Assembly (NCBI GenBank): GCA_014871385.1
Contig: CM026426.1
Coordinates: 41,643,779 to 41,707,778, forward strand
DNA: 64,000 nt
Direction: 5' to 3'
Origin: Ceratodon purpureus
Lineage: Eukaryota; Streptophyta; Bryopsida; Pseudoditrichales; Ditrichaceae
This document shows, piece after piece, positions 1-64,000 of the stretch. The position numbers and the translations under genes are program-made. Within the stretch, counting starts at the first letter, position 1, and the number at the start of each line of letters is the position of its first letter. The notes under the pieces were generated by a model, which was not told the DNA's origin, searched no databases, and worked only from the letters and a program-made list of their open reading frames with translations.

Positions 1-1093
1 TAGTGCAAAATTTCGTTTACTACGTAATGAATGTAGCACATGTAGTGCAGGTTTTTCGTTTTATCAAGATAGAACGCTGACATCTGAACACATTGACATT
101 GGGTTTTGGCATGTTCTAATAAAAAATAATATTTGAGTTATACAAATTGTAATTAGTCATCTATTACAAGGATGCTTTCTGTACTATGAGAGCTTCTAAC
201 AACTCTATGGTTGGACATCATTTGTCCAAAACCTAGGTCTATGCCTACGGGTTGTGATGCGTCCAAATCCATTGTTGGTTCTTTGTTGAAGGCAGCTATA
301 ATCTGGCACAACAATCTGTCCACATCACCCGTGACCATTGCCTTCACTACAACATTCTTCAATTTTTGTTACATGTCCAAGACCTTGTCAATGTCAAAAA
401 CATCGGACATGTGCATCAATTTGAGGCAACTTGTAGGGGGTAGTAAAACTATTGTTACATGCGGCAGTAAAACTACCACTTATTGTGCTGGACAGCAGTT
501 ACTCTGTCCTGGATGAAAACTATCTGATGGATGAAAACTGCTGTTGGATGACGTCGGCCAGGGTTAGGGCAGGTGGCAACTGGTGGCGGCTAGGGTTTTG
601 GATGGAGTTGTGGGGAAGGGGGCTGTGGCTCTCATTCTCTCTCTCTCTCTCTCTCTCTCGGGGCTGTGAGCTCTCTAGTGTGTATGTGTGGGCAGAGTTA
701 GATTTAAGGGTTAGGCTAGTTGCTATTAGTTAGAAGTTAGGAAGTGGAGATTATGGTGTTGGGTGTGTTTCAGAGGCTATGGGGGTTAGAGGAGGAGGTT
801 AGGATTTAGGAAGATGTTGTTGTAGTGGGGCAAGGCTGTAAGGAGCAAGACTTCATGAGGAGAGAAGACTCTTTTGAGTACATTGGACTTTGTGTGTATT
901 GGATGCTAGGGTTTGTGGGAAAAGGGTGTTGGGTAAGCTTGCTTTGATGATAACTAGGGGGCAGGTTGTGGGTTCATTGATTATAGCCCAGGAGCAGGAT
1001 CTTTAGAATTATTATAGGATAGGTCGGTACTAAAATTTTGTGGGTTTTCAGTTTGCTTGGACAATAGAGTAGGATTTTCAAGGTGAAGCTAAA
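1..1093. other. AT-rich stretch without a supportable gene
   Basis: I see only short open frames with no recognisable motif and no splice pattern. The one clear landmark is a CT microsatellite near 636-659. The minus-strand hAT-like fragment that follows points toward this stretch, so it may hold decayed downstream transposase sequence, but I could not recognise any. Confidence 0.4.
636..659. repeat. CT dinucleotide microsatellite
   Basis: About twelve uninterrupted CT units. Confidence 0.9.
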
Positions 1094-1348
1094 TCACCCT
1101 TTAACACCCCCAAAGCCAGAGTCTTCATCATCGCTGGGCACGAGTTTAGGAATTTCACCTCCACACTGTTCAAACAACCTCCTTACCCGCGCATTCATTA
1201 ATCTGCAAAGTTGTACCGTGTTGTTACCTAGACCACCTAGAGGTCTGTATCCAAGGTGGGCGAACATTCTATCCCGACGATATACAATAGTCACAGGACA
1301 AAATCTACATTTAACATGTCTTTGAGGCCTCAAACCCACCATCCCCAA
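1094..1348 (-). pseudogene. BED-type zinc finger remnant, hAT transposase-like
   Basis: The minus-strand frame reads HVKCRFCPVTI, then FAHLGYRP, then NNTVQLCRL. This is the Cys-x2-Cys, His, Cys layout of BED fingers at the N-terminus of plant hAT transposases, where the finger binds the transposon ends. An acidic SDDED stretch follows. No dimerisation domain or catalytic core can be recognised nearby, so this is a fragment of a plain DNA transposon or of a domesticated relative. The call rests on cysteine and histidine spacing alone. Confidence 0.4.
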
Positions 1349-2404
1349 GTCTTCCCACCATTGATCTCAGGCTTCAACTCTTCGCGGCATGTCTACAACG
1401 GAAAGCAAGATTCTATAAAGCAAATGCACTATTCAAGGCAAGGTGGACCTATTACAAAAGTTGCATCCGACAACGCACTTCTAGCGTCGTTACTTCAGGG
1501 TCAAGGAATTGAGTCAAGTGGTTATGTGGAAGATCCGTGATGGAGTTCAAACGGGCCGTTCTAGTGGGGTATGTTGGACCCCTCGCGCACACTTGGGTTT
1601 CATGTAGAGGAACCTCAAACAAGATGCCAAAGACCTGAGACACGCAGTGCTAAGAAGGGCGAACAAATTGTGGTATGTCGCTTCTTTCAGCGACCTTGCA
1701 AAGGTCTGGATGAGTGTTAACCGGAGATTCCTTGATCTCTCCTCCCTTAATCTCCAATATTTATTTTTCGATTTTCATCCAAGTCCTTGACAGTCATCCA
1801 GTCGGCTAGATGAACTCTGTCACAACGGACTTTGAATGACCTCTGTCACAGCCATTCTAGTGGGGCAGGGGCGGTAAAGAGTTTCATGTGTTTTCCGAGG
1901 TAAAAGCATTGCGGCAGTGACGGTTGCAGAGCAGCACGAGTCTAGCGAGCAGTTGTGGCAGAGGCAGTTTTGTTGTAGGCTAGTGGGCGGGGGATTGGTG
2001 AAGATTTTATGGGTCAAATTTTCCATGAGCCACTTTCAGTGGACTGAGGTCAGTTCACGATTCAAAAAAGAGAATAGGGCGCTACAGGTCAGATCTGAAC
2101 TTCCACTGTGCAAATGAATGAAAGGTAAGTAATCCATAATTCAAGGATTTCAAATTTCAAAATCTCAAATCCGGAAAAAAAGGATCTTAAAAAATTTGAA
2201 ATTTGAATTTGGGGACCTCAAAATTGAGACCTTGGTCAGCTCTACGGACCTCGATTTGGGGATCTAGGCCGGCTCTAGGACGTCATTTTGGGGACGTCGG
2301 TTGGTACTTGGGACTTGATCTAAAGAGTGGGATCACGTCAGATTGACCTAGGAAATCAGTTGCTAAGGATTTTTTTAAAAGAAGGGCGATTTCTATTCCA
2401 AGTC
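1349..2404. other. No supportable feature
   Basis: Short open frames on both strands overlap one another and show no motif. The sequence ends at the 11-bp target duplication of the M1 transposon (2405-2415). Confidence 0.4.
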
Positions 2405-2470
2405 CATATTAACTGGGGAAAAGTTGGTATGTGAGTGGAGAGCGAAGAGCGGAGAGCAGAGAGCAAAGAA

Positions 2471-3854
2471 TTGACATTTAGGTAAATTATCAAAAGTAAA
2501 GTAGATCCTATAATCGTGGAAAAATACTAAAAAAAGGCATGATTCTCTTATTTTTTTAAGTAAAGGAGTATAATTCTGTGGAACTATGGGTTATCATTGA
2601 TAAAAATTTCTTATGTTTGTTTTCTGAGGTACAAATTAGGGCTGATGTCATGATAACGTCATGCATACAATCCTTTAGATTTGGTCCCTTATTGGATCTA
2701 GATATGAGTATTACAGCATCATGTTTTTAGATCACAACATTAAATATTGAATAGATAATATAGATAATTGTAGAAAAAACAAATTTTAGGGGTAGAGCAC
2801 AATAAAGTGGACCACAAAGTGCAAAATGTGACCACTAACAAGTGAATATGAAGTGTGCTGTTTTTGAAGGCTCAAAGCTGATTTTGAGGATTTTGGTGTA
2901 GTTTTTGAGCATTTTAGTCACTTTCTAAGGTGTCATAAGGTATCTTACGCACATCTTCACAAACAGAACATCCTCAATTGAAACTAAATTTGACCACTAG
3001 TTCTAAATCATGAAAATGAACTTTTCCAAAGTCTTGATTTCTTCATTTGGGGCCCTCTATTGTCTTTAAATGATGTTTTTTTCAATTTAAAAAACAATGT
3101 TCGGTGAAAAAAAAGTGACAAAAAGTATCGCGGAAAAGACCCACTTAAAAAGCATCCTTGCGATACTTTTGGAACCCTAAATCAATCAATGAGTATATGA
3201 ATTGACTATTTTAGAATACCTTTTAAACATACGGAGGGCCCTGCGAAATTAAAAGTGATTTTGGACAAAACCCTAAACCGTTTTGTTCACTTTTCCAAAT
3301 GAGTCCATTCACTTTGCCCGAGTTCGACGTCTCCGTTTTCCATTGTAAACTCAATGTCCTCTCTCGCAACTTTAGGAAGTTGAAGAAGATCAAGTCTACT
3401 TTCCGTATCCCAAACTCAATCTTGCATTGACATAATATAGATCCCACTTTCCCTAGTGTTTACAGAAGGGGCAGAAATTGGTGAAAAGATAAGCACTTTT
3501 TTGGTTCACTTTATTGTGCTTTCCCCCTTTACGAAAGCTAAAATTAAAGGTTTGATAACTTCGTAGAAGATTTCAAAGTTCGTGTACAATAATGGAGTTG
3601 TTGAAACCAAGATGTATACCATGTCAGACTGCTTGTCTTCGTCAAAGATTTCTCGGTCTTTTAATAAGACCATTGCTAGCTTAAGTGCCAACCAACGATC
3701 TATATAAACCTTAGCAGACGTCCTTGACGTTGTATTAGCTCAATGATTTCTGTAGAACTTAACCTTGTACTTGCTAAGCAATTGTTTGAAGGTATGGGCG
3801 ATTCATTTGAGGTTGTTGCCTGTGAAACGGTTTTACAGGAATTTGCTTAAGCGG
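2471..3854. other. M1 left interior, no gene
   Basis: After the terminal GAGCGGA array comes AT-rich sequence that matches the left interior of M2. The block around 2630-2740 corresponds to 11510-11575 plus 12465-12520, and 3550-3640 corresponds to 11700-11765 and 12580-12650. A TATA-like word (CTATATAAACC) lies near 3699, about 155 bp ahead of the next open frame. Confidence 0.5.
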
Positions 3855-4286
3855 ATGGCGGATGGGCCTAACCCCTGGGATCATATAGGTAGTAGTGCAA
3901 CGCAAGGTTGGACTCCTCCGACTGTAATCACGTTTGAAGACGTCGAGAACGCTCGTGCTGTGTCGAAGAGTTGGAAGCGTGAGATTGACAGCAGTCTTGA
4001 ATACGCATGCCTTTGGCTAGCTACGTGGGATTACGTTTTGCACAGGGGTTGCCATTGAATTCCAAAGGACGAATATGTAGCTAATCAATTCAACATGAAA
4101 TGGAATGTTTTTAGGAGTTCTTGGTCACTTGTAAATCCAATTAACAACAACAAATTAGAGACAACGTCCCTTAGAGAACTTAGTTGCGTTGAGTTAGATC
4201 AGTTGAGGTCATTGCTAAGGGCCAATAGGAATCAGGTCTTGGATGTGCAGGAAGGAGAGAAAATTTCTTCGAGAGATGGTATCTAG
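3855..4286 (+). pseudogene. Orphan M1 reading frame with one in-frame stop
   Basis: From the ATG at 3855 (MADGPNPWDHIG) the frame reads about 67 residues to a TGA at 4056. The same frame then continues openly as IPKDEYVANQFNMKW to a stop at 4284-4286, so this looks like one protein of about 143 residues with a single nonsense codon. It is tryptophan-rich with a leucine-rich C-terminal part. It occupies the position that the intact 12056 ORF holds in M2, first gene from the left end on the plus strand, but I see no convincing similarity between the two. No function is recognised. Confidence 0.4.
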
Positions 4287-4383
4287 ATCTCCCCTAAGAA
4301 TAGATAACATGAGTATAGTAACGAGGAATGTTATTGATTGATAAATGTTAATTTTGAACATTTCATTTGTATCTATTCACTAT

Positions 4384-4816
4384 TCACGTTATTGATTTCT
4401 GATGTTTTTGCATCCACTCCGCATCTCCTCGGATCTCATCTTCAAAAGCTTGAATCGCGTCCCTCCATAATGGGCTCCAACCAGCCACAACCTCGTCCGT
4501 AACATCGGCTGTGAGCTCTTCGTTGTTGTACATGGAGATGTACATGACGCGATCCCTATCTCTATATCCCTTAACAAACTCCCGCTCCAAATACTGTACC
4601 CCCATTTTGCCCACTGGTCTAACCTTGGCCATTGAGATCATCCTACACAGGGGCACCAACAATCGCAACTTCTGAGATGGTTTGATCCTGAGGTTGTTGA
4701 TGACGGCTATAGAGTCCACCTTGTGTTGCTTTCGATGATGCAATTCCCCTTCTATAGCACTCTTCAAGTCTATCGGACAAGATGGTTTTGCCAAAACATC
4801 TTGTGTTTGCGTAACC
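4384..4816 (-). pseudogene. Relic of the ParB-like exon (copy of M2 16333-16916)
   Basis: The frame begins after a TTTTGGCAG acceptor with VTQTQDVLAKPS and includes VRPVGKMGVQYLEREFVKGY. It matches the M2 exon at 16333-16916 residue for residue with scattered substitutions and shares the splice acceptor. The match stops right after EWMQ, so the WEGNHRLAAW half of the ParB-like region and all methyltransferase exons are missing. This is the internal deletion breakpoint of M1, near 4420. Confidence 0.7.
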
Positions 4817-4953
4817 TGCCAAAAGGTGTACAAAAGGTGTACAAATCAACAAAAGCCTTGCAAAGCAGACAAGTATATAAAAGAAAATAACAATAACATT
4901 TCATACTTATAAATCATTTGTAACAACTCAATTCTCATATGCGCTTGAAGGTT

Positions 4954-5570
4954 CTATCTACGTGATGCACGCCTATCGTACTCTTTAGAGTGTCTACAGT
5001 TACAGTGACGGCGCCTCCTCCAAAACCGCCTCGTTTGTTGAACCGGGCACGGCAGTATTGCCGGAAGAGCGAAGACCACATGGGCTGGCCGTCTCACTCT
5101 AATAGGCGAGGAAGGAGAGGATGGAGACATTGGCGGTGAACCCAATAGAGGCGAGGTAGGGATGTAGCCCAGGGAAGATGGCTCGTAGACAGAGGAGGTG
5201 GGCATGTACAGAAGAGAGGTAGGCATGTACTACAGGGAATGGACCTCAAAAGGTACACTACCTAAACCTATAGGGTTTGCTACATCACAGGTACAATAAC
5301 GCTGATCAAAGGAATCCGAGAGGTCAGATACGTTGATCACTGAGATGGGGGAGTGGCGGACATCTCAAGAGTTGCATGGGAACATACCTATAGTAAAGGA
5401 AAGAAATAAAGATTAAAATCCACTTAAAATTATGAGAAGTACAATAAGTAATAAGAACAAACTCAAAAACAGAGATAGCCAAAGTTTCAAACGACATAGT
5501 AAACAAGTACCTCGGTCTCTCCTGGAGTTGGGACTTGACGTTGGCTCCCCATATTATCCTCAGAGGATTC
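4954..5570 (-). pseudogene. Relic of the YxPTSP-repeat gene (copy of M2 17046-17657)
   Basis: Two exon relics are visible. The upstream one (about 5511-5570) reads ESSEDNMGSQRQVPTPGETE between an AG acceptor and a GTACTTG donor. The downstream one (about 4954-5390) holds four degenerate YxPTS units and then an arginine-rich tail (RRFWRRRRH). Compared with M2 there is a one-base loss in the early part of the downstream exon and an in-frame TAG just before the first YMPTS unit. Both splice sites of the small exon are shared with M2, which supports the gene model. Confidence 0.6.
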
Positions 5571-5818
5571 CTAATTGACAAACAATGAAATGTAACAACA
5601 ATGAATGTACAACATGCTTCAAGCCAAAATAAAATGACTAAACAGACTTTTAATACATGTCGACAAATACCAAAATTTTAAGAAAAATGAAGAAGATATT
5701 TAACCAGGACGTCAAGGCAATTAACACGCAGACGCCAACTATATCACATATTTTCCAGTAGAATTCAAAAAAAATGTGGGCATCATTGGCACAGCTCTGA
5801 AGCAGTGCCTACGATCAA

Positions 5819-5960
5819 AGGGATTCGAACCCCATACTATGCGCAACATACGCAAGCAGTAGTGATGAATGAGCTCAACATTATGCAAACCGCCTGAGAT
5901 TAAAGCCCGTGACGGGTACTGTCTGCTCCGACAGTAGCCCCAAGGCACCATTGATTGAAA
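5819..5960 (-). repeat. SINE-like unit 1 with Pol III B-box-like word and hairpin
   Basis: On the minus strand the unit contains GGGGTTCGAATCCC, an excellent B-box. Read on the plus strand it holds ACTGTC-TGCTCC-GACAGT, a six-pair hairpin. Related units lie near 6075 and 6696. No complete A-box or target duplication was found. Confidence 0.4.
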
Positions 5961-6074
5961 ATAAAATTTGAAACAAGATGGCCATCTTTGGCACTACTCG
6001 CAATCAGTCCTCCAGCTGAAAGCTTTATTACCAAATAATTTTCACAACATAAACAATGAGAAGGGACTAAACAG

Positions 6075-6185
6075 TAAGCAAACATTAAGCAAACCGCCTG
6101 AGTTCAAAACTCGTGGCGGGGCTGTCTACTCCGATAGTAGCCCCGAGGCACCAATTATTGAAACAAAAATTAAAAAAAAAAAAAA
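6075..6185. repeat. SINE-like unit 2 with hairpin and A-tract
   Basis: This is a second copy of the segment starting AAACCGCCTGAG. Its hairpin GGGGCT...AGCCCC keeps pairing although the sequence differs from unit 1. It ends in a run of about 18 A, as expected for an RNA-copied repeat in plus orientation. Confidence 0.4.
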
Positions 6186-6237
6186 AACCATCATTGGCAC
6201 TGCTTGCAAGTAGTGCCTCCAGCCGAGAGCATTCTAA

Positions 6238-6676
6238 GAGCATCCCCAATCGGGCGCCATACAGCCACGCTAACGTTATATGCCGAGCCGCTAAAAAAAT
6301 AAAGACCCCAATAGTCTCTCCATTGTCCACGCTACCCTAGCGCGACCCCGCCATACAGCCCCGGTCACGTCAAATTTTCTCCATATGCCGGGAGATAATT
6401 TCGACACGCCAAGCAAACGGCAAAGTAATAAATGCTTGCCTCAGCCCACGCACTGGCGAGGACTCCTTGACACCAAGGGTCCACCACCAGGCCCGCACGC
6501 ACGTGGTGAAGTGCAGCCAATGCGAAACCTCCACATTGGCACCGGGACTTGATCCCGGGACCCCCTCCACGCTTAACCATTGGGGCGTTTCACACTCTAA
6601 ATTGACGTGCTACACCAAGTAGACACGTCAAGCGCCGTTGGAGGGGCTGCTTGACGTGCATCGATTGGGGATGCCT
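6238..6676. mobile_element. PIF/Harbinger-like MITE, 439 bp
   Basis: The ends are imperfect terminal inverted repeats: GAGCATCCCCAATCG at 6238 and AGGCATCCCCAATCG read from 6676 on the other strand. A TAA duplication flanks the element (6235-6237 and 6677-6679), the three-base TWA target of PIF/Harbinger elements. No coding capacity is present. It sits between SINE-like units inside M1. Confidence 0.55.
6375..6586 (-). repeat. Possible tRNA-derived SINE fragment inside the MITE
   Basis: Read on the minus strand, TGGTTAAGCGTGG resembles an A-box and GGGATCAAGTCCC a B-box. They lie much closer together than in a tRNA, so the head is either collapsed or only superficially tRNA-like. Confidence 0.25.
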
Positions 6677-6695
6677 TAACCATTTCATGTGCACA

Positions 6696-6812
6696 ACATA
6701 CGCAAGCAGTATTGATAAATGAGCTCAACATTATGCAAACCGCCTGAGGTTAAAGCTCGTGACGGGTAGTGTCTGCTCCGACACTAGCCCCGAGGCACCA
6801 ATTATTGAAACA
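6696..6812. repeat. SINE-like unit 3 with compensated hairpin
   Basis: This is the third copy of the unit. Its hairpin is AGTGTC-TGCTCC-GACACT, a paired change relative to ACTGTC/GACAGT in unit 1. Confidence 0.45.
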
Positions 6813-7235
6813 AATTTTTTTGCCTCCGCCTCAACTGCTCCACCCCTCGACCCACTGTCGGGGCCGACAGTTGGTTGAGGTGTTTGATTTTTTTTTAAAG
6901 TTTACAAACCGTGGCCTCATCGGCACTGCCACGTGCTCGATGTCGTTCTCAGATGTGGTTTTATGTTGTGATTATGTGAGGAAGATGTGGGAAGTTGGTT
7001 TGGTTTAGGGTTTAGAGCCCATCACGGCAGCTGCTGAATCAGATGTGTCACAAGAGTTTTCAGCTCCAACAGTTGTCGAAGTTCGCTTCACTTCGAGCCT
7101 TGTGGAGCATAAGATTGTGATCAAACGAGTCCGGGAGGTGGGTCGTGGACAGAGATGGTCTGACTAGAGCGTTGAGCTTCAGAGCGTGTTGTTTGGGGTG
7201 CAATTGAAGCAAAGTTTTGAGATCTGATCTCTGCA

Positions 7236-7368
7236 ATGGGACTCGAGAAAGGAGGATCATATGGTTCCTTTGAGGGGCAACAGGGTTTCGCGCACCCTAG
7301 TGCTCCTTTGACTCTTGCTGGCACCTACAGCAGCAGTAGTCAGCAGTTCGCGTTATACACGGTTCCTG
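7236..7368 (+). CDS. Possible captured first coding exon of a host gene
   Basis: From an ATG at 7236 the frame reads MGLEKGGSYGSFEGQQ, rich in Gly, Ser and Gln, for 44 codons and ends at a good donor (CTG|GTATGTTG). Sequence before the ATG looks like a 5-prime leader. MULEs are known to carry host gene pieces (Pack-MULEs). A candidate next exon after TATCTTTAG at 8074 reads VSLESLLDNVKVSWDDETPIQ, but its open frame does not match the phase left by this donor, so either an exon between them is missed or the copy is decayed. The gene of origin is not recognised. Confidence 0.35.
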
Positions 7369-8726
7369 GTATGTTGTTTACCCTGTAGCGCTTTCTTCTT
7401 GCAAGTCTCTCTTCTGTGTCTCTGGTTTTTTAGGTAGTGTGACTCCAAGGCAGATTATCTGTTTTGAAGTGGGGTAACGTTGATAGGTTCAGTGGTTTCT
7501 TGAGCACGATCTTCGTGGGAACGAGTGTCTGTTATTTCTGAGGCATTGAAATTGTGTTGTCGACTTTTCAGCGAAGTAGACAAAGAGCTGCTGTTGTGCA
7601 TTGGTCTTTTGGGAATTTGGGTTACTCTTGAGAGTGAAGCATGTGGGAGTAGGTTAGAAAAGGTGAAAGGTTATGTCCAGCGCAAGGCGAGCTTTGACGT
7701 ATGCGTTGGGTCTTTGGCTGTCAATTGTAGATAAACGTTGCTTGAGCGTGGATTTGAGTTTTAGAACTGCAACCTTCACTCTTTTTCTTCAAAACCTGCT
7801 TTTGGATGGGCCACTGTTGCTGTCGTTTCTCTCTTGTATATGAAATCTGTGAAGTGATGGCACGGTGAAACATGTACCTAAACCCTAAAGTTTGGAAAGG
7901 CTCTTGTGCATGCTTCTCGCAGTGAAGCTTACTCTGTAAGTATTCATTATTCCAATTTGTTCAACGACTGGAAAGGGAACTCAACACTCAGACCGGACAT
8001 ACAGAAACTATCCTGGGCTTCTAGAGTAGTATGATGTCGTTATGTATCTACAGTAGCTGGTTTTTATCTTTAGGTTTCGCTTGAGAGCCTGTTGGATAAT
8101 GTTAAGGTTTCGTGGGATGATGAAACTCCAATCCAAACAACCTCGCCTCCACCTGCACAAACACCCCCAAATCAGCAATGCCGCGCAACGCAACAAACCC
8201 CATCACAGAAAACAAAAACCACAACCCAATTCGATTCAATTCCAAAACAAAATCACACAAAACACACCTTCAAGCTGACTAGTATCCAATCCTCCAAATC
8301 TAGCAAAATCAAAACCACAACAAAAAACCAAACCAACTTCCCACATCTTCCTCACATAATCACAACATCAAAACACATCTCACAAAACCAAGCCCATGGA
8401 ATGGAAGTGGTCGATGAAATGTGACTTCATAGTGGTGATTAAAGGTCTGAACTACTGGATCTGGACCATGAGCGACCTGGTAACTCCCAGAGCCCTGCTG
8501 AATCCCTGGATAGTTTTCAAGCACAGGATACCCTGCAATTCAAGAGGGGAGCAAGGCATATTATATGAGATAGAAAGTCAAAACACGGAAAACCTGGCGT
8601 ACATCCACACACTAAAACTATTCTTAAATTTTCTACCAACATCATAAGAAAAGCAATCACCCCAAAGAACAGGGGTCCAACACTGTCCAAAATTTAGTAA
8701 AAAAAATTATATTTTAGTTAAAAAAT
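7369..8726. other. Intron-like and low-complexity part of M1
   Basis: The sequence is T-rich after the 7368 donor and includes a splice-acceptor-like TATCTTTAG at 8064-8073. A frame of about 50 residues follows (VSLESLL to PPPAQTPPNQ) and then dissolves into a CA/AAC-rich tract (8140-8390). From 8400 to 8700 I see nothing supportable. Confidence 0.4.
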
Positions 8727-8788
8727 CTATTTTTAGTAAAAATCTATTTTTAGTAAAAATCTATTTTTAGTAAAAATCTATTTTTAGG
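8727..8788. repeat. 17-bp tandem repeat next to the M1 right end
   Basis: Four near-perfect units of CTATTTTTAGTAAAAAT lie directly inside the right terminal GAGCGGA array (8795-8862). M2 has a single related word at the matching place (about 51535). Confidence 0.8.
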
Positions 8789-8873
8789 GTCTGTCCCCCA
8801 TTTTGTGCTCTTTGCTCTCCAAATCTCCGATCTCCGCTCTCCGCTCACGTACAAGCTACCCTCATATTAACTG

Positions 8874-10539
8874 TAACCAAAATTGCAAACCACTAGACAG
8901 AAACTACTAAGATTTGGTGCAGTGTGAAAAAGAAGATAGAAATTAGCTTAGAATGAGTTTACAGATTTGCTCTGATCTTGTTCTGACCACTGAAAACGCT
9001 TGTTAGTACTGATCAGGCCACAGAGCCGAGAACTAGGTCAGTCGGTGCTACATTGACAGGATATTTATAAAACGTAAGGACAGCTAGCTGACCGAAAGAG
9101 GCCAAGCGGAGCCGACCACAACAGAGACGGAGTGCAAGCAGCCAACACCAAGAACTTAAAAGAGGCCAACTGAGCAGTTCAAGCAGTCAACACCAAAGGG
9201 GAAGGGTGACCAAAATGACTTGTGAGCAGATAGACAAGCCATGGAATGATATAAACGCTACCTACAACGGGAGGAACGGCCAACAGAGCCAACTCGGGCA
9301 GAAGGACAAGGCCGACTTAGTTCGCGGGGCAGTGCGGCTAAACAAGTAGGAGAGCTTACCGACATGGAGGTTGAAAACGACTTCTCATCATCAGATGGGA
9401 GAACAAAAGAGAGCAGATTTGGAGAGGAGAAGCAGTTCAAAGAAGGGGATAAGCTGAGCCGTTAGCCTGATGTCGTAGCACAGTGGTAACGTAATCAGCT
9501 AAATAACCTAAATAACGCGTAACACGTTAAAACCGCGCCAAGTTGGTTCCCACAAAGAACCTGCGGTTGTAAGCATAGTTGAGAGAAGAGATAATCTTAA
9601 AGAAAAACAAACACAAACCCAAGAATCACCCAAGGTTACAAAATCTACGGGATTGATAAATCCCGGATAATCCCTATCCCGGAAAATTCCACTCTCCGAA
9701 GGTGGAAAGTGGAACACTATCTACCCCAAAGTACTACTAGTAATACATACTACCCTAGCACAAACTACAGGTCCAACATCCCAACCGTGTAGCCCACAAC
9801 TATGTACAATCATATCCCAGAGATCCCATCGTAGTTAGCTACTCTATGACAGCATTTCTAAGATCACTAATGGAATCTTCACTACTGCTCCACCTTTCCG
9901 TCACCAACAAATTTTCGTAACCAAGATAATAATTCTAGCGGTTTAAGCTAGTATGCTCAAAGAGGCTTTATAGTTATTTCCGAGGATTTCACCCACTGAT
10001 TTGTCAGGGTTTTCTCCCTACTTCACGTCTTCCTACACTAATACTTCCTTCGCCTGGTGTTTCGATGGGGGCAGTCTTCTCGCGGAAAACCGTCCCACTC
10101 AAGTGTGAGAAGACGTTCCCACATGTTTCCGGAAGTAAGCATAAATTTCCGGCTAAACCGGAAATTATAGTGTTTCTAGAATACTAGCTAGAAAGGAGTA
10201 TTAGAAATATGATAGTTTCAGCTAATAAGACGGTTGGGAGAAACTAGAAGCCATAACCGGACATGGTGGCACAAGTCTTTGATATCGGCTAGCCGGACAA
10301 TTTCTTTCGGACTGCAAGTTTCTAGAATCCGGAAATCTGAAGTCTGGAAATCCGGAAATCTAGACTCCGGAAGTTTGGAAATCCGGAATCCAGAAACTGT
10401 TGGACGAATACCGGAACTCAAGAATAGTAGATGGGGCTAGCTCCCACACTGACCGGAACCTCAAAGCCGGTAGGTAGATGTCCAAGATGCCGGAAGTCTA
10501 CATCTTCTATAATTCCGGATTACGTAAGAAGTAGAAATA
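8874..10539. other. Unassigned, probably old LTR debris
   Basis: The CCGGAA-type word bias between about 10130 and 10540 resembles the LTR families of this window. A segment near 9541 read on the minus strand (GTGGGAACCAACTTGGC) recalls the 3-prime part of family-1 LTRs followed by a primer-site-like word. No ends or coding parts can be defined. Confidence 0.3.
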
Positions 10540-11285
10540 GGTAGTTAGAAATCTCCTGACTCTTAATAGCGACTAACGTTGGGGCTCAATTGCACCCGGC
10601 TATTAACAGAGAGTTAGATATAGTAATTTGTAGTTGTTGAGATCCGCAAGTCTCAGATCCAGAATCCGGAAGTCTCAGATCCAGAATCCGGATCTCAGAT
10701 CTAGATCTCAGATCCAGAATTTTAGGATCTAGTGGGTCACTAGGCTGCGGGAACTCCGGGCAGGAGATAGTACTTAAGCCAGAAGTTTTCCCAAGGCTTG
10801 CACCTTGTTTTTGTATTCCATTAGATTGTGAAATTCAGAATATGTTTGGAGAAACTGTTGGAGTTTGAGCGAGTGACGGTTGCATAGCAGGTCCATTGTG
10901 GTTCCAGTTGGAAGTACCATTGTTGCCGGTAGGATTCCGGAAGTGTGTTTTCTCGGTTGAGTGAATCAGGAGAGCGCCTGGAGAGATTGGAAAGGTGTCA
11001 AGCGCCGAGTGTTGACGGTTTCCAACGTCCGGAAGGAGCCTGGTGACAAGGACAAAAGCCTGACTAGCCAACCGGAAACCGTCCGGAAGGAGTAACAGTG
11101 TAGAAACAGTACTTGCAGCCGGACCGGAATGTCATTGTAGTATAGGATTCCGTCCCTATATCCAGTACTGAGTAGCCATCCGGCCCGGTACAATAGACAT
11201 ACGGAAATCATACCATCCGGTTGTTAGAATAGGACCAGTAGGTGTCTAGCCACTTTAAGTTACGGGGCAGTGGGTGTCCAGCCAC
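10540..11285 (+). mobile_element. Left part of an old family-1-like LTR, split by M2
   Basis: The stretch matches the region after the ORF in the intact family-1 LTR (for example GCGACTAACG...GGGGCTC at 10563 against 31602, and CCTTGTTTTTGTA at 10801 against 31795). It runs up to GTCCAGCCAC at 11276-11285, where the M2 transposon starts. The remaining LTR sequence resumes at 51664. It is an old, diverged Ty3/gypsy LTR fossil. Confidence 0.75.
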
Positions 11286-11352
11286 GAGGAAAGTTCGTAT
11301 GTGAGCGGAGAGCGTAGAGCGGAGAGCGGAGAGCACAAAATGGAGAGCACAG
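11286..11352 (+). repeat. M2 left terminal region with GAGCGGA array
   Basis: After the 20-bp terminus, words such as GAGCGGAGAGC recur seven times in about 50 bp and end in CACAGAATTGACA. The same array occurs at M1 left (2431-2470) and, with a different outer 15 bp, at all right ends. Clustered terminal repeats are the usual transposase-binding sites of MULEs, which is an inference here. Confidence 0.7.
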
Positions 11353-12055
11353 AATTGACAATTAGCAAAATTTTCAAAAGCAAAGTAGACCCTATAACCG
11401 TGGAAAATTACTAAATTAAGGCTTGATTTTGACACTTTTTTTAGGAAAAGAGTATATTACCGTGGAAATCAGGGTTACCTCTGGTAAGAGTTTATTACGT
11501 TTGTTCTCTAAGATACAAATTAGGGCTGATGTCATGATGACGTCATGCATACAATCCTTTAGATTTGTCATGGATTTAGGCAAGATACAATGATCAGGCG
11601 TTAAGTTTTAGATCAAACAAATAATTCTTTCATAGGATTATGTAAATGCACAAGGAAAAAAACAACTTTCACAGAATATAAAGGAGGCAAGGTTTGAATA
11701 CTTTCTGGAATATTTCAAAATTCGTGTATAATATCTTTACTGCTGAAACCAAGATATACCTTGTTAGAGTCCTTGTCTTCATCGAAGATTACTCTCTCTT
11801 CCTAGGCAGCGAAGCATCTTCATTTGAGTGATACAAGTAGGAGATTTTCATCATGAAACAACACTTGGTAAGCTGGGTTCTAGAGAAGGAGGTGACTCTT
11901 GGTTTCTTTAGCTTGTTTCTAGGTGGCGTATTAGGATAGTGACAGAGTCCTTGGCATTCTGTGCTATATGCGAAGGTAGCGTAGGAGTTCGGGGGGGTCA
12001 ATCTGCAAGCTTGCGTGGAACGTTTTAAGACTACAACAATTTACTGTGTTGCGCG
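11353..12055. other. M2 left interior, no gene
   Basis: This AT-rich stretch shares blocks with M1. A segment containing CGTGTACAATA / AACCAAGATGTA occurs near 11700-11765 and again near 12580-12650, so an internal duplication flanks the 123-aa ORF. Confidence 0.5.
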
Positions 12056-12427
12056 ATGCCGAAGGTGTGTAATGCGAGATCGAAGAGGACGAGAGCGGCT
12101 GTAGGTTTGCCCCGAAAGGCACTGGCAAGTTATCAGGAGCTGCGGCCCTGGCTGTTGGAGGTGGAGCGCGCCAGAGAACGAGGCATGGACCTGCCACCGA
12201 TTAGGCACAACGGAAGCCTCCATGTTGGTGAAGGTGAATGGCGTTGGACAGTGCTTTGTACCAATGAGCTTCTCCGTATTATGGAGTTGTCCCGAATCCC
12301 GTATCCCTTGCTATCGAACGTCGATGAGAATCCAGTTGTTCAGCTGCCCGAAGTGATCATATCGGATGGCGAAACTTGCTGGTTTGATATCGACAAGAGT
12401 TGGACTATATATCCTCCGAAGGATTAG
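12056..12427 (+). CDS. Intact 123-aa orphan protein of M2
   Basis: An uninterrupted frame starts at ATG 12056 (MPKVCNARSKRTRAAVGL) and ends with TAG at 12425. The N-terminus is strongly basic, as in a nuclear or DNA-binding protein. The middle is Glu/Arg-rich and probably helical (LLEVERARERGMDL). The C-terminal half looks like a compact beta-rich domain with several Trp. GC content is higher than in the flanks, as expected of real coding sequence. It is the first gene from the left end and is flanked by a short internal duplication. No family is recognised; an accessory factor of the transposon is one possibility among several. Confidence 0.55.
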   Translation: MPKVCNARSKRTRAAVGLPRKALASYQELRPWLLEVERARERGMDLPPIRHNGSLHVGEGEWRWTVLCTNELLRIMELSRIPYPLLSNVDENPVVQLPEVIISDGETCWFDIDKSWTIYPPKD

Positions 12428-12941
12428 TACTGTGAAGTCTAGCGGGGTGTTTGAATACATTCCTTTAGATTTGGTCCCTTATTGGATCTAGATACGAGTA
12501 TTCCAGCATTATGGTTTTAGATAATATAGAGGATTCTAGGAATAAAACAACTCGAGACCAACTAAAAGAAATGGTCTTAAAAGTTCGTGGAATATTTCAG
12601 AGTTCGTGTACAATAATGGAGTAGCAGAAACCAAGATGTACACCAAGTCAAGAATAGGTAACATGGCTATGGAAATGTGGGATTTTGAATGATTAAAATA
12701 TAAATTACAGCGCAATTTAAATTTTGAGCATTTCTTTTGTAACATTTCATTCTTCATATTATATTTTGACCATTACAGTTGTGACATTTCATCCTCTACA
12801 TACAAGGAGACGATTTGGAAATGAGAATCGTAACAAGTTTAGGTTTAGGGTAGTAGAGTAGACGAAGGATTACGCAATGAACTCCAATTAAATCAAATCA
12901 AATCCAATGAAAACAACAATAGACCGAAGCCTCCTTCAAAC
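12428..12941. other. Spacer with copy of the left-interior block
   Basis: 12465-12660 repeats sequence also present around 11550-11765 and in M1 at 2675-2740 and 3560-3640. The rest is AT-rich, lies downstream of two convergent genes and shows nothing else. Confidence 0.45.
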
Positions 12942-13313
12942 TCACAACATGCTACAGTCGCTACTTTCACTCTCAGAACTAGATGACTCTGAATCTCTTT
13001 CTACCGCCTCGTCATCGACGAATAGAAGAGCCCTGGGATCAAAAGTAGTTGGCCGACTAGGAACATATGTGAGGGCTCCAGATTGAAACGCCTGTGCTAA
13101 GTCCTCTGCGTAGTCCGGAAGTATGAAAGGCTGAATCGGGCTGGAATGAAGACGCCACGATGGAGTGGACACTGCTCTTGGCCCACGTGGCGGTGTTGCT
13201 GAAAGTACTCTGCAATAGAGAACCGATTGTGGTTAGATCGAGTACATAGAGCAGCAAAGAGAAGTAATGCTTGGATAATTTGAACAAAGAATAGAAGACT
13301 TACACCACTTATC

Positions 13314-14273
13314 AGGTCTTGGTCTCTTTGGAGGGGCTTCGTCTGCTGCTGCCGGCCTAGGATGTTTAGGAGGGCCCATGGCGGATGGTCTAGCCATGCA
13401 CGGTTTGAGTAGGGCGTTGAATATGGCTTCGTCCTCCTCAAAAGCGAGAATGTGACGACTAATAGCCTGGGAAACCTTGATGGAGGCCCCTGAAACTCGG
13501 AGAGAAACGAAGAAATGAGAAACTATGGGAAAAACGAGAGGAATAATTAAGCAGAGATATGTATGAATAGTTACATGTCCCAACATTCCAATCAAGAACT
13601 ATGTCGCCGGGCTTTGACAGCTCCTCAATTATGCCCTGCATCATCTCAGGGGATTTCTCCCTTGGGCCTCTCCACGGCACCCCCCCATTCATGAGCTGCG
13701 ATTCCAGATCGGTGAAGTTGAAAATGGCATCACTCTCGGTAATGTTGAGGAGCCCATGTATCAGCTCGGATTTCTTCGTTTGGAAAGAGAAAGTACTGCC
13801 ACTACGAACGTAGACGCGAATCCAGAACCGCATAGTCTGCAGTCAAGCAAAACTAGTGAGTAAAATTAAGCGGAAGGGTTATCAATAAGTAAAGGGAAGG
13901 GTATGTTTAGGGAAATTACCAAGTTCTCGGGGTTCGTAGGAGAAGTCAAGCCGAGTACATTGACGCCCCACCAGTCCTTGAAAAGCACGAAGTCACCACC
14001 CTCAGCTTCTTCCTTGATATCCTTAGCCAGGTTCTGATCAGTGTTGTAGATGAGGCAGAGGGCACCATCTTTCTGCAGGTAATTATGTGCAAAACGGAAG
14101 ATGTCGAATACATAATCCTTCTCGCGAGAGTTCCAAGGCGGAATACTCGTGGGGGGAACGGAAACGGATGGGACAGGAAGATTCTCAGGGATGTCGGCAA
14201 TGATCAAGTCGACTCCCAGATGGTCCTCTTGTTTGCACCGGTCCGGAACTCTGTTTTCGCGGCCTGCTCCAAA
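13314..14273 (-). other. Methyltransferase-like domain of the cargo gene (exons 7-9)
   Basis: Exon 7 reads DLIIADIPENLPV, aligning with the DLIIADPPYNLG type of motif IV in N4-cytosine/N6-adenine DNA methyltransferases. Exon 8 holds REKSPEMMQGIIEELSKPGD followed by IVLDWNVGT, matching the motif X to motif I stretch (eKP..L...II..S.PGD.VLD.F.G.G). Exon 9 continues WASIKVSQAISRHILAFEED, the following helix, strand and acidic residue that holds the SAM ribose. Motif IV precedes X-I, the beta-class order. The catalytic PP-Tyr is replaced (DIPE), and the FxGxG glycines are partly lost (NVGTW). I infer a degenerate or repurposed enzyme fold rather than an active methylase. Confidence 0.65.
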
Positions 14274-16332
14274 CTTGAGGAAACAAGAAAGCAGAGTTAG
14301 TAACTACATAGCGAGTAGAGGTGGCAGAATCCATTAAATGTCAAAATATCGGAACATACCTTGCGAATGAAGTCTTGAGTCTTGATATAATCCGGGTCGC
14401 CACCTTTTCTCTCCTTTCTCTTATTTCGCCGTAACATGGAATCCACAGATGAGTTGAAGACGGAAACATGTGTGGAAATCGAAGCTCCAGCGGAAGAAGT
14501 TGTTTGAGGATATATTTTGGCCTTCCTCTGCTCAAGGAGACCTCTGGTGATCTCCGAAGCACTGATCGAGGAAGGACCTGGTGAAGAAGCTGAAGAAGGC
14601 TTCGTAACCACATTACCTGGAGAGGGCTCTGGTGCCGTCTGGTCTGGAGTGGAAGACGCCGCACCAGTTTGCTGTGAAGCTTGTGAATGTGATCGCAAAG
14701 ATTTCAGTCGCCGAGCTCTCCCTTTCTTCGGTGGAGGAGCCGATGATTGGTCTTCAGGGCCTCCGTCATCTTCAGTAGCATCCATTGTTTCTTCGGCCAC
14801 TACCTCACCGGCATCATGTAAAGTCTTGATGTCCACCTCAGAGTCAATAGTGAAACCGCGAAAACAATCAAGGTACCAGCATCCCTCAAGCAAGTGAGGA
14901 GATTTGTACCTTTTCAACTACTGTGGAGAATAGATACATTGGTCCGAGGTTCTCGACGTCCAAGCACTAAAGTACTTAGGCAGCTCCTGGACGGTGAGGA
15001 CGCCCTTTGGAACAAGCTCTCTCTTAAAGTACCTAAATAAACAATTTTAAAGAAGGTTAGCATCACTGAAATACATACAGCCCATTATTGCGGAAAACGA
15101 ATGACATGAAGATAACATACGTACCGGTAAGTAACCCGCTTGACAACCTCAGCGGTTCCAGGGAATTTAGCGAAGTTAGACTTCTTGTCATAAACCTTCT
15201 CGGCCTTCTTTCCAAGGAACGTCGGGAAGGCCTTGTCCCATAAAAGAATACGTGAACTCTCAACATAAGGCCCCGGTTCTTGGACATCAGGAAAATCCTT
15301 CCAATTGATGATGATGTTCTCCGCTTTGCATATGTCCTCGACTTCATTGATGAGAGTTTCCTCCAACTATAATATAGACGAGAATATATTAGCGATGAGG
15401 TAGAAGTTAAGAAAAATAAACACTATAATGATATTTGAATAATAAATGTAGAAAATATACCCCAGCCCAAAATGAAGCCTTGTTCAACCAAGGGTCGAGG
15501 TCGGTTTCCTTGAATTCGAGCGGAAGGAATCTGTAAGATAGTCTGGAATTTGGGGATGAGTTCCAACACCTCAACCAGCGAGCCTTGTATTTGGGCTCAA
15601 CTGCTGCTGGGACAATTTTCTGTAGCTTCTCAAGGGTCATCTCCGGTTTCGAGAAGTCACTGTAATGTCGATTGATCTACATGAAGAGTGATTATTTTAG
15701 ACGCTACGAAGTAAGGAAATCACGTTGACATACGAAGTATTGTAAATGGCATTAGTGAGTGTGTCACCTCATTGAGGAAGTCGTCACCATTCTTGGGATT
15801 CGCATGGCCAAGTACTTGGTGAAGTCCTTCTTCTTGATGGATTCGACCATTTTCTCAGATGCCTCATTCATGACATCCCAAACTGCATTTGCAGTTTGAT
15901 CCTCCCCTGGTGTCTTCTCAAAGTAGGCTCTCGCTGCGTCGTCGGAGGCTTGTGCGATTTCCCGCTGTTGAAACAAAAGTATTTATCAGGATATTGGAAT
16001 TTATCCAAGTTGCAGAAGCGAAGAATGGATGGCGGCAACACTTACACGGTATAGAAATGCTATAAAAATCTTGGTTGTCAAGGGAAACCACGACGGATTA
16101 GGTGGCTTGTGTTTCAGACATGCATCATATTCGTCAGGGCTCAGGAGGTCTTTAAAATCCTCCACTTTCATCATCCCGAATGGGCGGATTCGAAACAACT
16201 TTGCTGGAAGATTACTCTTGACATGGTCATTCTCAGTCGACCTGAAAAACAAAGTTGAATATTAGAGGAATAAAATGCAGTAGCTCAAAGGTTTGAGTGT
16301 GCACAAAGCAGGATAACAACGGAGATATTTAC

Positions 16333-16916
16333 CAGTTATTGTCGTGCATGGCGTGAAGCAACTTGCCCACATGGCCGCGGGGGTCTAGTATAATGCAATG
16401 TACTGAGATGTGCCATGCTGGGTCGTCCGCATGGTGCTTGTTTATATGTCGGAGCCAGGCAGCGAGGCGGTGGTTACCTTCCCAGACAAAGAACATCTTG
16501 TTGGTGAATTGCATCCACTCCTCGTCTCCACGGATCTCATCATCAAAATGATCACTCGCGGCCCTCCATAAAGGGCTCCAACCAGCTATGGTCTCCGCCG
16601 TAACATCCTTCGTTTGCTCTTCACTGTTGTATATGGAGATGTACATTACGCGGTCCCCATCTCTATACCCCTTAACAAACTCCCGCTCCAAGTGCTGTAC
16701 CCCCATTTCGCCCACTGGTCTAACCTTGGCCATTAAAATCATCCTGCACAGGGGCACCATTAAGCGGGACTTCCTTTCTGGTTGAATCCTGAGTTTGTTG
16801 ATGACGCCAATGGAGTCCAGCTTGTATTGTTTACGGTGCTGCAATTCGCCTTCTAAAGCTGTCTTCAAGTCTTCCGGAGAAGATGGTTTTTCCAACGCTT
16901 CTTGTGTTTGAGTAAC
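16333..16916 (-). other. ParB/sulfiredoxin-like region of the cargo gene (exon 1 of the model)
   Basis: After the acceptor TTTTACAG the exon reads VTQTQEALEKPSSP and later MAKVRPVGEMGVQHLEREF, then DRVMYISIYN, and near its end FFVWEGNHRLAAWLRHIN followed by VHCIILDP. The succession of a P.G...L line, an I.V strand, a G.HRL.A..R loop and a V.V.V strand is the ParB N-terminal pattern. In bacteria such domains bind or cut DNA or hydrolyse CTP. The motif GNHRLAAW is the strongest single piece of evidence. A diverged copy of the first two thirds is in M1. Confidence 0.5.
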
Positions 16917-17045
16917 CTGTAAAACGGTGTGTAAATTAATGTTGGAATCAAAACTTAGAAAGTCTTGCAAAATAGAGAAATATGAAATCACTTCATAATG
17001 ATATTTCGAATACAACAAGTTCAATATCATTTAAGCCTGAAGACT

Positions 17046-17657
17046 CTATCGACGTGATGATCGCCTATAATACTCCCTAGACTGTCTACAGTTCCAATGA
17101 CGGCGCCTCCTCCAGAAACGCCTCGTTTGTTGGACAGGGCATGGTAAAATTGCCAGAAGGGCAAAAACAACATGGCTTGGCCGCCTCACTCTAATAGGCG
17201 AGGATGGAGAGGGTGCAGACATCGGTGGTAAATCCTGTATAGGAGAAGTGGGCATGTAGCGAGAGGAAGTAGGCTCATAGAAAGGGGACGTAGGCATCTA
17301 AACTGGAGATGTAGGCATGTACTGTGAAGAATGGATCTCAGAAGGTACAGTACCAAAACCTACAGAGATTGAGACATCACAAGTACAGTAATGCTGATCA
17401 AATGAATCCGAAAGGTCGGAAACATTGATTACTGAAATGGGGGAATTAGCAGACACCTCTAGAGCATCGGAATATACCTAAGTTATGAAGAAGAAAAAGG
17501 TCAAATTCCAATTTAAAAGGGAGTTAAACAGTAATAATATGACACAATAAATGACGAAATTGCTCAATAATCTAAGTATAAAGGTACGATGTAAGTACCT
17601 CCGTCTCCGCAGGGTGAGAACTTGTGCTTCACTCCCCATATTATCCTCAGACGACTC
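17046..17657 (-). pseudogene. YxPTSP-repeat gene, downstream exons
   Basis: Exon 17657-17599 (ESSEDNMGSEAQVLT) lies between CAG and GTACTT. Exon 17474 to about 17046 starts VYSDALEVSANSP after TAACTTAG. It continues to QYMPTSP units, FYEPTSSRYMPTSP, a Ser/Pro-rich stretch and an Arg-rich tail (RRFWRRRRHWNCR) ending in TAG. Comparison with M1 shows one base lost near the end of the small exon, and an in-frame TAG at 17298 where Tyr or a similar residue of a YMPTSP unit is expected. The YxPTSP units resemble the YSPTSPS heptads of the RNA polymerase II tail, though that is only a short-motif likeness. The upstream exon at 27854 ends in phase 0 and would join this one across the satellite. Confidence 0.55.
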
Positions 17658-20600
17658 CTGAATTTCACACCATATTAAGAAGATTATAATCATATTTGAT
17701 TCCGCACACACTGCTTGCCTACGGCCACTGAGGGCTTTCGGAGCCAAATGCTAACCAACAAGCAAGCATGTAGAAAAAAAAAAGGGATGCCGAGGTGCCT
17801 CATCGGCCCAGCCTTGCAAGGCTGAGCCTCCGCACCCACTGCTTGCCTACGGCCACAGAGAGCTTTCGCGGCCGAAAGCTAACCAACAAGCAAGCATGTA
17901 AAAAAAATAGAGGGATGCCGAGCTGCCTCATCGGCCCAGCCTTGCAAGGCTGAGCCTCCGCACCCATTGCTTGCCTACGGCCACTGAGAGCATTCGGGGC
18001 CGAAAGCTAACCAACAAGCAAGCATGTAGAAAAAAAAAGGGATGCCGAGGTGCCTCATCGGCCCAGCCTTGCAAGGCTGAGCCACCGCACCCACTGCTTG
18101 CCAACGGCCACTGAGAGCTTTCGGGGCCGAATGCTAACCAACAAGCAAGCATGTAGAAAAAGAAAAGGGATGCCGAGGTGCCTCATCGGCCCAGCCTTGC
18201 AAGGCTGAGCCTCCGCACCTACTGCTTGCCTACGCCCACTGAGAGCTTTCGGGGCCGAAAGCAAAACAACAAGCAAGCATGAAGAAAATAAAAAGGGATG
18301 CCGAGGTGCGTCATCCGCCCAGCCTTGCAAGGCTCAGCCTCCGCACCCACTGCTTGCCTATGCCAACTGAGAGCTTTCAGGGCCGAATGCTAACCAACAA
18401 GCAAGCATGTAGAAAAAAAAAGAGATGCCGAGGTGCGTCATCGGCCCAGCCTTCCAAGGCTAAGCCTCCGCACCCAGTGCTTGCCTACGGCCACTCAAAG
18501 CTTTCGGGGCCGAATGCTAATCAACAAGCAAGCATGTAGAAAAAATAGACGTCGGCCGAGGTGCGTCATCGGCCCAGCCTTGCATGGCTGAGCCTCCGCA
18601 CCCACTGCTTGCCTACGCCCACTGAGAGCTTTCGGGGCCGAAACCAAAACAACAAGCAAGCATGTAGAAAAGAAAAAGGGATGCCGAGGTGCGTCATCGG
18701 CCTAGCCTAACATGGCTGAGCCTCCGCACCCACTGCTTGCCTACAGCCACTCAGAGCTTTCGGGGCCGAATGCTAACAAACAAGCAAGCATCTAGAAAAG
18801 AAAAAGGGATGCCGAGGTGCCTCATCAGCCGAGCCTTGCAAGGCTGAGCCTCCGCACCCACTGCTTGCCTACGGCCGCTGAGAGCTTTTGGGGCCGAAAG
18901 CATACGAAGAAGCAAGCATGAAGAAAAAAAAAAAGGATGCCGAGGTGCGTCATCGGCCCAGCCTTGCAAGGCTGAGCCTCCGCACCCACTGCTTGCCTAC
19001 AGCCACTGAGAGCTTTCGGGGCCGAAAGCTAACGAACAAGCAAGCATGTAGAAAAAAAAAAGGGATGCCGAGGTGCCTCATCGGCCTAGCCTTGCAAGGC
19101 TGAGCCTTCGCACCCACTGCTTGCCTACGGCCACAGAGAGCTTTCAGGGCCGAATGCTAACCAACAAGCAAGCATGTAGAAAAAAAAAAGGGATGCCGAG
19201 GTGCGTCATCGGCCTAGCCTTGCAAGGCTGAGCCTCCGCACCAACTGCTTGCCTACGGCCACTGAGAGCTTTTGGGGCCGAATGCTAACCAACAAGCAAG
19301 CATGTAGAAAAAAAAAGAGATGCCCAGGTGCCTCATCGGACCAGCCTTGGAAGGCTAAGCCTCCGCACCCACAGCTTGCCTACGGCCACTCAAAGCATTC
19401 AGGGCGGAATGCTTACCAACAAGCATGCATGCAGAAAAAAAAAAGAGATGCCGACGTGCGTCATCGGCCCAGCCTTGCAAGGCTGAGCCTCCCCACCCAC
19501 TGCTTGCCTCTGCCCACTGAGAGCTTTCCGGGCCGAAAGCAAACCAACAAGCAAGCATGTAGAAAATAAAAAGGGATGCTGAGGTGCCACATCGGCCCTG
19601 CCTTGCCATGCTAAGCCGCCTTACCCACTGCTTGCCTACGGCCACAAAGAGCTTTCAGGGCCGAAAGCATACCAAGAAGCAAGCATGTAGAAAAAAAAAA
19701 GAGATGCGGAGGTGCCTCATCGGCCCAGCCTTGCAAGGCTGACCCTCCGCACCCACTACTTGCCAACGGCCACTGAGAGCCTTCGGGGCCCAAAGCATAC
19801 CAACATGCAAGCATGTAGAAAAAAAAAAGAGATGCCGAGGTGCCTCATCAGCCGAGCCTTGCAAGGCTAAGCCTGCGCACCCACTGCTTGCCTACGGCCG
19901 CTAAGAGCTTTCGGGGCCGAAAGCTAACCAACAAGCAAGCATGTAGTAAAAAAAAAGGGATGCCGAGGGGCCTCATCGGCCCAGCCTTGCAAAGCTGAGC
20001 CTCTGCACCCACTGCTTGCCTACGGCCACTGAGAGCTTTCTTGGCCGAATGCATACCAACAAGCAAGCATGTAGAAAATAAAAAGGGATGCCTTGGTGCC
20101 TCATCGGCCTAGCCTTGCAAGGCTGAGCCTCCGCACACACTGCTTGCCTACGGCCACTGAGAGCTTTCGCGCCCGAATGCTAACCAACAAGCAAGCATGT
20201 AGAAAAGAAAAAGGGACGCCGAGGTGCCTCTTCAGCCGAGCCTTGCAAGGCTCAGCCTCCGCACCCACTGCTTGCCTCCGGCCACAGAGAGCTTTCGGGG
20301 CCGAAAGCATACCAAGAAGCAAGCATCAAGAAAAAAAAAAGGGATGCCTAGGTGCCACATCGGCCCAGCCTTGCAAGGCTGAGCCTCCGCACCCACTGCT
20401 TGCCTAAAGCCACTGAGAGCTTTCGGGGTTGAAAGCTAACCAACAAGCAAGCATGTAGAAAAAATAGAGGGATGCCGAGGGGCCTCATCGACCAAGCCTT
20501 GCAAAGCTGAGCCTCCGCACCCACTGCTTGCCTACGGCCACTGAGAGCTTTTGGGGCCGAAAGCAAACCAACAAGGAAGCATGTAGAAAATAAAAAGGGA

Positions 20601-21374
20601 TGCCGACGTGCGTCATCGGCCCAGCCTTCCAAGGCTGAGCCTCCGCACACACTGCTTGCCTATGGCCACTGAGAGCTTTTGGGGCCGCATGCTAACCAAC
20701 AAGCAAGCGTGTAGAAAAAAAAAAGGATGCCGACGTGCCTCATCGGCCCAGCCTTGCAAGGCTGAGCCTCCGCACCCACTGCTTGCCTACTGCCACTAAG
20801 AGCTTTCGGGGCCGAATGCTAACCAACAAGCAAGCATGTAGAAAAAAAAAAAGGATGCCGAGTCGCCTCATCGGCCCAGCCTTGCAAGGCTGAGCCTCCG
20901 CACCCACTACTTGCCTACGGCCACTGAGAGCTTTCGGAGCCCAAAGCATACCAACATGCAAGCATGTAGAAAAAAAGAAGGGATGCCGAGGTGCCTCATC
21001 AGCCGAGCCTTGCAAGGCTGAGCCTGCGCACCCACTGCTTGCCTACGGCCACTGAGAGCTTTCGGAGCCGAATGCTCACCAACAAGCAAGCATGTAGAAA
21101 AAAAAAAGGGATGCCGAGGTGCGTCATTGGCCCAGCCTTGCATGGCTGAGCCTCCGCACCCACTGCTTGCCTACAGCCACTCAGAGCTTTCCGGGCCCAA
21201 TTCTAACAAACAAGCAAGCATGTAGAAAAGAAAAAGGGATGCCGAGGTGCGTCATCGGCCTAGCCTTGCAAGGCTGAGCCTCCGCACCCACTGCTTGCCT
21301 ACGGCCACTGAGAGCTTTCGGGGCCGAATGCTAACCAACAAGCAAGCATGTAGAAAAAAAAAAGGGATGCCGAG

Positions 21375-23930
21375 TTGCCTCATGGGCCCAGCCTTGCAAG
21401 GCTGAGCCTCCGCACCCACTACTTGCCTATGGCCACTGAGAGCTTTCAGAGCCGAATGCTAACCAACAAGCAAGCATGTAGAAAAAAAAAGAGATGCCGA
21501 GGTGCCTCATCGGCCCAGCCTTGCAAGGCTAAGCCTCCCCACCCACTGCTTGCCTACGGCCACTGAGAGCTTTCGGGGCCGAATGCTCACCAACAAGCAA
21601 GCATGTAGAAAATAAAAAGGGATGCCGAGGTGCGTCATTGGCCCAGCCTTGCATGGCTGAGCCTCTGCACCCACTGCTTGCCTACAGCCACTCAGAGCTT
21701 TCGGGGCCGAATTCTAACAAACAAGCAAGCATATAGAAAAAAAAAAGGGATGCCGAGGTGCGTCATTGGCCCAGCCTTGCATCGCTGAGCCTCCGCACCC
21801 ACTGCTTGCCTACAGCCACTCAGAGCTTTCGGGGCCGAATTCTAACAAACAAGCAAGCATATAGAAAAGAAAAAGGGATGCCGAGGTACCTCATCGGCCC
21901 AGCCTTACAAGGCTGAGCCTCCGCACCCACCGCTTGCCTACGGCCACTGAGAGCTTTCGGGGCCGAATGCTAACCAACAACAAAGCATGTAGAAAATAAA
22001 AAGGGATGCCGAGGTGCGTTATCGGCCCAGCCTTGCAAGGCTGAGCCTCCGCACACACTGCTTGCCTACGGCCACTGAGAGCTTTCGTGCCCGAATGCTC
22101 ACCTACAAGCAAGCATGTAGAAAAGAAAAAGGGATGCCGAGGTGCGTCATCGGCCGAGCCTTGCATGGCTGAGCCTCCGCACCCACAGCTTGCCTACAGC
22201 CACTCAGAGCTTTCGGGGCCGAATGCTTACAAACAAGCAAGCATGTAGAAAAGAAAAAGCGATGCCGAGGTGCCTCATCAGCCGAGCCTTGCAAGGCTGA
22301 GCCTGCGCACCCACTGCTTGCCTACGGCCGCTGAGAGCTTTCAAGGCCCAAAGCATCCGTAGAAGCAAGCATGAAGAAAAAAAAAAGGGATGCCGAGGTG
22401 CCACATTGGCCCAGCCTTGCAAGGCTGAGCCTCCGCACCGACTCCTTGCCTACAGCCACTCAGAGCGTTCGAGGCCGAATTCTAACCAACAAGCAAGCAT
22501 GTAGAAAAAAAAAAGGGATGCCAAGGGGCCTCATCGGCCCAGCCTTGCAAAGCTGAGCCTCCGCACCCACTGCTTGCCTACGGCCACTGAGAGCTTTCGG
22601 GGCCGAATGCTAACCAACAAGCAAGCATGTAGAAAAAAAAAAGGGATGCCGAGTTGCCTCATGGGCCCAGCCTTGCAAGGCTGAGCCTCCGCACCCACTA
22701 CTTGCCTATGGCCACTGAGAGCTTTCAGAGCCGAATGCTAACCAACAAGCAAGCATGTAGAAAAAAAAAGAGATGCCGAGGTGCCTCATCAGCCCTGCCT
22801 TGCAAGGCTAAGCCTTCCCACCCACTGCTTGCCTACGGCCACTGAGAGCTTTCGGGGCCGAATGCTCACCAACAAGCAAGCATGTAGAAAATAAAAAGGG
22901 ATGCCGAGGTGCGTCATTGGCCCAGCCTTGCATGGCTGAGCCTCTGCACCCACTGCTTGCCTACAGCCACTCAGAGCTTTCGGGGCCGAATTCTAACAAA
23001 CAAGCAAGCATATAGAAAAAAAAAAGGGATGCCGAGGTGCGTCATTGGCCCTGCCTTGCATGGCTGAGCCTCCGCACCCACTGCTTGCCTACAGCCACTC
23101 AGAGCTTTCGGGGCCGAATTCTAACAAACAAGCAAGCATATAGAAAAGAAAAAGGGATGCCGAGGTACCTCATCGGCCCAGCCTTACAAGGCTGAGCCTC
23201 CGCACCCACCGCTTGCCTACGGCCACTGAGAGCTTTCGGGGCCGAATGCTAACCAACAACAAAGCATGTAGAGAATAAAAAGGGATGCCGAGGTGCGTTA
23301 TCGGCCCAGCCTTGCAAGGCTGAGCCTCCGCACACACTGCTTGCCTACGGCCACTGAGAGCTTTCGTGCCCGAATGCTCACCTACAAGCAAGCATGTAGA
23401 AAAGAAAAAGGGATGCCGAGGTGCGTCATCGGCCGAGCCTTGCATGGCTGAGCCTCTGCACCCACTGCTTGCCTACAGCCACTCAGAGCTTTCGGGGCCG
23501 AATTCTAACAAACAAGCAAGCATATAGAAAAAAAAAAGGGATGCCGAGGTGCGTCATTGGCCCTGCCTTGCATGGCTGAGCCTCCGCACCCACTGCTTGC
23601 CTACAGCCACTCAGAGCTTTCGGGGCCGAATTCTAACAAACAAGCAAGCATATAGAAAAGAAAAAGGGATGCCGAGGTACCTCATCGGCCCAGCCTTACA
23701 AGGCTGAGCCTCCGCACCCACCGCTTGCCTACGGCCACTGAGAGCTTTCGGGGCCGAATGCTAACCAACAACAAAGCATGTAGAGAATAAAAAGGGATGC
23801 TGAGGTGCGTTATCGGCCCAGCCTTGCAAGGCTGAGCCTCCGCACACACTGCTTGCCTACGGCCACTGAGAGCTTTCGTGCCCGAATGCTCACCTACAAG
23901 CAAGCATGTAGAAAAGAAAAAGGGATGCCG
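21375..23930. repeat. Higher-order repeat: 10-monomer block duplicated (period about 1279 bp)
   Basis: Unusual monomer variants recur at a spacing of 1279 bp (for example those near 21375 and 22654, and near 21891 and 23170). A further 512-bp (four-monomer) step repeats 23170 at 23682. This indicates recent segmental duplication in the right half of the array. Confidence 0.8.
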
Positions 23931-26749
23931 AGGTGCGTCATCGGCCGAGCCTTGCATGGCTGAGCCTCCGCACCCACAGCTTGCCTACAGCCACTCAGAG
24001 CTTTCGGGGCCGAATGCTTACAAACAAGCAAGCATGTAGAAAAGAAAAAGCGATGCCGAGGTGCCTCATCAGCCGAGCCTTGCAAGGCTGAGCCTGCGCA
24101 CCCACTGCTTGCCTACGGCCGCTGAGAGCTTTCAAGGCCCAAAGCATCCGAAGAAGCAAGCATGAAGAAAAAAAAAAGGGATGCCGAGGTGCCACATCGG
24201 CCCAGCCTTGCAAGGCTCAGCCTCCGCACCCACTACTTGCCTATGGCCACTGAGAGCTTTCAGAGCCGAATGCTAACCAACAAGCAAGCATGTAGAAAAA
24301 AAAAGAGATGCCGAGGTGCCTCATCGGCCCAGCCTTGCAAGGCTAAGCCTCCCCACCCACTGCTTGCCTACGGCCACTGAGAGCTTTCGGGGCCGAATGC
24401 TCACCAACAAGCAAGCATGTAGAAAATAAAAAGGGATGCCGAGGTGCGTCATTGGCCCAGCCTTGCATGGCTGAGCCTCTGCACCCACTGCTTGCCTACA
24501 GCCACTCAGAGCTTTCGGGGCCGAATTCTAACAAACAAGCAAGCATATAGAAAAAAAAAAGGGATGCCGAGGTGCGTCATTGGCCCAGCCTTGCATGGCT
24601 GAGCCTCCGCACCCACTGCTTGCCTACAGCCACTCAGAGCTTTCGGGGCCGAATGCTTACAAACAAGCAAGCATGTAGAAAAGAAAAAGCGATGCCGAGG
24701 TGCCTCATCAGCCGAGCCTTGCAAGGCTGAGCCTGCGCACCCACTGCTTGCCTACGGCCGCTGAGAGCTTTCAAGGCCCAAAGCATCCGAAGAAGCAAGC
24801 ATGAAGAAAAAAAAAAGGGATGCCGAGGTGCCACATCGGCCCAGCCTTGCAAGGCTGAGCCTCCGCACCGACTGCTTGCCTACAGCCACTCAGAGCGTTC
24901 GAGGCCGAATTCTAACCAACAAGCAAGCATGTAGAAAAAAAAAAGGGATGCCAAGGGGCCTCATCGGCCCAGCCTTGCAAAGCTGAGCCTCCGCACCCAC
25001 TGCTTGCCTACGGCCACTGAGAGCTTTCCGGGCCGAAAGCATACCAACAAGCAAGCATGTAGAAAATAAAAAGGGATGCCGAGGTGCGTCATCGGCCTAG
25101 CCTTGCAACGCTGAGCCTCCGCACACACTGCTTGCCTATGGCCACAGAGAGCTTTCGGGGCCGAATGCTAACCAAGAAGCAAGCATGTAGAAAAAAAAAA
25201 GGATGCCGAGGTGCCTCATCGGCCCAGCCTTGCAAGGCTGAGCATCCGCACCCACCGCTTGCCTACGGCCACTGAGAGCTTTCGGGGCCGAATGCTAACC
25301 AACAACAAAGCATGTAGAGAATAAAAAGGGATGCTGAGGTGCGTTATCGGCCCAGCCTTGCAAGGCTGAGCCTCCGCACACACTGCTTGCCTACGGCCAC
25401 TGAGAGCTTTCGTGCCCGAATGCTCACCTACAAGCAAGCATGTAGAAAAGAAAAAGGGATGCCGAGGTGCGTCATCGGCCGAGCCTTGCATGGCTGAGCC
25501 TCCGCACCCACAGCTTGCCTACAGCCACTCAGAGCTTTCGGGGCCGAATGCTTACAAACAAGCAAGCATGTAGAAAAGAAAAAGCGATGCCGAGGTGCCT
25601 CATCAGCCGAGCCTTGCAAGGCTGAGCCTGCGCACCCACTGCTTGCCTACGGCCGCTGAGAGCTTTCAAGGCCCAAAGCATCCGAAGAAGCAAGCATGAA
25701 GAAAAAAAAAAGGGATGCCGAGGTGCCACATCGGCCCAGCCTTGCAAGGCTCAGCCTCCGCACCCACTACTTGCCTATGGCCACTGAGAGCTTTCAGAGC
25801 CGAATGCTAACCAACAAGCAAGCATGTAGAAAAAAAAAGAGATGCCGAGGTGCCTCATCGGCCCAGCCTTGCAAGGCTAAGCCTCCCCACCCACTGCTTG
25901 CCTACGGCCACTGAGAGCTTTCGGGGCCGAATGCTCACCAACAAGCAAGCATGTAGAAAATAAAAAGGGATGCCGAGGTGCGTCATTGGCCCAGCCTTGC
26001 ATGGCTGAGCCTCTGCACCCACTGCTTGCCTACAGCCACTCAGAGCTTTCGGGGCCGAATTCTAACAAACAAGCAAGCATATAGAAAAAAAAAAGGGATG
26101 CCGAGGTGCGTCATTGGCCCAGCCTTGCATGGCTGAGCCTCCGCACCCACTGCTTGCCTACAGCCACTCAGAGCTTTCGGGGCCGAATGCTTACAAACAA
26201 GCAAGCATGTAGAAAAGAAAAAGCGATGCCGAGGTGCCTCATCAGCCGAGCCTTGCAAGGCTGAGCCTGCGCACCCACTGCTTGCCTACGGCCGCTGAGA
26301 GCTTTCAAGGCCCAAAGCATCCGAAGAAGCAAGCATGAAGAAAAAAAAAAGGGATGCCGAGGTGCCACATCGGCCCAGCCTTGCAAGGCTGAGCCTCCGC
26401 ACCGACTGCTTGCCTACAGCCACTCAGAGCGTTCGAGGCCGAATTCTAACCAACAAGCAAGCATGTAGAAAAAAAAAAGGGATGCCAAGGGGCCTCATCG
26501 GCCCAGCCTTGCAAAGCTGAGCCTCCGCACCCACTGCTTGCCTACGGCCACTGAGAGCTTTCCGGGCCGAAAGCATACCAACAAGCAAGCATGTAGAAAA
26601 TAAAAAGGGATGCCGAGGTGCGTCATCGGCCTAGCCTTGCAACGCTGAGCCTCCGCACACACTGCTTGCCTATGGCCACAGAGAGCTTTCGGGGCCGAAT
26701 GCTAACCAAGAAGCAAGCATGTAGAAAAAAAAAAGGATGCCGAGGTGCC
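23682..26749. repeat. Higher-order repeat: 12-monomer block duplicated (period 1534 bp)
   Basis: Positions 23682, 23995, 24162, 24506, 24634, 24801 and 25084 recur almost unchanged at 25216, 25529, 25696, 26040, 26168, 26335 and 26618, each 1534 bp later. It is the youngest duplication in the array by similarity. Confidence 0.85.
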
Positions 26750-27853
26750 TCATCGGCCCAGCCTTGCAAGGCTGAGCATCCGCACCCACTGCTTGCCTAC
26801 TGCCACTGAGAGCTTTCGGGGCCGAATGCTAACCAACAAGCAAGCATGTAGAAAAAATAGAGGGATGCCGAGGTGCGTCATCGGCCTAGCCTTGCATGGC
26901 TGAGCCTCCGCACCCACTGCTTGCCTACGGCCACTGAGAGCTTTTGCGCCCGAATGCTTACCAACAAGCAAGCATGTAGAAAAGAAAAAGGGATGCCTAG
27001 GTGCCTCATCGGCCTAGCCTTGCAAGGCTGAGCCTCCGCACCCACTGCTTGCCTACGGCCACTAAGAGCTTTCGGGGCCGAATGCTAACCAACAAGCAAG
27101 CATGTAGAAAATAAAAAGGGATGCCGAGGGGCCTCATCGGCCCAGCCTTGCAAGGCTGAGCCTCCGCACCCACTGCTTGCCTATGCCCACAGAGAGCTTT
27201 CGGGGCCGAAAGCTAACCAACAAGCAAGCATGTAGAAAAAATTGAGGGATGCCGAGGTGCGTCATCGGCCCAGCCTTGCAAGGGTGAGCCTCCGCACCCA
27301 CTGCTTGCTTACGGCCACTGATAGCTTTCAGGGCCAAATGCTAACCAACAAGCAAGCATGTAGAAAAAATAGAGGGATGGGGAGGTGCGTCATCGGCCCA
27401 GCCTTGCAAGGCTGAGCCTCCGCACCCACTGCTTGCCTACGGCCACTAAGAGCTTTCATGGCCGAATGGTAACAAACAAGCAAGCATGTAGAAAAAATAG
27501 AGGGATGCCGAGGTGCCTCATCGGCCCAGCCTTGCAAGGCTGAGCCTCCGCACCCACTGCTTGCCTACGGCCACTGAGAGCTTTCGGGGCCGAATGCTTA
27601 CCAACAAGCAAGCATGTAGAAGAAAAAAAGGGATGCCGAGGTGCCTCATCGGCGCAGGCTTGCAAGGCTGAGCCTCCGCACCCACAATTTCATCTCAGTT
27701 AGTCACACTACCAACATACAAACCCCAATCCTCCCAGCGTTACCCACGACTCACCCACAATCAAACATACATACCCGAACCCACATTCTCAGCAAACCCT
27801 AATCTCATCAAATTCCGATTCGCACAATCGCAACAGGGGTAGGATGCTTACCT

Positions 27854-28538
27854 CGATTGCAACGTTCTCGTCACCTTGGGCGTCGCCGAGAGCACCTTCC
27901 CTTTCGTCGTCATCCTCCTCTCCTTTGTGGTGATTGTCCTCACGGTCTCCTTCTTGGTCGTCTTCATCCTCCTCTCCTTCTTGGTCATCGTCTTCCTGGT
28001 CTCCTTCTTGGCTGTCGACCTCCTGCTCCCCGTCGTGGTGGTCGTCGTCCTGCTCGCCTTCGTGGTCGTGGTCCTTGTGCTCTCCCGCAAGGACGTCGTC
28101 TCCTTCAACCTTTGGCACCTCCTGGACGACTGCCCCAATTGCCCTCCCTGCCTCATGGTCCATCTCCGCAGCACCAGTCGCACCCCCTGCTTCCCTCCCC
28201 GACCCACGCCCTCCGCGGCCCGCACCTCCACGCCGTCTCCTCCCAACTTGCTTCTCCGAACCCTGCTTCTCAGACTTTCGACCTGCTCCTCGCCCAACCC
28301 CACGCGCACTACGGCCCACGCGTCTTTGCCCACGTTTTATATGACCTCCGCGGGCCGCAAGAGCTCGATCTACGGCCTCCCCTTCTTCCATAATTGCTCG
28401 TCTCGCTCTCGCAGCTCTACCTCGCCATTCGCTTGAACCCTCTTGCGCTTCTTCTCCACTCACTTCTTCTCTTACTCCTCCACTTTGTTTAGCAAACCTC
28501 GATCCCCCTCCCTCATTCCACTTCCTCAAAAGACGCAA
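27854..28538 (-). CDS. Acidic/RG-rich exon of the YxPTSP gene
   Basis: The frame is open for about 230 codons. The first half is Arg/Gly-rich (RRVGRSARGVGRGAGR, RRRRGGAGRGGRGSGR). The second half is a run of acidic near-repeats of the type DDQEGxxEDD and HHDGEQE. It ends in DENVAIE at a strong donor (GAG|GTAAGC), phase 0, which fits the small ESSEDN exon at 17657. The acceptor is not settled (CCTCAG near 28551 or TTTGAG near 28526). Mixed basic and acidic low-complexity tracts are common in nuclear proteins that bind chromatin or RNA. The long plus-strand frames across it are its antisense. Confidence 0.5.
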
Positions 28539-28545
28539 GTTAGCA

Positions 28546-28745
28546 AAACTGAGGAAATAATTTTCAAAAAATAACTGCGCGCGAACTAGAATTAAGAATT
28601 CTCAACACCAAAATCACGAGAATTTTACGTCAAAACTATGTTTAAAATCTGAGAATTTGCAATAATTCAAACATTGTAAGGGTCATGGTTTCAACTAAAA
28701 GAAATAAAATACAGTTTCAACAATGGAACGAGATCAGTAACTTAC
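28546..28745 (-). other. Intron of the YxPTSP gene
   Basis: AT-rich sequence between the GTAAGT donor at 28745 and the next exon. Confidence 0.45.
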
Positions 28746-28993
28746 TTCGGTAGAAAGAGTACCCTCTTCAGGAAGTGACCCGTTTAAGCCAAACGAAGGC
28801 TGCGGAGACTGTGGTGTCTCTAAACCATCAAACTCTAAATCTTCCGTCATCTCCTTATCATTTTCGAGCATGTTTTTTACAGCGTGGTCACAAACCGTGA
28901 CATCTAAATCCTCCTCTTTAATTTTCACTATAGAATCTAGAATGACTTCACGAATGCCAAAGGCAGCCCAGCTCCGCGAACCTTCAGAGGTGC
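28746..28993 (-). CDS. Upstream exon of the YxPTSP gene
   Basis: The frame includes IREVILDSIVKIKEEDLDV, then an acidic stretch (ENDKEMTEDLEFDGL) and ends GTLSTE at a perfect donor (GAA|GTAAGT). The frame stays open upstream to about 29030, and its start or acceptor is not identified. The nested retrotransposon begins 120 bp further upstream, so the promoter or first exon of this gene may lie across it at 45663-46200. The phase at its end does not fit simply with the next exon, so a small exon may be missed. Confidence 0.4.
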
Positions 28994-29493
28994 ACTCAAG
29001 AGGTTCCCTCTCGACTTTGCCTTTCTACGTGATTCTCTCCTCCTCCTCGCTCTCCTATTCGTAAAGTCTGTACCATATGCTTTCCTTCTAGGTCTATGAG
29101 TCACAGAAGTGAATGTGGAAAGTGATTTCCACGGTTGACACACCGGAATACTAATTCCGGTAGGAAAATGATAAAAAAATTAAAAATTTTATGTTAGAAA
29201 TACGGAAGTACTAAGCCTATAAGTAAAACAACCGGTTAAGCCGGTCGGCTGAATAAATAAGTGACCGGAAGGCCAGCCGGGTGAGATCCGGTCGTCTGCG
29301 GTGGAGGAGAGACGGGTACAGTCCATATGACAGAGCCCTGACCCGGCAGACTTAAGGATAACCACCAAAAGGTACAACGCACACGGGGATAATGGCTGCA
29401 ACCATTAAAACGCCGCCGATCGCGACCGTCCAATGATGAGGGGCTACGACCGTCCGTCATGATGAGCTACGAACGGGTGGGCGCGAGGGCAGG

Positions 29494-29500
29494 TATAAAA
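29494..29500 (+). promoter_or_regulatory. LTR TATA box
   Basis: TATAAAA lies about 200 bp before the LTR ORF start. It is repeated at 42528-42534 in the other LTR, where it would drive transcription into the right part of M2. Confidence 0.65.
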
Positions 29501-29702
29501 GGAGGAAGAACCGCCATGCTCCTCCTTTCTCTTTGTCATTTTGTGGCACGACGGGTCCTTGCGCTCTAAGGCGGAGGGCGCAGTTAGGGTTAGACGGTAG
29601 GAGAGAGACGGTGAGACGGAAGTGTTTCCGTTAGGCGAGAGATTGTGGTGAGGATCGTGCGTGCAGGTGTTACCGGAGTGACGGAGAGGAGGACTTAGCA
29701 GA

Positions 29703-31568
29703 ATGGGTAGGAAAGGGAAGGAACCGGCGGCGGAAGGACAGTCGTTCAGGGTACAACGGGTAATGCCGTTGATACCGGCCGGCGAGAAGGAGAAGGAGCT
29801 CCTCCGGACCGCCTTAGAGTCTATGAGATGTGAGGTCCTACTGGACAAGGCATGGGGTTGGAAGCTTGCCCTTCCGGCCCAGGAGATCCTCGTCAAGAAT
29901 CCCGAGAATCGAGGAACCATCCGGGGAGAGCCGGATAAGTGGACGGCACAACTCTGGAGGGAGACGTATGGTTTCAAGAACTCCGGCGAGGTCTCGACAC
30001 CGGAGACCCGGGACTTCGTACACCGGTATCTCAAGGGGGCCGGAGACCCGAGAGAAGGATGGGAGCTGGATGACATTGCGGATCCGGAGGCCCGGAGAGT
30101 CGTAGGGTTTATGAACCCTATTTTCCATCCGGAAAAGCCCAAACGGATCACCATTAAGTGGGCGTCCGTTTTCATTGGGGCCATGATCGGTGAATTCACG
30201 GTGGACTGGGGTGTCATGATGAAGACGATAATCGACCGGCAGGTGGCCAATCTCCGGAAGACCAAGAAGCAGGCCACCTGCCTTCCGTCTTTCCTCATTC
30301 ACCTCTACCGTACTAAGGGGCTGTTGAGTACTGAGGAGGTCCGGGAGTACGATGAGCTCTTAAGCTATCAACAGTTCGCTGAGCCGGAAGAAGTGTCCGA
30401 CCAGGACGACGATGATGATGTTATCGAGGTCTCCCCCACGCCGGCTAAGAGACCCCGTCCCAGCCCGGAAAAGGGACAGCCATCCGGATCACCTCGGACT
30501 CCCATACCGGCCAAGCAAACCCTAAACACGGAGATCCAACAACCCACCGGACCACCGGAGCACACCGGAGATCCGTATCAGGACTTAGTTAACCTATCGG
30601 AACAGGCGACGACGTATGCCCGGTTCTTACAGTCGACTAGGCAGGTGGAGGGCCGGTTGGCTAGGGAAGTAATGATCCTTACGGGTTCGGACCGGGTGGA
30701 GGATTGCCTGAGTATTCTTCGCAAGCACCGGGATTTGGCCAGTCTCCAGGACAAGCACATGGACCGGCTAGCGAAGTACCGGGAGACGAATCGGAAGCTC
30801 GAGGAGGAAGTGCGTGATGCCCGGAAAGATTTCAATGACGCCCGTGACCGGTCAGTCGAGGCCATCCGGTCGGTCGCCGAGATCAAGGCCACTTTAGCTC
30901 TTCCGGTAGATGTGGCCAATCAGTGCGCCGTTTATCAGGCCTTCCTGACCCGTCAACCGGATCCGACTATGAAGAATATTATAAAGTTCATGCACGACCG
31001 GACGCAGGTGATGAAGGACACTTGGATGCAGATGAAGAACCTGGTGGAAGTCCTCGGTTACGCAGAGGCCGGTCCGTCATCAGGGCCACCGGCAAATCAA
31101 GAGGATCCCAGACCACCGTCCCCAACCAGGGAACCGGCACCGGTACCACCTCCAGCCTCTCCGATACGGTCGGCCATCCGGCCAGCCCAACAGGAGGTAG
31201 GACACCCGCTGGAGGATCCTATTCCGGATACCTTGAGCAGTCTGCACACTCTACCCAACTTGGATGGAGTCGAGACTGTTAACCCCGGAAACATTCCTTT
31301 GGGACCGGACCAGAGACCACCACCGGTAGATTTTATGCCGGTACAGGGATCTCCGGAAACGCTCCAGGTGGATCTCAGCGCAGTTCCGGTGGCGGCACGA
31401 TCTCCATCCCCGGCAGTTCAAGTAGACCGATCCCGGAAGTCCAGCGAACCGTCAGCATCTGAGGCTCCGGAAGAAGGCCCCTCGTTGAAGAAACTGAAGC
31501 GGCCACAGAAGAAGGAACGGTTGGACGGAACCCGGCACAGTCCCCGGCTCGATAAGCACAAGGAGTAG
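29703..31568 (+). CDS. LTR-encoded 621-aa protein (5-prime LTR copy)
   Basis: A long frame lies wholly inside the LTR. An N-terminal domain (about residues 15-215) contains blocks such as LESMRCEVLLDKAWGW, TIRGEPDKWTAQLW, ARRVVGFMNPIFHPEKPKRI and PSFLIHLYRTKGLLS. An acidic DDDDDVIEVSP segment follows (near 235), then a coiled-coil-like region (about 290-400) and a Pro/Ser-rich basic C-terminus. The N-terminal blocks align with those of the 731-aa protein in the family-2 LTR (37196-39391). No known retroviral, transposase or host domain is recognised. The two copies in this element are identical in sequence, which reflects LTR copying and not selection. The element is a retroelement fossil; a role for the protein is unknown. 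Confidence 0.8.
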   Translation: MGRKGKEPAAEGQSFRVQRVMPLIPAGEKEKELLRTALESMRCEVLLDKAWGWKLALPAQEILVKNPENRGTIRGEPDKWTAQLWRETYGFKNSGEVSTPETRDFVHRYLKGAGDPREGWELDDIADPEARRVVGFMNPIFHPEKPKRITIKWASVFIGAMIGEFTVDWGVMMKTIIDRQVANLRKTKKQATCLPSFLIHLYRTKGLLSTEEVREYDELLSYQQFAEPEEVSDQDDDDDVIEVSPTPAKRPRPSPEKGQPSGSPRTPIPAKQTLNTEIQQPTGPPEHTGDPYQDLVNLSEQATTYARFLQSTRQVEGRLAREVMILTGSDRVEDCLSILRKHRDLASLQDKHMDRLAKYRETNRKLEEEVRDARKDFNDARDRSVEAIRSVAEIKATLALPVDVANQCAVYQAFLTRQPDPTMKNIIKFMHDRTQVMKDTWMQMKNLVEVLGYAEAGPSSGPPANQEDPRPPSPTREPAPVPPPASPIRSAIRPAQQEVGHPLEDPIPDTLSSLHTLPNLDGVETVNPGNIPLGPDQRPPPVDFMPVQGSPETLQVDLSAVPVAARSPSPAVQVDRSRKSSEPSASEAPEEGPSLKKLKRPQKKERLDGTRHSPRLDKHKE

Positions 31569-32632
31569 GGTTTAGGATAAGGACCGGATAAAATGGCAGC
31601 GACTAACGATGGGGCTCCAGTGCACCCGGCTGCCAATCCGGATAGATAGCGGCAGTAACTAGGAATAGAAGGCGGCCACCGGTCCGGGATTCCCGGATCC
31701 AAGATCCGGAATTTCTGGATCTCGGGGGCCACTTGGTCGTTGTAGGAACCGATAGGTTTTAGTATTTAAGTTAGACGTTTTTCCAAGGCCAGGGCCTTGT
31801 TTTTGTACGCCGTTTTGTTGTTGCAATTGAGAATATACTTTTGATTTGTTGTGTCAACCGGCTGCTGACGGGTCCGTTGCCGTATGGTTTGTGGTACTAT
31901 TGTCTTCAGTAGTGTTCCGGAGGAGTGTTGAACAGTAGGAAGGTCGGGAGAGCGCCCGGAGAGACTGGGGAGGTGTCAAGCGTCGAGTGTTGACGGTTTC
32001 CAGTCCCGGAAGGAGCCCGTAGGGGAGGAGAGACGTATTGCAGCAGGGCTGGTAGTCTCAAGGACACGGAGGGCCGTGTGTACACCGGGATCCGGAAACG
32101 GACCGGTCGCTTCCTGTAGATGGGATAAAAGCCGGATGCCCTACTGCGAACCAATACGGAAGGAAGATAGTATGGTAGGATACCGTGCAGCCGTAAGGTG
32201 ATGTCATTGTAGTATGATTTCCGTATCCGTAACCGGTACTGAGTAGTTATCCGGACCGGTCCATAGCAGTACGGAAGGATTATTACTCCACTTCTCGGGT
32301 GGTAGATAGGAACAGTGGGGTGTCCAGCCACTTTAAGTCACAGGACGGTGGAAAATCCAGCCACTTGAAAGGATAGACGGATCAGTGGGAACCGGCCACT
32401 AGTCTAAAAAGCCGGAAAATAGGAACGAGGCAAAAACTACCGGAGTTGTCCAACCGTCTGTAAGACGGTGTACGGTCGGACACGGGTGGTGATTTCCGTT
32501 AAAATCTAAAAGGAAGAAAACTATAGGTCTTCGTGGGAACGAACACGGAGTGGTTTACTTTGGAGGGTATTTAGTGTCAATTAAGTGCCTTCCGGAGGAA
32601 TACTGATACCACGTCGTGCTTCATGTGATTTT

Positions 32633-32650
32633 TGGCGCCGCTGCCGGGGA
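32633..32650 (+). other. Primer binding site, tRNA-Asp type
   Basis: TGGCGCCGCTGCCGGGGA lies ten bases after the LTR. Apart from one base it is the tRNA-Asp-complementary site common in plant Ty3 elements. Confidence 0.85.
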
Positions 32651-32717
32651 TCTATATGATTTTCTTCCTCCGGATTTCTACGGTTGTCACTAACCCAAGT
32701 CAGGTTGTAGAAAACGC

Positions 32718-34283
32718 ATGAATCCGAATTCTGAGCCGGAAGGAGTACGGAGGTCTAGTAGAAAGAAGAAGGGTGATCAGGAGACGGAAGCCAGACCATT
32801 CGTCACTACTAGATCAGAATTTATTGAAGACACAGATCAAGAGATAGCTGGGACTTCCGGATCCGGAGGTCAGGGTGGGACAGTACCACCCGGGCCGGTG
32901 GCCGGAGGACCGGTAGCGGGTCTTCCTATGGCCCGGACGTTCTCCAGACTGAAGTATCGGAAGTTCAGGGGCGATGGCCGGGAGGACGTGGACGAATGGC
33001 TAAGCGAGTTCAACGCCACGGCTGCTGCCAACCAAGAGGACGAAGCAATCAAGTTACGGTTGTTCCAGGGATTACTCAAGAAGGAGGCACTCCAGTGGTA
33101 CCAAGAGGAACCGGACAACGTGCGAAGAAGTTGGGGTTTGCTATCCGATGCCTTCCGGAGGGCCTTCCGGGAGGTAGGAGGAGAAGCCCGCACATTGGGA
33201 AAACTTAGTAAAATCCGGATGGAGCCGGAAGAGTCGGTCCGCCGGTACGGACAGAGGGTTAGGAGTTTAATTCATAAACTAAGTCCCGGAATTGCAAATA
33301 GTATCCAGGTAGCATGGTACGTCGCTGGGTTACCCGACCGGATGGGGTTCCAAGTAAGGCAGACCCGGCCACAGACTTTACCGGAGGCCATGAAGGCCGC
33401 CCAGAACTATGAAAACTCCAAGCAGTCCATACGGCAGTACCGTAAGGCAGGGAAGACCTCTAGACGTCTTCGAAAGGTCCGGAGGAACCGGGATTCTAGT
33501 TCAGAATCCAGTGGATCCAGCTCCGAAGATAGCTCGGAAACCGGAAGCAGCAGCAGTGAGGAGGATCGCTCACGACGGAAGGCGTCAGGTAGCAAGGGCT
33601 ACCGGAAAGACAAAGAACGGACGATAGTCCGAGTAAAGGAGGAATACCCATCGGAGAAACGGATGATCAAAGATCTGGTGAACAGCATTGAAGAACTTAA
33701 AGTCCAGATGGCGGAAGAGAAGAAAGCACGGAAGGCGCTGCCCACCGTCCGGAACAACGTGTGGTGCACCAACTGCGGAAAGCCGGGACATTACAACCGG
33801 GAATGCCCACACGGAGCGCCCAAGAGAGTGCAGTTTGTGGATGAAGAGGGGTCAGTATTCTTTGCGGAACCTGCTTATGAAGAGGAGGAAGTGGAGATGC
33901 TACCGGTTTACCAGGTAAACCCGGCCTATGGCCGTGGATGGATGATACAGCCGGTTATCAGACCTCGACCCGGAATGGGCTATCCATCCGGTGGACATCC
34001 GGCCCCGCCGGCACGACCACCCGTCTCAGTGGAACGGCAGTTTGGATGCTGTTATATTTGTGGAGAAGCCGGTCATTATGCTAACAATTGTCCACACCGA
34101 GGAGGTCAAGGCGCACCGTTGGAACTTCCGTGTCAAAACTGTGGTCAGTACGGCCATAAGTCACCCCAATGCCAACAACCGGTTAGACCTAGGGCTATCT
34201 ATAAGCAAGTGGAAGAACCTCCACGGGAGCGTACCGGGCTCAACTACGGTCACAAAGACGGGGTAGAGAATCCGCCAAGTTGA
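32718..34283 (+). CDS. gag of the family-1 element
   Basis: The 521-codon frame has a capsid-like retrotransposon gag region (about residues 75-235, with FRGDGREDVDEWLSEF and ALQWYQEEPDN). A Ser/Glu-rich linker follows, then three CCHC zinc knuckles near residues 349-362 (CTNCGKPGHYNREC), 443-456 (CYICGEAGHYANNC) and 471-484 (CQNCGQYGHKSPQC). Gag forms the particle and the knuckles bind the RNA. Pol follows in the same reading frame after a stop codon, an arrangement used by retroelements that make Gag-Pol by read-through. Confidence 0.92.
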   Translation: MNPNSEPEGVRRSSRKKKGDQETEARPFVTTRSEFIEDTDQEIAGTSGSGGQGGTVPPGPVAGGPVAGLPMARTFSRLKYRKFRGDGREDVDEWLSEFNATAAANQEDEAIKLRLFQGLLKKEALQWYQEEPDNVRRSWGLLSDAFRRAFREVGGEARTLGKLSKIRMEPEESVRRYGQRVRSLIHKLSPGIANSIQVAWYVAGLPDRMGFQVRQTRPQTLPEAMKAAQNYENSKQSIRQYRKAGKTSRRLRKVRRNRDSSSESSGSSSEDSSETGSSSSEEDRSRRKASGSKGYRKDKERTIVRVKEEYPSEKRMIKDLVNSIEELKVQMAEEKKARKALPTVRNNVWCTNCGKPGHYNRECPHGAPKRVQFVDEEGSVFFAEPAYEEEEVEMLPVYQVNPAYGRGWMIQPVIRPRPGMGYPSGGHPAPPARPPVSVERQFGCCYICGEAGHYANNCPHRGGQGAPLELPCQNCGQYGHKSPQCQQPVRPRAIYKQVEEPPRERTGLNYGHKDGVENPPS

Positions 34284-34292
34284 CGGTTACCG

Positions 34293-36261
34293 GTGGAACC
34301 ACGAGGAGAGACCGGCGTGGGTATCCATCAGGTCAGTTTGCGTAGTTCCACCCGGAGACAGGATTCAGAAAAGAAGAAGAGGAAGTCTGGTGTTCGGACC
34401 AGGTCACAGAGGAAAGAGAGTAGCCGACCGGAATCTTCAGAAACTTCCGGGGAATCAGAGAAGGAGGTGCCCCCGGAGACGGTCCCGGTTGAAAAAGGGG
34501 TCAAGACCCTACCAACCATGCCGGACATTGGACCGGAGGTAATTGCTGGGTTACCTCAAGTACAGGAGGGCCGGAAGGTGACATTCAGCGAGATTCCGGA
34601 AATAATCCAACCGGAGGTCCGGGCAAAAGCCGACAGGTACGACATCCTCCAGGATATTCAAGCCCAGCCGGCCAATGTCACCATAGGACAACTGTTACAT
34701 GATAATCCAAATTATCAGAAGCAGGTTAAGTCCGGCTTAATCCGGACCCGGAAACGGAAGATTAAGCTGCCTTCCGTCGCAGTTAATTTTGCCGAGATGG
34801 AGGATTTCGGGGCTCCGGAAATAGCTGTGGAGATCGACGGATGTATTATCCAGAAGGTACCGGTAGATGGAGGATCCGGAGTAAATCTACTACTGGAGAG
34901 TACGGCCAACGATTTAGGGTACACTGCCTTTGAGCCTACCAATCAGACCCTACGGATGGCAGAGCAGTCTCGAGTAGTACCAGTGGGAAAACTGTCGGCA
35001 GTACCGACAAAGATTTCCGGACTCACTTACCCGCTCAACTATTTGGTTATCCGGGTGGAGGAAGGAAATCCGTTTCCACTGTTACTCGGACGGCCGTGGC
35101 TATATCTAGCCGGAGTCAAGGTAAATTGGGCGAAGAAGGCTTTTACTTTCGGGGATCCGGCTGTTTTGCTATCGTGGAAACCGGAGCTCCATCTGGGGGA
35201 AACAAGTGAGACGGATGGTTACACTTCCGATTGGACAGGGTCAGAAAACTCGGATTCCCTGCAATCGTATCATGTTCAAGAATTCCGGGAGGTATCAGAA
35301 GAAGATCTGGGATTCCGTAACCCGGTACCTGAACAGAAGCCGGATGGAACCGAAGTACCGAACCGACCGCCGGAAGGCAGGAAGGAAGATGACAGGGCCT
35401 TAGGAGAAGCAAGCGTTCCATTGACCTCCGAATGGATTAGAGGACAGTTCGCAGATGGGATAATCAAAACAGGAATATCCGGGTCAAGGACCAGTGACTT
35501 ACCCTGGTCAGCCCTTCCAAGGTCCGTAGGAACGGATGCTAGCGAACCGGTCAAGAATGTGGTAGCACCGGAAGATTACGAAGCAGTGAAGACGGAAGCC
35601 GGTAGGACTTTCTATTTGGGAAAAGGGCTGACGGACCGGGAGCGGGCACAGTATTTGGAACTGCTTACGGAATATGATGACGTCTTCGCCTGGCTCCCAT
35701 CGGATCTGGTGGGTATACCGCCGGAATTGGGCGAACACCACATCGACCTAATGGAGGGAGCGGTTCCGGTTCGCCAAAGGCAGTACCGGCTCAACCCAAA
35801 GTACTCCATGATGGTGAAGGAGGAACTAGATAAACTGCTGGAAGCCGGTTTTATTTATCCAGTGAATAACTCCGAGTGGGTGTCACCGATTGTGGTAGTA
35901 CCAAAGAAAACGGGTCCGGATGGTAAAGTCAAAATCCGGGTATGTCAAGACTTCCGGAAGCTGAATGCAGCCACGAAGAAGGATCATTTCCCTTTACCCT
36001 TCATCGACATGGTGCTCGATCACGTGGCCGGTCAGGAATGCTTCAGTTTTCTAGATGGGTTTTCCGGATACAATCAGGTGTCCATCCGGAAGGAGGACCA
36101 ACTGAAAACTACTTTTACCACCGATTGGGGTACCTACGCTTTCAACCGGATGCCTTTCGGATTGTGCAATGCTCCCGGAACGTTTCAACGGTTGATGATG
36201 GACATCTTTCAGGATTTCTTAAAACACTTCCTGGAAGTTTTCATTGACGACTTTGCGGTGT
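34293..36261 (+). CDS. pol of the family-1 element, part before the nested LTR (protease, reverse transcriptase)
   Basis: A basic and acidic linker is followed by the aspartic protease signature VDGGSGVNLL near residue 191 and LLLGRPWL near 265. The reverse transcriptase follows with KIRVCQDFRKLN, FSFLDGFSGYNQV, MPFGLCNAPGTFQ and the catalytic FIDDF. The stretch ends at the GGTGT target duplication of the family-2 LTR. Confidence 0.93.
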
Positions 36262-39200
36262 TGTCGGAACACGGAAACGCAACTAACATCCGGATAGCGC
36301 TCTAATCGAGCGTAAACTTCCGTACTGTCACTAGGTTCCGAGTATCGTCCAGGGATTCAATAGTGTTTCACCAAGCAGTTACTTCTAATCGTTCCGAGCC
36401 TTGCCACTGCTCGGATAGTGTCTTCGGAACGTAACTCCCGAACTATCTCCTTCTCTATTCTTCTCTCATGAGGTGTTTCGTTCACAAACCCCAACGTCTC
36501 GGATCAGTTACCGTCTCACAACTGTCCTAGAGTACTCTGGCCAGCAGGTCACACAAACGATCCTCTCCGATCCGTGGGACTACAACGACAAACCAATCCG
36601 GATCTGGGAGAACCAGGATCCGATTATCCCTAGGCGACCCGTACCACGTTCCGACTCCCCCTCTCACTGTGCACGGAACCTCTTCAGAAGTTCAGGGAGC
36701 CCGACCAAGTAGTTCTCGATCCGCTTCGACCCTAGCGACGGCTATTCCGTATGAGGTTGATTTGAGGGCGGAACAGTGAGGCTTCACTCCTACGACAATC
36801 CGCTAAATCTTTCCGCTCAATCCCATTTCCTTTCCGGTTCGGGTCTCGTTGCAACTCCCATCACCTTCCTATCCGAGCTACAGCGGAACTCTCATATCCT
36901 TCCCGGATCATTCACACTTAGCGGGAAATCACGCACAGTACTTACGAAACACAAATACTTTACTGATAAGGATTATAGGGGGAAAACATGCAAAACGAAG
37001 ACCCGGATCACATCGCCTGCCCGGTTTAAGTAAGCAGGGGCTTCCACAAAAGTGGCGGCGCCGGCAGTTCAATCAAAACCCTAATCCCTAACTATCTACC
37101 TAGAAATTTACTTTACGACAAGAACGGATCCTCCGATCCGGAATCTACTCCTATAAATCCGGAAAGTTACGACAAGTGGCAGTGAGAGGAATCTATCACT
37201 TCTTTGTCTTCTTGTGGCTCTCCTGCTCGCGATCCTTCGACCTGGTCACCCGCGGCTCTGATCCGCCCGCCCCTGCTGCTCGTGCCGCCTTGCGCCTAGC
37301 ACTCCGTTCCGCCTTTGACTCTCTCTCCTGAGCCTCCAAGGACAACCGGGTAACGATCCGGGGTTTGGGAGAATTGGGCGATTTCGGAATCATATGTGCG
37401 GGAGGAGTTCCGGACGTCGGAGTCTGAGTTTCAGTTCCGGTGGTCCTGACCGGAGAGCTCCCATGTGTCTCTGAGTCGGACTCGGAAATTGTAATCGGTT
37501 CCTTCCTTTTCCGCAACCTCCGGAACTCACCGGCAGTGTTCGGAGGGGAACCTGCTGCTGGCGTTCCGGTGGGAGTAGGCGTCACCGTTCCGGTCTTGGC
37601 TGTGGGTGAAGGGGTCAATCCCCCCTCCTGAGTTACTCGGGTCCGTCCGGGTGGTGAAATAGGTCGTCCCCATTCCGGTCCCGCTGCCTCCCCTTGGTAC
37701 TTCGCTATGATCACTTCATCTCCGAGTCGTGGAAGAACATCCGGCGGCACGGTCCGAGTCACCTGTTCCGAAACCGTCCTCTCCTCGATCCGCCTCTCGG
37801 TGACTGTCGTTCCGGTCACTTGCACCTGTCCGGTGGGGATCGCGCAGCTCTGCTGGACTGTACTGGTTCCGGGTGACGCCGCCTGTGCTTGGACTTCCCG
37901 GATCGCCTCCGCAATCGTCCGATTTGTCATGGCGGCCTCTTCGACCGTCATCTGTTCTGCTGCTTGGAGGTTACTCCCTATCGGGGTTCGGAACCCAACC
38001 CCGCGAGATTCTCCTACCACGGCACGAGAGGGCGATCCGGGGAGCGGAAGACCCCGGCCAGCGCCTACGAGACTGGGACTTCCGGTGCTCGGATTGAGTA
38101 GCTGCCGGACCTTCTTCAGGATCATGTTCATCGAGTGCTCGCATTTGGAGAGGATCTTGATGATCTTCTGCTTGTCCTCGAAATCAGCCGGCTGCACTAC
38201 GTTCTCATCGAACAGCCGGGCCTTGTTGATTACCGCTCCCGAACTTCCCACCAACTTCCGAAGCTCCCCCAAAGTCTCCTCCTGCTCGGCGTGGAACTTA
38301 CGGATCTCGTCACTCTTCGCCGCCAGCTCCTTCGTCAACTCCTGCAACTGAAGCTCCAGCCGCTTCTTCTCACTCCGGAGAGTTGGGGCATCCTTCAACA
38401 ACTCCACTTCTCGGATCACCTCTTCCGGTAAGCACCCTCCCAGCGCTGTACAGACCCTCCGGAACAGGGTTTCGATCCGATCGTAAGAAGCTTGAGCCCG
38501 ATGAGTCTCCTCCCGAATCCCCCGAAACAGGTCCACCGGAAATCCCCGATCGGAACTGACCTCTCTCCGTTCCGGATCTCCCCGGGCCGTAGACGGTTCC
38601 GCATGTCGTGACGCTGGCTGCTCCGATCTCGATCTGGACTGAGCCCTAGCAGCGCCAGGGTTCGGAACCTCCCTCGTATCGTCCTCATCTTCCGAGTCCG
38701 TTGTATCAGAGGGCTCACCTCTCGGATCGGGTTCCATTCCGGGCGGAATCTCCGAGAAGTTGAGGCAGTTCTTCGCGTGCGTGTACGTCTCGTCCTCCTT
38801 ATCGGTCAGCAAGTCATACGTATGGTAAAGGTGAAAGAGGTAAGGGGAGAGTGGGGTCGGCTTCTTTCCGATCGTCGGAACCATCTTCTGCACCACTTCC
38901 GCCATGAGTGCAGCCCAATTCACCGGGCGTTCTCCTGTATACGCTCCGAGGATGGTATTCCCGACCGTAATGGTGACTTGTGCCGGTTTCTGCGGATACA
39001 GGATCGGAACGAGGAAAGCTAAGACCTGCCTCTGCCTCCTATCCTTGCAGGCGTCTATCTCGTATCCATTGTTCCTATGGATCTTCCCGTGGAACCTATC
39101 CTGCACGTACTGGTCCGTCCGGGTCGCCCAAAGGAGTCCCTTCTGCTCGAAACCGTAAGCTTCCGCCCACTGTTCCGCATTCCACAGCGTGGGCTTGCCT

Positions 39201-39915
39201 CGGACCGTATTATCCCACCGGTTGTCCGGACCCTCCAGGACCTCCCTCACCATCACCTCACTTTTCAGTAACCACGGCCGTGCCAACAATCCCTCACACC
39301 TCATCCGAGTGAGGTCGGTGATCAGTTCCTCCATATCCGATTCCTTCACTGGAGTTCCGGGGCTAAGGACGCAACACTGTACGCGCGCCATCTCTACTCT
39401 TCACTTCTCTCCCTCTACGATCCGACAGCAAGAAACCCGGCAATCCAACTGCCGGTGAATCGGAAAAGACAAGGACACCTCACCGCTCTTTCACTCTCTA
39501 CTTCCAGTTCGCAAAAAGGAACTCCAAACCCTAACACCCTCGCTTATATACCCCAGGCATAATAAACGCTGTGGCGGCCCGTCATTGCAGCCGCCAACGT
39601 ACCGGGGTAAACGCCTATCCGAGTCATGATGACTTCCGCGTCGCTTCGGATCCTTGACGCGGTTACAGTAACGGTCAGTACTCGGATCGTCCACCCGTTC
39701 CGTATCTTATCTTCCGAGTTTCCGGAATCCAGGTTCCGGGAACACTTCCTATGTTAACTGTTTTATCGTTTCTGGAGTATCCGATTTGCGTTAACTGCTA
39801 ATGCTGCTAGTGTCTGGCCAGTTTCTACCTAATTAACCAAAAAAATGAAAAATAAATGGAATACTTACGCCGGCTGGGGCTCTTCCGGTTTATTCTGAGT
39901 GTCTCGGATCCCACA
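36262..39915 (-). mobile_element. Solo LTR of family 2 (3654 bp) nested in pol, opposite strand
   Basis: On the minus strand it begins TGTGGGATCCGAG (39915) and ends TTCCGACA (36262). GGTGT is duplicated at 36257-36261 and 39916-39920. No internal region or second LTR is present, so it is a solo LTR left by recombination between two LTRs. It carries a 731-codon ORF, appears whole and is younger than its family-1 host element. Related LTRs lie at 56167 and 60093. Confidence 0.92.
37196..39391 (-). CDS. LTR-encoded 731-aa protein of family 2
   Basis: The frame starts MARVQCCVLSPGTP about 525 bp into the LTR. Its N-terminal domain (about residues 1-215) parallels the 621-aa family-1 protein block by block: LTRMRCEGLLARPWL, GKPTLWNAEQWAEAYGF, RQRQVLAFLVPILYPQKP, VNWAALMAEVVQKMVP and SPYLFHLYHTYDLLTDKE. 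A Ser/Asp-rich segment follows (SDTTDSEDEDD), a long coiled-coil region (about 290-420), then a Thr/Pro-rich part and a Lys/Arg-rich C-terminus. Shared layout and shared place within the LTR argue for one protein family inherited by both LTR lineages. Function unknown. Confidence 0.8.
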   Translation of the reverse strand: MARVQCCVLSPGTPVKESDMEELITDLTRMRCEGLLARPWLLKSEVMVREVLEGPDNRWDNTVRGKPTLWNAEQWAEAYGFEQKGLLWATRTDQYVQDRFHGKIHRNNGYEIDACKDRRQRQVLAFLVPILYPQKPAQVTITVGNTILGAYTGERPVNWAALMAEVVQKMVPTIGKKPTPLSPYLFHLYHTYDLLTDKEDETYTHAKNCLNFSEIPPGMEPDPRGEPSDTTDSEDEDDTREVPNPGAARAQSRSRSEQPASRHAEPSTARGDPERREVSSDRGFPVDLFRGIREETHRAQASYDRIETLFRRVCTALGGCLPEEVIREVELLKDAPTLRSEKKRLELQLQELTKELAAKSDEIRKFHAEQEETLGELRKLVGSSGAVINKARLFDENVVQPADFEDKQKIIKILSKCEHSMNMILKKVRQLLNPSTGSPSLVGAGRGLPLPGSPSRAVVGESRGVGFRTPIGSNLQAAEQMTVEEAAMTNRTIAEAIREVQAQAASPGTSTVQQSCAIPTGQVQVTGTTVTERRIEERTVSEQVTRTVPPDVLPRLGDEVIIAKYQGEAAGPEWGRPISPPGRTRVTQEGGLTPSPTAKTGTVTPTPTGTPAAGSPPNTAGEFRRLRKRKEPITISESDSETHGSSPVRTTGTETQTPTSGTPPAHMIPKSPNSPKPRIVTRLSLEAQERESKAERSARRKAARAAGAGGSEPRVTRSKDREQESHKKTKK

Positions 39916-42136
39916 GGTGTTCAGCCGGTGGATGGAACATCTGGACTATCTCCGGAAAACGTTCCAGCGATGCCGGGAGACTAAACTCAAGCTCCATCCG
40001 GGCAAGTGTTTTTTTGGTATGTTAGCCGGACTATTGCTCGGACACATAGTCAGCCGGAAGGGAATAGCAGTGGATGTAGCAAAAGTGATAGTCATGTTGG
40101 CCCTTCTTGCTCCCACCAACCTCCGGGAACTCAGAGGATTTCTGGGGTGTGTGGGATACTACCGGAGGTTCATTGAGAATTATGCCCGGTTGGCAATGCC
40201 ACTAACGGAGCTGCTCAAGAAGGAAGAAGAGTACCTCTGGACGGAAATCCGTCAACAGGCTTTTGAAGAACTGAAGAGACGGTTGGTCACAGCCCCTATA
40301 CTAGCACCACCGGACTGGTCGAAATCTTTTCATGTCACTTTGGATGCATCCGGTTGGTGTGTGGGAGCTATCCTATGGCAATTGGATGACGAGGGCCGGG
40401 AACGACCCATCTATTATGCCAGCCGGCAGATGAATCCGGCCGAGAAGAATTACACGACAACCGAACGGGAGGCTCTAGCCGTCATTTATGGGTGCAAGAA
40501 GTTTCGCCATTACCTATTGGGGTACAAAGTCATCTTCCATACGGATCATGACTCGCTGAGGTATCTAGTCAACAAACCGGATCTGTCCGGAAGGTTGGCC
40601 CGGTGGATATTACTTCTTCAGGAGTTCAACTACGAAGTTATTGTCAAATCCGGGAAGTCTAACCTCAATGCGGATTACTTGTCGCGGCAACGGGAAAAAG
40701 AGAGCAAGGAGGAGATATCTTCAGAGTTTCCGGATGAATTTCCGGAAGAATACCCGGTTGGTACCAGTATACAGGATATACCGGACCCCCGCGACCTTCC
40801 GGTCGTAGGAGGGACGTCTTCCGTCTACCGAATTCAGGAGGACGAAGGGGAGGACCAGGATCTTCAGCGGATTAAGAACTATCTCCAGACTCAGAGGTAT
40901 CCGGAAGGCCTGAGTAGGGAGGAGAAAAGTGTGTTTCAGCACCGGGTGGCACCGTACTTTCTGGTCGGAGAATTGCTTTTCAAGCTAGGGGCGGATGAAA
41001 AACTCCGACGCTGCCTAGAACCCATCTATCGCCGGAAGGTCATCCGGGCTCTGCACGATGGACCGGCCGGAGGACACTATGCATCCGTCATCACCGTACA
41101 GAAGATCCGCGAGGCCGGATACTGGTGGCCACACCTTCACCGGGATGTTCATCAATTTATAAAAGAATGCGATCCCTGCCAACGGATAGGAGCTCCGGCC
41201 GTACGGCATCACTGGCCGTTAACTCCCATTGTTCCACTAGCACCGTTTGAAAAATGGGGAGTGGATTTTATTGGGCCAATTCAACCTTTAGGCACTCAGA
41301 GGCACCGGTACATCATTTTGGCGACGGACTACGCCACGAAGTGGGTAGAAGCCAGAGCCACCCGGAAGAATGATGCCGAGACATCCGCCCGGTTCATATT
41401 CGAAAGGATAATGATGCGATTTGGCCATCCGTTGGAGATAGTGAGCGACCGGGGAACACATTTCCTGAACGAAGTGGTGGCCGGTCTGACCAACCAGTAC
41501 GAGGTCAAACACCGGAAGACCACACCGTACAATCCTAAGGCGAACGGATTGACGGAACGTGCCAACGGAATAATCTGTAAGATTCTGACCAAGGTGGTGA
41601 CCTCACATAAGACGGACTGGGACCGGAAACTGACATCGGCGGTCTATGCGTACAACACGGCGCACAAGAGTACAACCGGACGGACTCCGTATTATCTGGT
41701 ATACGGACAGGAGGTACTTCAGTCCATCGAGACGGAAGTAGAGACGTTGAGGGTACTCGCAGCCAACCACGGAGATAAAACGGATGCACTCGACGACCGT
41801 CTACAGGTCATCGACTGGATGGAGGAAGACCGGATGGAGGCATTGGAACGGACAAAGGAGGTCCAAGCAAAAAGGAAGGAAGTGTATGACAAGCGAATCA
41901 CAACGGATAAAGGAATCGAAGAAGGAGGATTGGTTCTAGTCTATGACAGCCGGTACAAGAATTTTCCGGGTAAGTTACATACTCGCTGGATGGGACCGTT
42001 CCGGGTTGATAAGATTTATTCCAATGGGTCATTACAACTTTCAGATCTAGAAGGATATCCAATGGATACTAGGGTGAATGGATCCCGGGTCAAACTGTAC
42101 AGACCGGATGACGTTCGCGAGGACGCTCACGGGTGA
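39916..42136 (+). CDS. pol of the family-1 element, part after the nested LTR (RNase H, integrase)
   Basis: The frame covers the reverse transcriptase thumb and connection (LKLHPGKCFFGM), RNase H (FHVTLDASGWCVGAILW, TTTEREALAVIYGCKKFRHY, FHTDHDSLRYL), the integrase HHCC finger (HDGPAGGHYAS and CDPCQRIG) and the DDE core (WGVDFIGPI, IVSDRGTHF, NGLTERANGI). It ends with a GPFRV and NGSRVKLYRPDD tail and has no chromodomain. Confidence 0.93.
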
Positions 42137-42147
42137 AAAAGGAGTAA
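42132..42147 (+). other. Polypurine tract
   Basis: GGTGAAAAAGGAGTAA directly before the 3-prime LTR, the expected plus-strand primer. Confidence 0.75.
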
Positions 42148-45100
42148 TGTGGAAAGTGATTTCCACGGTTGACACACCGGAATACTAATTCCGGTAGGAA
42201 AATGATAAAAAAATTAAAAATTTTATGTTAGAAATACGGAAGTACTAAGCCTATAAGTAAAACAACCGGTTAAGCCGGTCGGCTGAATAAATAAGTGACC
42301 GGAAGGCCAGCCGGGTGAGATCCGGTCGTCTGCGGTGGAGGAGAGACGGGTACAGTCCATATGACAGAGCCCTGACCCGGCAGACTTAAGGATAACCACC
42401 AAAAGGTACAACGCACACGGGGATAATGGCTGCAACCATTAAAACGCCGCCGGTCGCGACCGTCCAATAATGAGGGGCTACGACCGTCCGTCATGATGAG
42501 CTACGAACGGGTGGGCGCGAGGGCAGGTATAAAAGGAGGAAGAACCGCCATGCTCCTCCTTTCTCTTTGTCATTTTGTGGCACGACGGGTCCTTGCGCTC
42601 TAAGGCGGAGGGCGCAGTTAGGGTTAGACGGTAGGAGAGAGACGGTGAGACGGAAGTGTTTCCGTTAGGCGAGAGATTGTGGTGAGGATCGTGCGTGCAG
42701 GTGTTACCGGAGTGACGGAGAGGAGGACTTAGCAGAATGGGTAGGAAAGGGAAGGAACCGGCGGCGGAAGGACAGTCGTTCAGGGTACAACGGGTAATGC
42801 CGTTGATACCGGCCGGCGAGAAGGAGAAGGAGCTCCTCCGGACCGCCTTAGAGTCTATGAGATGTGAGGTCCTACTGGACAAGGCATGGGGTTGGAAGCT
42901 TGCCCTTCCGGCCCAGGAGATCCTCGTCAAGAATCCCGAGAATCGAGGAACCATCCGGGGAGAGCCGGATAAGTGGACGGCACAACTCTGGAGGGAGACG
43001 TATGGTTTCAAGAACTCCGGCGAGGTCTCGACACCGGAGACCCGGGACTTCGTACACCGGTATCTCAAGGGGGCCGGAGACCCGAGAGAAGGATGGGAGC
43101 TGGATGACATTGCGGATCCGGAGGCCCGGAGAGTCGTAGGGTTTATGAACCCTATTTTCCATCCGGAAAAGCCCAAACGGATCACCATTAAGTGGGCGTC
43201 CGTTTTCATTGGGGCCATGATCGGTGAATTCACGGTGGACTGGGGTGTCATGATGAAGACGATAATCGACCGGCAGGTGGCCAATCTCCGGAAGACCAAG
43301 AAGCAGGCCACCTGCCTTCCGTCTTTCCTCATTCACCTCTACCGTACTAAGGGGCTGTTGAGTACTGAGGAGGTCCGGGAGTACGATGAGCTCTTAAGCT
43401 ATCAACAGTTCGCTGAGCCGGAAGAAGTGTCCGACCAGGACGACGATGATGATGTTATCGAGGTCTCCCCCACGCCGGCTAAGAGACCCCGTCCCAGCCC
43501 GGAAAAGGGACAGCCATCCGGATCACCTCGGACTCCCATACCGGCCAAGCAAACCCTAAACACGGAGATCCAACAACCCACCGGACCACCGGAGCACACC
43601 GGAGATCCGTATCAGGACTTAGTTAACCTATCGGAACAGGCGACGACGTATGCCCGGTTCTTACAGTCGACTAGGCAGGTGGAGGGCCGGTTGGCTAGGG
43701 AAGTAATGATCCTTACGGGTTCGGACCGGGTGGAGGATTGCCTGAGTATTCTTCGCAAGCACCGGGATTTGGCCAGTCTCCAGGACAAGCACATGGACCG
43801 GCTAGCGAAGTACCGGGAGACGAATCGGAAGCTCGAGGAGGAAGTGCGTGATGCCCGGAAAGATTTCAATGACGCCCGTGACCGGTCAGTCGAGGCCATC
43901 CGGTCGGTCGCCGAGATCAAGGCCACTTTAGCTCTTCCGGTAGATGTGGCCAATCAGTGCGCCGTTTATCAGGCCTTCCTGACCCGTCAACCGGATCCGA
44001 CTATGAAGAATATTATAAAGTTCATGCACGACCGGACGCAGGTGATGAAGGACACTTGGATGCAGATGAAGAACCTGGTGGAAGTCCTCGGTTACGCAGA
44101 GGCCGGTCCGTCATCAGGGCCACCGGCAAATCAAGAGGATCCCAGACCACCGTCCCCAACCAGGGAACCGGCACCGGTACCACCTCCAGCCTCTCCGATA
44201 CGGTCGGCCATCCGGCCAGCCCAACAGGAGGTAGGACACCCGCTGGAGGATCCTATTCCGGATACCTTGAGCAGTCTGCACACTCTACCCAACTTGGATG
44301 GAGTCGAGACTGTTAACCCCGGAAACATTCCTTTGGGACCGGACCAGAGACCACCACCGGTAGATTTTATGCCGGTACAGGGATCTCCGGAAACGCTCCA
44401 GGTGGATCTCAGCGCAGTTCCGGTGGCGGCACGATCTCCATCCCCGGCAGTTCAAGTAGACCGATCCCGGAAGTCCAGCGAACCGTCAGCATCTGAGGCT
44501 CCGGAAGAAGGCCCCTCGTTGAAGAAACTGAAGCGGCCACAGAAGAAGGAACGGTTGGACGGAACCCGGCACAGTCCCCGGCTCGATAAGCACAAGGAGT
44601 AGGGTTTAGGATAAGGACCGGATAAAATGGCAGCGACTAACGATGGGGCTCCAGTGCACCCGGCTGCCAATCCGGATAGATAGCGGCAGTAACTAGGAAT
44701 AGAAGGCGGCCACCGGTCCGGGATTCCCGGATCCAAGATCCGGAATTTCTGGATCTCGGGGGCCACTTGGTCGTTGTAGGAACCGATAGGTTTTAGTATT
44801 TAAGTTAGACGTTTTTCCAAGGCCAGGGCCTTGTTTTTGTACGCCGTTTTGTTGTTGCAATTGAGAATATACTTTTGATTTGTTGTGTCAACCGGCTGCT
44901 GACGGGTCCGTTGCCGTATGGTTTGTGGTACTATTGTCTTCAGTAGTGTTCCGGAGGAGTGTTGAACAGTAGGAAGGTCGGGAGAGCGCCCGGAGAGACT
45001 GGGGAGGTGTCAAGCGTCGAGTGTTGACGGTTTCCAGTCCCGGAAGGAGCCCGTAGGGGAGGAGAGACGTATTGCAGCAGGGCTGGTAGTCTCAAGGACA

Positions 45101-45657
45101 CGGAGGGCCGTGTGTACACCGGGATCCGGAAACGGACCGGTCGCTTCCTGTAGATGGGATAAAAGCCGGATGCCCTACTGCGAACCAATACGGAAGGAAG
45201 ATAGTATGGTAGGATACCGTGCAGCCGTAAGGTGATGTCATTGTAGTATGATTTCCGTATCCGTAACCGGTACTGAGTAGTTATCCGGACCGGTCCATAG
45301 CAGTACGGAAGGATTATTACTCCACTTCTCGGGTGGTAGATAGGAACAGTGGGGTGTCCAGCCACTTTAAGTCACAGGACGGTGGAAAATCCAGCCACTT
45401 GAAAGGATAGACGGATCAGTGGGAACCGGCCACTAGTCTAAAAAGCCGGAAAATAGGAACGAGGCAAAAACTACCGGAGTTGTCCAACCGTCTGTAAGAC
45501 GGTGTACGGTCGGACACGGGTGGTGATTTCCGTTAAAATCTAAAAGGAAGAAAACTATAGGTCTTCGTGGGAACGAACACGGAGTGGTTTACTTTGGAGG
45601 GTATTTAGTGTCAATTAAGTGCCTTCCGGAGGAATACTGATATCAGGTCGTGCTACA
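42148..45657 (+). repeat. 3-prime LTR of the family-1 element
   Basis: It aligns with 29114-32623 at a constant offset of 13034 without gaps. It begins TGTGGAAAGTG, ends TACA and is followed by the target duplication GTGAA. Confidence 0.95.
42737..44602 (+). CDS. LTR-encoded 621-aa protein (3-prime LTR copy)
   Basis: The product is identical to that of 29703-31568. In this LTR the TATA box at 42528 and the ORF lie downstream of the whole element, so transcription would read toward the M2 transposase. Confidence 0.8.
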   Translation: MGRKGKEPAAEGQSFRVQRVMPLIPAGEKEKELLRTALESMRCEVLLDKAWGWKLALPAQEILVKNPENRGTIRGEPDKWTAQLWRETYGFKNSGEVSTPETRDFVHRYLKGAGDPREGWELDDIADPEARRVVGFMNPIFHPEKPKRITIKWASVFIGAMIGEFTVDWGVMMKTIIDRQVANLRKTKKQATCLPSFLIHLYRTKGLLSTEEVREYDELLSYQQFAEPEEVSDQDDDDDVIEVSPTPAKRPRPSPEKGQPSGSPRTPIPAKQTLNTEIQQPTGPPEHTGDPYQDLVNLSEQATTYARFLQSTRQVEGRLAREVMILTGSDRVEDCLSILRKHRDLASLQDKHMDRLAKYRETNRKLEEEVRDARKDFNDARDRSVEAIRSVAEIKATLALPVDVANQCAVYQAFLTRQPDPTMKNIIKFMHDRTQVMKDTWMQMKNLVEVLGYAEAGPSSGPPANQEDPRPPSPTREPAPVPPPASPIRSAIRPAQQEVGHPLEDPIPDTLSSLHTLPNLDGVETVNPGNIPLGPDQRPPPVDFMPVQGSPETLQVDLSAVPVAARSPSPAVQVDRSRKSSEPSASEAPEEGPSLKKLKRPQKKERLDGTRHSPRLDKHKE

Positions 45658-45662
45658 GTGAA

Positions 45663-46289
45663 GGGAGCCGACCCTCCACTCTTCTTCATGTGTCTAACTA
45701 ACGAGAGAACTCTACTCACAATATAGCTCTCCCTCATAGTTCCCTTCATCTTATATACCTCAACCTTCAACCCTTCTGACTCAACCCTAAATACTTAATT
45801 TATGCATAACCTAATTTAAATAAATAAAAATAAAAATAAATGCAATTTGAATTAATGCGGATGAGATCAATCTTTATTGGAAGACAATAAACCGAGCCCA
45901 CGGAAGATTAAAATATTTAAATTAACCATTGGAATATTTGTATTAAATATAGAAGCAACTAACGGCTCACTCTAATCTCACTAACTTCACATCGAATAGA
46001 ATCGGTTCCACGATTCAAATATTAAAAGCGTTGTTCTAAAAACTCCAACCTAGTATACTTGGGCCTGCAAAAAGCAACATTCAAATTAGTTAGCGCCGTC
46101 TGCCTTTAATCATACATTCGTTACGTAACAGAACAAATCATAACCTAGTCGTCGACATGGACATTCCAACTTGAATAAAATGATCAACAACGATGCATCT
46201 TTCCTCTCACTTTGCTCTCGCAATACTGCTACGCTAGTACACTCAGTCTCCTCTCTTCTTCCACTATTACTATAGAGTTGCCTGCGAAT
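45663..46289. other. Divergent intergenic region of M2
   Basis: AT-rich sequence lies between the 3-prime LTR and the transposase start, with a TATA-like CTTATATACC near 45751. Without the retrotransposon it would join 28994-29113 and form a head-to-head promoter region between the YxPTSP gene (minus) and the transposase (plus). No coding sequence recognised. Confidence 0.45.
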
Positions 46290-49200
46290 ATGGGGATGGT
46301 TTGTCTGTACGCCCAAGGCATGGGCATCCCTCTTAGGTTTCGCGTAGATGACGATGGTCTAGCTACAGTTTCCTCTCTTCGCCTGAGTCTCAGATTCCAT
46401 TTCCGTGAGGATTCCATCAGTATAGAGGAGGAGATCTTTGATGACGTTACTGCGGAGGTTACCCACACCCTCGGGCAACCTTCACTGAGGGATGAGAACA
46501 ATATGTTGCAGTGGAGACTTCTCCCTGGATCCTATAGGGTCTATGGTCTTACTGATTCTCTGATGGCTGCATCCACTGAGATCCTCACCCCCCGTCGCTC
46601 TTCTACTTGCACAACTCAGACTCCCTTACCTCGTGATGTCAAGGTCAAAGTTGAGCCTAAAACCGAAACTTCAGACGTAGAGAAACCTCCCCCTCCGACA
46701 GTCATATCTCTCTCTTCTGATGACGAAGTCAGTCCCGTCAAGTCGGTGCCCAAGGTCCACGCAGATGCTCCTCCTTCCATTGTGTCTCGTCCATTGTCCC
46801 AGGTCACAGTTAGCATTGTTCAGCTCCTTAAAGAGATTGCTAAGACGCGTGGGTCAAAAAACATTTTGAAGAAGATAGACTATTCCACTATTAGACACGA
46901 GAGAGTCGAGTACTTGCCTGCGAAGTTTGATGGTCCGGTTCTTTTTGAGTTGCCCCCAGCTGCTGCAGGATCCTCTAAGCTCGCCGCCAAGTCAATGCAA
47001 GGAATGGACAAACGATACGACGGACACTTGTGGACCAAGACCATCACAACAAACATCAAAAACGACTTCGGACTCTCTTTTCGAAGTTCCACCTGCGTCG
47101 GATGGTTGGGCTGCAGCAACCAGGAGTGTGACTTCCTCAAGCGTGTTCCCAAGATCTTCGAGGTTAACGAGACTGAGTTCGAAGGCTCTACCCTGCAAGC
47201 TTTTCTCATGGATCAGCCTCCTCCATCTGACTCCACGCTAGTATGCAAGGTATGTAAAGAACCTCCATCATGTGTAGCTACATGCGAGGCTAAGATTTAT
47301 TACGTAGTGGGCAAAGCAAATCAGACTAGAGCTTGTATTCACATAGGAACACATGATCATCCAATGAAAGTTAGAGACTACAGAGACTCTAAAGCAGAGA
47401 TTAGTAGCTTAATAGAAGAGCAGGTAGAGATGAACAACAAAGCAACAAAGAGCGCCGTTGTCCTGGAGGCGAGCAAACTCCTCATCGGCAGCTACCTTCT
47501 ACAGCCCGAGGATGCACCACCGAGGAAGCTGACGATGGAGGAGCTGGTTCCTGTTCAAGATCGTTGCAAAGACATGGCGTCACCAAACATCCGCAACAAA
47601 GTCACCACCTTCAAAAAATTCAAAAGGTACGGAATCATGGACGGTATCACCAAGCTCTGTGGTAACAGTCTCTAGGCGTATGTCCAGGAGAATAGGTTTC
47701 CTGGTCAGGGATCTATGCGTGACAAAGTCTTCGTCTTCAAGATGTCGGAGGTCGGGCCGGGAAGTGGTGTCGACTTGGTCACCCGTATGCAAGCAGTTGG
47801 CGACTTGGAGAACGCATGGATCATGTTCGACCATGTAAAACGCGTCAAAGACTGGTCGACGATGGCGTGCCATGTGTACGACGCCACCTACTGCCGCGTG
47901 ATGACAATCGCCACTTGCGACATGCAGTCCGAGGACACGGAGGCCCAGCTCGTCTTCTGGAAAAACCTGAACCTGGTCATGGAGAACAATGGCGTTGCAG
48001 CGCCGAACTTCAAGGGGTTCATGGCGGATAACGCACAGGCGAATTGGAATGCAGTGCGAATCCTTTACGGCAATGGCAACAAAGAGGACCCAATGGAGGA
48101 CCGGGAGAGGTCGTGCTTTTTCCACTGGACTCAGAAAATGGTGGCGTATACGCAGAAGCACTTCCCCGAAGAACTCTGGGAACAACACAAGAAGATGTGT
48201 ACTCAGTACAAGAATGCGACCAGCATAACAGAGGCGGAAACTCTGTACCACGCGTTGCGAGCATGGTGGGCATCCACCGGGGTCGTTGGCGAGAGCGGGC
48301 TCATCAAACTCGATTAGTGGCTGTCATTCTGGCACCACCGCTTTCGCCAGTGGGGGGGATTCATGACCACGGTATGATTTCTGCACTCCATTTTGATGAT
48401 TTTGATACTGGTTTCCTAGCCCTAACCTACAAAACTCTAATCGGTGAATCTAACGTCACCTACTATCTACACTGCAAAAATTCACGGAAGAAGAACTCAC
48501 AGAGATGCCGACCTGTAACCTAGCCGAAACAATTCATAACAAGTGGCTCCAAGCTTCAGGAAACAACGGGAACGACCTGTACGTTGCTACCGTGGACGAT
48601 TTCGTTCGGGCTTTTCTACAGGTTGTTAACTACTACCAGTTCCTTAAAGGTGACGTCGGCGGTACAGGACCGTCCAAGAAGGAACTCAGGCTCCGGATGG
48701 CCGAACGCAACGCGAAGAAATGGGGAAATCCTACACTGCTCGATAAGCCCATGCTCGATATGCCAGGCGCGGATGAGTTCTGCACCCGTCAGCCTATCAT
48801 GCCTGGAGCGGAAGTCTTCGGTTCACAGAAGCGAAAAGCCGACGTCCCCATCGGAGCTGACGAGGAGTCTCATCGCCCGGACAAGACAAACTTCTCACGC
48901 CCAAGAGGCCCAAGACGTGCCGTCATGGCTCGCCCTCTCCGAATGCCCATCATTGTGGAAGACGACTCCGAACACGACACCGAGGTAGAAGGTACCCAAT
49001 CTCCTGCCCAGGAAGTTGATTCCCCTCTACCTTCACCTGTGAACAAGGACGGCATTCGCCACGTCAACGCGGTTGAAGAAACCAAGGTCGACGTCAAGGA
49101 GTGGCACATTTCGAGACTTCACAAACTTTCTGCAAAGTGCTGCTGGGCCCAAAGAGCTTAAACGAAAAAGAAGTGCACTGAGAGAATCGTCACGGGGCCC

Positions 49201-49971
49201 CATTGCACAGCTGCACCGACCTACACTGGGCTTTGGACTAACTATCGCAGGAACACAGTTGAGAAGACAGAGTTCTTCTTCTGCTCCGACGATATTGAGC
49301 GCTGCGTGAAAGGCTCTAAGCGCAAGTGGGTTGCACACCACTCAAAGGACCAGGAATTGCCCTCCATTCTAGAGGTCTGGCTAGAGAAACTAGGTACTAA
49401 CCTAAAACTCACTGAGATTCTTGCCCTCGAAGCAGCAGGGTTTCAACTTCCGCCGAGGAAGCCGGTCTCCCCGAGACGCCTCTTCTCCTCTGCCCCGCCC
49501 CCTGCAAATCTCAGCTCGGTGCCAATCCCTGCAGACGCTGACCGCTACCCAGGCAAGAGAGACGGCAAGATGGTGAAGCGCACTGCCACTCATCCCAATC
49601 CGGCGTAGCGACTGTCCATGGGCTCCTCCGAGTCCCTCAAAGCGCGCCTCCGTTCCGTCACCATGATACCTGAGCCGGGCCACGATTGCATCATTGGGCT
49701 GGATTCGGGCGTCGCTCCACACATCACACGGTACCAGATTACCATCAGTTCTTACCCTGGTTGCACTTGTCCTGCATTTAAGAAGACGATGACTTCGTTC
49801 CGAGGCAGGACTCAGTTCACGTATTGTAAGCACCTATACTACATACTCTTGAAGGTCTGCAACCGTGATCCCGAAGCCGAGCTTTTCATCCATGCGCCTA
49901 CCTTTAGCTTCAACGAGGTCAAGCTACTCCTAGAGAGTGGAATCTTACGTCACCCCTTGGCGAAGAAGTAG
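46290..49971 (+). pseudogene. MULE transposase, with four in-frame stops
   Basis: Starting at ATG 46290 (MGMVCLYAQGMG), exon 1 runs to a GTATGA donor near 48380 and exon 2 from about 48499 to 49971. N-terminal part: a possible ubiquitin-like region, then TVISLSSDDE (a SUMO-interaction-like motif), then a WRKY-GCM1/FLYWCH-type finger (CVGWLGCSNQEC, CKVC, ACIHIGTHDHPM). Catalytic part: VYDATYCRV (Asp near 47878), GFMADNAQANW (Asp near 48027), SCFFHWTQ. Then NLAETIHNKWLQASGN and a C-terminal SWIM finger, YPGCTCPAF...YCKHLYYIL. This is the domain order of Mutator-like transposases, which cut and rejoin the transposon ends. Stops at 47673 (TAG), 48315 (TAG), 49159 (TAA) and 49606 (TAG) all leave the frame unchanged. 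Exon 2 is otherwise open throughout. Confidence 0.8.
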
Positions 49972-50257
49972 GTAGCCCTCCTACTTTAGAACTTCCATTT
50001 CCGCAATGGCCATTTTTCACGTAGTGAATGATTTTAGTAATATCCCATGTACTAAGTCAGCAATATAGAAGCTGTATTGACTTTTTCATTATAAAGGCTT
50101 TGTCGTTCACATTGATTGCATTCTATTTCAATACATTCTATCTTGAACAAGTGCACTATATACCTCGTATCCTCTGACATGTACCCTTTATTACAGCCAA
50201 CATATACTTGTTATTAGATGTCCTAATCTTCGAACCTAACACGTTTAGGGTTGCCCA
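49972..50257. other. Convergent 3-prime spacer
   Basis: AT-rich spacer between the ends of the transposase and the minus-strand acidic gene, as expected for two 3-prime untranslated regions. No terminator can be called in a eukaryote. Confidence 0.45.
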
Positions 50258-50671
50258 CTACACTATCAGCAGGACTACCAGCCGCTGACTGTACTGCAGG
50301 AAAACTACATTTGCGTTCACCTTTGTTCCTTCATTTGGCAAGTGTCCTTGGTATGAACGCTTCAACAATGGCCCACCTCCCCGCCTCCGATTCACTGATT
50401 CCCTGGAATAGGTTCCCCTTGAGATCTTTCCAACCTTGGAGTATGCAGGAGGTTGCGAAGGCACATCTGCGTCCTCCTCCAGCACTATGATATCATCCGA
50501 ATTTTCTGAACGTGGAGGGTCAGCTCTTACATCCGGTTGCACGTCAGCATCCGTTGTTAAAGGACGCCCTTGGCTGTTGGCCACCACCTCTTCTTCGTCC
50601 TCCACCTCAACATATGGTTGAAATGGACAAACATCGTCCGCAAGTGAAACAACAATATCTCTGACGTCTTC
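50258..50671 (-). CDS. Acidic small protein gene at the M2 right end
   Basis: After a GGTTAG acceptor the frame reads EDVRDIVVSLADDVCPFQPYV and continues through MEDEEEVVANSQGRP-like sequence and SENSDDIIVLEEDAD to a TAG near 50258. About 137 residues. DDIIVLEED fits the hydrophobic-plus-acidic pattern of SUMO-interaction motifs; the C-terminal half is basic (SVNRRRGGG). The first exon is not found. The same frame is kept with an identical 115-residue product in M3 (63565-63978). Position and convergence with the transposase recall mudrB of MuDR, but no sequence similarity to MURB is claimed. Confidence 0.5.
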   Translation of the reverse strand, partial: EDVRDIVVSLADDVCPFQPYVEVEDEEEVVANSQGRPLTTDADVQPDVRADPPRSENSDDIIVLEEDADVPSQPPAYSKVGKISRGTYSRESVNRRRGGGPLLKRSYQGHLPNEGTKVNANVVFLQYSQRLVVLLIV

Positions 50672-50879
50672 CTAACCGCTGTTCCGCACTACGGAAAAGA
50701 GCTTCACAAAACACCAACACAAAAGAGGAAGAGACATTCCATAATCCTATCTTAAATATCTCTGAAGAAGATGCTTGGCGGCCTTCAAAATCGGCTCTTC
50801 ATTCATTCGAAAGTTGTCATCGTCCTAATCTGAACGGAAAAGGATGAGGGTTGAGCAGAAGTCATTTAGCATTTAAAAT

Positions 50880-51180
50880 TTTAAAAAAAAAAACGAAAAA
50901 TGAAATTATAAAAGTAAAAAAAAAAATTAAAAAAAAATTAAAAAAATTAAAAAAAACATTTATAAAGAATGAAATTAAAAAAATAAAATTAATCAATAGC
51001 AAGAATAAATATTAAGGTTGAAAATAATATGAAGGCGACTAAGAAAATGAAAGAGAAATAAAATGAAAGAGAAAATAAAATGAAAGAGAAAATAAAATGA
51101 AAGAGAAAATAAAATGAAAGAGAATTAAAGGAAAGGAAAGATAGATAGAGTAATGGAAGTTAATGTAAATAATAAAAGAA
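50880..51180. repeat. A-rich low-complexity tract with 17-bp tandem units
   Basis: Long A and AAAT runs are followed by units of AAAATGAAAGAGAAAAT repeated about four times (51049-51125). M3 has a T-rich counterpart with fewer units. Confidence 0.8.
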
Positions 51181-51565
51181 ATAAACCATGTAGACTATGG
51201 CGGATGAATTGAAGCAATGTTAAGAAATTGTTACGAAATTAAATGTTACTTGAACCCTCTTAAGAGGTTCAATACCAATACATTTTAAGTAGTAATTTGC
51301 ATATAAATGTGAGGAGATAAGGGGAATTACTGTATGCCTGAACTAGTTAGAAGGATCTGGAGCATAGTAATTGGTGCACGGGAAAAATTTAATCACCAAG
51401 AAAAGAAAAAATGAACTACAATTTCAATGGAAATACTGTAATTAGTCCACGGTTATAGGGTTAATTAAGTTACTAAAATTAGTAACTTTCCAAAAATCTA
51501 CTGAGTATATTCGAATATTCTAAATTTATAATTTATTTTTAGTAAGAAAATTGCTATTTTAAGGT
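51181..51565. other. M2 right interior, no gene
   Basis: AT-rich, conserved with M3 62700-63065. No ORF or motif. Confidence 0.5.
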
Positions 51566-51653
51566 TCTGTCCCCCATTCTGTGCTCTCCGCTCTCCAAAT
51601 CTGCGCTCACCGCTCTCCGCTCTGCGCTCTCCGCTCACGTACAAGCTACGTCC
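51566..51653 (-). repeat. M2 right terminal region with GAGCGGA array
   Basis: Read on the minus strand it starts GGACGTAGCTTGTACGTGAG, then six or more GAGCGGA/GAGCGCA words and CACAGAATGGGGGACAGA. The same layout stands at 8795-8862 (M1) and 62618-62692 (M3). Confidence 0.75.
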
Positions 51654-51663
51654 GTCCAGCCAC

Positions 51664-52072
51664 TTTAAGTCACGGGACGGTGGAGAATTTAGCCACTTTA
51701 AAGCATAGAGGGATCAGTGGGAACCGGCCACTAGTCTAAAAATCCGGAAGTTTGTCTAGTAAACTGTAATAGACGTCCGTCCAAGTACCATCCAGTAGGG
51801 GATTTGGGATGGACGGTAACTAGAGTGGACGGAGAGTAACCGTCTGGAAGCCGGTATCCGGACGGATCCGGATCTAGAGGGTGACAATTCGGAAGTTCAC
51901 ATAGGTAAGGAATCCGGTCGGCCAGGTGCCGGACGGGAAAAGGTAGCTTATTGTCTAATAGAGGGAAAACTATAGGTCTTTGTGGGAACGAACACGGAGT
52001 GAATTACTTTGGATGGTATTTAGTGTCAATTAAGTGCCTTTTGGTGGAATACGGGTACTACGTCGTGCTACA
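51664..52072 (+). mobile_element. Right part of the old family-1-like LTR split by M2
   Basis: It begins TTTAAGTCACGGGACGG, exactly where the left part at 11285 stops relative to the family-1 LTR (32340). It runs to the LTR end GTCGTGCTACA. No primer site follows, so the copy was probably a solo or 3-prime LTR. Ty3/gypsy fossil, older than M2. Confidence 0.8.
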
Positions 52073-52956
52073 TCAAGTCACGTACCACTCCCCCAGAAGG
52101 GGTGGAAATGCGGAAATGGACCACTACCCTCACAACAAGTACAATGTTGTGTTCCGCAGGTCACACAGAGTAGGGCCATGTTTCCACATTTCCGAGATGA
52201 TGGGGTGGAATGTGGAAATGGTGATAGCTCCAATCCTTGAACGGAGTACCCCCTCCAAACCTCCAAGTATCCATGTGTCGGAGTACCCCCTCCGCATCCC
52301 AAGTCGGTATCTTCCAACTCCACTTTCCGCCTTTTCCTCCTTTCTGCCCATAGTGTTCCTCCGTCTAGCACCATCCGCACAAGGGGTGATACCGATCCGA
52401 TTAAACGAGTACACCAATCTTAAACAAGGGCCGCTGCTACCTCACCAAGTATCCCCTTGCATGAGAGCAACGGCTTGAATTAGGGATGTTTAAACCTTGC
52501 TTAATAGAGGCTCACAGCCCAAACTGACCTAACACGGAATACTAACCTAGCTAACCTACATTGTGATAGGGGCATGTGGAAACTCGGAAACAGAAAGAAT
52601 GAGAAGGAGGGACCACTCACTTTACTCATGCACTCAAGAAACAACTCAAGACAAGTGTGGAGTAAAACATAAAGCCTGAATTGAACTAAAGAACACAAAC
52701 ATCGCAAAATGGTGAGAAAAAACCCCAAGGGTTCTCCCTTTTAAACTACTGAGCCACGGACCGCGTGATGAGAATCACGGGCCACGTGGCAGTAGAATGA
52801 CTCTCCGTTACTCGAAGAGCAAAGGCCGAAACTAACAAAATGACAAAAATGCAAAGTCTAACTTCACCTAACTTCCTACCAAAACAACTTGCCCCCGAAT
52901 CTAACTAGAATCCTAAGCACTACCCCTCTTCTTTTGCTCCTTGGCCTCCTTCTTCT
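52073..52956. other. Unassigned sequence, probably the 3-prime part of a family-3 LTR
   Basis: Two similar words (GTGGAAATGCGGAAATGG and GTGGAATGTGGAAATGG) lie near 52107 and 52203. The direction of the following relic suggests this is LTR sequence read on the minus strand. No gene. Confidence 0.3.
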
Positions 52957-54335
52957 TCAGCTTCCGCTTCTCGCTGCGGCCCAGCGCCGTTGGTGGGGCA
53001 AGTGAAGTCGCCACCGGCCCGGTCTAGACACGTGTCCCGGATTCATCTCCCGTCCGACCCATGACCTCCGCATTCCCCGTTGGCACGAGGTGGTCAACTG
53101 GCTGACTTGCGAAAAGTCTGCGACAAGTGAGGCACGTGGCGGTCCACTTGGCCCACCATCCAAAGAAAGTGGTGGCGGCACTCGAGCCACCACCTGAAAA
53201 GGTGAGAGAGATTCATGCGGTGTGGCATCTACCACGTGGCTGCTGCCCTGAAACATGATGAGAATCGTGGTGAGTCAATCCACAGTTTCTTGCAACTCCT
53301 TGAGCTGTCGCGGAGCCTGCACAACCTCCTGTACCGCATGCACCAAGTTCTCCCTTGGAGGGTTGCCCACCATCGCTCTCATATGCTGCACCTGCAGCTC
53401 ATACTCCGCACCCTTGGCCCTTACTTCCACCAAGTCCCGAATAATGGCGTCCACTGGATTATCTCCAACAGTGGACCCTCCTTCCACAGCCCTTGTGGCT
53501 GACTTGGTCCGCGTGGAAGGGATCCCTTCCATCACTTTCTGGTTCTTCGTTGTGGGCCGCTCCTCCATACTAACCTCCACCATCTCTTCATCCTGTCCCA
53601 CCTTGGCCTCTAAATCCGTGGTGTTGAGCTCATACATGAGCTGGTGCTCCACCCACTGAGTCCTCTCTTCGGCTGCAAGCAAACCCCCATGTTCATACAA
53701 ATGAAAAAGAAACGGCCCCACACAGGAGGATTGGCCGTGCTTGGTGTTGGCCGCGAGCCGGTGTAGCAATTCCCCGATCAACATCCCCCAGTCCACCTTC
53801 TTCTCACCTTGGTACACAAGGATTAGAGTGGTGGCCGGAGTTAGGGTCACGTTGTAAGGCTTCTCTGGGCCGAGGATGAGAACCAAGAAGGACATCACCC
53901 TCCGGGCCCTCTGATCCTTACAATCCTTCACGAAGTAACCATACCTGGGATCAAGCTTTTGAGAAAGCTTATCCCTTGTACAATCATCCTTCTTTGTGGA
54001 CATTCCCTCCCCTCCACTCTGAAACCTGTAAACTCCGCTCCACAATTCTACATTCCACCAGTCCGGGCCACCTTGGACACAGTGGAGGCATAGGTGCTAT
54101 CTTATTCCCTTATGACTAATTCTCTCACCATGCCCTTAGTCCGAACTCTCCAAGACTCATCCAAGAGCCCGAAACAGCCCATCTCCTTCAAGTCCGCCTC
54201 GATCTCCTTACTCGCCTCCTTGTCGGTGGGGATCGCCACGAGGGCCACTCCCTTGTCCGCGGTCCGCTTTCTCGTCGCCATCGCCTTCGTGTCGATCTCG
54301 GCCCAAAGCCTCTTCTGTCGCGGCCTAGTGTCCAC
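52957..54335 (-). mobile_element. Family-3 LTR relic with the LTR-encoded protein
   Basis: Minus-strand frames contain KEMGCFGLLDESWRVRTKGM (near 54160), then DQRARRVMSFLVLILGPEKP and GPFLFHLYEHGGLLAAEERT. These are clear counterparts of the family-1 and family-2 LTR proteins, followed by a coiled-coil-like stretch. It is broken, with several breaks, and its ends are not defined. The low similarity to families 1 and 2 marks a separate, older family. Confidence 0.65.
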
Positions 54336-55139
54336 TCACACCCAACGTTTCTTGATTCCGCCGTTGTAGCTTCCCCCAGAAAGTCCTGCCGTTGAAGGCG
54401 CGCTCCGCAGCAGCTGTTGACCTCGGTGGCGCCCGCTTCCACTGTCGATGCGCCCCGCTCCCACTGTTGATGCTAAGATCCCTAGTTGCTCTGAGCTCCG
54501 CGCTAATGGTGTGCCGCAGGTGGTCGTGCTCTGTTGAGTCGCTGCTACTGTAGGTGGCGGCGCTCCGCACTTCCCCTCGACTGCGTACCGCTAATGCCTT
54601 CGCTCCGCCGAGGCTGCTATCTATCTTCCGCTTTCGATGACCCGGGAGGATCGCGCTCCGTTGGTGGCGACTTCGTGCACGCCGCGGTCCAGTTGTCTTC
54701 CATTTGCGTCTTTGGTGGGCAGCGCTTCCTCTTGTGGCGATGGCGCTCCACTCCTACTGACCACTGCCAAACACCACAAAAGAGAGGAGGGAATCGACGC
54801 CCTTGCTGGGAGTTATCCAAACCCAAATCGCGGTACCCTATCCGATCTAGATCCGGGCCGAATACCCGCGCTCCTTCTAACCTCGATATTCATTCCGCAT
54901 TTCTACTCTTCCACTTCAAGACTTTTCCCCCCTTATGGCGGATTTTAACCTAACCCTAATTTATACTTTTTACTAATTTAATACTTTTTATCTTTCCTCT
55001 ATTTTTATTTCTGACATTTTAACCTAATGTCTACGATTGTTTCTAGCTAACATATAACTTCTATCATTTTTTTTACTTTTAATTAAAAACGAAGTCAAAA
55101 CTAAAAATCACGGAAAGTTGTGACACGACATTATCCCTT
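54336..55139. other. GC-rich leader of the family-3 relic, then AT-rich spacer
   Basis: 54336-54950 would be the promoter and leader side of the family-3 LTR on the minus strand. 54950-55139 is AT-rich with nothing recognisable. Confidence 0.3.
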
Positions 55140-56166
55140 TTTCACTCGCAGAGCAGACTTAAAATCAGAGCCGACTCGGTTACGCAGTTGACCTGTATCT
55201 CCGGTGCGCTTGCCAACAACTCCATAGACACTGCCAGCTGCATTTCAAAATTTGAGGGAGAAGTTGGAGGAGACAAAGAGTCGATCAGTTCAAGAGCAGA
55301 GTCTTGGGAACCACCTCGAAGGCAACCCTGATAAGAATGTTCACTTCCTAGATGAGTTCAACTTCAGGCTGAGTGGGAGCAAGAAGAGGAGGAGCGACAA
55401 ACAGCAGAGGCGTTCAAGGCCAATTTGTTGGCCAAGCGAGAGCGGGCTAGACAGCACTGCACGACCTAAGCCCAAGGCAGACAAGAGCCACGCAACTATT
55501 TCTTGCAGGTGGAAGCCTTGCAGTAGACAGCACCGTCGAACGTGGCATCGTTACATGAGTGGCATACAGAGCCGCAGTGGCTGTAAGAGCAGCACCCGAC
55601 ATCGCTAGACACTAAATATAACTGACGTGTTCGGGAGGCAGCGCAGAAGTTGGCATCGCAGCAGTTGGCAACCCAGCAGTGCAGTAGTGTAGCATTTTGC
55701 TACACAGCAGAGGAAACAAGAACAACTTGAACGGCTGAAGCAAGAACTTGCGGAGTTGCAGGACGTGTGGGAGGAGCAAAAAGGAAGCAAGAGCAAGGGC
55801 CGACTAAGGGGATCACTACAAGGCCCCCCTATTTATTCTGTTCCGCCTCAGAAGTGACAAAGGACGAGAGAGTACCTGGACCACTTCCGGCCGCGACTTC
55901 CTCAACCGCACATTGATTGCCAGGATATGCAGATCATCTTACAGGTGACGTGTACTAGTCTACGCAGCCAACCCTGTCAGCATGGTATCTTGATAAATTA
56001 GCAGAGCCAACTTTTGAGGGTCTAGAACCTGAAATTACCCATGTGGGACGGTCCACAGTCAATCTTTTGTTTTCCGCACCGGACGGCTACAGTTTTGCCA
56101 CAATCTCAGGAGGAACACACATTGAGCCATCCATTCCGCACCTTCCGACATATTATCTAGTAACAC
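55140..56166 (+). mobile_element. Old Ty3/gypsy-like fossil, left part
   Basis: Plus-strand fragments include Gln/Glu/Lys-rich stretches and a REYLDHFRPRLPQPHIDCQD-like segment in a gag-like position. It is interrupted by the family-2 LTR at 56167 and continues at 59349. Heavily broken; lineage different from family 1. Confidence 0.4.
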
Positions 56167-59100
56167 TGTCGGAACACAAAAACGCAACTAACATCCGGAT
56201 AGCACTCCAAATGAGCGTAAACTTCCGTATTGTCACTGGGTTCCGAGTATCGTCCAGGGATTCAATAGTGCTTTACCAAGTAGTTACTCACAGTCGTTCT
56301 GAGCCTTGCCACTGCTCGGATAGTATTTCCGGAAGGTAACTCTTTAATTCTCTTCTCTGTTACATCGGGTGTTTTGTCAGCAAACCCCAATGTCACGGAA
56401 AGGATACTACCTCACAACCGACTTAGAATACTCTGTCCAGCAGGTCACACAGGCGACCACTCCCGATCCGTGAGACTACAACGACAAACCGAGCCAGATC
56501 TGGGAGAACCAAGATCCGATTATCCCTAGGCGACCCGTGCCACGTTCCGAATCCCCCTCTCACAGATTGCGGAACCTCTTCAGAAGTTCAGGGAGCCCGA
56601 TCAAATAACCCTTGATTCGCTTCGACCCTAGCGACGGCTATTCCGCGTGAGGTTGGGTTTGGGACGAAACAGTGAGGCTTCACTTCTACGACAATCCGCA
56701 AAATCTTTCCGCTCAATCCCAGTAGCATTCCGATTCGAGTCTCGTCACAACTCCCATCACCTTCCTATCCGAGCCAGAGCGGAACTCTCATATCCTTCCC
56801 GGATCATTCACACTTAACTGGAAACCTCGCACAGTACTTGAAAAACACGAATACTTTACTGATAAGGAATATAGGGAGGAAACATACAAAACGAAGACCC
56901 GGACTGCATCGCCTTCCCTGTTTAAGTACGCATGGGCTCCCACAAAAGCGGCGGCGCCGGAAGTTCAATCAAAAACCCTGATTCCTAACTATCTACCTAG
57001 AATCCTACTTTACGATTAATCCGGATCTCCCAATCCAAAATCTACTCCTATAAATCCGGAAAGTGACTACCAATTCCAGCGAGAGGAATCTATCCGGTCT
57101 TCGTCTTCTTGTGGCTCTCCTGCTCTCCGTCCTTCTCCTTCGATCGGATCACCCGCGGCTTAAATCCTCGTGCCCTTGCTGCCCACTCCGCCTCACGCCT
57201 AGCACTCCGTTTTGCCTTTGACTCCTTCAACTTGGTCTCCAAGGAAAGCCGGGTAACGACCCGGGCTTTCGAAGACTTGGGAGACTTGGGCAACATCCGC
57301 GAGGGAGGGGTTCCGGATGTTGGGGTCCGAGTCTCAGTTCCGGCTGTCCCAACCGGAGAGCTCGCGTGAGTATCCGAGTCGGACACGGAAATTGTAATGG
57401 GCCCCTTCTCCGCCGGTTCCTTCCTCTTCCTCAAAACCATCCGAGCACCGGAACTGTCAGCGGGGGAGTCCACCACGGGCGTCCCGGTTGGTGTAGGAGT
57501 TACAGTCCCGGTCTGGGCTGTGGGTGAAGGGGTGAGTGCCCCCTCTTGAGTCACTCGGGTACGTCCGGTAGGTGAAATGGACTTGCTCCATTCCGATCCT
57601 CCTACCTCCCCTTGGTGAACCGGAATAATCACCGACCAACCTAGTGCGGGGGAAACAACCGGCTGCATTGGCCGGGTTACCTCTTCCGTAACCATCCGCT
57701 CCTCGGATCGCCTGACAGTGGCGGTAGTTCCAGTGACCTCTGCCTGTCCGGTGGGAATCGCGCACCCTTGCTGAGCCATACTGGCTCCGGGTGACGCCTC
57801 CTCGGTTTGAACTTCCCGGATTAGGCCGCAATCGTCCGTGCCGGTTTGAAGATATCCGAGTCAACCGCCATCTGCTCCTCAAGCCGGAAGTTGCGCTCCA
57901 TTGGGGTCCTAAACCCTACACCGCGAGATTCCCCTACCACGGTCCGAGAGGGAGATCTGGGAAATATCGTTCCGACACTAGGACTTCCGACTCCCGGATT
58001 GAGCAACTTCCGAACCTGCTTCAGGATCTGGTTCATCGAGTGCTCGCTTTTGGAAAGGATCGTGATGATCCTCTGCTTGTTCTCCAAATCCGCCGGCTGC
58101 AGCACATTCTCGTCGAACAACTTGGCCTTGTGACTAAATCACCCGAAACTCCTACCAACTTCCGAAGCTGACCCAAAGTCTTCTCCTGCTGAGCATGGAA
58201 CTTCCGGATCTCCTCGCTCTTCGTCGCCAGTTCCGAGGTAAGCTCCTCCAGTTGAAAATCCAACTGCTTCTTCTAACTCTAAAGCTTCGGGGCGTCCTTC
58301 AAAAGCTCCACCTCTCGGATCACCTCCTCCGGTAAACAGCCCCCTAGCGATGTGCAGACTCTCCGGAACAGCGTCTCAATCTGATTGTAAGAGGCCTGCG
58401 CCCGATGAGTTTCTTCCTTGAGCGCTTGGAACGGGTCAACCGGAAATCCTCGCTCGGAACTGACCTCCTTCCATTCCGCATCTCCTCGGGCCGTGGAGGG
58501 CTCCGCGTGCTGCGACGTAGCGCGTTCCGATCGCGACTTAGAGTGGGCCTTCGTAGCGCTCGGATTCGGAACGATCACCGTATCATCTTCCCCTTCCGTG
58601 GACGCTGTATCCGAGGTTTCGCCGTGAGGTACGACATCAAACCCGGGCGGAACCTCCTGAAAGCAGAGGAGGTTCTTCGCAACCAAATAACTCTCCTCCT
58701 CCTTATCCATCAGCAAGCTATTGGACTGATAGAGGTGGTAGAGAAAAGGGGTGATTGGGGTCAGCTTCTTTCCGATCGAGGGCACCATCTTCTGCACGGT
58801 TTCCGCTATGAGCGCGACCCAATTCACCGGACGCTCCCCCGTGTATGCTCCGAAGATGGTGTTCCCGACCGTGATGGTGACCTGTTCCGGTTTCAACGGA
58901 TACAGGATCGGAACGAGGAAGGCTAAGACTTGTCTCTGTCTCCTATCCTTGCAGGCGTCTATCAGGTATCCGTTATTCTTATGGATCTTCCTGTGGAACC
59001 TATCGTGTACGTACTTATCCGTCCGGGTGGCCCAAAGGAGTCCGTTCTGCTTGAAGTTGTAAGTTTCCGCCCACCGTTCCCGAACGCGGTTACAGTAACG

Positions 59101-59343
59101 GTCAGTTCTCGGATCGTCAACCCGTTCTGAGTTTTCTCTTCCGAGTTTCCGGGATCAAGGTTCCGAGAATACTTCCTGCGTTAACTGTTTTAAGGTTTTC
59201 TAGAGCATTCGGTTTGTGTTAACTCCTAATGCGGCTAGTGTCTAGCCAGTTTTTACCTAATTAATCAAAAAAATGAAAAATTAATGGAATCCTAACTCCG
59301 GATGGGGCTCTTCCGGTTTATTCTGAGTTTTTCGGATCCCACG
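56167..59343 (-). mobile_element. Second solo LTR of family 2, decayed
   Basis: The target duplication AACAC lies at 56162-56166 and 59344-59348. It matches 36262-39915 over its length, including the ORF region on the minus strand (for example KRSARREAEWAARARG, KDAPKL and RERQVLAFLVP-like parts). It is broken, with about half a dozen breaks, and clearly older than the copy in pol. Confidence 0.85.
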
Positions 59344-59348
59344 AACAC

Positions 59349-60092
59349 CAAGATAGTTAGTTGACAAATTCCGTAGTTACTCGTCATAGTGTCCTTGGGA
59401 AAATTGCTGGAAGTGGCTCCCAACCTCACGGAGTATGTTAGGGCAAAAGTATTCCTTAATTCTAGGAGTCAGACAAAAGGCTCAATTGACTCTGCTCACC
59501 ACCGTGTGACCTCCAAGATTTTATAGCCTACTTCAACTCCAGGACAGACACTGAGTTCTAATGACGCACATGTACATCCTAAACTTGTTGTTTGCGCGGT
59601 AGATATTGACAGAGGTCTGCTTGTTATTTCTGTGCAGGTGGGCAAGTCAACGTTGGAGAACATACAACTGGATGGAGGCTTCGGCATCAATCTGATCACA
59701 GAATAGGAACAAATTAGACTAGGTCTGCATGACCAGTCTCCAGCACCGTACTGATTACGTATGGCTTACCAGGCAGTGGTGGAGCCAGTCGGCTTGATAC
59801 AAAATGTTCGGATTCACATCCATGGAATTCCGTACAATATCAGCATGACTGTCATCAAGAACAAGGAAGTCTACAGCATGCGGCTGGGCCGACCCTGGCT
59901 CATAGATGCAAAAGTCACTCACGACTAGGGAAACAAACTGGTGACCTTTGAGGTAATGGTACTATCAAGACTATATCCATCAATGAGAGGAAGGGACCCT
60001 TGCCCAAGCTGTCAGACGTACTAGTGTGCTACAACTTAGCTGAGGGGTTGACTGATAAAGAGGAGGATTATTTTTTAAGGACTGAAGAGGAT
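59349..60092 (+). mobile_element. Old Ty3/gypsy-like fossil, right part (protease remnant)
   Basis: A stretch near 59640-59700 reads IQLDGGFGINLITE, and one near 59880 reads RLGRPWLIDAKV. They match the DGGSGVN and LGRPWL landmarks of the plant Ty3 protease. Broken in several places. Confidence 0.6.
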
Positions 60093-62043
60093 TGTGGGAT
60101 CCGAGAAACACTGAATAAACCGGATAATTCCCAACCGGAGTTAGGATTCATTTAATTTTTCAATTTTTTTGGTTGATTAGGTAAAAACTAGCTAGACACT
60201 AGCCGCATTAAGAGTTAGCACAAACCGGATGCTCCAGAATCCTTAAAACAGTTAACGCAGGATATGATCTTGGATCTTGATCTCGGAACTCAGAAAAGAA
60301 AACTCGGATTGAGGGAGCGTTCAGAGAGTTGACCGTTATCGTAACCGCGTGCCGGATCCATTTCGACGCAGAAGTCATCATATTCAGATAATGCTTGGCC
60401 CGGTACGGTGGCGGCCGCAATTATACGCCGCCGCGGTGTTAATAATCCCTTGAGTATATATGCCGGAGTCTTAGGGTTTGGAATTCCTTTTTGCGGACTG
60501 TGAGTAGAGAGTGAAAGAGCGGTGAGGTGTTTTTGTCTTTTCCGATTCACTGGCAATTGGATTGCCGGGTTTTTTTATGTTGTCAGCTCGTAAAGGGAGG
60601 GGAGTGAGACTTAGCCATGGCGCCAATTCAGCTTAGGGTTCTCATCTCCGCAGTTCCGAGGACTGATAGGGAGATGAAGGAGTTGGTTGATGATCTCACC
60701 CAGAAGAGGTGCTAGGATTTGCTATCTCGACCCTGGTTACTGAGGGATGAGGAGATGGTGAGAGAAATCGTAGACGGACCGGATAATAGATGGGATAATA
60801 GAATTCGAGGTCAGCCAACTGAGTGGACCGTGGAAATACGGGCGGCCACTTACGATTTCGTTCAGGAAGGATACGGTTGGGCGACCTGGACGGATAAATA
60901 CGCGCAGGATAGGTTCCACGGAAAGATCCATAAGAACAATGGTTACGTGATAGACGCCTGCAAGGATAGAAGACAGAGACAGGTCCTAGCCTTCCTCGTT
61001 CCGATTCTGTATCCGTTGAAACCGGATCAGGTCACCATCACGGTCGGAAACACGATCCTAGGAGCCTTTCGGGTGAGCATCATGTAAACTAGGCCGTGCT
61101 CGTAGTGGACACTATGCAAAAGTTGTTGCCCGGAGTCCAAAAGAAGGCAACTCCAATCACTCCTTTCCTTTACCACCTCTACCATGCAGATGGCCTGCTA
61201 ATGGACAAGGAGGAGGAGAGCTACGAGATAGCAAAGGATCTCCTTTTATTCCAGGAGATACCGGCTGGAGTGGAAGAGGAGCAGCACGGGGATGACTCCG
61301 ATACGGCGTCCATGGAAGGGGAACCGGATGTGCAGATAATTCTCGAGCCCATCCTAACGAAGGCCCAGTCTAAGTCCCGATCAGAACGAGCCACATCGCG
61401 TCACGCGGAACCCTCCATGGCCCGAGATGATACGGCGAGGAAGGCGGTTAGTTCCGAGCGAGGGTTTCTGGCTGACCCGTTTCGGTCACTTGGGTAAGGG
61501 ACCCACCAGGCTTAGGCCACTTACGTGCGGATTGAGTCGCTGTTCCAGAGAGTCCGCACCTCGCTAGGAATCTGCAAACCGGTGGAGGTGATACTGGAGG
61601 TCGAGCTTCTGAAGGATGCACCGAAGTTACGGGAAGAGAAGCAGCAGCTGGAGCTCCGAATCAAGGAACTGACCTCTGAACTGGCCACGGAGAGCGAGGA
61701 GATCCATAAGTTTCACTCCGAGCAAGAGCAGACCTTGGACAAGATCCGAAGGTTGGTAAGAGTTCCGAACAATGTAGTCAACAAGGCCCGGTTGTTCAAT
61801 GAGAACGTGATGGAGCCAACTCACTTACAGGATAGGGAGAGGATCATCAAGATCATGTCCAAAAACGAGTACTCGATGGGCAAGATTGTGAAGCTGATGA
61901 AGAAATTGCTCAATCCGACAACCGGAAGTTTGAGTGTCGGTACGAGATTTCCCGGGTCTCCCTCTCGAACAATGGTAGGGGAATTCCGTAGAGCGGAGTT
62001 CAGGACCCTACAGGAGCGGAGTTCAGGACCCTATAGTCAGTAA
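60093..62043 (+). mobile_element. Third family-2 LTR, incomplete, plus strand
   Basis: It starts TGTGGGATCCGAGAAACAC like the other family-2 LTRs and carries the ORF region (MAPIQLRVLISAVP near 60617, RQRQVLAFLVPILYPLKP, ITPFLYHLYHADGLLMDKEE, a coiled coil up to 61900). It is cut off on the right by a family-1 LTR. Broken, with a few breaks in the ORF. Confidence 0.8.
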
Positions 62044-62617
62044 AATAGTCCTATTTTCCGGATTTTTAGACTAGTGGCCGGTTCCCACTGATCCGTCTAT
62101 ACTTTCAAGTGGCTGGATTCTCCACCGTCCCGAGACGTAAAGTGGCTGGACACTCCACTGTTCCTCTCTACCACCCGGATAGGGGTATAATAATCCTTTT
62201 GTATGACTAGAGACTGGTCCGGATAGCTACTCATTACCGGTTACAGGGACAGAACTCATACTACAACGACATCACCGCACGGTTGCACGGTATCCTAACT
62301 ATATCATCTCCCTTCCGGATTGGTTCACAGTAGGTAGTCCGGCTTTTATCCCATCGACAGGAAGCCAGCGGTCCGATCTTGGATTCCGGTGTACACACGA
62401 CTCTCCGTGCCCTTAAGACTACCAGCCACCGCTGCATTACGTCTCTCAATCCCTCCAGGCTCCTTCCGGTACTGGAAACCGTCAACACTTGACGCTTGAC
62501 ACCTTCCCAATTTCTCCGGGCCCTCTCTAAACTACCACACTATTCAACACTCATCTGGAACACTACTAGAGACAAGAGTACCAACAAACCATTACGGTAA
62601 CGGGCCCGTCAGTCAGC
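62044..62617 (-). mobile_element. Family-1-like LTR fragment, minus strand, entered by M3
   Basis: Reverse complement matches 31866-32420 of the intact LTR (for example CCACTAGTCTAAAAATCCGG). M3 begins at 62618, so this is the flank of an LTR into which M3 jumped. Ty3/gypsy fossil. Confidence 0.75.
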
Positions 62618-63069
62618 GGACGTTGCTTGTACTTCAGCGGAGAGCGGAGAGCGGTGAGCGGAGATTTGGAGAGCGGAGAGCATAGAATGGGGACAAAACC
62701 TAAAAATAACACTTTTTTTACTAAAAATATAATATAAAATTAGAAGATTCGAATATTCTCCGTATATTTTTAGAAATAGTCTTATTTTAGTAATTTAATT
62801 GACCCTATAACTGTGGACGAATTACAGTATTTTCATTGAATTTGTAGTTCATTTTCTCTTTTCTTGGTGATTAAATTTTTAACGTGCACCAATTACTATG
62901 CTCCAGCTCCTTCTAACTAGTTCAGGCATACGATAATTCCCCTTACCTCCTCACATTTATATGCAAATTACTACTTAAAATGTATTGGTATTGAACCTCT
63001 TAAGAGGGATCAAGTAACATTTAATTTCGTAACATTTTCTAAACATTGCTATAATTCATCCTCCATAGT

Positions 63070-63360
63070 CTACATGCCTTTCAACTTTTTTTTTTAATTT
63101 TTTTTTTTTTTTTTTTTATATTAACTTCCATTATTCAATCTATCTTGTTCAAGGGGACAAAAGAGTCCTTTCCTTTAATTCTCTTTCATTTTATTTTCTC
63201 TTTCATTTTCTCAGTCCCCTTCATATTATTTTCAACCTTCATATTTATTTTTGCTTTTGTTTACTTTTATTTTATTGTTTTCATTTTTTATAAATGTTTT
63301 TTTTTTTTTTTTTTTTTTTGCTTTAATAATTTCATTTTTTTTATTTTTTTTTTTAAATTT
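63070..63360. repeat. T-rich low-complexity tract of M3
   Basis: Counterpart of M2 50880-51180 on the other strand, with different run lengths. The hydrophobic Phe-rich frame it creates is not a gene. Confidence 0.8.
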
Positions 63361-63564
63361 TTAATGCTAAATGACTTCTGCTCAACCCTCATCCTTTTCC
63401 GTTCAGATTAGGACGATGACAACTTTTAAATGAATGAAAAGCCGATTTTCAAGGCCGCCAAGCATCTTCTTCAGAGATATTTAAGATAGGATTATGGAAT
63501 GTCTCTTCCTCTTTTGTGTTGGTGTTTTGTGAAGCTCTTTTCCGTAGTGCGGAACAGCGGTTAG

Positions 63565-63978
63565 GAAGACGTCAGAGATATTGTTGTTTCACTTGCGGAC
63601 GATGTTTGTCCATTTCAACCATATGTTGAGGTGGAGGACGAAGAAGAGGTGGTGGCCAACAGCCAAGGGCGTCCTTTAACAACGGATGCTGACGTGCAAC
63701 CGGATGTAAGAGCTGACCCTCCACGTTCAGAAAATTCGGATGATATCATAGTGCTGGAGGAGGACGCAGATGTGCCTTCGCAACCTCCTGCATACTCCAA
63801 GGTTGGAAAGATCTCAAGGGGAACCTATTCCAGGGAATCAGTGAATCGGAGGCGGGGAGGTGGGCCATTGTTGAAGCGTTCATACCAAGGACACTTGCCA
63901 AATGAAGGAACAAAGGTGAACGCAAATGTAGTTTTCCTGCAGTACAGTCAGCGGCTGGTAGTCCTGCTGATAGTGTAG
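63565..63978 (+). CDS. Acidic small protein gene of M3
   Basis: It starts after GGTTAG at 63564 and gives the same 115-residue product as M2 50258-50605, including DDIIVLEED. Retention of an open frame while the surrounding noncoding tracts differ hints at function or very recent copying. Confidence 0.5.
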   Translation, partial: EDVRDIVVSLADDVCPFQPYVEVEDEEEVVANSQGRPLTTDADVQPDVRADPPRSENSDDIIVLEEDADVPSQPPAYSKVGKISRGTYSRESVNRRRGGGPLLKRSYQGHLPNEGTKVNANVVFLQYSQRLVVLLIV

Positions 63979-64000
63979 TGGGCAACCCTAAACGTGTTAG

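Follow-up and report, generated by a model that had tools for sequence, protein, structure and literature searches.

A decayed MULE-like transposon of a moss carries a gene with ParB-like and methyltransferase-fold domains, whose product may bind palindromes in the tandem arrays of its own element

The window, i.e. the whole 64,000-nucleotide stretch of Ceratodon purpureus DNA analysed here (C6:41643779-41707778), holds what appears to be a decayed representative of a MULE-like moss transposon present in many copies; the element carries a transposase and, divergent to it, an intron-rich accessory gene. Based on this copy and on its relatives in the 362-Mb, 151-contig assembly that was searched, we suggest that the accessory gene encodes a ParB-fold/pseudo-methyltransferase protein, which may bind palindromes in the arrays of its own element and counter silencing. 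We give this joint explanation, the nature of the element included, a probability of about 0.5. A preliminary description had read the gene as a ParB-like region followed by a bacterial-type methyltransferase fold in a transposon gene, and our analysis supports that reading. The parts of the element and its surroundings are as follows.

11286..51653, no strand: MULE-like DNA transposon with nested retrotransposons inside, a 10-bp duplication and diverged inverted ends
11276..11285: left copy of the target-site duplication GTCCAGCCAC, abutting the left end
51654..51663: right copy of the target-site duplication GTCCAGCCAC, abutting the right end
11297..11355, plus strand: core of the left terminal inverted repeat, rich in GAGCGGAGAGC (blastn of the left end against the reverse complement of the right)
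51576..51642, minus strand: core of the right terminal inverted repeat (blastn against the left end)
46179..49971, plus strand: transposase open frames, broken here, with a SWIM-like CxC...CxH end, divergent to the ParB-methylase gene
17701..27685: 128-bp tandem array, 78 copies, unit containing CAGCCTTGCAAGGCTG
29105..45661 by blastn (29114-45657 by eye): nested LTR retrotransposon splitting the MULE, its site empty in seven copies of the element
12056..12427, plus strand: small ORF of 123 aa, also open in copies a, d, f and g of the element (four compared)
4384..5560, minus strand: relic of a second copy, with part of exon E1 and upstream exons

Target-site duplications of MULEs are about 9-11 bp long, and the duplication found here is 10 bp. 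The inverted termini have diverged (79% over 67 columns plus short inner matches, blastn), and the left end is the terminus common to ten young copies of the element. A second 10-mer common to both sides, CACTTTAAGT, lies near the duplication, at 11251 and 51661, which marks the insertion target as a small local repeat. The broken transposase frames of the window gave no PF10551 match in Pfam and a SWIM match of 12.3 bits, below the cut-off of 19.6; the MULE label therefore comes from the duplication length, the ends and this weak SWIM match. Related copies of the transposase keep open frames of about 745 aa.

In the window the transposase is 29 kb away from the accessory gene, past a satellite and retrotransposons, and a gene with no link to the MULE was considered; this was refuted by copies a, d and h, by the target duplication and by the empty site. 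The ten young copies, on seven contigs and 20 kb each, have a gene block 94-98% identical to that of copy a and end alike in ...GCTCACRTACGAACTTTCCCC, while the flanks beyond differ. In copies a, d and h, the three compared, the gene block is 84% identical to window 17480-11285, and the block past the tandem array corresponds, in whole or in part, to window 46870-45962, where the transposase frame starts, and is oriented divergently. The terminal repeats of the LTR retrotransposon (29105-32628 and 42140-45661) are 99.8% identical, and the sequences flanking it map next to each other in seven copies, at a distance of 8 bases in copy a and at about that distance in b, c, d, f, g and h. Its duplication, GTGAA at 29109-29113 and 45658-45662, was recognised by eye, a scripted search up to 6 bases around the blastn bounds having given none.

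Candidate places in the genome number 2469 for the methyltransferase exon, 1905 for the ParB exon and 1714 for the transposase start, and 150 of them were scored in each case; confirmed matches of the ParB exon number at least 150. Among the 150 ParB exons thus listed, 137 have no internal stop, at least 61 are followed on their own strand by a listed methyltransferase exon at a distance of 2.75-3.08 kb (controls 0, 0 and 0), and for at least 34 a listed transposase in divergent orientation lies 2-20 kb upstream (controls 1, 1 and 0). A divergent listed transposase likewise stands within 2-25 kb of at least 43 of the 150 listed methyltransferase exons (controls 1, 0 and 1). Such an abundance, counted as candidate places of single exons of which 150 each were scored, would make the element a large shaper of its genome.

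The accessory gene has ten exons on the minus strand, from 16916 to 12942, joined by nine GT-AG introns with matching phases, and two further exons upstream:

28734..29104, minus strand: upstream exon past the array; copy a 1132-1677 is related
17046..17477, minus strand: upstream exon encoding RNA polymerase II CTD-like heptads and an Arg-rich end; extra TAG at 17300-17298 in the window copy
16333..16916, minus strand: E1, ParB/Srx-fold domain with the EGNHRLAAW motif
16046..16241, minus strand: E2, linker
15788..15964, minus strand: E3, linker, 3' end frameshifted relative to copy a
15461..15676, minus strand: E4, linker
15125..15366, minus strand: E5, linker
14360..15032, minus strand: E6, linker, in-frame TAG at 14920-14918
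13920..14273, minus strand: E7, methyltransferase domain, DLIIADIPEN at the motif IV position
13575..13836, minus strand: E8, methyltransferase domain, motif I VLDWNVGT
13304..13489, minus strand: E9, end of the methyltransferase domain (ASIK...AFEED...), start set by copy a with a 6-base shift
12942..13207, minus strand: E10, acidic C-terminus

Position 16916 was dropped as the start of the gene in view of the conserved same-strand exons upstream of it (17477-17046 and 28734-29104). The CTD-like exon, in its copy a version, matches PF05001 with an E value of 0.0011 and 19.5 bits (cut-off 20.3). All nine introns of the preliminary description, with their GT-AG borders and phases, can be placed in the window; what does not hold is the donor of E3. 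In copy a this exon continues in another frame to a different donor, and one of the nine window junctions is thus not that of the family. The window copy is moreover damaged, by this frameshift and by the TAG in E6, which breaks the frame at a place where copy a is open. For intron 8, a first splice choice that added FS at the junction was dropped, as copy a shows the family junction. The codon across this intron reads W in the window and G in 32 of the 39 readable rows (the window counted twice), and the W replaces the second glycine of motif I.

That this is a real eukaryotic gene, as had been proposed, is supported by an excess of third-position substitutions in most exons and by a dN/dS (NG86) of 0.27 over 1040 codons between copy a and the window. 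By codon position, the same comparison gave 31/30/71 substitutions in E1, 6/0/26 in E2 and 11/8/29 in E4, where the excess is clear, and 6/7/14 in E3, 12/9/19 in E5, 37/31/53 in E6 and 3/5/11 in E8, where it is weaker; E7 is without it (10/9/8), and changes are few in E9 (5/2/5) and E10 (5/3/7). The CTD-like upstream exon showed 18/14/48. The dN/dS was 0.18 for E1-E5, 0.36 for E6 and 0.45 for E7-E9, the last ranging from 0.28 to 0.45 when older pairs are included. Young pairs gave higher values (overall 0.31 to 0.40; E6 0.53 to 0.70; E7-E9 0.39 to 0.54). Purifying selection on the 5' exons is clear, and the evidence for it in the methyltransferase exons is weaker.

The three blocks from which the two domains had originally been recognised, GNHRLAAW, DLIIADIPENLPV and SKPGDIVLD, are all found where they had been reported. 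Members of the ParB/sulfiredoxin superfamily share a conserved G-x-[HR]-R-x-x-A motif. In this family GxHRxxA is present in 68 of the 78 relatives of the ParB part (fragments included), and G147, N148 and H149 are invariant among 52 members. The structure check proposed for this region came out in favour of a ParB/sulfiredoxin fold for the E1 domain; a single-sequence structure prediction had a pLDDT of 39.4. The expected match to the PF02195 profile, on the other hand, failed to appear with the spliced window protein and with family alignments of 3 and of 52 members. Sequences of solved structures returned only chance-level rows for the ParB part, NCBIfam a single chance-level row and PHROGs none, and a single-sequence protein search with the full-length spliced protein gave nothing at E 0.001. 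Relatives, 78 of the ParB part and 19 of the methyltransferase part, show 31-93% identity. A pattern and tblastn search for the ParB part in a collection of 84,980 prokaryotic species and in IMG/VR contigs produced pattern matches and no confirmed relative, and for this reason the gene family looks eukaryotic.

The assignment of the second domain to the N6_N4_Mtase profile (PF01555) was confirmed in four of six copies, which exceed the cut-off of 26.7 bits (best 39.9), the window copy falling just below it at 26.5. Scanned against Pfam with E up to 1, the spliced protein of the window matched only PF01555, PXA and DUF4774. The motifs stand in the beta-class order that had been noticed, with the place of motif IV in E7 ahead of motif I in E8, as in N6/N4 methyltransferases of that class. 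At motif IV, the DPPY of DpnA and CcrMI aligns to DIPE, which is found in 37 of 40 readable rows and in all 13 readable database relatives; the catalytic [DNS]PP[YFW] is absent from all 19 relatives of this part. Motif I and the acidic AFEED position are retained. Judged by its sequence, the domain keeps the SAM-site motifs and has lost the catalytic DPPY; consequently we do not class the protein as an active methyltransferase. With DIPE present family-wide, the element may offer a natural pseudo-methyltransferase.

Upstream of conserved exons, all ten young copies contain tandem repeats with units of 190-213 bp. In copy a the array is flanked by conserved exons on the strand of the ParB gene, the outer one at 1132-1677. 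The units carry a 24-bp palindrome, CCTACTGTCGT-YR-ACGACAGTAGG, searched for with up to 8 arm mismatches and sites more than 100 bp apart; 141 of the 145 sites so found are perfect, and arm changes occur in only four. This set was used since cutting units at perfect palindromes yields 122 of 122 by construction. Averaged over columns, conservation across the 145 sites reaches 0.998 for the arms, against 0.655 for the 2-bp centre and 0.749 and 0.782 for the 60-bp flanks. Between arrays, the identity of unit consensuses falls to as low as 66%. Shuffling any palindrome-bearing young-copy unit 200 times produced an equally long inverted repeat once at most. No palindrome occurs in two 53-bp arrays of copies b and j.

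Past copy d lies a distant relative whose E1 is 39% identical and contains stops; E3 and E4 were found there, and a search for the methyltransferase exon gave none. Directly upstream, its arrays carry GGAGTGCCGT-CA-ACGGCACTCC, perfect at 10 of 15 sites, and AAAAGCAGTGCCGT-TA-ACGGCACTGCTTTT, which have the core CGT-YR-ACG in common with the young-copy palindrome. A third relative, past copy f, has 108-bp arrays between exons with CCTCGG-TG-CCGAGG, perfect at 13 of 25 sites, which is weak evidence; sites in both relatives were chosen by their likeness to the palindrome, which biases the arm figures upward. The window array is unrelated to those of the young copies. Perfect copies of its palindrome, CAGCCTTGCAAGGCTG, occupy 24 of 79 sites; conservation of this palindrome is 0.94, just a little above that of the flanks (0.88 and 0.92), and its shuffle test is weak (4 of 200).

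A 24-bp palindrome with a free centre, fixed while the arrays around it turn over, is read most simply as the site of a dimeric DNA-binding protein. Bacterial ParB proteins use palindromic parS sites, and it is this kinship, with the position of its gene nearest to the array, that makes the ParB-fold protein the candidate binder. The product would join a ParB/sulfiredoxin-fold domain through a long linker to an N6/N4-methyltransferase-fold domain, and the upstream exons, if spliced in, would add a basic N-terminus and the CTD-like heptads. As a dimer it would recognise the parS-like palindromes in the array of its own element and then cover or mark the array region, perhaps through a nucleotide-gated clamp like that of bacterial ParB. 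The region between the transposase and ParB-methylase genes might thereby be kept open against host silencing, with the pseudo-methyltransferase domain serving as a SAM-sensing or DNA-gripping module and not as an enzyme. A fuller version, with the odds somewhat against it, would see here a eukaryotic counterpart of ParB-parS in a plant DNA transposon, in which a ParB-fold protein with a dead methyltransferase and a CTD mimic loads on intronic palindromes, spreads and blocks silencing, each lineage co-evolving its palindrome and its protein.

Alternatively, the transposase could bind the palindromes, or these could serve in hairpin formation or replication, and the ParB-methylase protein would then have another role, e.g. 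nicking DNA in the manner of bacterial ParB-methylases. The array lies between both genes and could be used by either, long palindromes can form hairpins, and copy g has a short palindromic array past its end with no ParB/methyltransferase exon found nearby; of 13 array rows outside the ten elements, five have arms of at least 8, two of these likewise with no such exon found nearby. The ParB domain of Bce_0392 is reported to nick DNA (PMC5512222). We nevertheless consider this explanation somewhat unlikely, for the array of copy a stands between two conserved exons on the ParB-gene strand, the distant ParB copy carries a palindrome of its own, built in the same way around a short centre, and hairpin formation would not by itself demand the exact sequence seen at nearly all sites. 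Unlikely, too, is that biased gene conversion or array homogenisation at a recombination-prone palindrome, and not protein binding, maintains it: tandem arrays do homogenise and recombination can start at palindromes, but the same arms recur across arrays that differ widely elsewhere, and the 2-bp centre varies.

Two further explanations concern the gene itself. An active adenine or N4-cytosine methyltransferase marking the element's own DNA, aimed by the ParB-like part, would agree with the PF01555 match and the retained motif I and AFEED position, and adenine methylases are reported in DIRS retrotransposons (PMC5890265). The DIPE motif of copies and relatives makes this distinctly unlikely, and it was set aside as the main reading on that ground. 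Gene pieces are frequently captured by MULEs, and the decay of the window copy and the missing third-position excess in E7 would suit a Pack-MULE-style passenger without function for the element. This is highly improbable given the recurrence of the gene in many copies at a constant spacing and orientation, the selection on the 5' exons, the mostly stop-free ParB exons among those listed, and the existence of relatives of both parts.

To our knowledge, sequence-specific anti-silencing encoded by a transposable element has been detailed only for VANC proteins. These accessory proteins, encoded beside a MULE transposase in Arabidopsis VANDAL21/Hiun, were reported to bind short motifs in noncoding parts of their own element, where these accumulate as tandem repeats, both ahead of the transposase and within accessory-gene introns (PMC5735166), and their targets to diverge rapidly (PMC10398659). 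It is by analogy with this layout, built there from unrelated parts, that we propose self-targeted anti-silencing or promoter control for the moss element. VANC has DUF1985/DUF287 and a 9-bp motif, YAGTATTAY, whereas the moss element has ParB/Srx and methyltransferase folds and a 24-bp palindrome; neither DUF was among the Pfam matches of the spliced protein from the window. Demethylation is a property of VANC, the moss element being known here from its sequence. If our proposal is true, this anti-silencing strategy evolved more than once, and a bacterial partition fold is tied to plant chromatin control; the exact short sites and the open copies make binding directly testable.

Fusions of ParB and methylase domains had been mentioned as known from bacteria, and Bce_0392 and its relatives are indeed described as fusion proteins that combine a ParB-type domain with one of adenine-methylase type (PMC5512222). 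The moss gene differs from such bacterial and phage proteins in having introns, about 500 residues between the domains and DIPE for DPPY, and in a ParB part that is unmatched in PHROGs and unconfirmed in the viral and prokaryotic contigs searched; to ParB of the parS systems its N-terminal domain is similar by fold only. Methyltransferase genes aboard transposons are also on record, Dam-like in DIRS and DNMT in retrotransposons of Symbiodinium and Klebsormidium (PMC5890265), whereas the moss element is a DNA transposon with a methyltransferase fold of another class, an altered catalytic motif and a ParB-like partner domain. Titles and abstract openings, with subscription journals thinly covered, yielded no report of a ParB-like plant transposon gene.

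The 123-aa ORF at 12056..12427 lacks a third-position excess and has no Pfam match. Close to the relic at 4384-5560, degenerate forms of the 24-mer occur near 5915 (6 mismatches) and 6851 (4 mismatches).

The MULE is interrupted by an LTR retrotransposon, which is a recent insertion into the element:

29105-45661, inside the MULE: nested LTR retrotransposon.

Its 3.5-kb terminal repeats are 99.8% identical, each of them carries a 628-aa open frame, and GTGAA was read by eye as the 5-bp duplication. The retrotransposon pieces at 36262-39915 and 56167-59342, which are related to each other (79-87% identity), are additional nested insertions within and beside the MULE. The right end of the MULE is paired with the left end of the adjacent element by a 1.4-kb inverted match of 90% identity (50236-51628 versus 62636-64000), both partners of which have GAGCGGA-rich termini.

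The exon at 17046-17477 and its counterpart in young copy a encode heptads (YMPTSPV repeats) that resemble those of the RNA polymerase II CTD; after these come a conserved Arg-rich end and a stop. This exon possibly represents a separate short isoform or a separate gene.

Palindromic arrays and ParB-type relatives were also found past the ends of young copies. Approximately 0.7-1.1 kb beyond copy g lies a short array with the palindromes GGGCTCTCGG-TR-CCGAGAGCCC, near which no ParB or MTase exon was detected. In the sequence that follows copy f, 108-bp tandem arrays lie between the exons of a distant ParB-methylase relative; copy d is followed by a second, distant ParB-type element bearing different palindromic arrays of its own.

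A small ORF, without a match in Pfam, is open in the window and in all four copies compared:

12056-12427, strand opposite to the ParB-methylase gene: 123-aa ORF.

A stretch related to this ORF lies, inverted, immediately beyond the end of copy d.
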